The translations under genes were made by a program, and so were the position numbers. Below are positions 1 through 64,000 of a DNA stretch of 64,000 bases, one piece after another (position 1 is the stretch's first letter; the number at the start of each line of letters is the position of its first letter). Location: positions 52,838 through 116,837 of the forward strand of contig JAOASM010000036.1 of the NCBI GenBank assembly GCA_030158665.1, read 5' to 3'. The notes under the pieces were generated by a model that was given only the letters and a program-made list of their open reading frames with translations, did not search any database and was not told the DNA's origin. Source of the stretch: Sediminibacterium sp. GTDB taxonomy: Bacteria > Bacteroidota > Bacteroidia > Chitinophagales > Chitinophagaceae.

Positions 1-524
1 TTCTTGATATCTAATAAATCTCTTTTAATACTTGCGTCAATTAAGTTATTGTCAAATGACAATACGAAACCACCAATTAGATCCTCGTTGGTATGTGTTG
101 TCAATTCAACTGTTTTAAATTGCGTTTCTTCTTTAATCTTTTGCTCAAAAGTTTTCTTTAATTCATCGCTGATAGTCACTGCTGTAGTCAAACTAACCTG
201 ATGAATTCCCTTTAAAGCATTGTATTGTTCAATCAATGCAGTAGCAATTTCTGGCAATGCACTTTCTCTGCTTTTCTTCACCAATAAAACAATAAAAGAC
301 AAAGACAACGCGCTCACTGCATCTTTAATCACAGCAAGTATAATTGCATTCTTTTGATCCGCTTTAATGATTGGACTTCTTAACACATTTACAAAATCAT
401 GGCTTTGGGCACAAACTGCTTGAAAGTATTTCATATCAGCATGCACTGCATCCAATTGATTTTGCTCAATGGCTAAATCGAGTAAGCTCTTTGCGTATCT
501 TCCTGCTAAACGTACGTTGGGCAT
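1..524 (-). CDS. atpH: ATP synthase F1 delta subunit, C-terminus truncated by window edge
   Basis: Reverse-strand reading frame from ATG at 522-524 (MPNVRLAGRYAKSLLDLAIEQNQLDAVHADMKYF...) open to position 1; directly downstream of atpF. Confidence 0.88.
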   Translation of the reverse strand, partial: MPNVRLAGRYAKSLLDLAIEQNQLDAVHADMKYFQAVCAQSHDFVNVLRSPIIKADQKNAIILAVIKDAVSALSLSFIVLLVKKSRESALPEIATALIEQYNALKGIHQVSLTTAVTISDELKKTFEQKIKEETQFKTVELTTHTNEDLIGGFVLSFDNNLIDASIKRDLLDIK

Positions 525-534
525 TTCTTACTTT

Positions 535-1047
535 TTAATTTAACTTAACTCCTTCAGCGATTTGCTTAATATAGCTTTCTTGTTCTGCTTTATTAGACAA
601 CTCTTTTCTTAATACTTTCTCAGCTACTTCCACAACCAAATTGCCAACTTGATTTTTCACTTCAGTCAATGCAGCATTTTTTTGTTGTGTAATCGCCAAT
701 TGTGCGTCGCTGATAATGCGCTCATATTCATGCTTCGCTTTATCTTTTGCGTCTGCCACCATTTTATCAGCAGTTTCTTTTGCATCTTTTAATAAGCCTG
801 CTCTTTCTTCACGTGCCTTAGCCAACAATGCTTCATTTTCATTTTGCATAGCAGCAATTTCAGCCTTCATCTTGTCTGCACGTAATAGTGCTTCTTCGAT
901 GCCGTTTTCACGCTCAGCAATTGCTTTCAACATTGGCTTCCAAGCAAACTTGCCTAAAACAAACAAGAGTACTAAAAACGCAATTGCATTCCAAAACACC
1001 AATCCGATGTCTGGTAATACCAATGGGTTAATTTCTAATATGAACAT
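535..1047 (-). CDS. atpF: ATP synthase F0 subunit b
   Basis: ORF with N-terminal TM segment and long charged helix; atpB-atpE-atpF-atpH order. Confidence 0.95.
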   Translation of the reverse strand: MFILEINPLVLPDIGLVFWNAIAFLVLLFVLGKFAWKPMLKAIAERENGIEEALLRADKMKAEIAAMQNENEALLAKAREERAGLLKDAKETADKMVADAKDKAKHEYERIISDAQLAITQQKNAALTEVKNQVGNLVVEVAEKVLRKELSNKAEQESYIKQIAEGVKLN

Positions 1048-1140
1048 AAGATTTATTTATCTTAATTAATAATGTCAAAGTTAAAATAGGCTCATCGCCC
1101 TGTGCTAGAGCCTATTTAATTTCTTGGATATCCAAGTTGA

Positions 1141-1368
<228 letters not shown>

Positions 1369-1393
1369 TTATTGAAAAAAAGTTAAATATTTT

Positions 1394-2569
1394 TTAGTGA
1401 TGTGCTTCGTCTTTATGATCATGATGATGTTCCTCGTTCGCCATTCCAATATACATCGCTGTTAACATGGTAAAGATATAGGCTTGCAAAAATGCAACCA
1501 ATAATTCAATCATGCCAATAAATACAGCAAATGGAACTGCTATTGCAGATGCATACACCGTCTTGAAAATAAATATGATACAAATCAAACTCAATACTAA
1601 AATGTGGCCCGCAGTGATGTTCGCAAACAAACGAATCATTAAAGAAATAGGCTTAGTGAATACACCAATTAATTCAATTGGTGCCAAAAACAATTTCATG
1701 CTCCAGTGCATACCTGGCATCCAGAAAATATGTTGCCAGTAATTTTTATTCGCACTTAAGTTCACTACAATGAAGACGCAAACTGCTAACATCATTGTGA
1801 AAGCGATATTTCCACTCACATTCGCTCCCCCTGGAAATACAGGTATTAAACCTAAAAAATTATTCGTCAAAATCAAGAAAAATACGGTCAACAAGAAAGG
1901 CATGAATTTAGCATACTTCTTTTTGCCAATATTTGGGATGGCTAATTCATCTCTTACAAATAACACAATTGGTTCCATAAAAGATTGAACTCCTTTAGGT
2001 GCAGATGTTACGCCAGTCTTTTTATACGCTCCCGCAGCAGTCAGGATGACCACTAAGATAATGAACACAGACACCAATAAAGATGCTACGTTTTTAGTGA
2101 TAGAAAAATCCCATAAAGCTTTCGTAGCTGTTTCGTCTATGGCTTCAGTTGCATCTACAATCTTCACCTTGCCTTCAATAATTTTGTAATCAAAATTTCC
2201 TTTGTACACGATAGGCTCATGGTGTTCATTCATGAACTTTGCAGAAGAGAATACTTCAATTCCTTTTGGGGTGTATAGAATCACTGGCAATGAGACAGAA
2301 GTATGTCCCCATAAATGCCAGCTATGATCATCTTTAATATGCTCTAAAATAGTTTCTGTGACATTGAATTCTTTTGCTTCATGCCCAGCAGGATTGGCTT
2401 CATGTGCTGCCGCTAAATTGGTATCCGCAGTTTGGTGCGATGTATCATGCGCAATGACATTTGTATCCGCATGCACTGCTTTTTCGTTTGCAAATGTATT
2501 GCCAGAATAAGCCAATGTAAATAAGCTCAAACACAATACCAGTAAAGATTTAATACGTCTAGATGCCAT
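1394..2569 (-). CDS. atpB: ATP synthase F0 subunit a with His-rich N-terminal extension and C-terminal tail
   Basis: MIRLFANITAGHILVLSLI motif typical of subunit a; operon position. Confidence 0.95.
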   Translation of the reverse strand: MASRRIKSLLVLCLSLFTLAYSGNTFANEKAVHADTNVIAHDTSHQTADTNLAAAHEANPAGHEAKEFNVTETILEHIKDDHSWHLWGHTSVSLPVILYTPKGIEVFSSAKFMNEHHEPIVYKGNFDYKIIEGKVKIVDATEAIDETATKALWDFSITKNVASLLVSVFIILVVILTAAGAYKKTGVTSAPKGVQSFMEPIVLFVRDELAIPNIGKKKYAKFMPFLLTVFFLILTNNFLGLIPVFPGGANVSGNIAFTMMLAVCVFIVVNLSANKNYWQHIFWMPGMHWSMKLFLAPIELIGVFTKPISLMIRLFANITAGHILVLSLICIIFIFKTVYASAIAVPFAVFIGMIELLVAFLQAYIFTMLTAMYIGMANEEHHHDHKDEAHH

Positions 2570-2589
2570 AGGGATCTCAAAATTTGCGG

Positions 2590-2597
2590 CAAAGATA
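2590..2597 (-). promoter_or_regulatory. Candidate Bacteroidota -7 element (TATCTTTG) upstream of atpB
   Basis: Matches TAnnTTTG on the minus strand, about 20 bp upstream of the atpB ATG; no clear -33 element. Confidence 0.4.
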
Positions 2598-2698
2598 GGA
2601 ATAAACCTGCTGAAAAGTCAGAATATTTAACAGAATTATGGGCTGAAAAAAATTGTTTGTTATTCTCTTAAAATATTGATTTTCAGTAATTTAAGAAA

Positions 2699-4504
2699 TT
2701 AGTTGCTCTTTTTGGGGTCAAATTGCATTTCGTTAAGGGCCTTATAAAATCCACCCTGCTCCATTAAGGACTGATGTGTTCCTTTTTCAATGATTTTTCC
2801 ATGCTCCAAAACGAGGATCTGATCTGCCTTACGAATGGTAGATAGTCGATGGGCTATTACGATAGAAGTTCTGCCCTGAATCAATGTTTCGATCGCCTTT
2901 TCAATCAACTGTTCGCTCTCTGTATCGATTGAAGAAGTCGCTTCATCTAAGATTAAAATACTTGGGTTGTACAATAAAGCACGGATAAAACTTAACAATT
3001 GCCTTTGTCCCAGACTAAGTGTTGCGCCTCGCTCCATCACATGGTACTGATATCCTCCTGGAAGTTGCATGATAAAATCATGCATGCCAATCATTTTTGC
3101 CGCCTCTTCAACTTGTTCGGGGCGAATTTGAGGATTGCGCAATGTAATATTATCATAGACAGAGCCAGAAAATAAAAATACATCTTGTAAGACGACCCCT
3201 ACTGAGGCCCTCAATCGGTCCAGTGCATAATCCTCAATCAAGACACCATCTAATAAAATTTGTCCTGCTTGATAAGGATAGAGCCGATTTAAAATACTAA
3301 TAATAGAAGTCTTACCACTTCCTGTTGGACCTACTAAAGCCACTGTTTGTCCAGCTGCAACTGTAAAATTTAAATCATTTAAAATCCAATTGGGTGCTTG
3401 ATAAGCAAATTGTACGTTTTTAAATTCAATTGCCCCCTGAATTTGAGCAGGTGCATATTGGCCTTGATCTAAAGTAACATCTTCATTATCTAATATCTTA
3501 AAAACACGTTCTGCAGCAACCATCCCCATTTGCAAAACATTGAATTTATCTGCAATCATACGGAGTGGTCTAAAGATCTGATTTAAAAATAAAATGAACG
3601 CTACAAGCATACCTGCATCTAGACTTTGCCCTGCGACCCACCAAACGATTAATCCAATACTTAGCGCTAATACCACTTCCACAACTGGGAAAAATACAGA
3701 GTATGCGAAAATCGCTTTAATATTTGCTATTTTATGATGCTCGTTGATACTATTAAATTTTTTCATTTCTTTTTCTTCTGCCGCAAAAGCCTGCACCACT
3801 TGCATCCCAGAGATATGTTCTTGTACAAACGCATTCAATGCTGCAACCGCATTTCGAACTTGAACAAAACTCTTGTTCACACTTTCTTTGAAAAAATAAG
3901 TGGCAACAATCATAATCGGAAATGGAATTAAACAGATTAAAGTCAACTGCCAGTTGATAAAAAACATAGTTGTTAAGGTCACCACAATGGTTAAAATATC
4001 TGCGATGATTGGAATCAATCCGTCCGAAAAAATATCATTGATACTCTCAATGTCATTGATTGTTCTAGTCGTTAAGGTTCCGATGGGCGTTTTGTCGAAT
4101 TGACGCATTTCCCAATACATGATTTTTTGGTATACCTTATTCCTTAAATCTCTAATCACTTGTTGCCCTAACCATGACATTCCGAAAGTGAAACAAAAAC
4201 GAAATAAGGTTTCTAGGATGATGAATGCCACTTGAAAAAGTGAGATAGCCAATATGAGCTGTAGTATTGAATTAAATGCTTCTGAAGGTAGCACCCTATG
4301 GACCCAATTAGGCAGATGCACCTGTTTGCCAATAGCCAAATTCACTGTAGCCTGAATCAAATAAGGACGAATGGGGGTAGCGAATGCTAAAAAGATGCCA
4401 AGAAAGACGTTGATCCAAAAAATAAATCGATAGGGCCCAACAAAAGAAAACACCCTACTTAAGGTAGAGGTTTTGAACATGGGTTTAGGCTGGGTGGTTG
4501 ACAT
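2699..4504 (-). CDS. ABC transporter, fused permease/ATPase (MsbA/MdlB-like)
   Basis: Walker A GPTGSGKTS, signature LSLGQRQLLSFIRALL, Walker B ILILDEATSSID. Confidence 0.93.
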   Translation of the reverse strand: MSTTQPKPMFKTSTLSRVFSFVGPYRFIFWINVFLGIFLAFATPIRPYLIQATVNLAIGKQVHLPNWVHRVLPSEAFNSILQLILAISLFQVAFIILETLFRFCFTFGMSWLGQQVIRDLRNKVYQKIMYWEMRQFDKTPIGTLTTRTINDIESINDIFSDGLIPIIADILTIVVTLTTMFFINWQLTLICLIPFPIMIVATYFFKESVNKSFVQVRNAVAALNAFVQEHISGMQVVQAFAAEEKEMKKFNSINEHHKIANIKAIFAYSVFFPVVEVVLALSIGLIVWWVAGQSLDAGMLVAFILFLNQIFRPLRMIADKFNVLQMGMVAAERVFKILDNEDVTLDQGQYAPAQIQGAIEFKNVQFAYQAPNWILNDLNFTVAAGQTVALVGPTGSGKTSIISILNRLYPYQAGQILLDGVLIEDYALDRLRASVGVVLQDVFLFSGSVYDNITLRNPQIRPEQVEEAAKMIGMHDFIMQLPGGYQYHVMERGATLSLGQRQLLSFIRALLYNPSILILDEATSSIDTESEQLIEKAIETLIQGRTSIVIAHRLSTIRKADQILVLEHGKIIEKGTHQSLMEQGGFYKALNEMQFDPKKSN

Positions 4505-4547
4505 AGCGGATCAAAGTTACACCGCTTTTACGTATTTTCGTGTAAGC

Positions 4548-6809
4548 ATGGAAAGTACCGATCAAGAATTATTTAATGTAGTTGTGACACCCTACAATTT
4601 GACTGACGAACAAGAGAAAAAAGAAATTGTTCGACATTACCGTGCATTGCTTAGAACCTTAAGGACTAAGCTAAAAAAAGGGGATCGCGAATTACTTAGA
4701 ACCGCATTCGAAATGGCCGCTGATGCGCATAAAACGATGCGTCGTAAAAGTGGAGAGCCCTATATTTTACACCCCATTGCTGTAGCGATGATTGCAGCAG
4801 ATGAAATTGGACTAGGTGTGCGAAGTACCATTTGTGCTTTATTACATGATACCGTAGAAGATACAGATATCACTTTAGATGATATCAAAAGAGAGTTTGG
4901 AAATGAGATTGCAAAAATTGTAGACGGATTAACAAAGATTGCCACGGTCATGGATACCAATAGCAGTCAGCAAGCAGAGAATTTTAAAAAAATCTTGCTC
5001 ACTTTAACGGATGACCCTAGAGTGATATTGATCAAACTCGCAGACAGATTGCACAACATGCGAACGATGGACTCAATGAAACAAGAGAAGCAACTAAAAA
5101 TTGCCTCTGAAACCATTTGGGTTTATGCACCATTAGCACATCGCATGGGCTTGTATAATATTAAAACAGAATTAGAAGATCTGTCCATGAAATATTTGGA
5201 GCCAGATAAGTACCGTGAGATTGCTAGAAAATTAACTGAGACAAAAAGAGAGCGTACAAAATATATCAATGAGTTTGTAAAACCATTAAAAGAGAAGTTG
5301 AGCCAAGCCGGGATTCAATTTGATATTTTTGGTCGACCAAAAAGCATTCATTCCATTTGGAATAAAATAAAAAAGAAAGGGGTAAGTTTCGAAGAAGTCT
5401 ATGATCTGTTTGCCATTCGTATCATTCTTGATGTGCCTTTAGAAAAAGAAAAAGAAGAGTGCTGGAAAGTGTATTCCATGGTAACAGATGAATACCTTCC
5501 CTCTCCAGAAAGATTAAGGGATTGGTTAAGCAACCCCAAGAGCAATGGTTACGAAGCATTGCATACGACTGTGATGGGCCCTCAAGGTAAATGGGTAGAA
5601 GTACAAATTCGCAGCAAAAGAATGAATGAGATTGCTGAGAAAGGTTTGGCAGCCCATTTTAAATACAAAGAAGGAACACAAAGTGAAGATCGTTTTGATA
5701 AATGGTTTGTTCAGATAAGAGAAGCATTGGGTAATCAAGAGGAAGAAAGTATTGATTTCTTGCAAGACTTTAAAACTTCTTTTTTAGCAGAAGAAATTTA
5801 TGTCTATACCCCAAAGGGTGAAGTAAAAATGTTGCCAGTTAATAGCTCGGCACTTGACTTTGCTTTTTATATACATACTGCGATTGGATCCAAATGTATT
5901 GGTGCCAAAGTCAATCACAAATTGGTGCCGATTAGTCATAAATTAAGAAGTGGAGATCAGATAGAAATTATAACTAGTAACAAACAAAAACCTTCAGAGG
6001 ATTGGCTGAATAATGTGGTGACCGCAAAGGCAAAAAATAGTATCAAAGATGCCTTAAGAGAAGAAAAGAAAATCATTTCAGAAGAAGGAAAATATACGGC
6101 TCAAAGAAAATTAGAAGGAATAGGTGCAGTTTATAACCCCTACAACTTAGACCAATTGGTTAATTTTTATAAATTACCAAGCCAGTTAGATTTGTTGTAC
6201 AAAATTGCCACCAAATCAATTGACCTCAAAGAACTCAAAAGCTTTCAAGTCATTGGTGATAAAATAGAAGCACCAAAGCCTTTAGTGGTTGCACCTGACC
6301 CGAACGCAGAAGTCAACATATATAAACCACTGCCCAAAAAAGGAGATTCAGAATTGATCATTTTTGGCGAATCAAGTGATAAGATTAAATACAATCTAGC
6401 AAAATGTTGCAACCCTATTCCTGGAGACGATGTATTTGGTTTTGTCAGCACTGGTAAAGGACTGATCATTCATAGAACTAGTTGCCCAAATGCGACACAA
6501 CTGTTAGCGAACTATGGACATCGAGTTGTCAAAACGAAGTGGGCTAAAAATAAAGAAATTTCATTCCTAACAGGGCTAAGTATCATTGGATTAGACGATG
6601 TTGGTGTGGTGAATAAAATTACTACCATTATTAGTGGAGATTTGAAGATCAACATTGCAGCATTAACCATTGAATCCAAGGATGGGATGTTCGAAGGTAC
6701 CATCAAAGTCTTTGTTCATGATAAAGATGAATTAGAAGAATTGGTGCATCGGATTCAATCCTTACATGGTATTCAAAAAGTGACCCGTTTTGACACAGAA
6801 GTGGTCTAA
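4548..6809 (+). CDS. RelA/SpoT family bifunctional (p)ppGpp synthetase/hydrolase
   Basis: HD domain (YILHPIAVAMIAADE, LLHDTVEDTD), synthetase, TGS and ACT regions. Start placed at the internal ATG 4548 because the ORF-track start at 4473 lies inside the divergent ABC gene. Confidence 0.93.
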   Translation: MESTDQELFNVVVTPYNLTDEQEKKEIVRHYRALLRTLRTKLKKGDRELLRTAFEMAADAHKTMRRKSGEPYILHPIAVAMIAADEIGLGVRSTICALLHDTVEDTDITLDDIKREFGNEIAKIVDGLTKIATVMDTNSSQQAENFKKILLTLTDDPRVILIKLADRLHNMRTMDSMKQEKQLKIASETIWVYAPLAHRMGLYNIKTELEDLSMKYLEPDKYREIARKLTETKRERTKYINEFVKPLKEKLSQAGIQFDIFGRPKSIHSIWNKIKKKGVSFEEVYDLFAIRIILDVPLEKEKEECWKVYSMVTDEYLPSPERLRDWLSNPKSNGYEALHTTVMGPQGKWVEVQIRSKRMNEIAEKGLAAHFKYKEGTQSEDRFDKWFVQIREALGNQEEESIDFLQDFKTSFLAEEIYVYTPKGEVKMLPVNSSALDFAFYIHTAIGSKCIGAKVNHKLVPISHKLRSGDQIEIITSNKQKPSEDWLNNVVTAKAKNSIKDALREEKKIISEEGKYTAQRKLEGIGAVYNPYNLDQLVNFYKLPSQLDLLYKIATKSIDLKELKSFQVIGDKIEAPKPLVVAPDPNAEVNIYKPLPKKGDSELIIFGESSDKIKYNLAKCCNPIPGDDVFGFVSTGKGLIIHRTSCPNATQLLANYGHRVVKTKWAKNKEISFLTGLSIIGLDDVGVVNKITTIISGDLKINIAALTIESKDGMFEGTIKVFVHDKDELEELVHRIQSLHGIQKVTRFDTEVV

Positions 6810-6897
6810 AATCAAGTAATCAACAGGATGGGAAAAATATGTGTGAAAACATTTCCTATTATTGGACCCTTAAATAGGTAATCAGCATTTCTAGACT

Positions 6898-6905
6898 TAT
6901 TTTTG
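6898..6905 (+). promoter_or_regulatory. Candidate -7 element TATTTTTG for purA
   Basis: Exact TAnnTTTG match 18 bp before the preferred ATG (6924); a TTG occurs at 6872-6874. Confidence 0.4.
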
Positions 6906-6923
6906 CTACTCAAATTCAAATTT

Positions 6924-8186
6924 ATGGTAGACGTAATTTTAGGACTTCAATGGGGCGATGAAGGAAAAGGGAAAATCGTGGATTATTTTGCACCCAACTA
7001 CGATGTCATCGCTCGTTTTCAAGGTGGTCCAAATGCAGGCCACACTTTGTATGTGAATGGCACTAAAATGGTCTTACACCAGATTCCATCAGGAATTTTC
7101 CATCAGGATAAAATCAATATTATTGGCAATGGCGTGGTATTAGATCCAGTAACATTGAAAAAAGAATGCGATGCAGTGGCAAGTATGGGCATTGATGTGA
7201 AAAAAAATCTATTTATATCCGAGCGTACCAATATCATCATACCTAGTCACAGGGCTTTAGATAAAGCATCTGAATTGTCAAAGGGAGAAGCTAAAATAGG
7301 ATCCACTTTAAAGGGCATTGGACCTGCTTACATGGATAAGACAGGAAGAAACGCTTTAAGAGTGGGCGACTTATTAGATAAAAAATTCATCAGCAAGTAC
7401 ATTGCTTTAAGAATGAAGCATCAAAAGATTTTGGATAGCTACAATTTCAATGAAGATATCTCTGAAATGGAAAGCGAATTCTTTGAAGCCATTGAGTTTT
7501 TAAAGACAATGAATATCATCAATTGTGAATACTTTATCAATGATCAAATTAGCAAGGGTAAAAAAATATTAGCTGAAGGCGCACAGGGCTCTATGTTAGA
7601 TATCGACTTTGGTACTTTCCCATTTGTTACATCAAGTAATACTATTTCTGCTGGTGTTTGTACTGGTCTGGGTGTTTCTCCAAAACAAATTGGCGAAGTA
7701 TTTGGCATTTCTAAAGCTTATTGTACTCGTGTTGGTAGTGGACCCTTCCCTACCGAATTGCATGATGCCAAAGGGGAAGAATTGAGAAAGATAGGAAGTG
7801 AATTTGGCGCAACAACTGGCAGACCACGTCGATGTGGCTGGATTGACCTAGTTGCTTTAAAATACACTTGTATGATCAATGGTGTAACGCAGATCATCAT
7901 GACCAAGGCAGATATTCTAGATTCTTTTAAAGAACTAGAACTGGGAATAGCATATGAAATGGAAGGCAAACAGATTGATTATGTTCCATTTCAATTAGTA
8001 GGTACTCCTGTAACGCCGATTTGGAAAAAAATGGCAGGATGGGAAGTCGATACAACCAAAATGAAAGATGACGCTGAACTGCCAGCTACAATGAAAACAT
8101 ATATCAAATTTATTAATGAATATTTAGGTGTGCCTGTGAAGTATGTATCAAATGGTCCGGGCAGAGATCAAATAGTACATTTATAA
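6924..8186 (+). CDS. purA: Adenylosuccinate synthetase
   Basis: MVDVILGLQWGDEGKGKIVDYFA and GPNAGHTLY motifs; ATG at 6924 preferred over 6903. Confidence 0.96.
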   Translation: MVDVILGLQWGDEGKGKIVDYFAPNYDVIARFQGGPNAGHTLYVNGTKMVLHQIPSGIFHQDKINIIGNGVVLDPVTLKKECDAVASMGIDVKKNLFISERTNIIIPSHRALDKASELSKGEAKIGSTLKGIGPAYMDKTGRNALRVGDLLDKKFISKYIALRMKHQKILDSYNFNEDISEMESEFFEAIEFLKTMNIINCEYFINDQISKGKKILAEGAQGSMLDIDFGTFPFVTSSNTISAGVCTGLGVSPKQIGEVFGISKAYCTRVGSGPFPTELHDAKGEELRKIGSEFGATTGRPRRCGWIDLVALKYTCMINGVTQIIMTKADILDSFKELELGIAYEMEGKQIDYVPFQLVGTPVTPIWKKMAGWEVDTTKMKDDAELPATMKTYIKFINEYLGVPVKYVSNGPGRDQIVHL

Positions 8187-8215
8187 ACAAAAAAAAGCAA
8201 TAAAAAAAGTCGCAT

Positions 8216-8223
8216 TATTTTTG
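8216..8223 (+). promoter_or_regulatory. Candidate -7 element TATTTTTG for the acidic small protein gene
   Basis: Exact TAnnTTTG match in the purA-8273 intergenic region. Confidence 0.35.
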
Positions 8224-8272
8224 ATAAATAAAATTTTCATTTGAAATTTACATAAATATTCCTGATTGAGTT

Positions 8273-8605
8273 ATGGCAGTAAAATCTACAAAAGAGAAAA
8301 AGACAGCGACACCAAAAAATGGCGTAGTAAAAGCTGAAAAATCAAGCAAGACATCTTCAAAGAAAAATGTTGATGACGAGGACGATGATATCGACGAGGA
8401 AGAAGAAACAGATACAGACGATTGGGGAAAAGCTGACGAGGACGATGACAGCTGGGATCCAGACTTCGCTGAATTTGATTTACCTAAAGCAACTAAAAAA
8501 GCGGGTAAAGCAAAAAAAGGAGAAGACGATGATTTAGATTTAGACTTAAACTTGGAGGACGACGATTTGTTTGACGACAAAGACGAATTCGATGATGATT
8601 TTTAA
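8273..8605 (+). CDS. Small bipolar protein: Lys-rich N-terminus, extremely Asp/Glu-rich C-terminus
   Basis: ORF with own candidate promoter; the antisense Ser-rich ORF 8248-8580 is its composition shadow. Confidence 0.75.
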   Translation: MAVKSTKEKKTATPKNGVVKAEKSSKTSSKKNVDDEDDDIDEEEETDTDDWGKADEDDDSWDPDFAEFDLPKATKKAGKAKKGEDDDLDLDLNLEDDDLFDDKDEFDDDF

Positions 8606-8625
8606 AGTGTAATTGATCTACTTTT

Positions 8626-9576
8626 TTAATCAATATCCAGATATAAAGATTGTATTGAGGCCTGTAAAATTTGATTTTTATGGGCCTCAAACATTTTAGC
8701 CTCTTTAGTAGGTAACTGAAGCGTATAAGACTTCCCTGCAGACAATTGCTGATCCATATTGGGATTCAATTCTTTTAATTGATTCAATGGCATCTTTAAC
8801 CAACTTGCAATTGTTTTTGCATTGAATCTTCCTGAGATTAAAATGGTTTCCATGCCTGCTGTAGCCATTACATTTCCTGTATTCACTACTTGATCTTTTT
8901 GATTGACTTCTGGCATGACTACTCCCTCAAATATGGCATGTGTGGCTATGAATTTTTTGACATGATTTCTTGTCTCTAATGGAAGTTCATATTGCAATGC
9001 CCAAAAATCTTTTGTTTTCTTTTTCTCAATGACTTTACTCAATCTTCCTGCGCCTCCATTGTATGCCGCTACAACCAATAACCAATCTCCAAATTGCTGG
9101 TACAATTCTCTAAGAATGGTTGCTGCAGCTTGCGTGCTTTTTTGATAATCCATTCGCTCGTCGGTTGGAAGTAATTTCAAACCCAATCTAGTTGCTTCTG
9201 CAGGCATAATTTGCCAAGGGCCTGCTGCACCTGCCCAAGAGACTACTTGTGAACTTAAGTGACTCTCAATGACACTTAGGTATTTCATTTCTACCGGAAT
9301 GCCGTTGGCAATTAAGATTTGATCGTATAGGTTAAAATAAGGTTTTGCCCAGGTTTTCATTTTACGCAATCCTGCACCCTCTTTTTCAATATAGGATTGA
9401 ACAAAGCTGATTGCCTTTGGATGCATTTCAATGACAAAAGATTTGTCTTTATCTGGCACCTGCTGTACCGTAAATAAACTACTGAAACCAATTCTATTAA
9501 AACTTGAGCTATCCTGTGCAGCCGTACTGCCAAAACAAAAAAGTAAACAATAAATGAATAATGGTCTCATATGCAA
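8626..9576 (-). CDS. Lytic transglycosylase (SLT/MltD-like) with LysM-like C-terminus
   Basis: ESHLSSQVVSWAGAAGPWQIMPAEATRLGL and VAAYNGGAGRL SLT motifs; signal peptide. Confidence 0.9.
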   Translation of the reverse strand: MHMRPLFIYCLLFCFGSTAAQDSSSFNRIGFSSLFTVQQVPDKDKSFVIEMHPKAISFVQSYIEKEGAGLRKMKTWAKPYFNLYDQILIANGIPVEMKYLSVIESHLSSQVVSWAGAAGPWQIMPAEATRLGLKLLPTDERMDYQKSTQAAATILRELYQQFGDWLLVVAAYNGGAGRLSKVIEKKKTKDFWALQYELPLETRNHVKKFIATHAIFEGVVMPEVNQKDQVVNTGNVMATAGMETILISGRFNAKTIASWLKMPLNQLKELNPNMDQQLSAGKSYTLQLPTKEAKMFEAHKNQILQASIQSLYLDID

Positions 9577-9580
9577 GAGG

Positions 9581-11011
9581 CTATGCTTCCATCAAGGAAT
9601 TTGAAAAACTAAGTAATGCCGATTCTTCAAAAGATGCACTCATCACTTGTAGTCCAAATGGCATTCCATTTGAATGGGAGAATAAGGGCAATGAAATAGC
9701 AGGTATACCAACTAAGTTAGCATACACAGTATAAATGTCTGCTAGAAACATTTCCGTTGCAGATAGATGCTTTGTCCCTATCTTAAAAGCTGTGGTTGGA
9801 ACTGTTGGAGAAATGATAAAATCATATTGTTTAAATACCTGCGATGTAAAATCAACTAATTTTTGTCGAACCTGTTGCGCCTTGGTAAAATAGGCGTCAA
9901 AATATCCAGCACTCAATACAAAAGTCCCTAATAAAATTCTTCGTTGCACTTCTGCACCAAAACCTTCTGTTCTAGATAATTTATACAATTCGGCAAGGTC
10001 TTCTACTTTTTCAGCTGTTCTATGCCCAAATCGGATGCCATCAAATCTCGATAAATTACTTGATGCTTCGGCAGTGGTTAATACATAATAAGTTGGTACG
10101 ATAAAATTCAATAAATCAAAATCCACTGCTTCCACGACATGACCTGCTCCACGCAATTGTTCTATTTGATTTTCAATTTGACTTTTTATTTCAGCATCCA
10201 ATCCTGGATGTGTTAATGTCTCTTTAAAATAAGCAATTTTTTTAGTCCCCTGTTTTTGTTTGATAGCTTGAACATAGGCTGGTACAGGTTTTGTTGAAAC
10301 CGTACTATCAAAATCATCTGCTCCTGCAATGACTTCCAAAACCAAGGCAGCGTCAGCAATATTTTTACTAAAAATACCAATCTGATCAAATGAAGAGGCG
10401 TAGGCAATCAATCCGTACCTTGAGATCCTACCATAACTTGGTTTCAATCCAACGACACCACAAAAGTCTGCTGGTTGACGCACGGATCCACCAGTATCTG
10501 ATCCCAAGCTCACCATACATAAATCGGCTTGCACTGCTACTGCAGAACCTCCAGAGGAACCACCGGGAACACGTTCTTTATCTGCTGCATTTTTAACTGC
10601 ACCAAAAGCTGAATTTTCATTACTACTGCCCATGGCAAATTCATCACAGTTTTGACGACCAATGATGATCGCACCAGCTGCAAGTAATTGCTCTATGGCA
10701 GAGGCAGAATAAACTGCTGTATAATTTTCTAGAATTTTAGAGGCTGCAGATAATGCATGCCCCTTAAAAGAGATCACATCTTTTATGCCTACTACAACGC
10801 CATGTAATGGACCAATTGATTTTCCACCCATTCTTTCTGCATCCAATGCATTCGCTCTAGCAATTGCTTCTTCAGCAAAAATTTCTAGATACGCATTTAA
10901 ATCTTGCTGGCTTTTAATTCGATCCAAATAAAACTGAACAGCCTGCGCACAGGTAGTTTCTCCGGTCTTTAATTGACCATGGTAGTTTTGAATGTCGGTG
11001 AAACAGAACAT
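9581..11011 (-). CDS. gatA: Asp-tRNA(Asn)/Glu-tRNA(Gln) amidotransferase subunit A
   Basis: Amidase signature GSSGGSAVAVQADLCMVSLGSDTGGSVRQPADFCGVVGLKPSYGRISRYG. Confidence 0.95.
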   Translation of the reverse strand: MFCFTDIQNYHGQLKTGETTCAQAVQFYLDRIKSQQDLNAYLEIFAEEAIARANALDAERMGGKSIGPLHGVVVGIKDVISFKGHALSAASKILENYTAVYSASAIEQLLAAGAIIIGRQNCDEFAMGSSNENSAFGAVKNAADKERVPGGSSGGSAVAVQADLCMVSLGSDTGGSVRQPADFCGVVGLKPSYGRISRYGLIAYASSFDQIGIFSKNIADAALVLEVIAGADDFDSTVSTKPVPAYVQAIKQKQGTKKIAYFKETLTHPGLDAEIKSQIENQIEQLRGAGHVVEAVDFDLLNFIVPTYYVLTTAEASSNLSRFDGIRFGHRTAEKVEDLAELYKLSRTEGFGAEVQRRILLGTFVLSAGYFDAYFTKAQQVRQKLVDFTSQVFKQYDFIISPTVPTTAFKIGTKHLSATEMFLADIYTVYANLVGIPAISLPLFSHSNGMPFGLQVMSASFEESALLSFSNSLMEA

Positions 11012-11017
11012 CGCTAA

Positions 11018-11206
11018 TTAAGAAGCTTTCTCGTCCTTCTCTTTAATGCCTTCTTCGATTTCTTTTTTCACGTTATTTTTTGCGTCGTTGAATTCGCGAA
11101 TCCCTTTACCTAATCCACGCATGAATTCAGGGATTTTTCTTCCACCAAACATCACTAAAATAACTATACCAATAATTAATAATTCTTGAAATCCTAAGTT
11201 GCCCAT
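11018..11206 (-). CDS. tatA: Sec-independent translocase subunit TatA/E
   Basis: MGNLGFQELLIIGIVILVMFGGRKIPEFMRGLGKGIREF; start set to the internal Met. Confidence 0.9.
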   Translation of the reverse strand: MGNLGFQELLIIGIVILVMFGGRKIPEFMRGLGKGIREFNDAKNNVKKEIEEGIKEKDEKAS

Positions 11207-11250
11207 AATGTATCGTTTAGAATGATAAAGGTAATGCAAATAGCACAAAA

Positions 11251-11275
11251 AAAGGTCCTCGAATGGAGGACCTTT
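11251..11275 (-). terminator. Intrinsic terminator downstream of rplS
   Basis: Perfect 10-bp stem AAAGGTCCTC/GAGGACCTTT, 5-nt loop, T-run on the minus strand. Confidence 0.8.
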
Positions 11276-11296
11276 ATATAATTTAAGCGATTAGGC

Positions 11297-11647
11297 TTAG
11301 AATCTTTTTTCTTTAATACGTGCGCTCTTACCGCTTCTATCGCGTAAGTAGTACAATTTAGCACGACGTACTTTACCTGATTTGTTTAAAACAATACCAT
11401 CAATGTTTGGAGATAAAAATGGAAACAAACGCTCCACACCTATACCATCAGAGATTTTACGAACGGTAAAAGTAGCTGTTGCTCCAGATCCTTGGGTTTT
11501 AATTACATCCCCACGGAAGCTTTGGATACGCTCTTTACCACCCTCTACAATCTTGTAGTTTACGGTAATATTATCACCAGCCTTAAATGCTGGATATTCT
11601 TTCTTTGCTGTTAATTGCTCGTGTACGAAGTTTACTGCTACGCTCAT
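11297..11647 (-). CDS. rplS: 50S ribosomal protein L19
   Basis: [26 protein letters not shown]...[23 protein letters not shown]. Confidence 0.97.
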
Positions 11648-11669
11648 AATTCATGTTTTTTGCGGAGGG

Positions 11670-11677
11670 CAAAGGTA
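11670..11677 (-). promoter_or_regulatory. Candidate -7 element TACCTTTG for rplS
   Basis: TAnnTTTG match on the minus strand upstream of rplS. Confidence 0.4.
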
Positions 11678-11748
11678 GGGTTACCCATGCTATTCTCCAA
11701 ATTATTTAACCCAAATATTAAAATCAGTGCTTTTTAGGGCATTTTAGC

Positions 11749-13314
11749 CTATCTCGCAATGTTTACAGCACGTTTTTCACGGATAACCGTGACTTTGATT
11801 TGACCAGGATAGGTCATTTCAGTCTGTATTTTCTGTGCAATTTCAAAGCTTAATTGATCAGATGACTGGTCAGTTACCTTTTCTGCTTCTACAATGACCC
11901 TTAATTCACGTCCTGCTTGGATCGCATAAGCTTTCTCAACTCCTTGATAACCAAGTGCTAAGTTCTCCAAATCTTTAATACGTTGAATATATTGTTGCAT
12001 GATTTCACGTCTTGCACCTGGTCTTGCACCGCTAATAGCGTCACAAGCTTGGATGATCGGAGAAATCACATATTGCATTTCCATTTCATCGTGGTGCGCA
12101 CCAATGGCATTCACTACCGCTGGATTTTCACCATATTTCTCTGCTAATTTAGCCCCTAATAATGCGTGGCTTAATTCTGTTTCTTCATCTGGCACTTTAC
12201 CAATATCGTGTAATAAGCCTGCACGTTTAGCCAATTTAGGATTCAATCCTAATTCAGCTGCCATGATACCACACAAATTAGCGGTTTCACGAGAGTGCAT
12301 TAATAAGTTTTGTCCATAAGAAGAACGGAAACGCATCTTACCAATAATACGAATCAATTCTTTATGTAAACCGTGAATACCTAATTCAATGACAGTACGC
12401 TCTCCTATTTCCGCAATTTGTTCTTCTAATTGACGGCGTGTTTTGTCTACCACTTCCTCGATACGTGCTGGGTGGATACGACCATCCGCAACCAATCTTT
12501 GTAAACTTAAACGCGCAATCTCTCTTCTTAATGGATCGAATGAAGACAATAGAATTGCTTCTGGCGTATCGTCTACAATTAAGTCCACCCCAGTAGCAGC
12601 TTCAATCGCACGAATGTTACGACCTTCTCTACCAATGATTTGTCCTTTCATTTCATCTGATTCCAAATTGAATACTGTTACCGTATTCTCAATAGCTACT
12701 TCTGCAGCTGTTCTTTGGATTGATTGAATAATGATTTTTCTAGCTTCTTTATTTGCTTTTTGCTTCGCTTCTTCAATGATATCTTGTTGTAAAGACAAAG
12801 CCTGTGTTTGCGCTTCGTTCTTTAAGCTTTCAATTAATTGTTGCTTTGCATCCTCTGCTGTAAGGTTGGCAATTTTTTCTAAACGTCGAATATGCTCTTC
12901 TTGGTGTTTTTCTAATTCACCACGCTTAATATTCACTAAATCAATTTCACGATTTAATTTTTCTTTGATCGCTTCATTATCCTTTAATTGCTTTTCTAAA
13001 ACAACCGACTTCTGATTGATATTTAATTCGTGTTGTTTAATTCTATTCTCCGCTTCACCAATCTTCTTATTCTTCTCTAACAACTCACGATCATGATCTG
13101 CCTTCAATTGAACAAAACGTTCTTTTGCTTCTAATTGCTTCTCTTTTTTGATTGTTTCAGCTCTTAATTCAGCTTCTTTTAAAATGCTTGCTGCTTGATT
13201 TTCTGCATCTTCTATTTGCTTTTTAGTGTTCTTGGCGAAAGCAAATCGCCCTATGAGTAAGCCGCCTATTCCAGAGGCTCCTCCGATGATCATCCATAAT
13301 ATTGATTGGTCCAT
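11749..13314 (-). CDS. rny: Ribonuclease Y
   Basis: N-terminal TM, coiled coil, KH ([29 protein letters not shown]) and HD domain (LLHDIGK). Confidence 0.96.
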
Positions 13315-13422
13315 TGTTTAATCTTGTTGTGTTTAATAAAATCACCCTGCTTCTCCACTAAGGTTCGGCAACGAAGATAAACAATTAATGTAAAGATTGG
13401 GCCGAATAGGGCCAATAATGTG
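13315..13422 (-). ncRNA. Candidate 6S-like RNA (ssrS) in the zapA-rny intergenic space
   Basis: 108-nt gap; minus-strand CTTcGTTG...CAACaAG outer stem enclosing ACCTT...AGGGT inner stem and a large unpaired bulge; zapA-adjacent context. Confidence 0.45.
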
Positions 13423-13746
13423 TTATAAGTTGGTATTTACGAGCACTTTATCGATGGAGGCAGACATGCTGTCAATTTGGGCCTGTATCGACTCCATTTC
13501 ATAGAGTTTTTGGCCATTCTGTTGCTGCTCGGTTGTAAACCAAAGCAATACCATTGAGATATAATCCTGCGAGTCGCTGCCTGCATACATACTCTTAAAC
13601 TCAACCATCTTCTGGTTAATCAAGGCAGCTGTTTTACGGACAGCTTCCTCGTCCTTGGGGCTAATTTTAACCCTATAATTCCTATCTGCAATTAAAATAT
13701 TAACAGGAATCAAGTTTTCTGGGGTATCGATAAGGTTGTCTGACAT
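13423..13746 (-). CDS. zapA: Cell division protein ZapA
   Basis: VNILIADRNYRVKISPKDEEAVRKTAALINQKM. Confidence 0.85.
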   Translation of the reverse strand: MSDNLIDTPENLIPVNILIADRNYRVKISPKDEEAVRKTAALINQKMVEFKSMYAGSDSQDYISMVLLWFTTEQQQNGQKLYEMESIQAQIDSMSASIDKVLVNTNL

Positions 13747-13748
13747 GA

Positions 13749-14039
13749 TTAAGGATTCAAGTTTTGAATACAGTTATCGATTTCTTTGATATAGTGATCA
13801 ATTTTCTTATTCAAGGCAGCTTTTTCAGCAGGGTCCATTTGTTGAGCAGGACGCATTTGAGCGGTGATTAAGGCTGCTTGTTCTTTTTTAAGTTCATTTT
13901 CAAGATGACCAATCAGCTGTAACTTTTCTTCTAAAGTGCCCTTCAGTTGATGGTTTTCTTTCTCCAGGGCAAGTTGTCGCTTCAACAAAGCTTGCAGTTT
14001 TTCTTGGAGGCCCAGTAAAGAGGTCTGTAGATCAGACAT
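13749..14039 (-). CDS. Short coiled-coil protein, hypothetical (ZapB-like by size and position)
   Basis: 96 aa heptad-rich helix ending in NCIQNLNP; 2 bp upstream of zapA. Confidence 0.7.
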   Translation of the reverse strand: MSDLQTSLLGLQEKLQALLKRQLALEKENHQLKGTLEEKLQLIGHLENELKKEQAALITAQMRPAQQMDPAEKAALNKKIDHYIKEIDNCIQNLNP

Positions 14040-14066
14040 TGGTCTTGGTTTATGACTTGAAAGTAC

Positions 14067-16475
14067 TTATTTTCTTATTTCTGCTTGAATATTTTTTTCA
14101 AATGCGGCAATCAATTTTTTCATCATGCCGTCAATCTCTGTATCAGTTAAAGTGGCAGATCCTGCATTGAACACAAAATTAATCGCCACTGATTTTTTAT
14201 TCACGCCCAATTTATCGCTCTCAAAAATATCAAATACACGCGTGTCTTTCAACGCATCCAACTGCACGGTCATAATCGCTTGTTCTATAGCAGAATACGC
14301 TACAGCTTGATCTATCACCAATGCAAGGTCTCTTTCTACAGAAGGGAATTTAGAAATCTCTTGGTATTTAACTGTACCTGACTGATAGGCTTTTAACAAT
14401 GTAGTAAGATCGAAATTTAAATATGCAACCGATTGTTTGATATCAAACTGCGCTAGTTTTTTCGCTCCCACCAATTCAATGGTACCTAAAACTGTTTTAC
14501 CTGCAATCACTTCAAATTGTCCCTGTCCAATTGGATTCCAATTGATTTTTTTCAATCCTAATAATTCACAAATCGCTAAAGCAATTCCTTTAAGCACAAA
14601 GAAATCTTGATCAGCAGCTTTTGCTCTCCAGCTATCTTGTACTTGCTTTCCAGAAAGATAGATGGCTAAAATCTCTTGCTCTTGATACTTTCCGGCAGCC
14701 GTCTTGGCATAGACTTTACCCATTTCAAAGAAAGAGATGGACTCGTTTCTTCTATTGTTATTATAAGCAATGGTTTCTAAACCCGTTTCCAACATCGTTG
14801 GACGCATCACATCCAAGTCGGCACTTAAGCTATTCAACATTTTAACCGTTGTCTCTAATTGTGCTTCTGAATAATATTTACTATTGGTAATAGAATTGGT
14901 TAAAATTTCTGTGTAACCTCGACCCACTAAATAGTTGGCGATTTTATTTTTAAACTGCTCTTTTGATTCCAACAAATCAATCGAAGGACTGATGGTAATA
15001 GAAGTTGGAATTTCAATATTGTCTAAACCATCAATACGTAAAATTTCTTCTACTAAATCGGCTGCAATACTAATGTCAGGCTTATTATAAGGCACTGCCA
15101 CTTGAATACCATCTGCATCTTGATGTAATAAATCAAATCCTAAACTTGTCAAAATTGCAACTGCTTTATCAGCCGCATATTGTTTTCCACTTAATTTTTT
15201 TAAGTAAGCAAAAGTCATAGACACTTTCACTTTTTCAGCAGGATTGGGATACACATCCACCACCTTGCTACATTTGCCACCTGCTATTTCTTGAATCATT
15301 GCTGCCGCTTTCTCGAGCACTTTGACGGTACTAGCAATGTCTACTCCTTTTTCAAAACGAGTAGCAGCGTCCGTTCTTAAACCATGGTGTACCGAAGTCT
15401 TACGAATATGCACATTTTCAAACCAAGCACTTTCTAAAAAGATATTAGTTGTGGTGGCACTTACTCCACTATGCAATCCGCCAAAAACACCTGCAATACA
15501 CAATGGCTTTTCGGTATCACAAATCATTAGATCTTGTGCAGTTAATTTTCTTTCTTTTTCATCCAATGTCACAAACAAACTATCCTGAAGACATTTTTTG
15601 ATGACCACTTTTTTATCCTTCATCTTAGCTGCATCAAATGCATGCAAAGGTTGTCCTGTTTCGTGAAGGATAAAATTGGTGATGTCCACGATATTATTGA
15701 TTGAACGAGCGCCAATTGCTTGTAATTTGTTTTTCAACCAAACTGGAGATGGACCCACTTTCACACCTTCTATTAAAATGCCACTATACCTTGCACAAGC
15801 TTCCGGATTTTCAATCACCACCTCATAGGGTGCCAAAGCTGCGTCAACAATTGGAGCTTGTTTAAAAGGACTAATCGGTTCGGTCTTTGTTGCGTGATAG
15901 GTCAAATAAGCGCAAACGTCTTTAGCTACCCCATAATGACTCATCGCATCCATTCTATTTGGGGTTAAGCCTATTTCATAAATCCAATCTTGATAATAAT
16001 CATATAATTCGGCTACAGGCTTACCTACTTGAATAGAAGCATCTAAAACCATAATTCCAGCATGGTCTTCACTTAAGCCAATCTCGTCTTCTGCACAAAT
16101 CATCCCCTCACTTTCTTCACCTCTAATTTTTGCCAACTTCATTGTTATCGGCGTGCCTGATTTTGGGTAGATAGTGGTGCCTACTTGAGCTACAACCACC
16201 TTTTGCCCCACTGCCACATTGGACGCACCACAAACAATATTTAAAGGACGATCTCCGCCCACATCCACTTTAGTCAGCTTTAATTTGTCTGCATTCGGAT
16301 GTTGCGCCAATTCAAGCACTTCTCCTACAACTAGTCCTTGTAGTCCTCCTTTGAAATTTTCATACATTTCTAAGGATTCTACTTCTAAACCTATAGACGT
16401 CAATATGGTAGATAATTCTTCTTTGGGAATGGGTGCTGGTAAATATTCACACAGCCAGCGATAACTAATGGTCAT
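14067..16475 (-). CDS. pheT: Phenylalanine-tRNA ligase beta subunit
   Basis: MTISYRWLCEYLP, tRNA-binding domain, B3/B4, FDX-ACB C-terminus. Confidence 0.96.
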   Translation of the reverse strand: MTISYRWLCEYLPAPIPKEELSTILTSIGLEVESLEMYENFKGGLQGLVVGEVLELAQHPNADKLKLTKVDVGGDRPLNIVCGASNVAVGQKVVVAQVGTTIYPKSGTPITMKLAKIRGEESEGMICAEDEIGLSEDHAGIMVLDASIQVGKPVAELYDYYQDWIYEIGLTPNRMDAMSHYGVAKDVCAYLTYHATKTEPISPFKQAPIVDAALAPYEVVIENPEACARYSGILIEGVKVGPSPVWLKNKLQAIGARSINNIVDITNFILHETGQPLHAFDAAKMKDKKVVIKKCLQDSLFVTLDEKERKLTAQDLMICDTEKPLCIAGVFGGLHSGVSATTTNIFLESAWFENVHIRKTSVHHGLRTDAATRFEKGVDIASTVKVLEKAAAMIQEIAGGKCSKVVDVYPNPAEKVKVSMTFAYLKKLSGKQYAADKAVAILTSLGFDLLHQDADGIQVAVPYNKPDISIAADLVEEILRIDGLDNIEIPTSITISPSIDLLESKEQFKNKIANYLVGRGYTEILTNSITNSKYYSEAQLETTVKMLNSLSADLDVMRPTMLETGLETIAYNNNRRNESISFFEMGKVYAKTAAGKYQEQEILAIYLSGKQVQDSWRAKAADQDFFVLKGIALAICELLGLKKINWNPIGQGQFEVIAGKTVLGTIELVGAKKLAQFDIKQSVAYLNFDLTTLLKAYQSGTVKYQEISKFPSVERDLALVIDQAVAYSAIEQAIMTVQLDALKDTRVFDIFESDKLGVNKKSVAINFVFNAGSATLTDTEIDGMMKKLIAAFEKNIQAEIRK

Positions 16476-16497
16476 GATGCTACTTTAAGGTATGGTT

Positions 16498-16505
16498 CAA
16501 AAATA
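16498..16505 (-). promoter_or_regulatory. Candidate -7 element TATTTTTG for pheT
   Basis: TAnnTTTG match on the minus strand 22 bp before the pheT ATG. Confidence 0.4.
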
Positions 16506-16526
16506 CAATTTTATGTTTAAATAACC

Positions 16527-16615
16527 CGTGAATAACTCCTGAATAACCCGTGAATAACTGTAATTTTAATGTGCAAATCCAATTAGAAAGGACTGTGAAT
16601 AAGCCAGTTGGATAA
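16527..16615 (-). promoter_or_regulatory. Cluster of DnaA-box-like 9-mers upstream of dnaB
   Basis: Minus-strand TTATTCACG (16527-16535), TTATTCAGG (16538-16546), TTATTCACG (16549-16557), TTATTCACA (16594-16602), TTATCCAAC (16607-16615). Confidence 0.4.
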
Positions 16616-16674
16616 TTAAATTTCGGGATGCCGAATTTTGAAGGGATTTTCGCAGTAAGAAAAGTAAGTAAAAT

Positions 16675-18246
16675 ATGGCCCTCCCAAACCTCAATACAAG
16701 ATCAACAACGAGAAAAAAAACTAGCTCTGTAGACGTTAGTGCCATGATGTATGGGAAAATACCACCCCAAGCAAGAGAACTTGAAGAAGCAATTCTAGGT
16801 GGTATCCTTTTAGAGAAAAGTGCATTTGATACCGTGACGGAAATATTAAAGCCGGAATGTTTTTATGTAGAAGCGCATCAAATGATTTTTCAATCGATGC
16901 AAAGTCTGCAACAAAAAAACATGCCTATTGACATGTTAACTGTGGTAGAAGAGTTGAAAATGCGCGAGTATTTGGACCAAGTTGGTGGCGCTTATTACAT
17001 TTCTAAATTAACCAATGTAGTTGTTTCTACAGCCAATATAGATGCGCATTCCAAGATTGTTTTACAGAAGTTTATTCAAAGAGAGTTGATCAGAATTAGC
17101 GGAGAGATCATCACCAATTCTTACGAAGACAGTACAGATGTTTTTGACTTATTGGATGAGAGTGAAACTAAAATGTTCAACATCACCAACAACTACCTTA
17201 AGAAAAACTTTGTGGACATTGGTAATGCCTTGGCAGAATCCATTACACGTATAGATGAATTAAGAACTAAAAAAGATGAGATCTCTGGTGTACCTAGTGG
17301 ATTTGCCTCATTGGATAGAATCACTTTTGGATGGCAACCAACCGATTTGATCATCTTGGCAGCACGTCCATCTGTGGGTAAAACCGCATTTGCCTTGAAC
17401 CTGGCTCGTAATGCAGCATTGCATCCAACCAAGCCCCAGGGTGTAGGATTCTTTAGTTTGGAGATGAGCGCCTCTCAATTAGTACAGCGTATTTTAAGTG
17501 CGGAGAGCGAAATTAAAATGGAGAAAATTTCAAGAGGTAAATTAGAAGATTACGAATACCAACAATTACATACTAAAGGGATCAATAAATTAGAGTCGGC
17601 ACCAATTTATATTGATGATACCGCTGCTTTAAATATTTTTGAGTTCAGAGCGAAAGCAAGAAGATTGGTGAACAAACATGATGTAAAAATTATCATCATT
17701 GACTACTTGCAATTAATGAGTGGATCTGGTGATAGAAATTCAAACAGAGAACAAGAGATTAGTAATATTTCTCGAAGTTTAAAAGCGTTGGCGAAGGAAT
17801 TGAATGTGCCCATCATTGCCTTGTCACAGTTGAGTCGTGCGGTTGAAACCAGAAAAGAAAGTAAGATGCCTCAGTTGAGTGATTTACGTGAATCTGGTGC
17901 GATTGAGCAGGATGCGGATATGGTGATGTTTATTTACAGACCAGAATACTATGAAGTGATGAGCAACGAGATGGGTGAAAGCACGATGGGTGAAACGCAT
18001 ATCAGGATTGCGAAGCACAGAAATGGTTCTTTGGATTTAGTGAAATTGAGAGCAAGACTGGATGTGCAAAAATTCGAAGAATGGGATGGCGATAGCGGCA
18101 TACCAGGACTAAGTAATAATTATAAACCTATATCGCCCAATCTTGGCGGTGGAGATGCACAAGATGGTGGAAGATTTTTTATTCAAGGCAGCAAAATGAA
18201 TGGCGGAGAATTTGATGATGGCCTAAATGACGATCAACCGTTCTAA
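16675..18246 (+). CDS. dnaB: Replicative DNA helicase DnaB
   Basis: Walker A ARPSVGKTAFALN; IIIIDYLQLM; N-terminal domain PPQARELEEAILGGIL. Confidence 0.97.
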   Translation: MALPNLNTRSTTRKKTSSVDVSAMMYGKIPPQARELEEAILGGILLEKSAFDTVTEILKPECFYVEAHQMIFQSMQSLQQKNMPIDMLTVVEELKMREYLDQVGGAYYISKLTNVVVSTANIDAHSKIVLQKFIQRELIRISGEIITNSYEDSTDVFDLLDESETKMFNITNNYLKKNFVDIGNALAESITRIDELRTKKDEISGVPSGFASLDRITFGWQPTDLIILAARPSVGKTAFALNLARNAALHPTKPQGVGFFSLEMSASQLVQRILSAESEIKMEKISRGKLEDYEYQQLHTKGINKLESAPIYIDDTAALNIFEFRAKARRLVNKHDVKIIIIDYLQLMSGSGDRNSNREQEISNISRSLKALAKELNVPIIALSQLSRAVETRKESKMPQLSDLRESGAIEQDADMVMFIYRPEYYEVMSNEMGESTMGETHIRIAKHRNGSLDLVKLRARLDVQKFEEWDGDSGIPGLSNNYKPISPNLGGGDAQDGGRFFIQGSKMNGGEFDDGLNDDQPF

Positions 18247-18255
18247 ATCTTATCT

Positions 18256-18957
18256 ATGTCCGTTCCCTATTTTTACGAACCACTTGTAGTTGCTGGCATG
18301 ACGCAGTTCACAATGAGCGAAGCCTCCAGTAAACATTGCATTCAAGTACTTAGAATGGAGGTGGGCGATCAAATTGATCTCACCAATGGACAAGGCGGAT
18401 TGTTTCATGCAAGTATCCAGGTGGCACATAAAAAAAATGCCATTGTTACGATAACAGAAGCGTTGCAAAATGATCAACCTAAACAAAAATTACATCTTGG
18501 CATTTCGTTGTTAAAAAATGCTGTCCGCTTAGAATGGCTTTTTGAAAAAGCCACCGAAATGGGCGTCACGCATATCACTCCTTTGATTTGTGACAGAACA
18601 ATACATGAGCGTTTCAAAACAGATAGAATGCAACAAATTATTCAGTCTGCCATGATTCAAAGCCAACAAACATGGCTTCCCATTTTAGCTGAACCAACAC
18701 CCTATTTGCATTTTATTGAACACAATACGGCGTCCCAAAAACTCATTGCACATTGTGAGCCTGCAGATAAGGTTTCTATTAAATCCATCACCCCTGGTGA
18801 CAACTTAGCCCTTTTAATTGGCCCCGAAGGTGACTTTTCTCCTTCTGAAATTGCTGCAGCAATTGCAAAGCAGTATACTCCCATTGATCTTGGACCCACT
18901 CGACTGAGAACGGAGACTGCTGGTATTTTTGCGTTAAGTGTCTTAAAAAATTTCTAA
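18256..18957 (+). CDS. rsmE: 16S rRNA (uracil(1498)-N(3))-methyltransferase
   Basis: KATEMGVTHITPL, LIGPEGDFSPSEI, DLGPTRLRTETA motifs. Confidence 0.93.
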   Translation: MSVPYFYEPLVVAGMTQFTMSEASSKHCIQVLRMEVGDQIDLTNGQGGLFHASIQVAHKKNAIVTITEALQNDQPKQKLHLGISLLKNAVRLEWLFEKATEMGVTHITPLICDRTIHERFKTDRMQQIIQSAMIQSQQTWLPILAEPTPYLHFIEHNTASQKLIAHCEPADKVSIKSITPGDNLALLIGPEGDFSPSEIAAAIAKQYTPIDLGPTRLRTETAGIFALSVLKNF

Positions 18958-18966
18958 TTTGCAGGC

Positions 18967-20160
18967 ATGAAAGTGCTTGAAGTCAATACACCCGAATTAA
19001 ATCAATCCTTTGTTGCAATCAATGCATTGGTTAACAAGGACAACCCAAACTATATTCGACCATTAGACAATGAAGTACTAGCGACGTTTGATCCAGCTAA
19101 GAACAAATTGTTTAAAGATGGTGCAGCAAAAAGATGGGTCGTTCAAGATGAGACTGGCAATACCATTGGACGTATTGCTGCATTTCACTATAGTAAATAC
19201 AAAAACAAAGGAACAGATTTCGCCACTGGCTGTGTGGGTTATTTTGACGCGATAGACAATCAGGAAGTAGCCAACTTATTATTTGATACGGCAAAAGCAT
19301 GGTTGCTTTCAGAAGGTATGGAAGCGATGGATGGACCAGTTAATTTTGGCGATCGTGATAAATGGTGGGGACTAATGGTAGAAGGCTATGACCGAGAACC
19401 AATGTACGGCATGTCTTTTAACCCTCCTTACTATGAAACTTTATTTGCCAACTATGGTTTTGAAAATTTTTACAACCAATATTATTACCGCATTTTAATT
19501 TCATCGGGGCTACCTGATCGTTTCAAAGAACGTTACGAAAAATTTAAAGCTAAGCCGGACTATAGCGCCAAACATTTAGATAAAAAACAGTTGGATAAAT
19601 TTGCTCATGACTTTGTTCAAATCTACAATGCAGCTTGGGCACAACATGGAGAAGCGAAAGCCATCACGCATGATCAAATTATGAAATTATTTAAGACACT
19701 CAAACCAGTGATGGATGAGCGCGTGATTTGGTTTGCCTATTACAAGGAAGATCCAATTGCCATGTTTATTAATATACCAGATGTAAATCAATATTTTAAG
19801 CATTTTAATGGACAACTTGGATGGAAAGAGAAAATTCATTTGTTGTGGATGAAGTGTAGAAAAAAGAACACAAGGTTAACTGGATTGGCCTTTGGCGTAG
19901 TGCCAAAATTTCAATCTTTGGGTATCGATAGTTTTTTGATTTACTCAAGTTCCATCATGCTTAACAAAATTAAAATATACGACGAATACGAAATGGGATG
20001 GGCAGCAGATTGGAATCCCAAAATGGTCAATATTTATAAAAGTCTTGGCGCCAATCCAAGCAGACGAATGGTTACCTGGAGGCATATTTTTGACACCGAA
20101 AAATACCCTTTTGAGCGTCACCCCTTAATGGAATACAAGAGTCCAAATCAAGCTAGTTAA
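18967..20160 (+). CDS. Hypothetical protein, GNAT-like fold suspected
   Basis: 397 aa ORF; contains GRIAAF, GPVNFGDRDKWWGLMVEG, AFGVVPKFQSLGIDSFLI. Confidence 0.7.
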   Translation: MKVLEVNTPELNQSFVAINALVNKDNPNYIRPLDNEVLATFDPAKNKLFKDGAAKRWVVQDETGNTIGRIAAFHYSKYKNKGTDFATGCVGYFDAIDNQEVANLLFDTAKAWLLSEGMEAMDGPVNFGDRDKWWGLMVEGYDREPMYGMSFNPPYYETLFANYGFENFYNQYYYRILISSGLPDRFKERYEKFKAKPDYSAKHLDKKQLDKFAHDFVQIYNAAWAQHGEAKAITHDQIMKLFKTLKPVMDERVIWFAYYKEDPIAMFINIPDVNQYFKHFNGQLGWKEKIHLLWMKCRKKNTRLTGLAFGVVPKFQSLGIDSFLIYSSSIMLNKIKIYDEYEMGWAADWNPKMVNIYKSLGANPSRRMVTWRHIFDTEKYPFERHPLMEYKSPNQAS

Positions 20161-20238
20161 GGATTTCCGAAATGGGGGATAAGATTTGGGCCCTAGCTCT
20201 GAAAAATACCTTTTGATGCAGTATATTGCAGCTCAAGT

Positions 20239-22089
20239 ATGGAGAATTTTATCGTATCAGCAAGAAAGTATCGTCCTCAAAACTTCAATACAGTAGTGGG
20301 GCAATCTCATATTACGACCACATTAAAGAATGCGATCTTAAACCAACATCTAGCACATGCATTTTTGTTTTGTGGACCAAGAGGTGTAGGTAAGACAACT
20401 TGTGCCCGTATCCTTGCAAAAACGATCAACTGTACCAACATAACAAAGGAAGGTGAAGCTTGTAATCAATGTGAAAGTTGTGTGTCTTTTGAAAAAGGTG
20501 CGAGCTTAAATATCCATGAATTAGATGCTGCTAGTAATAACTCAGTGGACGATATCCGAACACTTGTTGAACAAGTGCGTTTTGCGCCACAGGCAGGTAA
20601 ATACAAGGTCTATATTGTGGATGAGGTCCACATGTTAAGTACCAGTGCCTTCAATGCATTTCTTAAAACATTAGAAGAACCACCTCCCTACGCTATTTTT
20701 ATTTTAGCCACTACCGAGAAACATAAAATCCTTCCAACGATCCTAAGTAGATGTCAAATTTTTGACTTTAAAAGAATCGTACCAGAAGACACAGTGAAGC
20801 ACTTAGAAGAAATTGTAGAAAAAGAACATATTAAAGCAGAAAGAAACGCCTTACAATTGATTGCCCAAAAAAGTGAAGGTTGTATGCGTGATGCATTGAG
20901 TATTCTGGATAAAATTGTCAGCTTCTCTAACGGTGCATTGACCTATGACAATACTTTAGAACATTTAAATATTTTAGACGAAGGCTATTTCTTTAAATTG
21001 TTAACCCATCTTACAGAACAGGATCTTACAAGCGCCATGTTATTGTATGACGAAATCAACCAAAAAGGTTTCGAAGGGGATACTGTACTGTATGGTATGG
21101 CTGCATTTATCAGAAATATCCTTGTTTGTAAAGATAAAGCCAGCGCACATTTACTTGAATCAATTGAGGGTTGGAGAGATCAATACCTTGCTACTGCAGA
21201 AAAGATTGGCACGCCTTATTTAGTGAGTGCATTGAATATCTTAAATGAAGCAGAGATTCAATTTAAAATGGCACGTAACAAAAGATTACATGTGGAATTG
21301 GCATTGATCAAACTCAATTTTCTACAACAAGCAATTGAATTAAGTATGGAAGATGGCCAGCTAGTAAAAAAAAAACTAGTTGATTGTCACTACCCTATTC
21401 GTACTAAAAAGATCATTCCATTAAGTAATATCGTAGTGAATGCAGAGGCTAAACTAGTCATTGAAACAGCTACTACAACAATACCTGCTGCTGCTTCGAC
21501 TAAAGCTCCAGTGGAACAATCTCATCAGCAAACTCAAAAAGCTGCATCAAGCCCAACGAAAGAACCTGATGCTAAAACAGTCGTCGCCCCAACTAGTCAA
21601 CCTAGCAGCAACCCTGTTACGCCTAATTTAGGGGGCAAGAAAAGTCTTTTAGCTGTATTGCAACAAAAATATGGTAGCGAATACAACATTGAAGAAGTCA
21701 AAGAAGCGATTTCTTTAGATATGGAGACGCTTCAAACTTGCTGGAATGACTATGCCAACAAAATGGAGCAAGACCTGAAACATTCGGTAGCAGGCACTTT
21801 CAGAATTGCAACACTTCAAATAGAAGATCCTACTCATTTCACCATTACGGTGCCTGCTTTGACTGCTCAAAAATTTGTGGAGCAAGAAAGAATGAGTTTA
21901 ATGGAAACCATTTGGGAGCGTTTTCAGAATCGCGCAATTCAATTTAGTATCCTTGTAGATGCAGGCGAAAAAGAGGATGTCCCACTTCATTTAAAATTAA
22001 ATAGTAAACAAAAGTTTGACCATATTGCTAAGCAATATCCATTGGTTCAACAGCTTAAAGAACGCTTGAATTTAGAAGTAAATTTTTAA
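20239..22089 (+). CDS. dnaX: DNA polymerase III subunit gamma/tau
   Basis: ARKYRPQNFNTVVGQ, GPRGVGKTTCARILAK, zinc-binding CNQCESC, IVDEVHMLSTSAFNA. Confidence 0.96.
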   Translation: MENFIVSARKYRPQNFNTVVGQSHITTTLKNAILNQHLAHAFLFCGPRGVGKTTCARILAKTINCTNITKEGEACNQCESCVSFEKGASLNIHELDAASNNSVDDIRTLVEQVRFAPQAGKYKVYIVDEVHMLSTSAFNAFLKTLEEPPPYAIFILATTEKHKILPTILSRCQIFDFKRIVPEDTVKHLEEIVEKEHIKAERNALQLIAQKSEGCMRDALSILDKIVSFSNGALTYDNTLEHLNILDEGYFFKLLTHLTEQDLTSAMLLYDEINQKGFEGDTVLYGMAAFIRNILVCKDKASAHLLESIEGWRDQYLATAEKIGTPYLVSALNILNEAEIQFKMARNKRLHVELALIKLNFLQQAIELSMEDGQLVKKKLVDCHYPIRTKKIIPLSNIVVNAEAKLVIETATTTIPAAASTKAPVEQSHQQTQKAASSPTKEPDAKTVVAPTSQPSSNPVTPNLGGKKSLLAVLQQKYGSEYNIEEVKEAISLDMETLQTCWNDYANKMEQDLKHSVAGTFRIATLQIEDPTHFTITVPALTAQKFVEQERMSLMETIWERFQNRAIQFSILVDAGEKEDVPLHLKLNSKQKFDHIAKQYPLVQQLKERLNLEVNF

Positions 22090-22096
22090 TGCCGCA

Positions 22097-22450
22097 TTAC
22101 AGTTTGGCCTTGGAATAACCTTTCTGTTTGAGGTATTGAAATACTTTTTGACGGTGATCTCCTTGAATAATAATTTCTCCGTCTTTCACTGATCCTCCAG
22201 TGCCACAAAAGTTTTTTAGGGCCTTCCCTAAAGCTTCTAGATCCGATTCGGCACCTTCAAAACCATAAATAATTGTTACTGTCTTTCCGGCTCTATGTTT
22301 GGTTTCTAAAATAACCCTAAGCAGCTGTTGTTCGGGCAGTAAAGTCACTTTAGTTTCCTCTTCATTCGGTTGCATATAATCTGGATTCGTACTATATACC
22401 AATGGGATACTAGAAAAACTATTGAAGGTGTTTTTTGGCTTCTTACTCAT
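22097..22450 (-). CDS. SUI1/eIF1-like translation initiation factor (YciH family)
   Basis: AGKTVTIIYGFEG...FCGTGGSVKDGEIIIQGDHRQKVFQYLKQKG. Confidence 0.9.
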   Translation of the reverse strand: MSKKPKNTFNSFSSIPLVYSTNPDYMQPNEEETKVTLLPEQQLLRVILETKHRAGKTVTIIYGFEGAESDLEALGKALKNFCGTGGSVKDGEIIIQGDHRQKVFQYLKQKGYSKAKL

Positions 22451-22461
22451 CTTAAAAGATT

Positions 22462-22851
22462 CTAACTAACCCTCATACTTACAATCACAAATCCTTTCTT
22501 GGTAGACTGAAGTAATAAGGTCAAATTGTATTTCTGTTGGCTAGACAATAATTTACCAGTGAGGTACAATGTATTCCCTAGTTTTCTTTCCGCACTTTTA
22601 TCAAAACCAACAATATTTTTTTGATTAAAAAACGCTTGTAAGGTTTCATTGGCTTGTTGCGCAGTTAAAGGCTTTGCAGCAGCTTGGTCTAAAATACTAG
22701 ACTCCACTTGATTGTCCCAAAAGCTTTGCAAGGCATTAAAGTTGCCAGTTTGCAAATGTTGCACCAACAATTCAGTTTCATTTTGTGCTTTAACACCTAT
22801 GCTAGCGTGCAAAAGGGCTAATACAACAAGTATTTTGGATATTAACTTCAT
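22462..22851 (-). CDS. Exported DUF4783-like protein
   Basis: Signal peptide, 129 aa, FWDNQVESSILDQ...LTGKLLSSQQKYNLTLLLQ. Confidence 0.65.
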   Translation of the reverse strand: MKLISKILVVLALLHASIGVKAQNETELLVQHLQTGNFNALQSFWDNQVESSILDQAAAKPLTAQQANETLQAFFNQKNIVGFDKSAERKLGNTLYLTGKLLSSQQKYNLTLLLQSTKKGFVIVSMRVS

Positions 22852-22951
22852 TTTTGTCTATTATAATGTGATAAAGTTTGTAATGTGCCTAGTATTTTGA
22901 AACTTTGAGGTATAAAATTAAACAAATTATAAGCAACGCTATCAAAAGTTA

Positions 22952-24475
22952 ATGAATATGTCAAAAAAAGTAATATTAGTGATCATGGATGGATGGGGAT
23001 TGGGTCAGATTTCAAAGGCAGATGCAATTCAACATGCGCATGTTCCATTTGTGAAAAGTCTCTACCAACAATACCCTAATAGTACTTTAGTGACTTGTGG
23101 AGAGGAAGTTGGTTTGCCAGAAGGTCAGATGGGTAATAGTGAAGTAGGCCATTTGAATTTAGGCGCAGGCCGTATTGTATACCAAGAATTACAAAGAATC
23201 AATGTGGCTATCAAAACAGGTGAATTCGCTAGCAACCCGACACTGATTCAATCTATCCGTTATGCAAAGGACAATCATAAGCCGTTGCATTTAATTGGCT
23301 TAGTGAGTGATGGTGGCGTACATGCACACACACAACATTTAAAAGCATTATGCGATCTATGTAAGGCAGAAGGATTAACCAATGTATTTATCCATGCTTT
23401 CACAGACGGACGTGATACAGATCCAAAGAGTGGACAATGTTATGTGGAATCATTAGAAACACATTTAAAAAAATCTGTAGGTAAAATCGCAAGTGTAAGC
23501 GGACGATATTATGCGATGGATAGAGATAAACGTTGGGAAAGAGTTCAGTTGGCATACAATGCCTTAGTGAAAGGCACAGGAAGCACAGCTGAGAGTGCGC
23601 TTGAAGCTATTCAAGAAAACTATGCAAAGGACACGACTGACGAATTCATTCTACCAACTGTGATCACAGAAAACGGCCAACCTATTGCACGTATTCAAGA
23701 TGGAGATGCTGTTATCTGTTTTAATTTTAGAACAGATCGTTGTAGAGAAATTACAGAAGTCTTAACACAAAAAGATTTTCCTGAACTAGAGATGCATGCA
23801 TTAAAATTACATTATACTACCATGACAAAGTATGATGAGACATTTAAAAATGTGCATGTCGTATTTGAAAATGATAATTTAGAAAATACTTTAGGAGAAG
23901 TATTGGCAAAAAATAATAAAAAACAAATTCGCATTGCTGAAACAGAAAAATATCCTCATGTTACTTTCTTTTTTAGTGGTGGAAGAGAACAACCATTTGA
24001 AGGTGAAACAAGAATCATGGCAGCTTCCCCAAAAGTAGCTACTTATGATTTACAACCAGAAATGAGCGCATTTGAATTAACAGATAAGATCTTACCTGAA
24101 ATCAATGCTGGCAATCCTGACTTTATCTGCCTCAACTATGCCAACGCAGATATGGTGGGTCATACTGGGGTTTTTAGCGCTGTAGTCAAAGCAGTTGAAA
24201 CAGTAGATGCTTGTGTTGAAAAAGTGGTGACTGCTGGTTTGAACAATGGCTATACCATCTTTTTAACAGCAGATCATGGGAACGCTGATTTTATGATGAA
24301 CGAAGACGGCAGCCCTAATACAGCGCACTCTTTAAATTTAGTGCCCTTCTTTATCATTGATAAGGACTGGAAAGGGATCATACAGCCAGGTAAATTAGGA
24401 GATCTTGCTCCAACCATCTTGACCATGATGGAATTACCTATCCCAAAAGAGATGACAGGCAAAGTGCTGATATAA
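22952..24475 (+). CDS. gpmI: 2,3-bisphosphoglycerate-independent phosphoglycerate mutase
   Basis: VILVIMDGWGLG, EGQMGNSEVGHLNLGAGRIVYQ, FLTADHGNAD. Confidence 0.96.
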   Translation: MNMSKKVILVIMDGWGLGQISKADAIQHAHVPFVKSLYQQYPNSTLVTCGEEVGLPEGQMGNSEVGHLNLGAGRIVYQELQRINVAIKTGEFASNPTLIQSIRYAKDNHKPLHLIGLVSDGGVHAHTQHLKALCDLCKAEGLTNVFIHAFTDGRDTDPKSGQCYVESLETHLKKSVGKIASVSGRYYAMDRDKRWERVQLAYNALVKGTGSTAESALEAIQENYAKDTTDEFILPTVITENGQPIARIQDGDAVICFNFRTDRCREITEVLTQKDFPELEMHALKLHYTTMTKYDETFKNVHVVFENDNLENTLGEVLAKNNKKQIRIAETEKYPHVTFFFSGGREQPFEGETRIMAASPKVATYDLQPEMSAFELTDKILPEINAGNPDFICLNYANADMVGHTGVFSAVVKAVETVDACVEKVVTAGLNNGYTIFLTADHGNADFMMNEDGSPNTAHSLNLVPFFIIDKDWKGIIQPGKLGDLAPTILTMMELPIPKEMTGKVLI

Positions 24476-24527
24476 GTTAATCAGAATCTGCATCAAAAGA
24501 ACGACCTTTAACACTAAACTCAATCTC

Positions 24528-25028
24528 ATGATCAAGAAAATACTATTAGGATTGGCCATTGTACTAGTACTCATTCAATTTGTTCGTCATCCAAAAAATG
24601 ACACTGGAGCATTGACGAATGATATCACTAAATTGTACCCAATGCCCAACGACGTGAAGGTGATTGTAGATAAAGCCTGTGCAGATTGTCATAGCAACAA
24701 AACAGCCTATCCTTGGTATGCCTCTATTCAACCATTTGCCTACTTAATCAATGACCATGTTGTAGATGGCAAAAGACATTTTAATTTTAATGAATTTACA
24801 AGCTATCGTATTGCAAAACAAAATCATAAATTAGAAGAAGTTATTGAACAAATCAAAGAAGGTGAAATGCCAATGGAGTCTTATACTTTGATCCATCAAA
24901 ATGCAAAATTAAGCGATAAAGAAAAAAATACATTAGTTCAGTGGTGTCAAAATATCATGGATACACTCAAAGCGAATTATCCAGCCGACAGCTTGATCAT
25001 CAAAAGAAGCGCTACCGCAAGTAAATAA
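24528..25028 (+). CDS. Haem-binding domain protein (single CxxCH)
   Basis: N-terminal TM/signal; DKACADCHSNKTAYPWYASIQPFAYLINDHV. Confidence 0.85.
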   Translation: MIKKILLGLAIVLVLIQFVRHPKNDTGALTNDITKLYPMPNDVKVIVDKACADCHSNKTAYPWYASIQPFAYLINDHVVDGKRHFNFNEFTSYRIAKQNHKLEEVIEQIKEGEMPMESYTLIHQNAKLSDKEKNTLVQWCQNIMDTLKANYPADSLIIKRSATASK

Positions 25029-25673
25029 ATGAAAATACACAAAGCAACTTACTTAATATCTAGTCCTAATTACGACCAATGCCTCAAATTAGAAGCGCCA
25101 GAATACGCCTTTATTGGTAGAAGTAATGTAGGAAAATCTTCCATCATTAACGCCATATGTGGGCAGAAGGGACTGGCTAAAACATCTTCTGCACCTGGAA
25201 AGACGCAATTAATCAATCATTTTGAAATCATCAGTAATGAAGTGGTGAAAGGACGTCAAGAAAAATGGTATATCGTTGACTTGCCAGGTTATGGCTATGC
25301 TAAAGTGTCTCAAAGTAGCCGACGCAGGTGGGAGCAAATGATTGAAAACTATTTACGTAAAAGACCCAACCTGAATCGCGTGTTTGTACTCATTGATTCT
25401 AGACATAGCCCACAAAAAATTGATATTGAATTTGTAGAACAATTGTTTCAATGGCAGATTCCTTATACACTCATCTTTACCAAGTCTGATAAAGAGAAGC
25501 CGGGTGTTGTAAAGCGCAATGTAGAAGCATTTTTTGACAGATTAAAAACCTTATTACCCTACTTGCCAGAAGGTTTTGTAACCAGCGCAGAGAAAAAAAT
25601 AGGTACCGAAGAAGTGCTTGACTGTATCGCGCGATATAATTTACTTTTCAACGAAGACAAAGCCACTAATTAA
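25029..25673 (+). CDS. engB: Ribosome biogenesis GTPase EngB/YsxC
   Basis: GRSNVGKSSIINAI, DLPGYGYAKVS, TKSDK. Confidence 0.95.
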   Translation: MKIHKATYLISSPNYDQCLKLEAPEYAFIGRSNVGKSSIINAICGQKGLAKTSSAPGKTQLINHFEIISNEVVKGRQEKWYIVDLPGYGYAKVSQSSRRRWEQMIENYLRKRPNLNRVFVLIDSRHSPQKIDIEFVEQLFQWQIPYTLIFTKSDKEKPGVVKRNVEAFFDRLKTLLPYLPEGFVTSAEKKIGTEEVLDCIARYNLLFNEDKATN

Positions 25674-25674
25674 T

Positions 25675-27438
25675 ATGAAAATCCTTATCCAATACATTAA
25701 GCCTTTTAAAGGCTTAGTTTTTTTAGCGTTTATACTTGCAGCCATCAATCAAACTTTTTCCTTGTTTGATCCAATGATCTTTGGAAAACTGATTGACGGA
25801 TTTGCCAAAAATCCTTTTCTAGACCCTGCTGGAAACGAACGTACTCAAGCTATGTTTTTACAAGGTGTAGGTAATATGTTATTGTTGTTAGTGGGAACTG
25901 CTATGGTCAGCAGGATTGCCAAGGCTTTCCAGGACTATATTGTGAATGTCATCATCCAGAAATTTGGCGCAGCATTATTTACCGATGGCTTAAGACATTC
26001 CATGCAATTGCCTTATCAAGCTTTTGAAGATCAAAGAAGTGGAGAAACCTTATCTATCCTTACAAAAGCAAGAACAGATTGTGAGAAATTCATTAGCTAT
26101 GTGATCAATGTCGTATTTGGAATTGTTGTAAGTGTGATTTTTGTGTCTGTTTATGCAACTCGTTTACATTGGTCTATTATTCCTATCTATATTGGCGGCG
26201 CAAGTATGATAGCTTATGTCACGAATTTATTAAGCAAGAAGATTAAAGTCATCCAAAAAAATATTGTAAAAGAAACTACAAGTTTGGCAGGTACAACAAC
26301 AGAGAGTTTAAGGAATATTGAATTGGTTAAAAGTCTTGGCTTAACCAGTCAAGAAATCAATCGACTCAACAACAATACCTATAAAATATTAGCACTAGAA
26401 TTAAAGAAAGTAAAAAATATACGTTCTTTAAGTTTCATTCAAGGCACGATGGTAAATGCTTTGAGACAAGTGATCACATTCACATTGATGTGGTTAATCT
26501 TTAAAGAAATATTGACAGTAGGCCAATTGATCTCTTTGCAATTTTATAGCTTCTTTATTTTTGGACCATTGCAGGAGATTGGAAGTATCATCATGAGCTA
26601 TAGAGAAACCGAAGCATCTTTGAACAACTTTGATGCGTTAATGAAAAAGCCAATTGATACCCCGCCAGCAAATCCTATTTCGGTTGGTGAAATTGAGCAA
26701 CTAGCCTTTAAGCAAGTTGGATTCCAACATCAAACTGCGAATTTTAAAGCCATCGATCAAATTAGTTTTGAAGCGAAAAAAGGAGAGACCATTGCATTTG
26801 TTGGCCCATCTGGCGCAGGAAAAAGTACTTTAGTTAAATTATTGGTTGGTTTATACGAACCTCAAGAAGGTGAGATCTTAATGAACGGTGTCAATACAGC
26901 ACAAATTGATATGAGTGCGCTCAGAAATCAAATTAGTTTTGTGACACAGGATACTCAACTTTTTGCTGGAACCATTCGTGAAAACTTAGCATTCGTAGCA
27001 CCTAATGCCAGCGAAGAAGAAATGCTTTTGGCTTTAACAAAAGCAAGCTGTGCAAATATTTTAGACAAAGGCGGCAATGGCTTAGCTACTGTGATTGGTG
27101 AAGGTGGCTTAAAATTAAGTGGTGGTGAAAAACAAAGACTCTCCATTGCTAGAGCTTTACTAAGACATCCTCACCTATTAATATTTGACGAAGCCACTTC
27201 TTCATTAGATAGCTTAACAGAAGAGTCAATTACAGATACGATTCGTGACTTATCTAAGGAAAGAGAACAAATTACCATCATGATTGCGCACCGACTTAGT
27301 ACCATTATTCATGCAACAAGAATTTACGTATTAGAGAAAGGTACCGTAATTGAATCTGGTAATCACCAGAGCTTATTAGAAGAGAAAGGCTTGTACTACG
27401 CTATGTGGAGACAACAAATTGGAGAACGTAAAGGATAG
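25675..27438 (+). CDS. ABC transporter, fused permease/ATPase
   Basis: Walker A GPSGAGKSTLVKLL, LSGGEKQRLSIARALL, IFDEATSSLD; start moved from 25618 to ATG 25675 after engB stop. Confidence 0.93.
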   Translation: MKILIQYIKPFKGLVFLAFILAAINQTFSLFDPMIFGKLIDGFAKNPFLDPAGNERTQAMFLQGVGNMLLLLVGTAMVSRIAKAFQDYIVNVIIQKFGAALFTDGLRHSMQLPYQAFEDQRSGETLSILTKARTDCEKFISYVINVVFGIVVSVIFVSVYATRLHWSIIPIYIGGASMIAYVTNLLSKKIKVIQKNIVKETTSLAGTTTESLRNIELVKSLGLTSQEINRLNNNTYKILALELKKVKNIRSLSFIQGTMVNALRQVITFTLMWLIFKEILTVGQLISLQFYSFFIFGPLQEIGSIIMSYRETEASLNNFDALMKKPIDTPPANPISVGEIEQLAFKQVGFQHQTANFKAIDQISFEAKKGETIAFVGPSGAGKSTLVKLLVGLYEPQEGEILMNGVNTAQIDMSALRNQISFVTQDTQLFAGTIRENLAFVAPNASEEEMLLALTKASCANILDKGGNGLATVIGEGGLKLSGGEKQRLSIARALLRHPHLLIFDEATSSLDSLTEESITDTIRDLSKEREQITIMIAHRLSTIIHATRIYVLEKGTVIESGNHQSLLEEKGLYYAMWRQQIGERKG

Positions 27439-27453
27439 TAAAAGCAAATGCAT

Positions 27454-27903
27454 TTACTTTTCTTCTCTTTCGAATTTCTTCTTAAGGTACTCCATCACAG
27501 AAGGGTCTTCTAATCCTTCCATATCACTTAATTCCAATTCGATTGCTTTGGTGCTTAATCGGATTTCAATTAATGAAAAAAAGATAGATACGGAGAAGGC
27601 GATTAAGCTAACGGCAAAAATAATTTTTGCAATCCCTTGATATTGAATAAAAATAAAGAACATAGACAGCAAGGATAATAAAAGTGCAGCAACCCCATAA
27701 GTCTGCATGTGCTGAATTAGTTTGATCCTATATTTTAGGTTTTTAATTTGTCCAAAAATCACCAGACGTTGTTCTTGCTGTTGATACTTATCGTGTAAAA
27801 CCCGAACACGGTTAGACAAAGCTAAAAAACGATTGGTATAGGCCAACATAATCAGACTGATGGCCGGGAATAATAAAGCCGGTATATTAACTGATAGTTC
27901 CAT
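27454..27903 (-). CDS. DUF2721-like membrane protein
   Basis: MELSVNIPALLFPAISLIMLAYTNRFLALSNRVRVLHD; start moved downstream to avoid uvrC overlap. Confidence 0.8.
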   Translation of the reverse strand: MELSVNIPALLFPAISLIMLAYTNRFLALSNRVRVLHDKYQQQEQRLVIFGQIKNLKYRIKLIQHMQTYGVAALLLSLLSMFFIFIQYQGIAKIIFAVSLIAFSVSIFFSLIEIRLSTKAIELELSDMEGLEDPSVMEYLKKKFEREEK

Positions 27904-27930
27904 GTTATAAAAATAGTTAAAATAAACCGG

Positions 27931-27938
27931 TATTTTTG
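27931..27938 (+). promoter_or_regulatory. Candidate -7 element TATTTTTG for uvrC
   Basis: Exact TAnnTTTG, 10 bp before the uvrC ATG. Confidence 0.4.
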
Positions 27939-27948
27939 CATCGACCCT

Positions 27949-29766
27949 ATGGAGAAAGATCAGTTTAAGAAAATACAATCTAGCATCCCGCAAGAACCTG
28001 GCATTTATCAATATTTTGATGATAAAGGCAAGCTATTGTATGTGGGTAAGGCAAAGCATTTAAGAAATCGTGTTAGTTCCTATTTCCTCTCCAATCAACA
28101 TAGCTTAAAAACCATTGAGCTGGTTCAACGTATTAGCGAGATCAAATTCACTATCGTCAATTCAGAGCATGATGCCTTTATATTAGAGAACGAACTCATT
28201 AAGAATTACCAACCTAAATACAATATCAATTTAAAGGATGATAAAACTTATCCTTATATCGTGATAAAAAAAGAGGCTTTCCCTAGGGTCTTTTTAACAA
28301 GGCGTAAAATAAAAGACGGATCCACCTATATTGGACCTTTCACCCATGTATTTGCGGTGCGAGAATTGATCAACCATATCAAAGAGACCATTCCATTAAG
28401 AACTTGCACCCTGCCACTTACACCCAAAAATATTCAACAAGGCAGGTTTAAAGTTTGTCTAGAATACCATTTAGGCAATTGCAAAGGGCCATGCCAGGGA
28501 TTTCAGACAGAGGAAGATTATGCAACATCGATTGACCAAGTAAAGCATTTACTTAAAGGAAATGTAAAACCATTGGTGCAAAATTTAAAAGAAACAATGC
28601 AGGCCGAAGCTGCGGCACTTGCCTTTGAGAAAGCCAATGAGACTAAGAAAAAGATAGACGAACTTGAACGCTACCAAACCAAATCGGAGATATTAACCAA
28701 GCAACAAGAGGCTATGGATGTATTTAGCATTGCTATGGAAGAAGATCAAGCTTATGTTAATTACCTCATGTTGCAAGAGGGGCGAATTGTTCAAACACAT
28801 ATGCTACCTCTAAGTATTCCTTTGGAAGAATCTAAGGAAACAATTCTTGCATTTGCGATTCACTATTTTAGAACTCAGCTTGAATCAGAAGCGAAAGAAA
28901 TCATTGTTCCTGTTGAACCGATTGAAAAAGAAAAAGGCATTAAATATACCGTACCAAAACTGGGAGAGAAATTACAATTATTGGCCCTATCTCAAAAAAA
29001 CGTAGACTATGCTTTAAAAGATTGGAAACATAGGCAAGCCCTAGTGAAAGTAAGTGAGACGGCACCTGTGAATGAGGTCTTGATTGAATTGAAGCAATTA
29101 CTCTCCCTACCAACAGTGCCAAATCATATTGAATGTTTTGATAACTCGAATTTCCACGGATCCTTCCCTGTTTCTGCCATGGTCTGTTTTAAAAATGGTA
29201 TCCCAAGTAAATCAGATTACCGCAAGTTCAATATCAAAACTGTGGTTGGGATCAATGACTTCGCAAGTATGCATGAAACCGTTTTAAGGCGCTATAGCTC
29301 GGTCTTACAGAAAAAGCAACCACTTCCTCAGCTCATCATCATTGATGGAGGTAAAGGGCAATTAAATGCCGCTTTAGATGCATTAAAAGAATTGGGCATT
29401 CAAGATAAAGTGACCACTGTAGGTTTGGCAAAAAATATTGAGGAACTGTTTTTCCCTGGAGATACCAGTTCCATCTTATTAAACTGGAATAGCCCTGCGC
29501 ATAATTTGGTTCGCAATATCAGAGACGAAGTGCATCGTTTTGGCATCACCTTCCATAGAGCACAAAGATCCAAAGGCGCACTAGAAAATAGCTTAGACCA
29601 TATAGAAGGCATTGGGCCTAAAACGAAAGATACTTTATTGACCTATTTCAAATCTGTCAGTAAAATAAAAAGCGCCAATCCCAGCATATTGGCTGAACTG
29701 ATTGGCGCTGCAAAAACTAAAATTTTATTGGCTGCTTTTGAGAAAGAAAAAACTAGATCAAATTAA
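27949..29766 (+). CDS. uvrC: Excinuclease ABC subunit C
   Basis: GIY-YIG (PGIYQYFDDKGKLLYVGKAKHLRNRVSSYF), IECFDNSNFHGSFPVSAMVCF, C-terminal HhH. Confidence 0.96.
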   Translation: MEKDQFKKIQSSIPQEPGIYQYFDDKGKLLYVGKAKHLRNRVSSYFLSNQHSLKTIELVQRISEIKFTIVNSEHDAFILENELIKNYQPKYNINLKDDKTYPYIVIKKEAFPRVFLTRRKIKDGSTYIGPFTHVFAVRELINHIKETIPLRTCTLPLTPKNIQQGRFKVCLEYHLGNCKGPCQGFQTEEDYATSIDQVKHLLKGNVKPLVQNLKETMQAEAAALAFEKANETKKKIDELERYQTKSEILTKQQEAMDVFSIAMEEDQAYVNYLMLQEGRIVQTHMLPLSIPLEESKETILAFAIHYFRTQLESEAKEIIVPVEPIEKEKGIKYTVPKLGEKLQLLALSQKNVDYALKDWKHRQALVKVSETAPVNEVLIELKQLLSLPTVPNHIECFDNSNFHGSFPVSAMVCFKNGIPSKSDYRKFNIKTVVGINDFASMHETVLRRYSSVLQKKQPLPQLIIIDGGKGQLNAALDALKELGIQDKVTTVGLAKNIEELFFPGDTSSILLNWNSPAHNLVRNIRDEVHRFGITFHRAQRSKGALENSLDHIEGIGPKTKDTLLTYFKSVSKIKSANPSILAELIGAAKTKILLAAFEKEKTRSN

Positions 29767-30833
29767 TACACCCAACGATCTTGCTCAAAATCAAAAATCT
29801 TTTGCTTGATCTTTTCTCCTTCTTGTAAACGCTTGATTGGGTCTTTAAACAACGCATTCAACATCTTGTCATTGTAATTGTCTAAAGTAGACTTCACAAC
29901 ATACCCATTGAAGTAACGACTCTCAAATAATTCCTCCCATGTAATACGGCTCGAAATGTTTCTTGGGTTGTACACTTCGGCTTTAGCAAGACTTGTTCTA
30001 AGCTCTGGATAGTAGATCCAAAACAAAGGTCGCTTCACTACTTTATTACCAATCTGAATGGCAGCAATAGGCGCAATCCCTATGATTCTGCTATACATTC
30101 TACTTGTTTTACTATCAAATATCCATTGCTCCTTTAATCTAAAGGTGTAAATAGAATCTGGATTAGGTGCTAAATTGGTATTGTAAATAATACTGGTATC
30201 ATACACATTTGGATCCAATACATTTTGTACCAACTGGGTATCTAAACTTCCTTTTAAAGAGGCATTCACTTCGTCTAAACTCAATGGTGTGGTGAAACGA
30301 TCATCTACAGTAGAGAAAGGAACTACCCCATCTTTTTCAATCGCACGCAATAACACTGCAAAGAAACGCTGATCGCCATTTTCGTCATAAGATTGATACA
30401 TGAATGTTCTGTTGATCTTTTCTCTTGCATCAATTTCCTCCCAAACAAATTCACTGAACAAGGCATCTTCTTCTCTTAAATTTTCATAAGGCAATGGCAG
30501 TCTCTCTTTTACTCCTTTTCTTGAATTGGTCTCAGAAAAAAAGGCATAGCCATTTCTTAAGCTTCTTTTGTTATTGGCATTAAATCCACCTACGACAGTG
30601 GTGTCGATATTTTTTGTTGGCTTCACATCTGAAATTGTAGGAGCTGCCACTACTTGATTATTCGCTACAGGCTTAGTTACAGGTTTTGTAATCACTGTAT
30701 CTTTAGTCGCTGGAGTAGCAGTTGTTGTTTTCTTTTTAGCGCCATAAGAAAACTGAGCATTTGCAGATAAAGTCATTGCCAAAGAGGCAAGAACGATGCA
30801 GCTTGTTTTCATTGTCTTTTTCATAAATACCAT
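29763..30833 (-). CDS. gldN: Gliding motility/T9SS protein GldN
   Basis: Position after gldM; RLPLPYENLREEDALFSEFVWEEIDAREKINRTF. Confidence 0.93.
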   Translation of the reverse strand: MVFMKKTMKTSCIVLASLAMTLSANAQFSYGAKKKTTTATPATKDTVITKPVTKPVANNQVVAAPTISDVKPTKNIDTTVVGGFNANNKRSLRNGYAFFSETNSRKGVKERLPLPYENLREEDALFSEFVWEEIDAREKINRTFMYQSYDENGDQRFFAVLLRAIEKDGVVPFSTVDDRFTTPLSLDEVNASLKGSLDTQLVQNVLDPNVYDTSIIYNTNLAPNPDSIYTFRLKEQWIFDSKTSRMYSRIIGIAPIAAIQIGNKVVKRPLFWIYYPELRTSLAKAEVYNPRNISSRITWEELFESRYFNGYVVKSTLDNYNDKMLNALFKDPIKRLQEGEKIKQKIFDFEQDRWVY

Positions 30834-30878
30834 TTATTAATTTCAAATCGACTTTCTTATTTACCCAAGGATGATGCC

Positions 30879-32429
30879 TTATTGTAAAATGAAAGTGATT
30901 GTTTGATCTAATTTTCTTGATCCACCACCTGGCTCTGACACTTTGATTTCACCAATAGTTACTGTAGTTCCAGCCTGGCACTTTCTAATTAAAGCAGTTG
31001 CACCACCCGAAAAAGCAGGACCATTCACCTCTGCAAAATCAGGCTCGTCAAATCCTTTACCAGTAGCAATTACGATGTAAGAAAGAATATTGAACTTCAC
31101 ACCTTCAAATACAAAGTCTCTTAAGTCTGCAATGACGCCGCCTTGCGCTCTAAATTTAGCAGCAGCCATATTGCCTCCTGCACTTCCTCCCACAATCGCA
31201 ATTGGATCTGGGATTCTCTTTACAGGAATCGCTAATTTTTGTGTTTGCTTGCCATCATTTACTGTAACAACAGCAGTTCCGGTTTGCGTACAAGTCACGA
31301 CATATTGTCCAGAACCAGCCTTTCTAATATTGGCACCTGCACCTTCTACAGTGACATTGATTTTTTCACCACCACCTCCACCAGTAATACTTAATGGATT
31401 CTCTAAGCCTTTATAAAATACCCTTGTTTTATCTGTAGATACCACCAATCCAGATGGGGTGCCAACCGTGAACTGTACATCTTTTTCAACTACTGCAGTT
31501 TCACCATTTGGTTTTAAGAAAGAAATACGGACACGCTTTCTTTGAATGCCAGGTGTTGCACCCGCAACAGATTTATACACTGCAGATCCATCTGCAGCTA
31601 CTGGCACGACCACGCCATCAATTGAGATGGTTGGTTTTGCAGCACTACTAAATGCACCAACACCAGCCGTGATCACCAATTCTTCTCCAGACATCAAATA
31701 CTGAGAATTAGATGCTGCAAATGCATTGAACTGATCATATACCAATTCCACTTCACCAATTTCTTTATGACAATATTCAACTACCTGCGCTTCTGTATTG
31801 CGAATATCATTTTGAAACTTTGTCAAAATAGTAATTGCTGCAATGGTTGGTGTCATATTAAAATAAGCATAAGCCCAATCATTTTTTGCAGCCAAATTAT
31901 TAGAAGTTGGGATAGATAAATCTAATGACACAGTTGGGATCACCTCTTTTTCAATAGCAGGATCAATCGCTGCTAAATCTTGTTTGAATTGCTTTAATTT
32001 ATTAAACAATTCTTCCCCTTTTGATATACCAGATTTCTTATTTAAAAACAACCTTGTAGTGGCATCTAAATCATCTTCTTTAAACGTCTCTTTTCCGTCT
32101 TCAATTTTCAATCCAGCTTCTTCCTTTAAGGCCAATTTCAATGATTCAACATAGGCATACATTTCATCTGCCATTGCTTTTACCTTATTGGCCTTGGGTG
32201 CCCAGATTGCCGCTTTCTCGGCGGTCTTTGGGTCATTCAATTTAGACTCCAATGATTTATAAATATCTTGATTCTTATTTTGAATAATTACATTCGCATT
32301 CGTCAAACTTTGATCAATTGTCTTGAACGCATTTAAAATCTCGCTAGATACATTCAATGCCAAGAGCGCAGTCAACACCAAGTACATGATGTTAATCATT
32401 TTCTGCCTTGGTTCTTTAGGTAACGACAT
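30879..32429 (-). CDS. gldM: Gliding motility/T9SS protein GldM
   Basis: SLPKEPRQKMINIMYLVLTALLALNVSSEILNAF; N-terminal TM. Confidence 0.95.
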   Translation of the reverse strand: MSLPKEPRQKMINIMYLVLTALLALNVSSEILNAFKTIDQSLTNANVIIQNKNQDIYKSLESKLNDPKTAEKAAIWAPKANKVKAMADEMYAYVESLKLALKEEAGLKIEDGKETFKEDDLDATTRLFLNKKSGISKGEELFNKLKQFKQDLAAIDPAIEKEVIPTVSLDLSIPTSNNLAAKNDWAYAYFNMTPTIAAITILTKFQNDIRNTEAQVVEYCHKEIGEVELVYDQFNAFAASNSQYLMSGEELVITAGVGAFSSAAKPTISIDGVVVPVAADGSAVYKSVAGATPGIQRKRVRISFLKPNGETAVVEKDVQFTVGTPSGLVVSTDKTRVFYKGLENPLSITGGGGGEKINVTVEGAGANIRKAGSGQYVVTCTQTGTAVVTVNDGKQTQKLAIPVKRIPDPIAIVGGSAGGNMAAAKFRAQGGVIADLRDFVFEGVKFNILSYIVIATGKGFDEPDFAEVNGPAFSGGATALIRKCQAGTTVTIGEIKVSEPGGGSRKLDQTITFILQ

Positions 32430-32484
32430 TTACGCTATATTTTATTAAGTGAATTAAAATTGTTTGAGTCTAATAACTCCTATC

Positions 32485-33021
32485 TTATTTTCCTTGCATT
32501 GCATGGATCATCTTGCTATACACTTGATTCAATTGAGTCAAGTTATCAGCCAACTGTGTCATTTGCTCTTTTGTTCTTGCTGCTTCATTCACTGTTGAAC
32601 TCATTGCAGTAGACATTTCTTTTAAACTACCATAAAAATGATTCATTTCCTCAATCGTCTTACTCATAGACAAAAACTGATTGTTCAAGTTTTTTAATCC
32701 TTCTGTTGAGCTATTGATGGTCCCTAAATTATTAGAGACATCTTGTACTGTTTTTTGAACACTATTTAAAGCATGAACTAATTCAGTTGCATCCACTTTT
32801 CCACCACCCATTGCACTACCGCCATGGTCTACTGGAGGAGGAGGTAAGAATGCATAAATTACAAATATCCCCGCCTCTGTCAACAATCCCACTATCAACG
32901 CCCAATCTGCCCAAGATAAGTGGATGATTTTAGCCAATGCTCCAAGGATTACAACAGCAGCACCTAAAGAGATGATGACGTTAACGATCTTATTTGTTTT
33001 TTCTGAAATTGTCTTTGCCAT
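32485..33021 (-). CDS. gldL: Gliding motility/T9SS protein GldL
   Basis: Two TM helices, IISLGAAVVILGALAKIIHLSWAD; operon position. Confidence 0.93.
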   Translation of the reverse strand: MAKTISEKTNKIVNVIISLGAAVVILGALAKIIHLSWADWALIVGLLTEAGIFVIYAFLPPPPVDHGGSAMGGGKVDATELVHALNSVQKTVQDVSNNLGTINSSTEGLKNLNNQFLSMSKTIEEMNHFYGSLKEMSTAMSSTVNEAARTKEQMTQLADNLTQLNQVYSKMIHAMQGK

Positions 33022-33071
33022 TAGGAAAATTTATAAAATTAAAAGTTTGTTGATTGTTTGAAATGCTCGGT

Positions 33072-34364
33072 TTAATTGACTCTTGGTGCCATTGAGAGCA
33101 CACATCTAAATCCGATATAAGATTTTGCAGTGTCTTGGTATTCATAGTTGCGAGAACTCACTTGACAATTGTATGCAATGTCTTTCCAAGATCCACCTCT
33201 GATTACTTTTCTTTTCATCAATACAGGATCTGTGTCTTTTGCATTGTATTGCACATCTGGACTAAAGTCTCCAAAGAAATTATAGCTTCCTTCATAAAAT
33301 ACAGAACTTGTCCACTCAGCTACATTACCTGCCATGTCAAATAACCTGAAATCATTTTCAGTGTAGGCTTTCACTTTAGTCGTGTAGATATTATCGTTCT
33401 TCGCGTCTCCACCAAAATAATCCCCTCTTCCTGGTTTAAAATTGGCTAATAAACGTCCTTCTTTAGTTCTTGTATAAGGAGATCCCCATGGATACATCGC
33501 ATTTGATTTTGAATTCCCTCTTGCAGCATACTCCCACTCAGCCTCTGTTGGTAATCGGTAGATGCCATCAATCTTTTGATCTGCTCTTCCTGGCTTACCA
33601 GCATAATAATCACTATTATTTGTTCTCCAATGGGTAAAAGCAACTGCTTGTTTCCAAGTCACACCCACCACTGGATATTCATTGTATGCCGCATGACTAA
33701 AATACAATCTTGTCAAAGGCTCATTGTAGGAATAAGAGAAATCTCGCATCCAAACCAATGTGTCTGGATAAACAGGTTGATTCACAGTAATTAAGTAATC
33801 TCCAAGAGATTGTTCTAGCCCCTTAGATGCTTTTGCAGCAGCTTTTAAATCAACAAAAGAATACTTGTAAATTAATTTGTTAGGGTCTATTTCTATTCTA
33901 CCTTGAATACGGTTATCAGGACTTAGTAAAAGCTCATTTAGCTTTTCTAAAACTGCTCTACTATTTTGATTGATTCTTGCTGCTCTAGCCCAATCCACAC
34001 GGATCGTATCTTCATTTTGGTTGATACCACCGCCATAAATTGCCAAATACTTCAAAGAATCAGCAACATACTTTACAAATCTTCTATACTGTTCGTTGGT
34101 CACCTCAGTTCTATCCATCCAAAAACCTTGAACAGATACTAATTTCTTACGATTGACCATCGAAAGGTCCATCTGCTCATCACTTGCCCCCATGTAGAAT
34201 GAACCACTAGGGATGGATACTGTCAGAGGATCTAAACGCTTAGCACTGCTGTTGCGTTTCCCCTTTTTTGGTGGCGCAAATGCAATCACAGCGAGTGATA
34301 AAATCAAAATGCTCAAGGCCGCAATGGGGAAATTGATCCTTTTATTTTTTAAAAATGGTATCAT
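33072..34364 (-). CDS. gldK: Gliding motility/T9SS lipoprotein-like GldK (formylglycine-generating-enzyme fold)
   Basis: SFYMGASDEQ...VSVQGFWMDRTEVTNEQYRRFV...YRLPTEAEWEYAARG; operon position. Confidence 0.93.
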   Translation of the reverse strand: MIPFLKNKRINFPIAALSILILSLAVIAFAPPKKGKRNSSAKRLDPLTVSIPSGSFYMGASDEQMDLSMVNRKKLVSVQGFWMDRTEVTNEQYRRFVKYVADSLKYLAIYGGGINQNEDTIRVDWARAARINQNSRAVLEKLNELLLSPDNRIQGRIEIDPNKLIYKYSFVDLKAAAKASKGLEQSLGDYLITVNQPVYPDTLVWMRDFSYSYNEPLTRLYFSHAAYNEYPVVGVTWKQAVAFTHWRTNNSDYYAGKPGRADQKIDGIYRLPTEAEWEYAARGNSKSNAMYPWGSPYTRTKEGRLLANFKPGRGDYFGGDAKNDNIYTTKVKAYTENDFRLFDMAGNVAEWTSSVFYEGSYNFFGDFSPDVQYNAKDTDPVLMKRKVIRGGSWKDIAYNCQVSSRNYEYQDTAKSYIGFRCVLSMAPRVN

Positions 34365-34499
34365 ATTGGTTTAGAACGATTTTTTTTACAAAAAATTACA
34401 TTTTAGGGGGTAAAATTAGCAGATTGTTTTTATGCTATTTTATACCTGAATGTGTTGATTTTCACCTGTTTTAGAACCTGCAAATTAAGACTTTAGTTG

Positions 34500-36518
34500 T
34501 TAGATATTTGCTAAAATCAGGTCGATACGAGGCAATGGAGGAGAACAGGTCTTGTTTTTGCACATAAAGTACTGATTTTCAATGTTATTTTTATCTTTTA
34601 AGAGCGGAATCTGGTCATCTTTTGCCTGGCTCGTGATGCGAATAGCATGGGGCAAAAAGGGTGCGATCAAGGTCGGTAAGCTTTCTTGTACTGTTGGGCC
34701 CACTCCTACCAATTCGGTCATACCCGTAGCCATCTGATAAAAGCTTTGAGCCCAATAGCCAAAAGAGCCAGGATATTGGAGTAAGGATTTTCGCATAGAA
34801 CCCATCATAGTTTCTGCGTGTAAAATCCATTTATTGAGGTCAAATACATGCCCTAAATAATATAAGCCTGAACAAATAAGTGCATTGCCACTCGGCTGAG
34901 CACCATCATAACTTTCTTTTTTTCTAATGATAATATCCTTTTGATAGGATGCGGTATAGTAAAAATAGAGCCCTTCCTCATCTATAAAATACTGCAACAC
35001 ATAGTCCATCCATTTTTTTGCTTTGTGCAAATAACTGGTATCCCCTGTGATTTCTTGTAATTGAATATATGCTTGAATCAAATTAGCATAGTCATCTAAA
35101 AATGCAGGCGCTTTTGGCATACCATTAGCGATACTATGGTAAAAATAATTTTCAACAGGGTTGAACATATTTGCTTCTACCCATTGTATACAATTAGTAG
35201 CGGCATCTTTATAAAGCACATTTCCTGTAGCAGCATAAATTTTACTGAAGCCAACGATACACATTGCATTCCAACCTAATAGTACTTTATGATCTAAGGA
35301 TGGTCGAATCCTATTTGCGCGGACATTGAATAGTTTATTGATTTCATTTTGCCAAGCAGGTTCCCACTCCAGTTCTATCTCTTTTTGTGTCCAAAGAATA
35401 TTGGTATGCTCCCAATTGCCATTTGGTGATACTTGATAATAAGCCACAAATGCATCAAACAAGACAGGGTCAATGATCGATTTTAGTTCGTCATATGACC
35501 AAGTATAAAACTTACCTTCTATGCCTTCTGAATCTGCATCTAAGGCAGCATAGTAGCCCCCCTCTCCATTGAATAATTCTCTTTGTAAAAAAGTGAATGT
35601 TGCTTGGATCACATTCAGGTAGATTGGTTTTTTTGTGATCTGATACGCTTCGGCTAGAATACCTAAAATCAATGCATTGTCGTACAACATTTTTTCAAAA
35701 TGGGGCGCCTGCCACATGGCATCCACACTGTATCTTGAAAATCCACCACCAACATGATCATAAATTCCGCCCTGGATCATTTTATCAATGGATCTTATCG
35801 CATGTACGATAGAAGCCTGATCTTTATTTTGAAAATAGTTTCTTAACAAAACCTGTATGGAAAATGTTTGTGGAAATTTTGGTGCTACACCAAATCCACC
35901 CCATTGTGTATCTGCATTTTGCAATAGCCGCTGGGCAATCAATTGAAATTCTTCATTTGTAGCAACCGCTTCCGGAGCGTCTACTTGCTGTGCTTTGATA
36001 TTGGTTTGTAAAAGATGTTGCGTTAAATGCGTAGCTTGTTCAACCAATTTTTCTCTATTGTTTTCAAAAGCGGCTTGCACTCCTTTTAATACATCCATCC
36101 AAGAAGCACGTCCTTGCATTGCCATTGGTGGAAAATAAGTGCCTCCATAAAATGGCTGTCCATTGGGTAATAAAAATATATTCAATGGCCATCCTCCAGA
36201 TCCTGTCATAGCTTGAAGGGCATCCATATAAATATGGTCTACATCTGGACGTTCCTCTCGATCCACTTTAATATTGATGAAATGTGCATTCATGTATTCA
36301 GCTACTTGTTCATCCTCAAAACTTTCACGTTCCATCACATGGCACCAATGACAGGCCGCATAACCAATACTCAATAAAATGGGTTTGTCTGCTGCAATAG
36401 CAAAGGGGAATAAATCATTTGACCAAGGCTTCCATTGCACAGGATTGTGTGCATGTTGTAACAAATAAGGACTTGTCTCTTTGATTAAATCGTTGGTGAA
36501 CTTTTTATTGGCACTCAT
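34500..36518 (-). CDS. Thioredoxin-domain protein, YyaL/DUF255 family
   Basis: [51 protein letters not shown]. Confidence 0.93.
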
Positions 36519-36534
36519 AAGAGTGCAATTTAGT

Positions 36535-37338
36535 TTATTTCTTTTTAGATACTTGTGCTAAAAACTGATCAAGACCAGCAAACATACTTGATACTTGTGG
36601 ACTAGGCACTTTGATGTGTAAACTCAAACCTGCATCCTCTATTGCTTTACAAGTATTTGAACCAAATGCAGCTAATGCAGTTCCGTTCTGCACAAAGTCA
36701 GGTTGATTGTCATATAAACTTTTTAGACCACTCGGAGTGAAGAGACAAATAATGTCAAATTGATGGTCTTTTAAAAGTGGTTTGATATCACTACTTACAG
36801 ATCGATACATATAAGCTAAATCAAAAGTACAACCATGGTCTTTTAACCAATTAACTATTTCATTATCCTGTTGATTTTCGCTACACACATACAGAAACTT
36901 TTCGTTGGCTTTATGCTTGTTCAAAACATCAAATAATTTTTTATTGGTTCCATCAGCGCCAAAAAATACCTTACGCTTTCTGTACATGATAAATTTTTGC
37001 AAATACAAAGCTACGGATTCAGTAATGCAAAAATATTTTGTGTCTTGACTAATGTTGATCTTTAATTCATCGCATGTTCTAAAGAAATGATCAATGGCAT
37101 TTTTACTAGTGAAAATAACAGCAGTGTAAGCAGCGATTTCAATTTTAGTTTTTCTAAATTCTTTCGCGCCTATTGGTTCTAATTCAATAAATGGTTTGAA
37201 AAACAAAGTCACATTGTACTTTCTTTCTAAATCAAAATAAGGTGATTTTTCACTTTCAGGCTTCGCTTGTGAAATAAGAATCTTTTTAATGGACTTAGTC
37301 GCAGTTGCCTTTTTTTCTCCACTCATTTCTTTTGCCAT
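36535..37338 (-). CDS. hemD: Uroporphyrinogen-III synthase (HemD-like)
   Basis: [48 protein letters not shown]. Confidence 0.8.
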
Positions 37339-37353
37339 TTTACGCTTTCTACT

Positions 37354-38388
37354 TTAGTAAGTTCCTCCAAAATATTGCACTATAAATTTATATAGAATCA
37401 ATATTGGTAGTATTTCGAAAGCACAAAGGTAAAGAAAAAAATGAAAGGACGAGATATGTAATTTATTCCTAACAGATGTTAACGAAAACAGGTACCTATA
37501 TAGTATCAATAGGACCAATAATAAGCCAGCTCCAGCGATTGCATAGGGATGCAAATAAGGCTTAGCGAAAGCCAAAATCAATATAAAAGGAATCAGAAGT
37601 ATCCCCAGTACCTTATTGATTAAAAAGACAACAAAAATATAGGTCTGAACCAGGTCATTCGTGTTAAACACAAAGCCTGCAATTGTTAAACAAATGTATT
37701 TGCCAATATACAATCCCAAGAAAAATAGACACATGTACAAATAACCTTCCCAGAAGTTGATGGGTAGCAAATGTCCGTTAAATATGATCAATGTAGTCAT
37801 CAAAGAAAAGCTCATTACAAAACTAATGTTCATAATTAAAGAGGCCATACTATTTTGTAAAAGCTGCTCCCTATTTTGCATCATCCTTAACGACGATTGA
37901 CTAAATTGACTAAATAATTTTGGGATATACTGAGGAAAAATATTGATAATAAACCCATACAAAAACAACAAAGCAATAATGGAATAGAAAAGTAAATCCT
38001 TGTCTGGTAAAGAAAACTTTTGTTCAATTTTATACAATACATCTCCCGCATTTGCCAAGGTAGATTTTCGATTGTACAATTGATACGCATTCTTTTTTTG
38101 CGCATAGAAATTTCGATACAATTGTAGCACATTAAAACTACTATCTTTTGGATCTCTTGGAATAGATTGCAAATACCATGCATCCGCTTGAATAAATGTT
38201 TTTGGCACAATTGGCACATATCGGATCCACAAAGTGTCCTTAACTAGTAAACTATCTTGCGCCATTGCACTTGTATCAATAGCAACCAATCCAGTATCCT
38301 TTTGATTTGCTTGCTTCACAAGGGTAAAGCTGGACAATACAAAAAGTCCAATGAAGGCAAAGGAAAATTTCTTTAGTTGGGCTAACAT
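37354..38388 (-). CDS. DUF4271-like membrane protein
   Basis: Multi-TM protein upstream of hemD; start set to MLAQLKKFSFAF at 38388. Confidence 0.75.
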   Translation of the reverse strand: MLAQLKKFSFAFIGLFVLSSFTLVKQANQKDTGLVAIDTSAMAQDSLLVKDTLWIRYVPIVPKTFIQADAWYLQSIPRDPKDSSFNVLQLYRNFYAQKKNAYQLYNRKSTLANAGDVLYKIEQKFSLPDKDLLFYSIIALLFLYGFIINIFPQYIPKLFSQFSQSSLRMMQNREQLLQNSMASLIMNISFVMSFSLMTTLIIFNGHLLPINFWEGYLYMCLFFLGLYIGKYICLTIAGFVFNTNDLVQTYIFVVFLINKVLGILLIPFILILAFAKPYLHPYAIAGAGLLLVLLILYRYLFSLTSVRNKLHISSFHFFLYLCAFEILPILILYKFIVQYFGGTY

Positions 38389-38394
38389 CTGTTG

Positions 38395-38402
38395 CAAAAA
38401 TA
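38395..38402 (-). promoter_or_regulatory. Candidate -7 element TATTTTTG very close to the DUF4271 start
   Basis: TAnnTTTG ends 6 bp upstream of ATG 38388. Confidence 0.35.
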
Positions 38403-38457
38403 AGTATACTAATGCAGAATTAAAGAACAATGCCTAGCTTTGTTGGTAATTCTACTT

Positions 38458-39600
38458 ATGGCAGGTATCTATCTTCATATTCCTTTTTGTAAAAAAGCTT
38501 GTCACTACTGCAATTTTCACTTTTCTACACAGACAACACATATACAAGCTTTTGTAGATGCCCTTATTCAAGAAATAGCCCTCCAGAAAAGCTATTTAAA
38601 TGAGCCCATTAAGACAATTTACTTTGGTGGAGGCACTCCATCCTTGCTTAATGAGCTTCAGTTAAAAGCAATTGTAGAAGCCATTTATTCCCATTTTGAT
38701 GTAGCCAATTCCATTGAATGCACTTTAGAAGCCAACCCAGACGACATGAACCCTGGTAAATTGGTAGCGTGGAAGCAATTAGGTTTCAATCGCTTAAGTA
38801 TTGGCATTCAAAGTTTCCAAGCACCTGCATTGACATGGATGAATCGCGCACATACTGTTGAACAATCACATGCAGCAATTGATATGGCAAAAAAAGCCGG
38901 AATACACAATTTGAGCATAGATTTGATTTATGGCACACCTACGCTAAGTGACGAGGCTTTAATGGCGGATTTAGATTGGATAAAAAAATACGAGATTGGC
39001 CACGTTTCTTGTTATGCTTTAACTGTAGAAGACAAGACTGCCTTGAAGAAGCTTATTGAGCGTGCTCAAATAGAAGATGTAGATCCAGAAAAACAAGCAA
39101 GACATTTTGAGATCGTTTGTTCTACATTAGAGGCAATGGGCATGGAGCATTATGAAATTTCGAATTTTGCAAAACCGGGTTTTAGGAGTCAACACAATAG
39201 TCATTATTGGTCTGGCCAAACCTATCTTGGATTAGGCCCTTCCGCTCATTCATTCAATACTGTTTCTAGACAATGGAATATTGCAAACAATGCATTGTAT
39301 ATTCAGAGTTTATCCAACAAACAATTGAATTTCGAAATCGAATTTTTAACAGATGCAGATCGCTATAACGAATACATGATGACCAGCTTAAGGCGCATGG
39401 AAGGATTTGATCTTGATTTAATTCAATCTAAATTTGGAGCTAAGTATTGTACACATAGCATCGATATCTTAGAAACCATGCGTTCAAAAAACTTTTTTCA
39501 ACAAGACGGAAATTGTTACACTTTAAGAAATGAAGCAAAATTTTTAGCTGATGGTATTGCTTCGGATTTTTTTATACTAGAATCTGCTCAATCTTCTTAA
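38458..39600 (+). CDS. hemW: Radical SAM HemW/coproporphyrinogen dehydrogenase-like
   Basis: MAGIYLHIPFCKKACHYCNFHFS, YFGGGTPSLL, SIGIQSFQ. Confidence 0.93.
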   Translation: MAGIYLHIPFCKKACHYCNFHFSTQTTHIQAFVDALIQEIALQKSYLNEPIKTIYFGGGTPSLLNELQLKAIVEAIYSHFDVANSIECTLEANPDDMNPGKLVAWKQLGFNRLSIGIQSFQAPALTWMNRAHTVEQSHAAIDMAKKAGIHNLSIDLIYGTPTLSDEALMADLDWIKKYEIGHVSCYALTVEDKTALKKLIERAQIEDVDPEKQARHFEIVCSTLEAMGMEHYEISNFAKPGFRSQHNSHYWSGQTYLGLGPSAHSFNTVSRQWNIANNALYIQSLSNKQLNFEIEFLTDADRYNEYMMTSLRRMEGFDLDLIQSKFGAKYCTHSIDILETMRSKNFFQQDGNCYTLRNEAKFLADGIASDFFILESAQSS

Positions 39601-40585
39601 ATGTGGCGTTAGGTTCTGCCCCTTCCCATAATATTTGATAGACTGCATCCATAATTGGCAGATTGACTTTCAAAGTTTGATTCATGGTATGAATACACTT
39701 GCTAGCATTGTATCCTTCGGCCACCATGTTCAGCTCTAATTCCGCTGCTCTAACAGAATAGCCTTTTCCAATCATGTTTCCAAAAGTCCTATTTCTACTA
39801 TGTAAAGAATAACATGTAACCAATAAGTCGCCTAAATAAACAGAAGCATTGTGGTTGATGGAACTACAAGTAGTGCCTTCTTTATCCATAATTTCTTTTA
39901 ATAGCAATTGCATTTCTCCAGCACAGTTAGCAATAAACACACTCAAAAAATTATCTCCATATTCCAACCCATGTGCAATACCAGCACCTAATGCATAGAT
40001 ATTTTTAGCCACCCCTGCATACTGCACCCCTAATACATCATTGTTCACTATGGTATTAATATACTCCGATTTAAAATAACTAGCAATGGCAGTTGTTTCG
40101 TCTTCGTCAATTCCAGAAAAAGTCAAATAAGATAATTGTTCCGCAGCAACTTCCTCTGCGTGACTTGGTCCTAATAAAGTGAAGTAAGATGCAATTGGGA
40201 AATTGAATTTTTGCGCAAGGTATTGGTTCAATAAAATATTGTGAACAGGCAATACTCCTTTCACTGCAGAGATGATTGACTTTCCTTTAAGGTCTTCTGT
40301 ATCTAAGGATGCCAAGGTAGATTCGATATGAATAGAAGGAACGGCAACGATAATGATATCCGACTGTGCAACCACCCATTTGATATCCGTAGAGAAACTG
40401 ATTTTTTGTACATCAAAATAGGCGTTTCTTAAGTAATGTGGATTGTGCTTTCGCTTTACAAAATAATCAATATTAGCTTGCTGCCTCACCCACCAAGTTA
40501 TTTGGTTGCCATTATCTGTTACGATCTTAGCAATAGCTGTAGCCCAACTACCACTTCCAATAATACCAATTCGCTTTTGTTCCAT
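39572..40585 (-). CDS. gpsA: NAD(P)H-dependent glycerol-3-phosphate dehydrogenase
   Basis: IGIIGSGSWATAIAKI, NIYALGAGIAHGLEYGDN. Confidence 0.94.
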   Translation of the reverse strand: MEQKRIGIIGSGSWATAIAKIVTDNGNQITWWVRQQANIDYFVKRKHNPHYLRNAYFDVQKISFSTDIKWVVAQSDIIIVAVPSIHIESTLASLDTEDLKGKSIISAVKGVLPVHNILLNQYLAQKFNFPIASYFTLLGPSHAEEVAAEQLSYLTFSGIDEDETTAIASYFKSEYINTIVNNDVLGVQYAGVAKNIYALGAGIAHGLEYGDNFLSVFIANCAGEMQLLLKEIMDKEGTTCSSINHNASVYLGDLLVTCYSLHSRNRTFGNMIGKGYSVRAAELELNMVAEGYNASKCIHTMNQTLKVNLPIMDAVYQILWEGAEPNATFKKIEQILV

Positions 40586-40609
40586 TGCACAAACATATGA
40601 AATTCATAA

Positions 40610-40642
40610 AAAAGGGGCGCATTTTTTATATGCGCCCCTTTT
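40610..40642 (-). terminator. Intrinsic terminator after the efflux adaptor gene
   Basis: 13-bp stem AAAAGGGGCGCAT/ATGCGCCCCTTTT with T-run on the minus strand. Confidence 0.85.
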
Positions 40643-40667
40643 AAGGGTAGATTTTATACTATTGTCC

Positions 40668-42014
40668 CTATTTTTTCTCTTCAAATAACTTTTCTTTCGT
40701 TACTACTTTCACTAAAGATCCATCTTTTAATGTTTTACTAACAATGCTATAAGGCCCTGTTACCACTTGGTCACCCACCTTTAAGCCAGATATTTCGATA
40801 AAGTTTAAATCTTGAATATCCGTTTTAACTTTGACCATTTTAACCTTATTGTCTTTTTGCAACACAAACACCACTTCATTTAACTCTTCCTCTTTTTTAG
40901 ACTCATTTTCAGATCCATTATTAGACTTATTAGAGACTTTGGTGTCTTTTCCTTGGCCATCACTATCTCTTGTTGTTACCGCATTCAATGGAACTGAAAT
41001 GACATTTACTTTAGACTTAGTTTGAATATCTGCACTTGCAGTCATTCCTGGTCTAAATGGAAATATTGCATTTTCTTTAATTAAGTCTGCATAGCTATCT
41101 GTTAACAAACGGATATGCACTTTGTAATTTGCTACTTCAGCTGCTGCACTGATTCCTGAAGCTGCAGTGATTGGATTGGCAATCTTATAGACAATACCTT
41201 TGAATTTTCTATTGTTATATGCATCCACTTCTACCAAAGCCGTATCGCCCAACTTCACTTTAGTGATGTCGTTCTCACCCACATCCACTCTCACTTCAAT
41301 GCTCTTCATATCTGCCACACGCATCATTTCGGTACCAGCCATTTGCGCAGTTCCAACTACACGCTCACCTTTCTTTACATTCATCAAACTAATGATACCA
41401 TCCATTGGTGATACAATGGTAGTTCTAGCTAAGTCTTTTTCTGCTCTAGCCAATTGCGCTTTCACACCTTGAACTTGAGCTTCTCCACTTTTGATAGACT
41501 CTTTAGCTGCATTGTAACTTGATTCTGCCGCACGGTAAGTTTGTTCAACCTGCTCGTATTCTGCTCTAGAAACAATTTTATCCGCGAATAATTTTTTATA
41601 TCGCTCATATGCAGCTTTCGCATTTTCGTAGCCATTCTTTAAACCACTTAAACTTGCTTTTACATTTTCATATTGCGCTTTCACTTGGTTCACAGAAGCA
41701 GTTACTTGGTCTCTTTGAGATGAGTAGATATCAGCATAGATTTTAGCCAAAATCTGTCCCTTAGTTACTTTTGCACCTTCTTCTACAAACAAGCTAACAA
41801 TCTCACCAGAAATATCTGGGCTTACTTTAACTTCAATTTCAGGGTACACTTTTCCACTTGCATTTACTGACTCAGTGATTGTTCTTAGTTCTACTTTTTC
41901 AACTGTAACCTCTGTGCCTTGTTCTTTTCCAATGACACCTGCTTTTTTAAGTCCTACTAGTAATACAACTAGTGCGACAAAACCTACAATACTCCAAATG
42001 ATTTTCTTATTCAT
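40668..42014 (-). CDS. Efflux periplasmic adaptor (HlyD/MacA-like membrane fusion protein)
   Basis: N-terminal TM; VNASGKVYPEIEVKVSPDISGEIVSLFVEEGAKVTKGQ; long coiled hairpin. Confidence 0.9.
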   Translation of the reverse strand: MNKKIIWSIVGFVALVVLLVGLKKAGVIGKEQGTEVTVEKVELRTITESVNASGKVYPEIEVKVSPDISGEIVSLFVEEGAKVTKGQILAKIYADIYSSQRDQVTASVNQVKAQYENVKASLSGLKNGYENAKAAYERYKKLFADKIVSRAEYEQVEQTYRAAESSYNAAKESIKSGEAQVQGVKAQLARAEKDLARTTIVSPMDGIISLMNVKKGERVVGTAQMAGTEMMRVADMKSIEVRVDVGENDITKVKLGDTALVEVDAYNNRKFKGIVYKIANPITAASGISAAAEVANYKVHIRLLTDSYADLIKENAIFPFRPGMTASADIQTKSKVNVISVPLNAVTTRDSDGQGKDTKVSNKSNNGSENESKKEEELNEVVFVLQKDNKVKMVKVKTDIQDLNFIEISGLKVGDQVVTGPYSIVSKTLKDGSLVKVVTKEKLFEEKK

Positions 42015-42043
42015 TTTATTTATTTTACGATGCGATTAAAAGA

Positions 42044-43504
42044 TTAAAGAGAAAGTGATTCTCCTTTATAAAACTCAAGTAATTTGATTCTAAATACATA
42101 CTCATACTGAGCTGATTTATAATTTACTTTAGCCTTTAAAAAATTATTCTGATTGTTTAACAATTCGATCGTTCCTAATAGTCCTAATTCATAACGCTTA
42201 GTTGCAAAACTATACGCTTTCTCTGCAGATGTAACTGCCTTTTGAGTGGCATTCAACTTATTAAACGCTACTACTGCATTGGTATACGCAGCATAAATAT
42301 CTTGCTTTAACTTTCTTTGCGTATTTTCTTGTTGCAAACTAGCAGATTGGTAATTTAACTTAGACTGCTGATAAGCCGTTTTGGATTGATTGGCATTGAA
42401 GATTGGAATTGACAATTGGAATCCAAAGTTCTGTCCAAAGTTATTATCCAATTGCTTTCCCCATCCCTTCCATATATTACTAAAATCTCTATTACTTGTA
42501 ATGGTATTGTATATAGGACTTTGTACATAATACTTAGCAGATCCAACAGTCACAAATGGACTTGTTGGTGAAATATTGCTAAATCCAGCGGACTCAACAC
42601 CACTGATGTACTTGAAAGAATTAGAAAAATTCGAACTCAAAGAATAGCCGAAGCTTAAAGTAGGGAAAAATCCTGCTTTAGCTACCAAACGATTTTTTTC
42701 AGCCGCCTTTAATCTAAGATTTGCCGCTTTGATATTCGGTAAATTTTGTTCCGCAACACCAAACACATAGTCGGGTTGTAAGTCTGCAAAACCTTGTAAT
42801 TTAATTTTATCTACCGGTTGCACATACACATCAAATGCCTCCGCTGCATCTAAATTCAATAATGCCTTTAAACTTAATTTACTTTGCTCTACATTGGAGA
42901 TAGCAGTAATATAATTACTACTGTCATTAGCCAATTGTGTTTCCAATTCTAATAAGTTGATCTCAGGCAACAAACCCACTTCTACACGCTTCTTTGTAGC
43001 AGCTAATTGTTCTGTAGTTTGTGCAATTTGAATTTTTGCAATTTCAGATTGTTCGATGGTAGACAACACTTGTAAATAAAATGTAGCCACATTTAATGAG
43101 ATATCATTAGATGCAGTTTGAAGATCAGCGATACTTGCCAACCAGCTATAATTACTTGCAGCTGCTGTATTTCCTAATCTGTTATTATTGTACAACTGTA
43201 CGCCTCCATTCACTCCAAAGTTATTGTACAAAAATTGCGTTGTAGTGAACGCGTTTGTAACAGGATCAATTGAACGTCCTAGACGCATTCCCAAGCCAGA
43301 AGACCCACTCATGGTAGGTAATTGATTAGATTTTGCTTGATCTGCTTGTAATTTGGCCAACCTAGCTTGAATGTCTGCTTGCTGAACCGAAATATTGTGC
43401 TTGATAGCATATTCCACACAGGTTCTTAAATCCCATTGTTTTGGGGTTTGAGCCGTCAAAGACATAGTCAACACTAGAAAAATAAACGAAAAAATGTATT
43501 TCAT
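42044..43504 (-). CDS. TolC-family outer membrane efflux protein
   Basis: Signal peptide, WDLRTCVEYAIKHNISVQQADIQ, duplicated helical repeats. Confidence 0.92.
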   Translation of the reverse strand: MKYIFSFIFLVLTMSLTAQTPKQWDLRTCVEYAIKHNISVQQADIQARLAKLQADQAKSNQLPTMSGSSGLGMRLGRSIDPVTNAFTTTQFLYNNFGVNGGVQLYNNNRLGNTAAASNYSWLASIADLQTASNDISLNVATFYLQVLSTIEQSEIAKIQIAQTTEQLAATKKRVEVGLLPEINLLELETQLANDSSNYITAISNVEQSKLSLKALLNLDAAEAFDVYVQPVDKIKLQGFADLQPDYVFGVAEQNLPNIKAANLRLKAAEKNRLVAKAGFFPTLSFGYSLSSNFSNSFKYISGVESAGFSNISPTSPFVTVGSAKYYVQSPIYNTITSNRDFSNIWKGWGKQLDNNFGQNFGFQLSIPIFNANQSKTAYQQSKLNYQSASLQQENTQRKLKQDIYAAYTNAVVAFNKLNATQKAVTSAEKAYSFATKRYELGLLGTIELLNNQNNFLKAKVNYKSAQYEYVFRIKLLEFYKGESLSL

Positions 43505-43542
43505 TGGTGGTATTGATAATTATAAATTCCTATTATACAATA

Positions 43543-43550
43543 CAAAAGTA
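43543..43550 (-). promoter_or_regulatory. Candidate -7 element TACTTTTG for tolC/adaptor operon
   Basis: TAnnTTTG match on the minus strand upstream of 43504. Confidence 0.4.
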
Positions 43551-43566
43551 ATGTAAACCTTAAGAG

Positions 43567-43585
43567 TTGTCTAATTTTTAGACAA
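43567..43585. promoter_or_regulatory. Perfect palindrome TTGTCTAA-TTT-TTAGACAA, candidate repressor operator
   Basis: 8-bp perfect arms with 3-bp centre in the promoter-proximal region of the efflux operon; no following T-tract. Confidence 0.55.
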
Positions 43586-43641
43586 ACGGACTTCAAATTG
43601 GCTGAACAGCTATGGGTGGGTATAAAAGGCTTAGTTCTCCT

Positions 43642-44973
43642 TTATGAGGTCTTTTTGTAGTAGAATAATCGGTACAATACCAATACGATTGCTACTAGGA
43701 TGACCGCCGTCAGCGCTGCATAAGGCTTATCTATCACAACTGCCACTGCCACAAAAGCGTATGAAAGCACAAAAAGGACACAAAAAAGAGGGGTCCATCG
43801 CTTTAATCCTCCTGTTACTGAGGCATCCCCCTGATTTTTTCTCCTTAAAATAAGTAGGGTCGCTGCAGAAGTACTCATCCCTAAACAATCTAAGAAAATA
43901 CTAAAACTCAACACATCGTCTACCCCTTTTCCAAAAAAGGTGATTAAAATAGTGGTGATAGCAAATACGGTCAATCCCGGAACCAACGCATCTGTTTTAG
44001 GATGCTTTTTTTGAAACACAGCAGGTAATACCTTATCCTCACTCATCGCAAACATCACCCTTGGATTGCTCATTAAAATAACATTCACATAAGCCAATAC
44101 ACTTAAGACCATCGCAAAGTCGAAAACTTTAGCTCCCAATTTCCCAAACCATGCTTCAAATAAAAGTGACCCAATCGCATTGGCGTTTTTAATGTTATCG
44201 AATCCAATTACTTTTACATAGGTATAATTGATTGCTAAATATAAAAATAACACCAACAAAATGCCAATCACAATCCCTCTTTGCATCGTCTTTGCAGAAC
44301 TTACTTCTGCTCCAAAATTGATTGTTTGTTGATATCCTCCGTAGGTAAAAAATACAGCCACCAAACTTACCATCAATAACAATACTCCATTGGTGCCATC
44401 ATACACATATACTTTGCCTTCATTGAAACCATGAGGCGCCACACTAACTCCTTTAAATAATGAGGTAATCAATAAAAGGATTAAACTAATTTTCACCACC
44501 ATCAATACATTCTGCGTTCTACTACTTGTTTTTAATCCTAGTAAATTAACGATGTAAAATAGTCCAACCGAAAAAGAGGCGACACCTATATTGAATAAGG
44601 TTCCTGAAGGTCGACCAAATAATAAATCACTCACATAGTCCGCCCCAATTAAGGCCACAACAGCTAAAGAGGCAGCATTGCTAATTAAGATCAATACATT
44701 AATAGTAAAACCGACACCAGGGTGATAACAATGTGCAAAAACTTTATAGTAACCACCCATCACTGGCAATCTTTGGCCAATTTCTGCATAGGTTAAAGCA
44801 CCAAACAAAGCAATGATGCCACCGATGATCCAAGCACTAAAAAAAATGAGTGGTGTGCCAGACTTAGCGGCAATAGTTGCAGGTGTTTTGAAAATACCCA
44901 TTCCTATCACTAAGCTCACGACGATCATGGTTAGGCTAAAAAAATTAATACTTTGTTTTGCTTTTGTACTCAT
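43642..44973 (-). CDS. APC-family amino acid permease
   Basis: 12-TM-like; VSLVIGMGIFKTPATIAAKSGTP; start set to MSTKAKQS. Confidence 0.9.
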   Translation of the reverse strand: MSTKAKQSINFFSLTMIVVSLVIGMGIFKTPATIAAKSGTPLIFFSAWIIGGIIALFGALTYAEIGQRLPVMGGYYKVFAHCYHPGVGFTINVLILISNAASLAVVALIGADYVSDLLFGRPSGTLFNIGVASFSVGLFYIVNLLGLKTSSRTQNVLMVVKISLILLLITSLFKGVSVAPHGFNEGKVYVYDGTNGVLLLMVSLVAVFFTYGGYQQTINFGAEVSSAKTMQRGIVIGILLVLFLYLAINYTYVKVIGFDNIKNANAIGSLLFEAWFGKLGAKVFDFAMVLSVLAYVNVILMSNPRVMFAMSEDKVLPAVFQKKHPKTDALVPGLTVFAITTILITFFGKGVDDVLSFSIFLDCLGMSTSAATLLILRRKNQGDASVTGGLKRWTPLFCVLFVLSYAFVAVAVVIDKPYAALTAVILVAIVLVLYRLFYYKKTS

Positions 44974-45012
44974 AGGAAATGGCTTTAACACTTTTCTTAA
45001 ATATAAATGTAG

Positions 45013-45020
45013 CAAACTTA
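45013..45020 (-). promoter_or_regulatory. Candidate -7 element TAAGTTTG for the permease
   Basis: TAnnTTTG match on the minus strand. Confidence 0.3.
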
Positions 45021-45084
45021 TTGGGAGTTTTCAACAATGGGTTAATAATTAAATCCATCCACTCTTTCAAAAGAGAATAAGTTT

Positions 45085-45250
45085 GTCTCTGATTAGGTTC
45101 ATGTAAATGATTAAAAGGGAATCCCGTTAAAACCGGGAGCTATTCCCGTAGCTGTATGTTCGATGCAAAAGCATTAAGTCAAATCCACTGAAGCAATTCG
45201 GGAAGGATGACTTTGAGAAGAACGAGCCAGAAGACCTGCCTGATTAAAAG
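45085..45250 (+). promoter_or_regulatory. Cobalamin (AdoCbl-type) riboswitch
   Basis: AAAAGGGAA...GCTGTA...CCACTG (45185)...GGGAAGG (45200)...B12 box GAGCCAGAAGACCTGCC (45224-45240), upstream of a BtuB-like receptor. Confidence 0.92.
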
Positions 45251-45337
45251 AAACCAACAGCTTTCGGGTAAAAAGCAAGGATTTGTAAAAGAATTCTCTT
45301 TATCAGGAAGCTCATTGTTCACTCAAAAAACAAAACA

Positions 45338-47260
45338 ATGAGCAAAAAAATTATGACGCTCTCGGTGTGCCTTATCGCCACCATGTCCAACCTCTTTGGA
45401 CAACAAAAAGACTCCACTAAGACAACCCAATTGGAGGATGTGATTGTGACTGCCAATAAAATTGAGCAGAAACAAAATGGAACAAGTAAAGTGATCACCC
45501 TAATTACTGCTGCACAAATTCAACAAAATGCTGGAAGAACCATTGCACAAGTGTTGAATGAACAAGCTGGATTAAGTTTGCCAGGAACTTTAAGCAATTT
45601 AGGAACTGTGCCAAGTATTTATATGCGTGGAGCAGCTTCTGGAAGAACATTAATTTTATTAGATGGTGCACCAGTTGGAGACCCTTCCATGATTAGCAAT
45701 GAATTTGATTTGAATTTAGTGCCATTGAATCAAGTGGAGCGTATTGAAATCTTGAAAGGTGCACAAAGTACACTCTATGGCTCTGACGCGATTGGTGGAG
45801 TCATCAACATCATTACAAAATCAAAAGGAGTGCCGTTTGTGACAGGCGCATTAAGCTATGGTAGCTATGGTACCAAACAAGGCAACCTTCAGTTCAATAG
45901 TAACATCAATAAGTTGAATTATACCATTGGATTTGAAAATCAAAATGCAGATGGATTCTCCTCTGCAAAAGATATCACCAATAAAGCCAACTTTGATAAG
46001 GATGGGTATCAGAACAATAGCTTTTTTGTGAAAGCTAAATACCAGATTGATTCACTTTGGAACTTGCAGGTATCCAGCAGAAAAACTGCTTACAAATCTG
46101 CAATTGACTATGGTGGATTCCGAGATGATAAAGACAACGAATTCAAAAATGCAACCACAATGAGCGGACTTGTATTGCAATATAAAAAAGCTAAAACAAC
46201 TTTTCAAGTTCAATACCAATTCACCACACAAGACAGAACTTATTTGAATGATAGTACAGATAGAACTTACTTGATTTACGAAAACAATCAATATGCCGGA
46301 AAGACGCATTTTGCAGATGCCTTTTTATCTACGCCAATACATAAAAACATTCAGTGGATTGTTGGTACAGATTTTAGATACGGATCTTATAACCAAACCT
46401 ATGCATCCATTAGTCAATGGGGACCATATAACGATGCTTTTAAAGATACTTTTCAATTTCAGAATGCATTGTACACATCGGTTTTAATCAATGACAATGC
46501 AAAAAAATGGTTGATAGAATTAGGAGGAAGATACAATCACCACAATCGCTTTGGCAACAACCAAACATTCACATTGAACCCTTCATATGCATTAACTGAT
46601 CAGGTTCGTTTGATAGCAAGTATTTCCACCGGATTCAAAGCACCTTCACTTTATCAAATCAGCTATAACGACCAATTAAAAGCTGAAACCTCATTTAATA
46701 CAGAGTTGGGTGTTTCGTTCAGAAAAGGACCCGTTTTTGCAAGAGCAGTGTATTATAATCGTAACATAAAAAATGGCATTGATTATAATTATATTGATTA
46801 TAACTTTTTCAATTTTATCCAACAAAAAGTCCATGGATTAGAAATTGAGATACAACATCCCATCAATGAAAAGCATCAGTTTTCGGCGAACTATACCTTA
46901 ATGAATGGACAAGAAACCAATCAAAATAGAATCACCACCACCGATACAATTACCTATAATTATTTATTAAAGCGTCCAAAACACAGCTTAAATCTTCAAT
47001 GGCATTATACCATCAATAAAAAATGGGATGCTAGCCTAACAGGAAGATTTATTAGCGAACGTAAGGACGTAGGCGGGTATGCCACTCCAGATGTGACATT
47101 AGGCTATTATACATTGCTTAATGCCGCTATTCAATACAAATGGAGCAATCGTATAATCTTATTCGCGAATGGTCAAAATCTACTGAATGACAATTTCAGT
47201 GAAATCAGTGGTTACAATGCCATTGGAAGGATGATGCAATTTGGGATACGTTTGAATTAG
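45338..47260 (+). CDS. btuB: TonB-dependent receptor, BtuB-like (cobalamin)
   Basis: Plug domain TQLEDVIVTANKIEQK...LLDGAPVGDP...LYGSDAIGGVINI; controlled by the riboswitch. Confidence 0.87.
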   Translation: MSKKIMTLSVCLIATMSNLFGQQKDSTKTTQLEDVIVTANKIEQKQNGTSKVITLITAAQIQQNAGRTIAQVLNEQAGLSLPGTLSNLGTVPSIYMRGAASGRTLILLDGAPVGDPSMISNEFDLNLVPLNQVERIEILKGAQSTLYGSDAIGGVINIITKSKGVPFVTGALSYGSYGTKQGNLQFNSNINKLNYTIGFENQNADGFSSAKDITNKANFDKDGYQNNSFFVKAKYQIDSLWNLQVSSRKTAYKSAIDYGGFRDDKDNEFKNATTMSGLVLQYKKAKTTFQVQYQFTTQDRTYLNDSTDRTYLIYENNQYAGKTHFADAFLSTPIHKNIQWIVGTDFRYGSYNQTYASISQWGPYNDAFKDTFQFQNALYTSVLINDNAKKWLIELGGRYNHHNRFGNNQTFTLNPSYALTDQVRLIASISTGFKAPSLYQISYNDQLKAETSFNTELGVSFRKGPVFARAVYYNRNIKNGIDYNYIDYNFFNFIQQKVHGLEIEIQHPINEKHQFSANYTLMNGQETNQNRITTTDTITYNYLLKRPKHSLNLQWHYTINKKWDASLTGRFISERKDVGGYATPDVTLGYYTLLNAAIQYKWSNRIILFANGQNLLNDNFSEISGYNAIGRMMQFGIRLN

Positions 47261-47282
47261 ATTTTAATGGGTTAGTAAATTT

Positions 47283-47316
47283 AAAAAAGCTTTGTATCTT
47301 CATACAAAGCTTTTTT
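47283..47316 (+). terminator. Strong intrinsic terminator after btuB-like gene, abutting marC
   Basis: 15-bp stem AAAAAAGCTTTGTAT/ATACAAAGCTTTTTT with CTTC tetraloop and T-run. Confidence 0.85.
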
Positions 47317-47317
47317 T

Positions 47318-47896
47318 ATGGTATTCAAATTAGACGAACTCCTTACAATTGTCTTTACTTTATTCGCCGTAATTGATATCGTGGGTTCTATCCCATTATT
47401 GATTTCGATGAAAGAAAAAGTAGGGGTGATTAAATCCTTTAAAGTGACACTCATCTCTGGTGGACTGATGATCTTATTTTTGTTTTTAGGAAAACCCTTT
47501 TTACAAATATTAGGATTGGATGTAAAATCTTTTGCAGTTGGTGGATCAATTGTGATTTTTCTTTTGGGACTTGAGATGGTATTAGGACATGAAATATTTA
47601 AAGGAGATAAAAATGAACATGCCGGTGCGGTAGTACCCATCGCCTTCCCTATCATTGCTGGAAGTGGGACCTTAACTACAATCATGTCCCTAAAAGCTAA
47701 TTTTGATGAAGCTTATATTGCAGCAGGTATCATTATCAATTTAGTGATTATCTATATTGTATTAAAATCACTCAACTTTATTGAACGTATGCTTGGCCCA
47801 GGAGGCCTTTTAGCTGTTCGTAAATTCTTTGGTGTTATCTTATTGGCCATTGCTGTCAAGATCTTCTCAAGCAATATCGCAGCATTAAAAAAGTAA
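47318..47896 (+). CDS. MarC-family integral membrane protein
   Basis: FTLFAVIDIVGSIPLLISM...GSGTLTTIMSLKA; 6 TM. Confidence 0.92.
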   Translation: MVFKLDELLTIVFTLFAVIDIVGSIPLLISMKEKVGVIKSFKVTLISGGLMILFLFLGKPFLQILGLDVKSFAVGGSIVIFLLGLEMVLGHEIFKGDKNEHAGAVVPIAFPIIAGSGTLTTIMSLKANFDEAYIAAGIIINLVIIYIVLKSLNFIERMLGPGGLLAVRKFFGVILLAIAVKIFSSNIAALKK

Positions 47897-47934
47897 TATT
47901 AATTACTGATTTAATACTTATGACTTACTTATAA

Positions 47935-47967
47935 AAAAAGAGGCAGCCTTTTGGACTGCCTCTTTTT
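47935..47967. terminator. Bidirectional intrinsic terminator between convergent marC and TonB receptor
   Basis: 12-bp stem AAAAAGAGGCAG/CTGCCTCTTTTT, loop CCTTTTGGA. Confidence 0.85.
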
Positions 47968-47988
47968 ATTTTAAACAAGATGAAAAAA

Positions 47989-50196
47989 CTAGAAACTAAA
48001 CTTAGCTTGAAGTACATAATTTCTGCCTAGCGCAGAAATCCCACTAGCAAAATATCGATAATTTAAGTCGGCTATGTTTTCAATTTGAAAACTTAAACTT
48101 ATCTTTTTATTCGCTTGATAGCTTGTGTTGATATTCCAGATCTGCCAACCCGGCATACCATCCTTAGTGGCGTAAATTTCATTGTCTTCGCCATTCAAAT
48201 TGTAATCCTCAATATGCTTCCATCCATTGAACACAGTGAATAATTCAGCAGAAAATTGCTTTACATCATGCTTTAACCCAATCCTGCCATAGGTTGGGGG
48301 GATATGGTCTAAAGGCATTTCTAGTGCACCATTATTATACCTGCCCTTGGTGTAAGTATACGTTGCCGCCAAAATAGTGTTAGGCGTTAAATGCGCTGAT
48401 CCATTGATATTAAAGCCATATACAACCGCCTTCGCTTTATTTTGTGTAGCATATACATCACTCACTATACCTTGATACAAAATTGAACTTGCATTATTCC
48501 ATTTGAATTGATCTACCACCAATGCATTTTTAAACCAGGTATAAAAAAGGGAAGCGCCAATACTATAGGTGGAAGTTGTTTTAGATACATTCAATTCTGC
48601 GTTATAAGTATACTCTGGTTTTAGATCCTTATTTGGCACTACTACATATCCAGTCCTAGTATCAAATACTTTAGTTAAATCATCCACATTGGGCGCTCTA
48701 AATCCACTGCTTAGCCCAAAAGCAACCCTTAATCCATCTGCACCATTGTAAGCCATACCTAAGTTGCCAGTTACTGCAGTATTATTTTGTTTGGCATCCG
48801 TAAATGGAAAATGCATTAGTGCTGTGTCTTTAAAGTTAGCATTCAATTGCACATTGTTCAAACGTATGCCGCTATTCAATACCCAATTGCCTGCCAAAAA
48901 CTGAGTATGTTGCGCATAAATTGCATGATTGGCCATGTTAGTTGGTCCATCGCTATACCTTGTGGTAATTGCAGTTTGCAAATTGGTTGCGATATTATTT
49001 CGATAAGCTGTGGAGCCCACTTTATTATAATAAGACTCCATACCAAGATGCAGTTCGCTTGATTTTCCAACATGTAATAGATCCATGTTTAAGCCGACTA
49101 AATCAACCGCTTCAAACCTGTAATCCTTATTGTTTGATTTAAACTTTCTACTTATCCTACTCTCTTCCAAATGCTGGTAGTTGACATTAGCAGTGAACTC
49201 CTGAAAATAGCCACTCAATTGTTCTTTAGTCAATTTATACCCAACCATATTTCGAACCTGAGGTCCATAATACCACTCTGCATATACAGGCATACCTCTA
49301 TTCGTTTCGGTTAAACGATCGTAACGATTGATATTAGAAGAATTAGAGATTTGCACATTCAATAAATGGGTGGTATGCTCATTAGGTCGATACAATACTT
49401 TCTGTAATAAATCAGTTTGATTGTATCCGCTTAACTTTTGACTATTGACTGATGCACTATTGTCTTTAATAACATCAGTGTTATTTTCTCTAGCGACATA
49501 AAAAAATCTTTTACCAAAATCTGGATAGGCCGACAATCTCTTATTTCCTTGACGCATATCTCCAAAACTACTTTTAGTAAAAGATGTCAGATAAGCCCAT
49601 TTGTTGTTGGCAATATTAAAGTCAATATGCTGACGATGTTCATTTTGACCATTGCCATACCTATAAATTACATTTCCATTGGCTTTCCAAGGTGCTTTTT
49701 TTGACGCAAGATTAGATTTAAAAAGCTGGGGCTGTTTCGTAAATAAATTAACTACCCCACCCAATGCATCACTACCATATAAAGTGGAACTTGGGCCATA
49801 ATTAATTTCTACACGATCCAAAATTAGATTATCCACCGTGATGATATTTTGCAAATGACCCGCCCTAAAAATAGCACTATTCATACGCACACCATCTACC
49901 ATCAATAAAACCCTACTAGCTTCAAATCCTCTCACCACTGGGCTTCCGCCTCCTGCTTGACTTTTTTGAACAAATACTTGACCCGAAGCAGTCAAAATAT
50001 CTGCTGTATTGGCTTGCTGCTGAAGCAATACTTTATCGGTTAAGGCAACCACCCTTTGTACAATATTTTTTGAAAGCGTCGGAAACTTATTGGCATAGAT
50101 CACTACATCTTGTAAGGGTTTACTTGTAGTATCAGATTGTGCCATTAAGTTCAACGTCATACAAAAAATAATTAGTACGCTTAATATTAAACGCAT
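47989..50196 (-). CDS. TonB-dependent receptor, haem/haemoglobin-receptor-like
   Basis: GGGSPVVRGFEASRVLLMVDGVRMNSAIFRAGHLQNIITVDNLILDRVEINYGPSSTLYGSDALGGVVN; FRAPNVDDLTKVFD. Confidence 0.9.
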   Translation of the reverse strand: MRLILSVLIIFCMTLNLMAQSDTTSKPLQDVVIYANKFPTLSKNIVQRVVALTDKVLLQQQANTADILTASGQVFVQKSQAGGGSPVVRGFEASRVLLMVDGVRMNSAIFRAGHLQNIITVDNLILDRVEINYGPSSTLYGSDALGGVVNLFTKQPQLFKSNLASKKAPWKANGNVIYRYGNGQNEHRQHIDFNIANNKWAYLTSFTKSSFGDMRQGNKRLSAYPDFGKRFFYVARENNTDVIKDNSASVNSQKLSGYNQTDLLQKVLYRPNEHTTHLLNVQISNSSNINRYDRLTETNRGMPVYAEWYYGPQVRNMVGYKLTKEQLSGYFQEFTANVNYQHLEESRISRKFKSNNKDYRFEAVDLVGLNMDLLHVGKSSELHLGMESYYNKVGSTAYRNNIATNLQTAITTRYSDGPTNMANHAIYAQHTQFLAGNWVLNSGIRLNNVQLNANFKDTALMHFPFTDAKQNNTAVTGNLGMAYNGADGLRVAFGLSSGFRAPNVDDLTKVFDTRTGYVVVPNKDLKPEYTYNAELNVSKTTSTYSIGASLFYTWFKNALVVDQFKWNNASSILYQGIVSDVYATQNKAKAVVYGFNINGSAHLTPNTILAATYTYTKGRYNNGALEMPLDHIPPTYGRIGLKHDVKQFSAELFTVFNGWKHIEDYNLNGEDNEIYATKDGMPGWQIWNINTSYQANKKISLSFQIENIADLNYRYFASGISALGRNYVLQAKFSF

Positions 50197-50225
50197 TATA
50201 ATTATTTTAAAATGAAACTGAATCG

Positions 50226-50257
50226 CCTATCATTTGAAAAAATGACATAATGATAGG
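50226..50257. repeat. Inverted repeat CCTATCATT-N14-AATGATAGG between 50271 gene and TonB receptor
   Basis: 9-bp perfect arms at 50226-50234 and 50249-50257. Confidence 0.6.
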
Positions 50258-50270
50258 TCTGTCTTATGAA

Positions 50271-50867
50271 TTAGACAGCTTCTGGCGGGTGTAAAATCTC
50301 TCCTGTATAGCTACTCGAAATTGGTGTAGCATAGAATGAATATGTATTGATTACCAAGCTGGCATCAATAACCTGATGCTTACTTAATTGGATAGATTCA
50401 TATACTGAGTAAGTCGGATTCAATTTGATCTTGGAATCCTTAGCTTTCGAATTAGAGGTGGAGGAAGCATCTAACTCTTTGCTCAAATGATGTGCTTTGT
50501 TTTGATTGGCAACAATTGCTGCTTCTTCTTCATCGGATGCAGCAATAATCTCCCAACCAGCTGGCGTCTTAGTAATAGAAACAATATCATAGAACATCCC
50601 TTTGTAGCTAAATTCACGACCCTTTTCTTCCCAATGATATCCCTTGGGTAAAATGGATTTATCTTTCACTACAAATTTTATTTGATCCTCTTTTCTACCC
50701 TTTTTTGAATCGTCGTTTTCGGCTTTGATTTCATTCAATTTCCCCGCATCAATCATGGCAAAGCGTTCCTGCTCATGTACTTTTTCTTGAAGCCAATAAA
50801 AATAACTTAAACTACTTGTAGATAATAACAAAGCAGCAAAACAGAATATGGCAATGGCTTTTTTCAA
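50271..50867 (-). CDS. Hypothetical exported/membrane-anchored protein ending in EILHPPEAV
   Basis: ORF with N-terminal hydrophobic segment; co-directional upstream of TonB receptor. Confidence 0.7.
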   Translation of the reverse strand: MKKAIAIFCFAALLLSTSSLSYFYWLQEKVHEQERFAMIDAGKLNEIKAENDDSKKGRKEDQIKFVVKDKSILPKGYHWEEKGREFSYKGMFYDIVSITKTPAGWEIIAASDEEEAAIVANQNKAHHLSKELDASSTSNSKAKDSKIKLNPTYSVYESIQLSKHQVIDASLVINTYSFYATPISSSYTGEILHPPEAV

Positions 50868-50907
50868 TAAACCTAAGGTACGGAAAAAACAACAATTTAA
50901 TATTCAT

Positions 50908-53127
50908 CTACCTTACCCAATACCAAATGATACCAGGATTTGGACTTGTAGATGTTCCGCCAGATGCATCTGAAAGCCAGGGAGAAGGTGTATAATATTG
51001 ATTATTTGAAACCATTGTACCCCACCAGTTTCCTGATCCCGTTGACAAAGTGATATAGCCAGTTCCGGAACCTGTTGTACTACTATACCATGGCATTCTT
51101 TGTGAAATTCCATTGTTTGCTGTGTTGTAGTTCCAGTTACCAAATTTAGTATTTATCGTTACGTCCGTTTGAGTATTGTCTGTTTTTACAAAACTATAAT
51201 TCCCATTTGCAGTCCAAATTCCACCAAAATTTCCTCGAGTATTTGCATCAATCATATATTGAAACCCACTTGCACTTCTTTTAATATAATCAGCCCAGCC
51301 TATGATTGAATAACTTACAGTTCCGGTGCTTGTAACATCAGAAGTAGTTGAAAAAGGAATTTCGGTATTGTAAGCAATTGCATTTGCATAAGTCCATACA
51401 GAGTTAGATGAATTTTTCAAAATTAAAGTCCATCCACCGTTGTCTGTCGTCATATCTGCATAAATTTTAAATGGCGCACCTACATTAATGTTTGCATTTT
51501 TAATCCAATAAAAACCATCGGTTGAATTGGGGTAATCTTGTTTAATTTGATATGCACTAGTGGATGCAGTATTGGGACTTAGTCCATCTTTTTCTGCATA
51601 AAATCTTGATTTATTGGCATTGAAATTATTCGTAATTTCTTGTTGCGTCAATTCACGAATATATACTTTAAAATTAGCTACATTCATATTCATCCTCCAA
51701 TTAAGATCGTTACGCCAACTTGAAATTCTACCTGCACCTGCATTAAAATTGGCATTCAATGTATTAAAATTGCCATAGATCTGACTCATTGATTGTTGCT
51801 CTCCATTAACATAAATTTTATTATTAGACTTAGCGTTAGTATTCATGACAAACACCAGGTGCCTCCATCCGCCAACAATACCCAAATAATCTGCCCTGGC
51901 ACTAGTCATTCCATATAAATCTCCTGCCGAAGTATTGTATCCTATATTACCACCACTCGTCCAAACATCATATAAACCAAATCCAAAATACATTCCAGTT
52001 GGCGAAGTCAATGAATTAGTCTTTACCCACATTTCCACCGTCACCACATTTGTGCTTCCAATATTTGCTGAAAAATCTGCATAGCTTGTAGTGCCATTAA
52101 ATACAATGGATCCACCATTAGCTGAATTAAAAGAGGTATTTGTTAATGTAACGTTAGATCCATTTCCGGATAAGTCATTCCAAGTAGTAGATCCACTACC
52201 ACTATAACTTGATGTATTGCCCGCATCTAGATGTAAAACCAACCCTGAATTAGAAATACATGTAATTGAAACACTACCATCACCAGTTGTATTGAATGTT
52301 CCGTATGAATTAATGTCTGTAATTGATTTCGAAGAACCACCACCACCGCCGCCATTTGCAGCACCTCCTCCTGCTCCACCACCACCACCATAAAATCCAG
52401 CACCACCGCCACCCGCACCTTGCCAAATGGTACCAATACCGCCAGCACCACCATTCATCCCATTACCATCCCCACCATGTTGTGCAGGCGCATTATCAAA
52501 TGCATACCCACCCACACCAGCAGCTGTAGTAGATGCACCATAACCAAATTGATATCTTGATGAAACAAGATATCCAGTAGCACCTTGCCCATTTGCAGCC
52601 GAACCAGTATTCGAATTTAAAGCTGTGCCTCCATTGTAATTTATTGTACCCCCAGTTCCACTTCCACCTCCACCACCTCCAGCAACCACTAATGCATTTG
52701 CAGTAGCAGGTGAACTAGAAGTAAACACACCAGACAAACCACCGCCTGCACCACCAAAGCCTGTTCCACTATTATCATTACCTCCATATCCTGCAAAACC
52801 ATATTTCGCAATTGCAGATTGTCCGGGGAATCCTCCAACTACGATGTATAATATTTGCCCTGGAGTAACATTTAATGTTGTAGTTATATTCGCACCTGCA
52901 CCACCCGGTTGACCTCCACCTCCCGTTCCACCTTTAGCACCAATAGCATTTACCTGAATAGTGGTAACTCTATTGGGTACGATAAATTGTTGAATCGCTC
53001 CAGTGTATGAAAAAGTCTGTGTATTAATATTAATTGGTTTTCTTAAAGCAAGATTGCGCGCTACAATTTGTGCACTTATGTTCATCTTGAAAGAAAGAAA
53101 TAATAATATGAAAATGAATTTACGCAT
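50908..53127 (-). CDS. Exported glycine-rich + LamG/concanavalin-like + fibrinogen-like domain protein
   Basis: Signal peptide; GGTGGGGQPGGAGANITTTLNVTPGQILYIVVGG; LVLHLDAGNTSSYSGSGSTTWNDLSGNG; FKIYADMTTDNGGWTLILKN. Confidence 0.85.
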   Translation of the reverse strand: MRKFIFILLFLSFKMNISAQIVARNLALRKPININTQTFSYTGAIQQFIVPNRVTTIQVNAIGAKGGTGGGGQPGGAGANITTTLNVTPGQILYIVVGGFPGQSAIAKYGFAGYGGNDNSGTGFGGAGGGLSGVFTSSSPATANALVVAGGGGGGSGTGGTINYNGGTALNSNTGSAANGQGATGYLVSSRYQFGYGASTTAAGVGGYAFDNAPAQHGGDGNGMNGGAGGIGTIWQGAGGGGAGFYGGGGGAGGGAANGGGGGGSSKSITDINSYGTFNTTGDGSVSITCISNSGLVLHLDAGNTSSYSGSGSTTWNDLSGNGSNVTLTNTSFNSANGGSIVFNGTTSYADFSANIGSTNVVTVEMWVKTNSLTSPTGMYFGFGLYDVWTSGGNIGYNTSAGDLYGMTSARADYLGIVGGWRHLVFVMNTNAKSNNKIYVNGEQQSMSQIYGNFNTLNANFNAGAGRISSWRNDLNWRMNMNVANFKVYIRELTQQEITNNFNANKSRFYAEKDGLSPNTASTSAYQIKQDYPNSTDGFYWIKNANINVGAPFKIYADMTTDNGGWTLILKNSSNSVWTYANAIAYNTEIPFSTTSDVTSTGTVSYSIIGWADYIKRSASGFQYMIDANTRGNFGGIWTANGNYSFVKTDNTQTDVTINTKFGNWNYNTANNGISQRMPWYSSTTGSGTGYITLSTGSGNWWGTMVSNNQYYTPSPWLSDASGGTSTSPNPGIIWYWVR

Positions 53128-53129
53128 AC

Positions 53130-53744
53130 TTAAAAAATACTATCTCCCATTACAAATCCAGTTGTAGCTGTATTCATTACTAATCCAATGACACTATTCG
53201 TTGCTCTTGTTGTTAATCCGTTTGACGAATTCAATGTTACACTTGATCCAGCCAAAGTGATTGTACCAGCTCCCCCTTGTATTATCTGACAACTAAATCC
53301 AATAGGCAATGTATTTGGAACTGTAACAGTAATTGCGGATGAAGATGTGATTAAAAAAACTTTGTTATTATCTGTAGCGGCCAATGTAAATCCAGTGCTT
53401 TTTGTATTATCTATAATTAAACCATTTGAAATTTGAATCCAAGATGTTCCATTCCAATAATAATATCCTGGAACAACATTGTTAGGTGTATTTGTTGTGG
53501 TAGCTGTATTATAAACCAGCAAACCTGCAGCAGTAGCAAGCGCTGTTGTACCTGATAAACCTGTTAAAGGCGCAAATACGTTAGTTGCAGTTAGAGCAAC
53601 TCTTGGAGGCAAAAAACCTTTGTCGGCTGATGTTACATCCAGCTTCGCAGATGCGTTGGGCGTGGTTGTACCAATGCCTGTTTGTGCATTAACAATTGAA
53701 TAGGTCAACATGAATAAAATTGTTAAAATATTTTTATAACCCAT
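53130..53744 (-). CDS. Short exported fibre-like protein with GIGTTTP module
   Basis: MGYKNILTILFMLTYSIVNAQTGIGTTTPNASAKLDVTSADKGFLPPRV; start moved to 53744. Confidence 0.8.
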   Translation of the reverse strand: MGYKNILTILFMLTYSIVNAQTGIGTTTPNASAKLDVTSADKGFLPPRVALTATNVFAPLTGLSGTTALATAAGLLVYNTATTTNTPNNVVPGYYYWNGTSWIQISNGLIIDNTKSTGFTLAATDNNKVFLITSSSAITVTVPNTLPIGFSCQIIQGGAGTITLAGSSVTLNSSNGLTTRATNSVIGLVMNTATTGFVMGDSIF

Positions 53745-55080
53745 ATTTATGTTTTGTTGCATTATAATTTTGAAAAACTTCGTCTGCTGAAATCGAACGA
53801 TTATAGATTTGAATTGACCCAATGTAACCATTAAAACCTACAGCACCGCCACTCCTTGCATCGCCTAACCACAAAGCCGATTGCGTATAATTTGTTCTGC
53901 CTGCATTGTTAATAACAGAACCATCAGCAGCTCCATTGATATACATTTGAAGATTACCGCTAGAAATAGTAAACCCAATATAATACCAAGTATTCGTTGA
54001 CATAGCCGTTAATCCAAACATATTACTTTTACTGGTGGTATATAAATGTTGATAGTATAAACTACCATTAGGATAAATGTCATAATGAAAATCACTATAC
54101 CCTCCAGTATTAACATCTTGAAACCATTTTGTTAAAAAAATATTCCAACCATACCTTAATGTACTTGCTTTTAGCCAAATAAATACACTTATATCCCCTA
54201 TTGGAAAGTTAGCAGGCGTTTTACCAAAATCAATGTAATCTTGGTCTCCATCTGCATAAAAAATGCCAGCATTACTTGTATTGTAATTCATATTATTACC
54301 CATAGCACCTGTTGCATTTCCTTTTAAATCTGATACAGCAGTCCCGTACTTTGGATAAGTATACCAATTGCCTGGATCTACAGAAAAAACAAGGCCATTT
54401 GGAACAGCCTCCTCTCCAGATAATTCTTCAATATCTTGATACCAAATTGAACCATTTGATTCAGAAGGTTTTTTCCAAAATAATTGCATGACTTCTCCCC
54501 CTCCTCCTTCCTGCATCCTCGCTCTAAATGTATATTTCTTACCTGCTATTAATGAAATGGTTCCAGTATGTGTACCTATAGAAAAATTTCCGTGAGGACC
54601 ATAATGATTGACTACGTTTTGATCATTAATGAATAAATCTACTGCATCATCACCTTCAATTGAAAAAGTATAAGTGCCTGTTTGCTTTGGGATAAAATAT
54701 CCTGAAACTACAATTGTAAAACCATCTCCATTAAATCCAGTATAAGGTGCCTGATTTCCTAAAGCATTTTTCAAATCCGTTTGACTGAAAAAATTAATTA
54801 AGTTCGCAGCATAGCTAGAAGATGAATTTAAATTTCCAGTATTACTTGTTAAAGCTACATATCCAGCAAGTCTAAAGTTTGCCCCATTTGCAAAATTTGT
54901 TTCAAATTCAGCTGCATTAGCCGGGAAAGCAGAAGTTGAAGTACTGTACAAGCGATAATACAGAGACTTGTTGCCCTTTGGACGATTGCTTTCTAGCGTA
55001 GGATAATAACTTGGCATTATTTGAGCAAACGAACTATGCATTAATAATAAAGGAATAAGATGTAAAAATATTTTTCTCAT
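53734..55080 (-). CDS. Exported PA14-like + LamG-like protein
   Basis: GDGFTIVVSGYFIPKQTGTYTFSIEGDDAVDLFINDQNV (PA14-like); GDISVFIWLKAS...WYYIGFTISSGNLQMYINGAADGS (LamG). Confidence 0.85.
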   Translation of the reverse strand: MRKIFLHLIPLLLMHSSFAQIMPSYYPTLESNRPKGNKSLYYRLYSTSTSAFPANAAEFETNFANGANFRLAGYVALTSNTGNLNSSSSYAANLINFFSQTDLKNALGNQAPYTGFNGDGFTIVVSGYFIPKQTGTYTFSIEGDDAVDLFINDQNVVNHYGPHGNFSIGTHTGTISLIAGKKYTFRARMQEGGGGEVMQLFWKKPSESNGSIWYQDIEELSGEEAVPNGLVFSVDPGNWYTYPKYGTAVSDLKGNATGAMGNNMNYNTSNAGIFYADGDQDYIDFGKTPANFPIGDISVFIWLKASTLRYGWNIFLTKWFQDVNTGGYSDFHYDIYPNGSLYYQHLYTTSKSNMFGLTAMSTNTWYYIGFTISSGNLQMYINGAADGSVINNAGRTNYTQSALWLGDARSGGAVGFNGYIGSIQIYNRSISADEVFQNYNATKHKYGL

Positions 55081-55082
55081 TA

Positions 55083-56051
55083 TTAATTACTCATTTCTCC
55101 TGAGACAATATAAACGCCCCCAACGTATAAAATAGTTGCAATAGCAAACTGTCCTGCTGTTTTTGTAAAGCTATTTCTGTTACTATATGTTCCTCCAAAT
55201 GTTATTTGTCCAGTAGATGCTTGCAAAACCATACAATTAAATCCTTCGGGCAAATTACCTGCTGACGGTAGTGTAAAAGTAGCAGCTGTGGTTCCAGTAT
55301 AGCGTAAAATCATTCCATTATCACTTACAGCAATATTTCTACCGGTATTTTCTGTACTCACATTGGAAACAAATCCACTCAATTTTGAAGAAGCGGTATT
55401 ACCTCCTGTTAAATTTCCACTTATTGCTACATCGCCTGTAACATCTAAGGCTTTTGTAGGAGCAGAATTCTTAATACCTACATTTCCGTTTTCTAAAATA
55501 TTAATCCCATTCGTCTCGGTTGCTCCACTAAATAAGCGCAGTCTTGCATTAGCGGATGTGGTTCCATATTGATCAATCGTCCAATCGGCAAGACTTCCGG
55601 TTAAAGATTTTTTGATAGTAATTTGTCCTCCCTCATTAATAGTTCCTGTTGGAAATAAAGATATTTCTCCAGGTATCGTTCCTGTAGCATTTCCTACAGT
55701 CAAAGTTGTTGATGGTGAAGTAGTACCAATACCCACCATGCCACCGTTAGGATTTAAGTACAAATTATAATTTATACTATAGTCATCTTTTTTTCTTGCT
55801 TGTATCCATGTACCGAAATTACTTGTCGAACTCATTAAACCGATATCAAGCAAATGAGTTACACTAGTACCGCTTAATCTAAAATGTCCGTTTTTAAGAT
55901 TATTACCGGAAGTTAAAGGATCTGCAGTTGTTGTTTCAATTTGAAACTTATTTACAGGCGTGGTAGTACCAATACCAGTTTGAGCAAATACCTTATTGAT
56001 AAATAAGGTATTAACTAATATAAATAATATTTTAAAAACTTTATTTTCCAT
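55083..56051 (-). CDS. Exported fibre-like protein with GIGTT(T/S)P modules
   Basis: QTGIGTTTPVNKFQIET, MVGIGTTSPSTTLTVGN, NVGIKNSAPTKALDVTGDVAISGNLTG; start moved to 56051. Confidence 0.8.
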   Translation of the reverse strand: MENKVFKILFILVNTLFINKVFAQTGIGTTTPVNKFQIETTTADPLTSGNNLKNGHFRLSGTSVTHLLDIGLMSSTSNFGTWIQARKKDDYSINYNLYLNPNGGMVGIGTTSPSTTLTVGNATGTIPGEISLFPTGTINEGGQITIKKSLTGSLADWTIDQYGTTSANARLRLFSGATETNGINILENGNVGIKNSAPTKALDVTGDVAISGNLTGGNTASSKLSGFVSNVSTENTGRNIAVSDNGMILRYTGTTAATFTLPSAGNLPEGFNCMVLQASTGQITFGGTYSNRNSFTKTAGQFAIATILYVGGVYIVSGEMSN

Positions 56052-58392
56052 ATCTAGTCTTTGTTGCATTATAATTGACTAAAATTTCAGATTCAGACAA
56101 TGCACGATTGTATATTTGAACCAATGGAATACTTGCATTTGCATAATAGCCTCCACTTGACCACATAGGAGCTCGTGAATAACCAATATAATATGGATTA
56201 TTGGTGGTATTAATAGAACTAGATAATGGAAATGGCTTTGAACTTAATGTACTCCAAGTGCTAGTCCAGTAATAAACAGAACTTGCAAATGTTCCATCAA
56301 AACAAATTCTTACACTTGTATTGCTATTGTCATAAGTGTATGCTATAAAATGCCAGTTTCCATCAAAAATTTTTGTACTTGGAATTGGATAAAATAAATC
56401 ATTACCCCAAAAAGCAAGGTAAACACCTCCGGTATTTACAGGAGGATAAGAATTAGCAGCACCTATTGTATTGGTATATCCAAGTGCAAGTTGCTCGGCT
56501 TGGCCATCAATATTAAATGAACCTTTATCAAGTAAAATAGTATTTTGATTGGCCGTTGATTTATACCAAACCATTACAGTTCTTGAATTATTTCCACTCG
56601 TTGAAGGAATAGCAACTCCATTGATATAATTATTAGTTCCATTAAAAGTAAAATACCCTTTATTAGGTAAATTATAGGTAGGGGAGTTGACTAGAGTTCC
56701 GTTATATCCGTTTCCTGAAAGGTCAGTCCAAGTTGCTCCAGTGCCTTTATAAGAATTTAAATTGCCCGCATCTAAATTTAGAACTAGTCCATCTGGTATT
56801 ATATTATTAGACTTAATAATTAAACCCATACGCATCGTAATATGATTTGTCCAACCATTTGTAGTTGGCATTAATTTTACGTATTTAGCATATACAACAT
56901 TTGGGAATAATGTGGTTACCGCATCAGTTGAGTTTGTGTTTAATGTGACACCCGTTAACACCCTAGTCCAACTGGTCCCATCTAAACTTACATCCACATT
57001 TGCTGCACTCACCCATTGTCCACCATTCAAGGCTCTTCCTTGTGTTATAATTCCAGTAATATAAGCAGGGACATCATAGTTTAATATCAAGTATTGGTTT
57101 ACATCATTTGCACCTGCAGACCATCCTTGTGGCGAATTTAACCAAGGAGTTAAATGATACCCAGTTGTAGTAGTAGGATAAGGAGCATTTGCATAAAATA
57201 CATCCCCAGCCCAATTACTTGAACTTGTCCAATAAGTTGGATTTGTGTTAGTGGATGGACTATGAACAAAAGTATTTAGGGTATTATTAGAGCCTGGCGT
57301 CCACTTGCTTGTTGCGGCAGTAAAAACAATTTTCCCCGTTCCTGATAAAATAAGTTTATTTGTATTTAAAGTTGTGCTTGCATTTAGATTGACAGTATGG
57401 TCATTGTTTACTTGTAAGCCCCCAAACGCATTGACATAATTTGAAGTGTTGGTAGCATTTAAAATAGTTGCATTACTTAATGTAAAAGCGAAATCATTAT
57501 TATGTACCACAAACGATGAATACACCCCACTATAATCAGAACCTGCTGGGAAGTCGGCACTAATTTCAACAATATAACCACTTACACCAGATGTATTTGT
57601 TGCGGATAAATCATTCCAACAAGTTCCTCCATTCCATTTAGCTACTGCATAATCTTCTGAGTGATTCGCTCCATTCGGTTCGCCAGAACACCAGTTATTA
57701 TATTGTCCACTAATGTTTCCTGTAGTAGGGCCATTTTGAGTTTTTATGATAGTGCCCAATTCTGGTCCGGCATCTAATATCCAAGTACCATCCGTTGTAG
57801 TAGCAGCATCTGTAATGGCAATCCAAATATTACTACCTGATATATTATTATTAATGAAATCTTGTTCAGACTGGGAAGTAATAGTTACCAAATACCCTGT
57901 CTTTCCTTTAAAAGAATTTCCAGATGCTCCAGATTTGGCATTCGCATAGGTAATAGTAGCGCTAGAAACGTATTTGTAAAAATGCTTATTGATAGGATTG
58001 TAAACATAGCTAGCATCATAACTAGAAATTTCCACATTGATTCTAACTGCTGTTTTTATGCTACCCATAGACACTGTCATGGCAGCAAGTGCATTGTTGA
58101 TATTATCCCTTGTGCCATAAAATACAACACTAGTGATGCTAGTCCAAGAAGCATAACCTGTATTAAGCGTAAGCCCTGTGTTAGTAGGAAAAGAAATGGT
58201 CGCCCCACTTTGATAATCTAAACTCACACTCACTAAAATGGATGAAGTATTATCAGCCCATGTAATTACAAAATTACCTGCATCCACATTTGTCGCGTTC
58301 GCTTCTATAGTTAAAGGAGTAGGCGCAGTTATACTTTGGGCAAAAGAAGTTGATCCAAATAATAAAAAAAAGAAAGTAAATAATTTTTTCAT
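56041..58392 (-). CDS. Exported C-type lectin-like + LamG protein
   Basis: NIWIAITDAATTTDGTWI...YNNWCSGEPNGANHSEDYAVAKWNGGTCWNDL...YIVEI; LVLNLDAGNLNSYKGTGATWTDLSGNG and LamG-like region. Confidence 0.87.
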   Translation of the reverse strand: MKKLFTFFFLLFGSTSFAQSITAPTPLTIEANATNVDAGNFVITWADNTSSILVSVSLDYQSGATISFPTNTGLTLNTGYASWTSITSVVFYGTRDNINNALAAMTVSMGSIKTAVRINVEISSYDASYVYNPINKHFYKYVSSATITYANAKSGASGNSFKGKTGYLVTITSQSEQDFINNNISGSNIWIAITDAATTTDGTWILDAGPELGTIIKTQNGPTTGNISGQYNNWCSGEPNGANHSEDYAVAKWNGGTCWNDLSATNTSGVSGYIVEISADFPAGSDYSGVYSSFVVHNNDFAFTLSNATILNATNTSNYVNAFGGLQVNNDHTVNLNASTTLNTNKLILSGTGKIVFTAATSKWTPGSNNTLNTFVHSPSTNTNPTYWTSSSNWAGDVFYANAPYPTTTTGYHLTPWLNSPQGWSAGANDVNQYLILNYDVPAYITGIITQGRALNGGQWVSAANVDVSLDGTSWTRVLTGVTLNTNSTDAVTTLFPNVVYAKYVKLMPTTNGWTNHITMRMGLIIKSNNIIPDGLVLNLDAGNLNSYKGTGATWTDLSGNGYNGTLVNSPTYNLPNKGYFTFNGTNNYINGVAIPSTSGNNSRTVMVWYKSTANQNTILLDKGSFNIDGQAEQLALGYTNTIGAANSYPPVNTGGVYLAFWGNDLFYPIPSTKIFDGNWHFIAYTYDNSNTSVRICFDGTFASSVYYWTSTWSTLSSKPFPLSSSINTTNNPYYIGYSRAPMWSSGGYYANASIPLVQIYNRALSESEILVNYNATKTRYGK

Positions 58393-58395
58393 TTT

Positions 58396-59094
58396 TTACT
58401 TATTTCTGATTTTAATCAAATTTTTAACTTTGCTATTTAAACTATCAATTTGCTTTTGTTGTTCTTTAATAGCTTCTACTAATAAAGCAACTAGTTTATC
58501 ATATTTAACAGATCGATATTCTTCTTGTGTTTTATCCTTAGTTACAATTTCTGGAACTACCTTTTCTACTTCTTGAGCAATAAATCCTAATTCATCCTGC
58601 GCACCAAACTCTTTTTCAGGGAAAGCATTTTGATTCCAATTAAAATAAACTCCTCTTAATGCTTTAATCTTATCTAATGCATTCGCCACAGGACGTATAT
58701 TGGTTTTAAACCGAATATCGGAAGTACCAGATACAGAGTTTGCTGTAATATCCCCATTCACATAAAGCTTTGTACTAGGCGATGTAGTGCCAATACCAAC
58801 ATTACCGCCATTGGGATTAATTAATAAATTATAATTAGTTCCGTATGCTCCTTTATCTCTTGCTTGTATCCAAGAATAAGTACTTGTACTACTTAATCCA
58901 AAATCCAATACATGCGTTCCAACTGTTGCACCTAATCTTAGATTGCCATTGGCTGCTGCTCCAGTTGAAGCAGGATCAGCCTTAACTGCAAAAATATCCA
59001 ATTTATTAACTGGCGCAGTAGTACCAATACCAGTCTGTGCACTGGCTTTAACCAATACACAACTAACGAATAGGATGAGTACTACTTTTTTCAT
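58396..59094 (-). CDS. Exported fibre protein with C-terminal S74 intramolecular-chaperone-like domain
   Basis: QTGIGTTAPVNKLDIF; SDIRFKTNIRPVANALDKIKALRGVYFNWNQ...LGFIAQEVEKVVPEIV...YRSVKYDKLVALLVEAIKEQQKQI. Confidence 0.88.
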   Translation of the reverse strand: MKKVVLILFVSCVLVKASAQTGIGTTAPVNKLDIFAVKADPASTGAAANGNLRLGATVGTHVLDFGLSSTSTYSWIQARDKGAYGTNYNLLINPNGGNVGIGTTSPSTKLYVNGDITANSVSGTSDIRFKTNIRPVANALDKIKALRGVYFNWNQNAFPEKEFGAQDELGFIAQEVEKVVPEIVTKDKTQEEYRSVKYDKLVALLVEAIKEQQKQIDSLNSKVKNLIKIRNK

Positions 59095-59112
59095 TTTATT
59101 AATTTATACTGA

Positions 59113-62100
59113 CTAGAACAATGCTCTGAAAATATACCAGTTGGTACCATCAGAAACTAATTTCATCCAGTTGTTGGAAGGTTCAATACCCAATGCAGCA
59201 CCAGTTGATGTTAAAGTAGAATTATCCTGAATCAAATAACCTCCTGCAGAGGCAATACTTACAGATACACTCGCCACATTTTTGATAGTAATCTCTCTGC
59301 CCGCGCCAAGTGTAACTGCACTTGGAATAGTAATCGTTTGTGATGCAATTGAACCTGTGAAAATGATATACGAAGCAGTTGAAGTTGCGTTACCAGTAGC
59401 ACTCATTGTAGTCACCGACCCTCCTGTATTTTGCCAGGTTGCTCCACCTGTTGCATCAGATGTTAGAACCTTACCTGCAGCGGCACCTGTTGTTATTGCA
59501 ACAGTACTTGTGAAAGTCGCTGCTCCTGCAACAGTAGTTGCACCACCTAATCTAGTGGTACCAGAAACGTCCAATGTTGCGGTTGGCGAGGATGTTCCAA
59601 TACCTACATTGCCCGCATTGGTTATTCTCATTCTTTCATTAAAGAATGGTGTTGTACTTTTACCTGTACTTAGAATAATAGATTTAGTCTGACTAGCATT
59701 CGCAATGTGCATATCCTGACCACTTCCAATATAAGTGACATCATTCGCTGCTCCAATATTATAAGTTGCTGGAAAATTAAATAAACTATTATTAATACCC
59801 ATCCAAGCAAAGCCCGAAGTTTCAGTCCCATTATCCGCAGTAGCTGCATATCCACTTTGAGCTTTAATTCCAGTACTTCTGTTTTTAACATTCATTTGAA
59901 AGAAATCATCTATACTTCCTGTCAAATTTAATCCAGTGACATTCGTAGTTGTACCTGCATCCACGTCAAATTTAGTTGTGGGCGAATTTGTACCTATGCC
60001 AACATTACCAGCGTTGGTAATCCTTAACGCTTCTGTTCCTCCATTGTTCCCAACTTGAAAAATATGATCTGCACCGGTTGCGCCTACTCCACTAGTTGTT
60101 TTATAGGTTATTGACTGTGTTGAACTTGACCCACCAGTAATTGTAGGAGCTACTAAACTTGAAACTGAGGTTGCCCCTGCATTAACAGTTGTTAATGTTG
60201 AATTGCCAGTTGCTGTTAATGAAGTAAGAGTTGTTAATCCAGTTACGTTCACTGTAGAAGAAAATGTGGATGCGCCAGCAGCTAAAGTAGAACTTAAACT
60301 TAATGAAGTTCCTGTAGCAGCACCAATAATAGGTGTAGTTAAAGTTGGACTTGTAGCAAAAACCAACAAACCAGAACCAGTTTCATCCGTCATTGAGTTT
60401 AATAAATTTAAACTAGTTGGAGTTGCTAAAAAACTAGCAATTCCAGTTCCTAAGCCACTAACTCCAGTTGCAATTGGCAAGCCTGTTGCATTGGTCAAAG
60501 TTGCTGCCGTTGGTGTACCAAGACTTGGAGTTACTAAGACAGGACTTGTAGATAATACAACGCTTCCACTTCCAGTTGCACTGGTCACACCAGTTCCTCC
60601 ATTTGCAACAGCAATTGTTGTTGCACTCCAAACACCTGTAGTAATTGTACCCACTCTTGTTAAGCTAGAATTAACCACATTACTAGCTAATGTAGTTCCT
60701 GTCAATGTATTTGCATCTGCAGTAATTGTGATATCCGTACTACCATCAAATGCAATACCATTGATATTTTTAGTGGCTGCTAATTTTGTAGCAGTACTTG
60801 CATTTCCAGTTAAGGCACCAGTGAAATTAGTAGAAGTCACTGTACTTAATCCTGCCAAAGTTGAAGTGGTAGCTCCTAAAGCAACATTGGTTGATCCAAT
60901 TGTTATAGCACTATTTGCTAATTTATTATTAGCGATTGCAGTTCCACTCCAAACACCCGTTGTAATCGTACCCACAGTTGTCAAGCTAGAAGTCACTACA
61001 TTACTAGCTAGTGTTGTGCCTGTTAAAGTATTTGCATCTGCTGCAATGGTAATATTTGATGTACCATCAAAAGAAACACCATTGATGGTTCTTGCTGTTG
61101 TTAATTTATTAGCTGTGCTTGCTGTACCACTTAATGTTCCAGTAATTGTTCCTGCTGTAAAGTTGCCACTTGCGTCTCTTGCCACAATCGCACTAGCAGT
61201 ATTCGCATCCGTTGCAGTCGTTGCACTATTGCTTACTTTACCCGAAGTACTGATAGTTGCCAAATCTGCATCAGTAATACTTCCTACATAAGTAAATGTT
61301 CCACTTCCTACATTTTTTAAATAACCGGCTGAATTAGATAAACTTCCAATATTTGTTAAATTAGCATAAGGTGCTTGATAATCCGTTCCTGCAACAGCAG
61401 CACTCACTACACCAGTTCCATTAGCTTTCATTATTCCAGTTACAGTTCCTGCTCCTCCTACATTTGATCCAATGACTGAACCACTCCAAGTTCCACTTGT
61501 GATTGTACCAACACTTGTTAAACTAGAAGCAGTAACAGTTGATTTCAAAGTAGTACCTGATAAAGTTCCTGCATCAGCTATAATACTTGCAGTTCCTGCT
61601 GTTGTTAATCTACCTTTAGAATCTACTGTAAATGTTGGAATCGCTGTAGATGATCCATAGGATCCTGCAGTAACAGTGGTATTTGTTAAAGTTGCAGTGC
61701 CTGTAACATTTGAAGTGCCGTCAAATGAGCCACTTGTATATGTAATATCTCCTGTTGTTGAAATAGTTCTTCCTGCAGCAAGTGCAGTTGCAGTTGATGC
61801 ATTACCTGTTAAAGCACCCGTGAAATTTGTAGAAGTCACTGTACTTAATCCTGCCAAAGTTGAAGTGGTAGCTCCTAAAGCAACATTGGTTGATCCAATT
61901 GTTATAGCACTATTTGCTAATTTATTATTAGCGATTGCAGTTCCACTCCAAACACCCGTTGTAATCGTACCCACAGTTGTCAAGCTAGAAGTCACTACAT
62001 TACTAGCTAGTGTTGTGCCTGTTAAAGTATTTGCATCTGCTGCAATGGTAATATTTGATGTACCATCAAAAGAAACACCATTGATGGTTCTTGCTGTTGT

Positions 62101-64000
62101 TAATTTATTAGCTGTGCTTGCTGTACCACTTAATGTTCCAGTAATTGTTCCTGCTGTAAAGTTGCCACTTGCGTCTCTTGCCACAATCGCACTTGCAGTA
62201 TTCGCATCGGTTGCAGTTGTTGCACTATTGCTTACTTTACCTGAAGTACTGATAGTTGCTAGTTTTGTATCTGCAATTGCAGCCGAAGCATCAATGTCCG
62301 TATTTGAAATCGATCCTGTTAAATTTAATTTTGAATAAGCTATTGCTGCTCCAGATGCCACATCGCTATTTTTTATTGCACCTGCTAAATTTAATTTAGC
62401 ATATTCCACTGCAGTACCACTCCAAACACCCGTTGTAATGGTACCCACACTTGTTAAACTAGAAGCAGTTACAGTTGATTTCAAAGTAGTACCTGATAAA
62501 GTGCCTGCATCAGCTATAATACTTGCAGTACCTGCTGCTGTTAATCTACCTTTAGAATCTACTGTAAATGTTGGAATCACTGTAGATGATCCATAAGCAC
62601 CTGCAGTTACAGCAGTATTTGCTAAAGTAGTAGCAAAAGTACCTGAACCTGCGCCCGTCACATCACCTGTTAAAGTTGTTGTAGCGTTACCAGCCATAAC
62701 GTCTGTACCAATGACTAATCCTAAATTTATTCTTGCAGCTGATGCAGAGGTTGCACCGGTACCACCTTTAGTTAATGGAATTGTTGTTCCACTCCAGGTT
62801 GCTCCAGTTATATTTCCTGTTACATCCAAGTTTCCTGTGATTGATGCATTACCCGTGAATTTGGAAGTACCATCCACTTCTAATTTATAACCATTGTCTA
62901 TAAAATTGCCGCCAGTTTGTATTGTTATATTACCACTAGGCCACATTCTTGTAGACTCCACATTATAATTTGGATAGAATGAAATATACTTATTACTAGC
63001 ATCTGTTTGAATTTTTGCCCCATTATTTGCTCCATATCCAAGTATTAAATCTTGGAACATAAAAGTTTTATTTTGAGCAGTCAAACTTCCTACTGTTGTA
63101 ATATTTGAAGTTCCAGCCCATGTACTCAAAGCAGTATTTTCAACATTATTCAATCCTAAATTAGTTTTTGCCCCAATTACTGTTGTAGACCCTGTACCAC
63201 CGTTGGCTATAGCAATGGCAGTTCCACTCCACACACCTGTTGAAATAGTACCAACAGTCGTTAATGAACTAGATCCCGCTAATGGAGATGCACCAATAGT
63301 ATTGTAAGAAACTGTTTTTGCAACAGATCCATCAAATGTCGCACCTGCTGTTGCTCCAGTTCCACTCGCATCCATTGTCAAGGCATTGGCTGCTGCAGAA
63401 GCAATTGTAATATTTGCAGAACCATCAAAAGAAACACCATTGATAGTTCTAGCTGTTGTTAATTTATTAGCTGTACTTGCTGTACCACTTAATGTTCCAG
63501 TAATTGTTCCTGCTGTAAAGTTGCCACTTGCGTCTCTTGCCACAATCGCACTTGCAGTATTCGCATCGGTTGCAGTTGTTGCACTATTGCTTACTTTACC
63601 TGAAGTACTGATAGTTGCTAGTTTTGTATCTGCAATTGCAGCCGAAGCATCAATGTCCGTATTTGAAATCGATCCTGTTAAATTTAATTTTGAATAAGCA
63701 ATTGCCGCCCCAGATGCGATATCGCTATTTTTAATTGCACCGGCTAAATTTAATTTAGCATACTCCACTGCTGTTCCACTCCACACACCACTTGTAATGG
63801 TACCTACGCTTGTCAAGCTAGAATTCAACACATTACTTGCTAGCGTTGTGCCCGTTAAGGTATTTGCATCTGCAGCGATTGTAATATCTGCACTACCATC
63901 AAATGCAACACCATTGATATTTCTAGCTGTTGTTAATTTATTAGCTGTGCTTGCTGTACCACTTAATGTTCCAGTAATTGTTCCTGCTGTAAAGTTGCCA
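59113..64000 (-). CDS. Very large repetitive tail-fibre-like/beta-repeat surface protein; N-terminus beyond window
   Basis: Track ORF 59113-63831 starts at an internal Met; the frame stays open to 64000 (..GNFTAGTITGTLSGTASTANKLTTARNINGVAFDGSADITIAADANTLTGTTLASNVLNSS..). Confidence 0.88.
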   Translation of the reverse strand, partial: GNFTAGTITGTLSGTASTANKLTTARNINGVAFDGSADITIAADANTLTGTTLASNVLNSSLTSVGTITSGVWSGTAVEYAKLNLAGAIKNSDIASGAAIAYSKLNLTGSISNTDIDASAAIADTKLATISTSGKVSNSATTATDANTASAIVARDASGNFTAGTITGTLSGTASTANKLTTARTINGVSFDGSANITIASAAANALTMDASGTGATAGATFDGSVAKTVSYNTIGASPLAGSSSLTTVGTISTGVWSGTAIAIANGGTGSTTVIGAKTNLGLNNVENTALSTWAGTSNITTVGSLTAQNKTFMFQDLILGYGANNGAKIQTDASNKYISFYPNYNVESTRMWPSGNITIQTGGNFIDNGYKLEVDGTSKFTGNASITGNLDVTGNITGATWSGTTIPLTKGGTGATSASAARINLGLVIGTDVMAGNATTTLTGDVTGAGSGTFATTLANTAVTAGAYGSSTVIPTFTVDSKGRLTAAGTASIIADAGTLSGTTLKSTVTASSLTSVGTITTGVWSGTAVEYAKLNLAGAIKNSDVASGAAIAYSKLNLTGSISNTDIDASAAIADTKLATISTSGKVSNSATTATDANTASAIVARDASGNFTAGTITGTLSGTASTANKLTTARTINGVSFDGTSNITIAADANTLTGTTLASNVVTSSLTTVGTITTGVWSGTAIANNKLANSAITIGSTNVALGATTSTLAGLSTVTSTNFTGALTGNASTATALAAGRTISTTGDITYTSGSFDGTSNVTGTATLTNTTVTAGSYGSSTAIPTFTVDSKGRLTTAGTASIIADAGTLSGTTLKSTVTASSLTSVGTITSGTWSGSVIGSNVGGAGTVTGIMKANGTGVVSAAVAGTDYQAPYANLTNIGSLSNSAGYLKNVGSGTFTYVGSITDADLATISTSGKVSNSATTATDANTASAIVARDASGNFTAGTITGTLSGTASTANKLTTARTINGVSFDGTSNITIAADANTLTGTTLASNVVTSSLTTVGTITTGVWSGTAIANNKLANSAITIGSTNVALGATTSTLAGLSTVTSTNFTGALTGNASTATKLAATKNINGIAFDGSTDITITADANTLTGTTLASNVVNSSLTRVGTITTGVWSATTIAVANGGTGVTSATGSGSVVLSTSPVLVTPSLGTPTAATLTNATGLPIATGVSGLGTGIASFLATPTSLNLLNSMTDETGSGLLVFATSPTLTTPIIGAATGTSLSLSSTLAAGASTFSSTVNVTGLTTLTSLTATGNSTLTTVNAGATSVSSLVAPTITGGSSSTQSITYKTTSGVGATGADHIFQVGNNGGTEALRITNAGNVGIGTNSPTTKFDVDAGTTTNVTGLNLTGSIDDFFQMNVKNRSTGIKAQSGYAATADNGTETSGFAWMGINNSLFNFPATYNIGAANDVTYIGSGQDMHIANASQTKSIILSTGKSTTPFFNERMRITNAGNVGIGTSSPTATLDVSGTTRLGGATTVAGAATFTSTVAITTGAAAGKVLTSDATGGATWQNTGGSVTTMSATGNATSTASYIIFTGSIASQTITIPSAVTLGAGREITIKNVASVSVSIASAGGYLIQDNSTLTSTGAALGIEPSNNWMKLVSDGTNWYIFRALF
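60830..61194. repeat. Long direct repeat copy A (365 bp), identical to 61829-62193
   Basis: Base-by-base comparison; offset 999 bp (333 codons), first mismatch at 61195/62194. Confidence 0.85.
61829..62193. repeat. Long direct repeat copy B (365 bp), identical to 60830-61194
   Basis: See partner. Confidence 0.85.
62117..62340. repeat. Direct repeat (224 bp), identical to 63476-63699
   Basis: Offset 1359 bp (453 codons); flanking mismatches at 62116/63475 and 62341/63700. Confidence 0.85.
63476..63699. repeat. Direct repeat (224 bp), identical to 62117-62340
   Basis: See partner. Confidence 0.85.

Follow-up and report, generated by a model that had tools for sequence, protein, structure and literature searches.

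What holds together the fibre and lectin genes that alternate along one strand of this Sediminibacterium sp. contig (JAOASM010000036.1), and what might their products build? The window, by which we mean the whole stretch of 64,000 nucleotides analysed (contig positions 52,838 to 116,837), carries on its minus strand a giant repeat fibre gene, three fibre/lectin pairs, a gene for a 198-aa protein and a TonB-dependent receptor gene, in this order. We propose a model in which each lectin docks through its N-terminal peptide on the tip of the fibre encoded directly upstream, the pairs acting as exchangeable cassettes; taken as a whole, we judge this explanation to be probable. The initial annotation had described seven co-directional minus-strand genes, all of which were recovered at their positions. 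The features are as follows, in window coordinates.

59113..64000, minus strand: 3' part of a giant repeat fibre gene, coding for 1628 aa, with the start missing at the contig end; PHROG tail-fibre matches at E 1e-27
58396..59094, minus strand: fibre 1, 232 aa; GIGTTxP stalk, C-terminal S74 intramolecular chaperone and coiled coil
58543..58722, minus strand: S74 (chaperone of endosialidase) domain of fibre 1; PF13884, E 9e-19, residues 125-184
56041..58392, minus strand: lectin 1, 783 aa; has C-type lectin-like and F5/8 type C domains and LamG at the C-terminus; partner of fibre 1
58300..58338, minus strand: proposed docking peptide (S74-fibre class) at the mature N-terminus of lectin 1, QSITAPTPLTIEA
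55083..56051, minus strand: fibre 2, 322 aa; GIGTTTP stalk, class I tip, end SGEMSN
55086..55439, minus strand: C-terminal ~118 aa of fibre 2, class I tip domain; HMM from A2/A10
53734..55080, minus strand: lectin 2, 448 aa; PA14 and LamG; partner of fibre 2, overlapping the start of fibre 3
55000..55023, minus strand: proposed docking peptide (class I) at the mature N-terminus of lectin 2, QIMPSYYP
53130..53744, minus strand: fibre 3, 204 aa; GIGTTTP stalk, class II tip, end GFVMGDSIF
53133..53432, minus strand: C-terminal ~100 aa of fibre 3, class II tip domain; PHROG phage matches
50908..53127, minus strand: lectin 3, 739 aa; Gly-rich, with LamG and a fibrinogen-like domain; partner of fibre 3
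53035..53070, minus strand: proposed docking peptide (class II) at the mature N-terminus of lectin 3, QIVARNLALRKP
50271..50867, minus strand: conserved 198-aa protein at the downstream locus edge; orthologues 36-52% identical in the same place in L044, L105, L119 and L047
47989..50196, minus strand: TonB-dependent receptor, conserved flank; 69-82% identical in the same place in L044, L105, L119 and L047

The genes are packed tightly: gaps of 3, 2 and 2 nt separate fibre from lectin in pairs 1, 2 and 3, and where a lectin gene meets the next fibre gene, at both places, the two share 11 nt. All six pair proteins, the three fibres and the three lectins, possess a signal-peptide-like N-terminus that ends before a Q. 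ORF calling offers alternative upstream starts for fibre 2 (56069, 18 nt) and fibre 3 (53831, 87 nt); the expected signal peptides are obtained with starts at 56051 and 53744. Domain searches bore out the S74, C-type lectin, PA14, LamG and fibrinogen-like domains that had been read from the letters, and added the F5/8 type C domain of lectin 1, which had been missed. The matches are PA14 (E 1e-20) and LamG (E 2e-18) in lectin 2 and LamG (E 1.5e-11) and a fibrinogen-like GGGWT domain (E 2e-17) in lectin 3; LamG in lectin 1 is weaker, yet above the cut-off (E 4e-10). The right edge of the window (116837) is the exact end of the contig and lies inside the giant fibre gene, which is therefore open at its 5' end, and the locus cannot be extended rightward in the source genome. 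The giant fibre has internal repeats, e.g. TAGTITGTLSGTAST four times, and it is probably because of these that the contig breaks here.

Is the alternation a peculiarity of this contig? With the fibre as sole query, 69 loci were recovered from 85,462 genomes, and in 55 of them the fibre ends in a C-terminal tip domain of ~115 aa. The next gene is codirectional after every one of these tip-domain fibres (55/55), mostly at -1 to +5 nt. These 55 next genes encode LamG (25), PA14 (14), F5/8 (11) and Fib_succ_major (4) domains and T9SS tails (6), against LamG in two, F5/8 in three and Fib_succ_major in one of 55 control genes from the same loci. The partners are mostly proteins of 230-860 aa with diverse LamG, PA14, F5/8 and fibrinogen-like domains. 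The tip is the C-terminal end of the protein in 110/110 HMM matches; it occurs in 3/396 genomes of a phylum sample and in 29/147 of the genus. The alternation of fibre and lectin genes is thus not due to chance. A search for the same alternating order elsewhere had been advised, and the pairs do recur; genes scattered and never paired were not what the related genomes displayed.

A second regularity points to how the partners might be joined. Directly after the signal peptide of the partner lies a short motif, the type of which varies with the class of the fibre. Class I fibres end in, for example, SGEMSN, SGDMTN or TGDLQ, and their partners start with a Q[IVLF].LPxYQ-like motif; class II fibres end in GDSIF or GDTIY and are followed by an NLALRKP-like motif. 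A Pro at mature position 4-6 is found in 43/50 class I partners, in 0/13 class II partners and in 33/203 other secreted proteins, several of these 33 having proved to be genuine partners. The NLALRKP-type motif is present in 12/13 class II partners and absent from the 50 class I partners and the 203 other secreted proteins of the loci. In a table of 100 pairs the class II motif appears in 17/17 class II and 1/77 class I partners (Fisher 9e-18, the sequences being related). The simple Pro rule is missed by 21 of the 77 class I partners; some of these carry near variants such as QIMATYQ, and six are Marinimicrobia-type T9SS-signal proteins. Six Marinimicrobia-type loci have a T9SS sorting domain in the gene directly after the tip fibre, and in three of them (L125, L132, L137) this class I tip fibre and T9SS-signal protein are followed by an LP-motif lectin, so that the motif rule spans the inserted gene. 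Among six S74 fibres, the partner starts with ITAP[AT]PLTIEA in four and with TSTNSTG.GNFN in two, and the QSITAPTPLTIEA-class motif of lectin 1 recurs after S74 fibres in L103, L105 and L106. We defined the motifs by inspection, and new loci and phages then served as tests. Held-out loci yielded the class I motif in 8/9 cases and the class II motif in 2/2, and three divergent tips in new loci have partners with related [LM]KP motifs. Eleven loci, one of which is a fragment of the window itself, are operons of mixed class, and in these every lectin matches its own upstream fibre, with a combined permutation value of 1.6e-5 that ignores relatedness. As the motifs were set after inspection and the sequences are related, these P values overstate independence.

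Could this matching be a by-product of descent, fibre and lectin being co-inherited and co-expressed adhesins that act separately and agree in class only through the shared ancestry of each pair? In most bacterial pairs each tip subclass is associated with one lectin family, and since the sequence sets are not independent, co-inheritance could explain class matching within a family. Across families it fares less well: at least five clusters of class I partners without detectable similarity past the N-terminus all keep the motif, which is likewise retained at the mature N-terminus of otherwise unrelated partners in bacteria and phages, and which is lost where tip and lectin are fused. We therefore regard separately acting adhesins as an unlikely account of the pairs.

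The fusions are found in phages, and the tip domain, which has PHROG matches, is a phage fibre domain. In some contigs from a viral scan the tip ends the fibre and the protein of the next gene starts with MTFILPSFGAS or a similar sequence; in others the tip runs via a linker, often Gly-rich, into a LamG-like part within one protein, and the motif is absent. In a second viral scan, the gene that comes next after a tip-ended fibre, at -1 to +5 nt, encodes in 79/79 cases a protein whose first seven residues include an LP-type motif, a count that comprises 24 distinct starts and many near-duplicate contigs; a looser form of the motif occurs in 105 of the 688 ORFs of these phage loci, partners counted in. 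In annotated Gordonia phages the partner starts with MVLPAPRF or MALPANRF. As the phage proteins lack a signal peptide, the motif stands at the mature N-terminus in phage and bacterial proteins alike. A search for solved relatives of a phage LP protein or a phage fibre gave only chance-like matches. Ruegeria and Sulfitobacter phages (L238, L239, L241, L243) have a variant tip end, LVGALA or LIGALA, and a next protein with a MSLLLSSVSASA-like start; judged by these ends and starts, they possibly represent a further docking class. Six phage loci (L292, L283, L304, L254, L313, L295) encode an LP protein of ~70 aa after the tip fibre and directly before a LamG-like protein, an arrangement that suggests a resemblance to an adaptor.

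Given these relatives, does the locus belong to a prophage, a tailocin or another phage-derived particle, and not to an apparatus of the cell surface? The fibre proteins do match phage tail-fibre families. In the three pairs, however, fibres and lectins alike bear signal peptides, which the phage versions lack; the locus is flanked by ordinary chromosomal genes that related genomes share; and none of the genes examined nearby was recognised as a head, tail tube, baseplate or lysis gene. A pure prophage reading was rejected on account of the signal peptides and the chromosomal flanks, and we consider a phage-derived particle of any kind highly improbable.

More pertinent is the idea that the protein encoded downstream acts in trans on the fibre, as its folding chaperone or transient cap, instead of forming a permanent binding tip. 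Gene order and tight coupling are the same as in phage fibre-chaperone pairs: Tfa and the Alteromonas caps are likewise encoded by a small gene beside the fibre gene, and V22 gp27 and A5 gp9 of Alteromonas phages act as chaperones and transient caps at the fibre tip (PMC10579305). These chaperones have a helical structure with a beta-hairpin, similar to that of intramolecular chaperone domains, whereas the partners described here are large proteins, with sizes and binding domains unlike those of small chaperones. Tip and LamG are, moreover, permanently joined in the phage fusions, and S74 fibres contain a chaperone in cis yet keep a lectin partner. With respect to endosialidase-type fibres, in which S74 is the hallmark, S74 is one of three classes of fibre end here: only fibre 1 has it at the C-terminus, where fibres 2 and 3 have tip domains. 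A chaperone or cap role for the lectins seems improbable, and docking of the lectin on the fibre tip is the reading that we pursue.

A close parallel is gp37/gp38 of T-even phages (T2, S16, PP01), where a separate receptor-binding-tip gene also follows the fibre gene directly. In T2 the N-terminus of gp38 interacts with gp37, and a chimera required the matching N-terminus (PMC12892980), which gives the docking model a precedent. gp38 has a longer N-terminal attachment region and a glycine-rich receptor-binding part, in contrast to the lectins here, with their peptide of ~12 residues ahead of LamG, PA14, F5/8, C-type or fibrinogen-like domains; the proteins here also differ in carrying bacterial export signals. 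The gp38 family is not among the listed Pfam and PHROG matches of the lectins, which comprise LamG, PA14, F5/8 and other families. By analogy, the fibre/lectin pairs would work like gp37/gp38 without being members of that family.

Structure prediction was applied to a pseudo-complex made from the in-frame junction of L118, in which the stop was read as Gly so that tip and PA14/LamG lectin form a single chain. This AlphaFold model, a fused monomer and not a trimer, has pLDDT ~80 for the tip and ~78 for PA14, and its docking peptide is disordered (pLDDT <50), so that no docking is seen in it. Foldseek matches of the fused model to toxin binding domains and to sialidases are generic beta-sandwich resemblances, most likely of the LamG part. 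The best solved relative of the tip domain is the capsid spike of Pseudomonas phage Pa223 (PDB 9ny6), a weak one (sequence E 0.015; Foldseek match over 102 columns at 25% identity). Taken as a positive control for the LP motif, Pa223 showed no such motif in the gene after the spike.

How might the apparatus be put together? Each short fibre gene would give rise to a secreted stalk resembling a phage tail fibre, presumably trimeric, with a C-terminal end of class I, class II or S74 type, and the gene directly downstream to a secreted binding protein, the lectin. Upon removal of the signal peptide, the first ~12 residues of the lectin would become the docking peptide, which may attach non-covalently to the cognate stalk end, the stalk thereby presenting the lectin at its tip. 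The lectins are predicted to bind glycans, and the apparatus to sit at the cell surface. Cassettes that differ in tip class and whose binding domains are unrelated would be stacked behind the giant fibre at a fixed chromosomal site, and would be gained, lost and exchanged among freshwater Bacteroidota. Docking through the N-terminus is a step beyond the initial annotation, and in the literature searched, with most subscription journals outside its scope, no description of docking between a fibre tip and a lectin peptide was found. We also lean, with less assurance than for the model as a whole, towards a portable docking code, in which each tip class recognises a distinct mature N-terminal peptide of ~12 residues, common to phage and bacterial fibres, and lectins are exchangeable within a class. 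What are the implications of such a code? If it is correct, a short peptide predicts from the sequence which lectin belongs to which fibre, in phages and bacteria, and offers a natural attachment tag at fibre tips. It would account for the assembly and swapping of surface adhesion specificities in freshwater Bacteroidota, and would mean that phage receptor-binding modules serve as cell-surface adhesins, or the reverse.

Exchange of cassettes can be followed at the orthologous site in related genomes, which we recognised by the gene for the 198-aa protein, the TonB receptor (69-82% identity) and/or a MarC-like gene (82-98%). The number of cassettes at this site differs: L047 and L064 have one pair, L049 and L105 have two. 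Lectin 2 is 75% identical in its best segment to a lectin of a Flavobacterium MAG and 71% to one of Aquirufa; lectin 3 is 73% identical to an Aquirufa lectin and 67% to one of Flavobacterium ammonificans. Flavobacterium ammonificans GENT11 and Aquirufa antheringensis 30S-ANTBAC are carriers available in culture. GldK is 44-52% identical between these lineages, again in best segments, and lectins at 67-75% against this background indicate exchange of cassettes between orders. Sequence comparison thus points to fibre/lectin pairs moving between freshwater Bacteroidota as cassettes. The earlier proposal, that each fibre is stalk or partner of the adjacent lectin in a swappable kit, is supported by these comparative data on relatives and phages: the next genes are invariably codirectional, lectin N-termini match the fibre class, one site carries different pairs across species, lectins are more alike across orders than GldK, and phages have the pair as two proteins with the motif or as one fused protein that lacks it.

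How the apparatus leaves the cell and is held there is the weakest step of the explanation. Our tentative guess is that both depend on the giant fibre and on the small T9SS-signal protein whose gene precedes it in the orthologous loci. Those loci, which indicate what the contig break has cut off here, begin with a regulator (AraC-type in L047), followed by a protein of ~270 aa, a lipoprotein of ~140 aa and a protein of ~167 aa with a T9SS type A sorting domain, and then by the giant fibre, whose orthologues measure 1998-2618 aa (L064, L047, L043). In the window, the domain search found no T9SS sorting domain (PF18962/TIGR04183) on the fibres or lectins. A YadA-like C-terminal anchor, as in trimeric autotransporter adhesins (type Vc), had no Pfam match in the seven proteins, all of whose C-termini lie inside the window. 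The canonical T9SS/gliding core genes gldN, gldM, gldL and gldK are located at 29763-34364 (minus strand), ~16 kb from the fibre locus. The sorting domains at the orthologous and Marinimicrobia-type loci, together with gldKLMN in the window, make a role of the T9SS plausible, and from this sequence context we entertain its involvement in export or anchoring as a tentative idea that may well prove wrong. SprB-type gliding adhesins, which are T9SS-secreted in Bacteroidota, are likewise large, repetitive surface adhesins, and gldKLMN shares the window with the fibres; the fibres and lectins differ from them in lacking the sorting domain, in having phage-fibre relatives and in the separate encoding of the tip lectins.

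The ~270-aa head protein (L047:785-1606 and orthologues) ends in ..LNSFEIGMAVKATDLF at its C-terminus. No Pfam, NCBIfam or clear PDB relative of it was found, and a search for its gene in the source genome gave no match. A PorG-like identity was rejected, as profile comparison detected no relation. PorG-like sequence does occur in a second type of giant-fibre locus, present in the source genome (C23, C19; L010, L011, L086) and elsewhere (L048, L052/L056, L053/L057, L055, L087, L088, L090). Here the genes ahead of the giant fibre encode a long GldL paralogue (~490-630 aa), a GldM-like protein, a protein of ~715 aa that is PorG-like in its C-terminal part, a lipoprotein and a small protein with a T9SS signal. 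This second locus type is possibly a dedicated second motor of the T9SS type.
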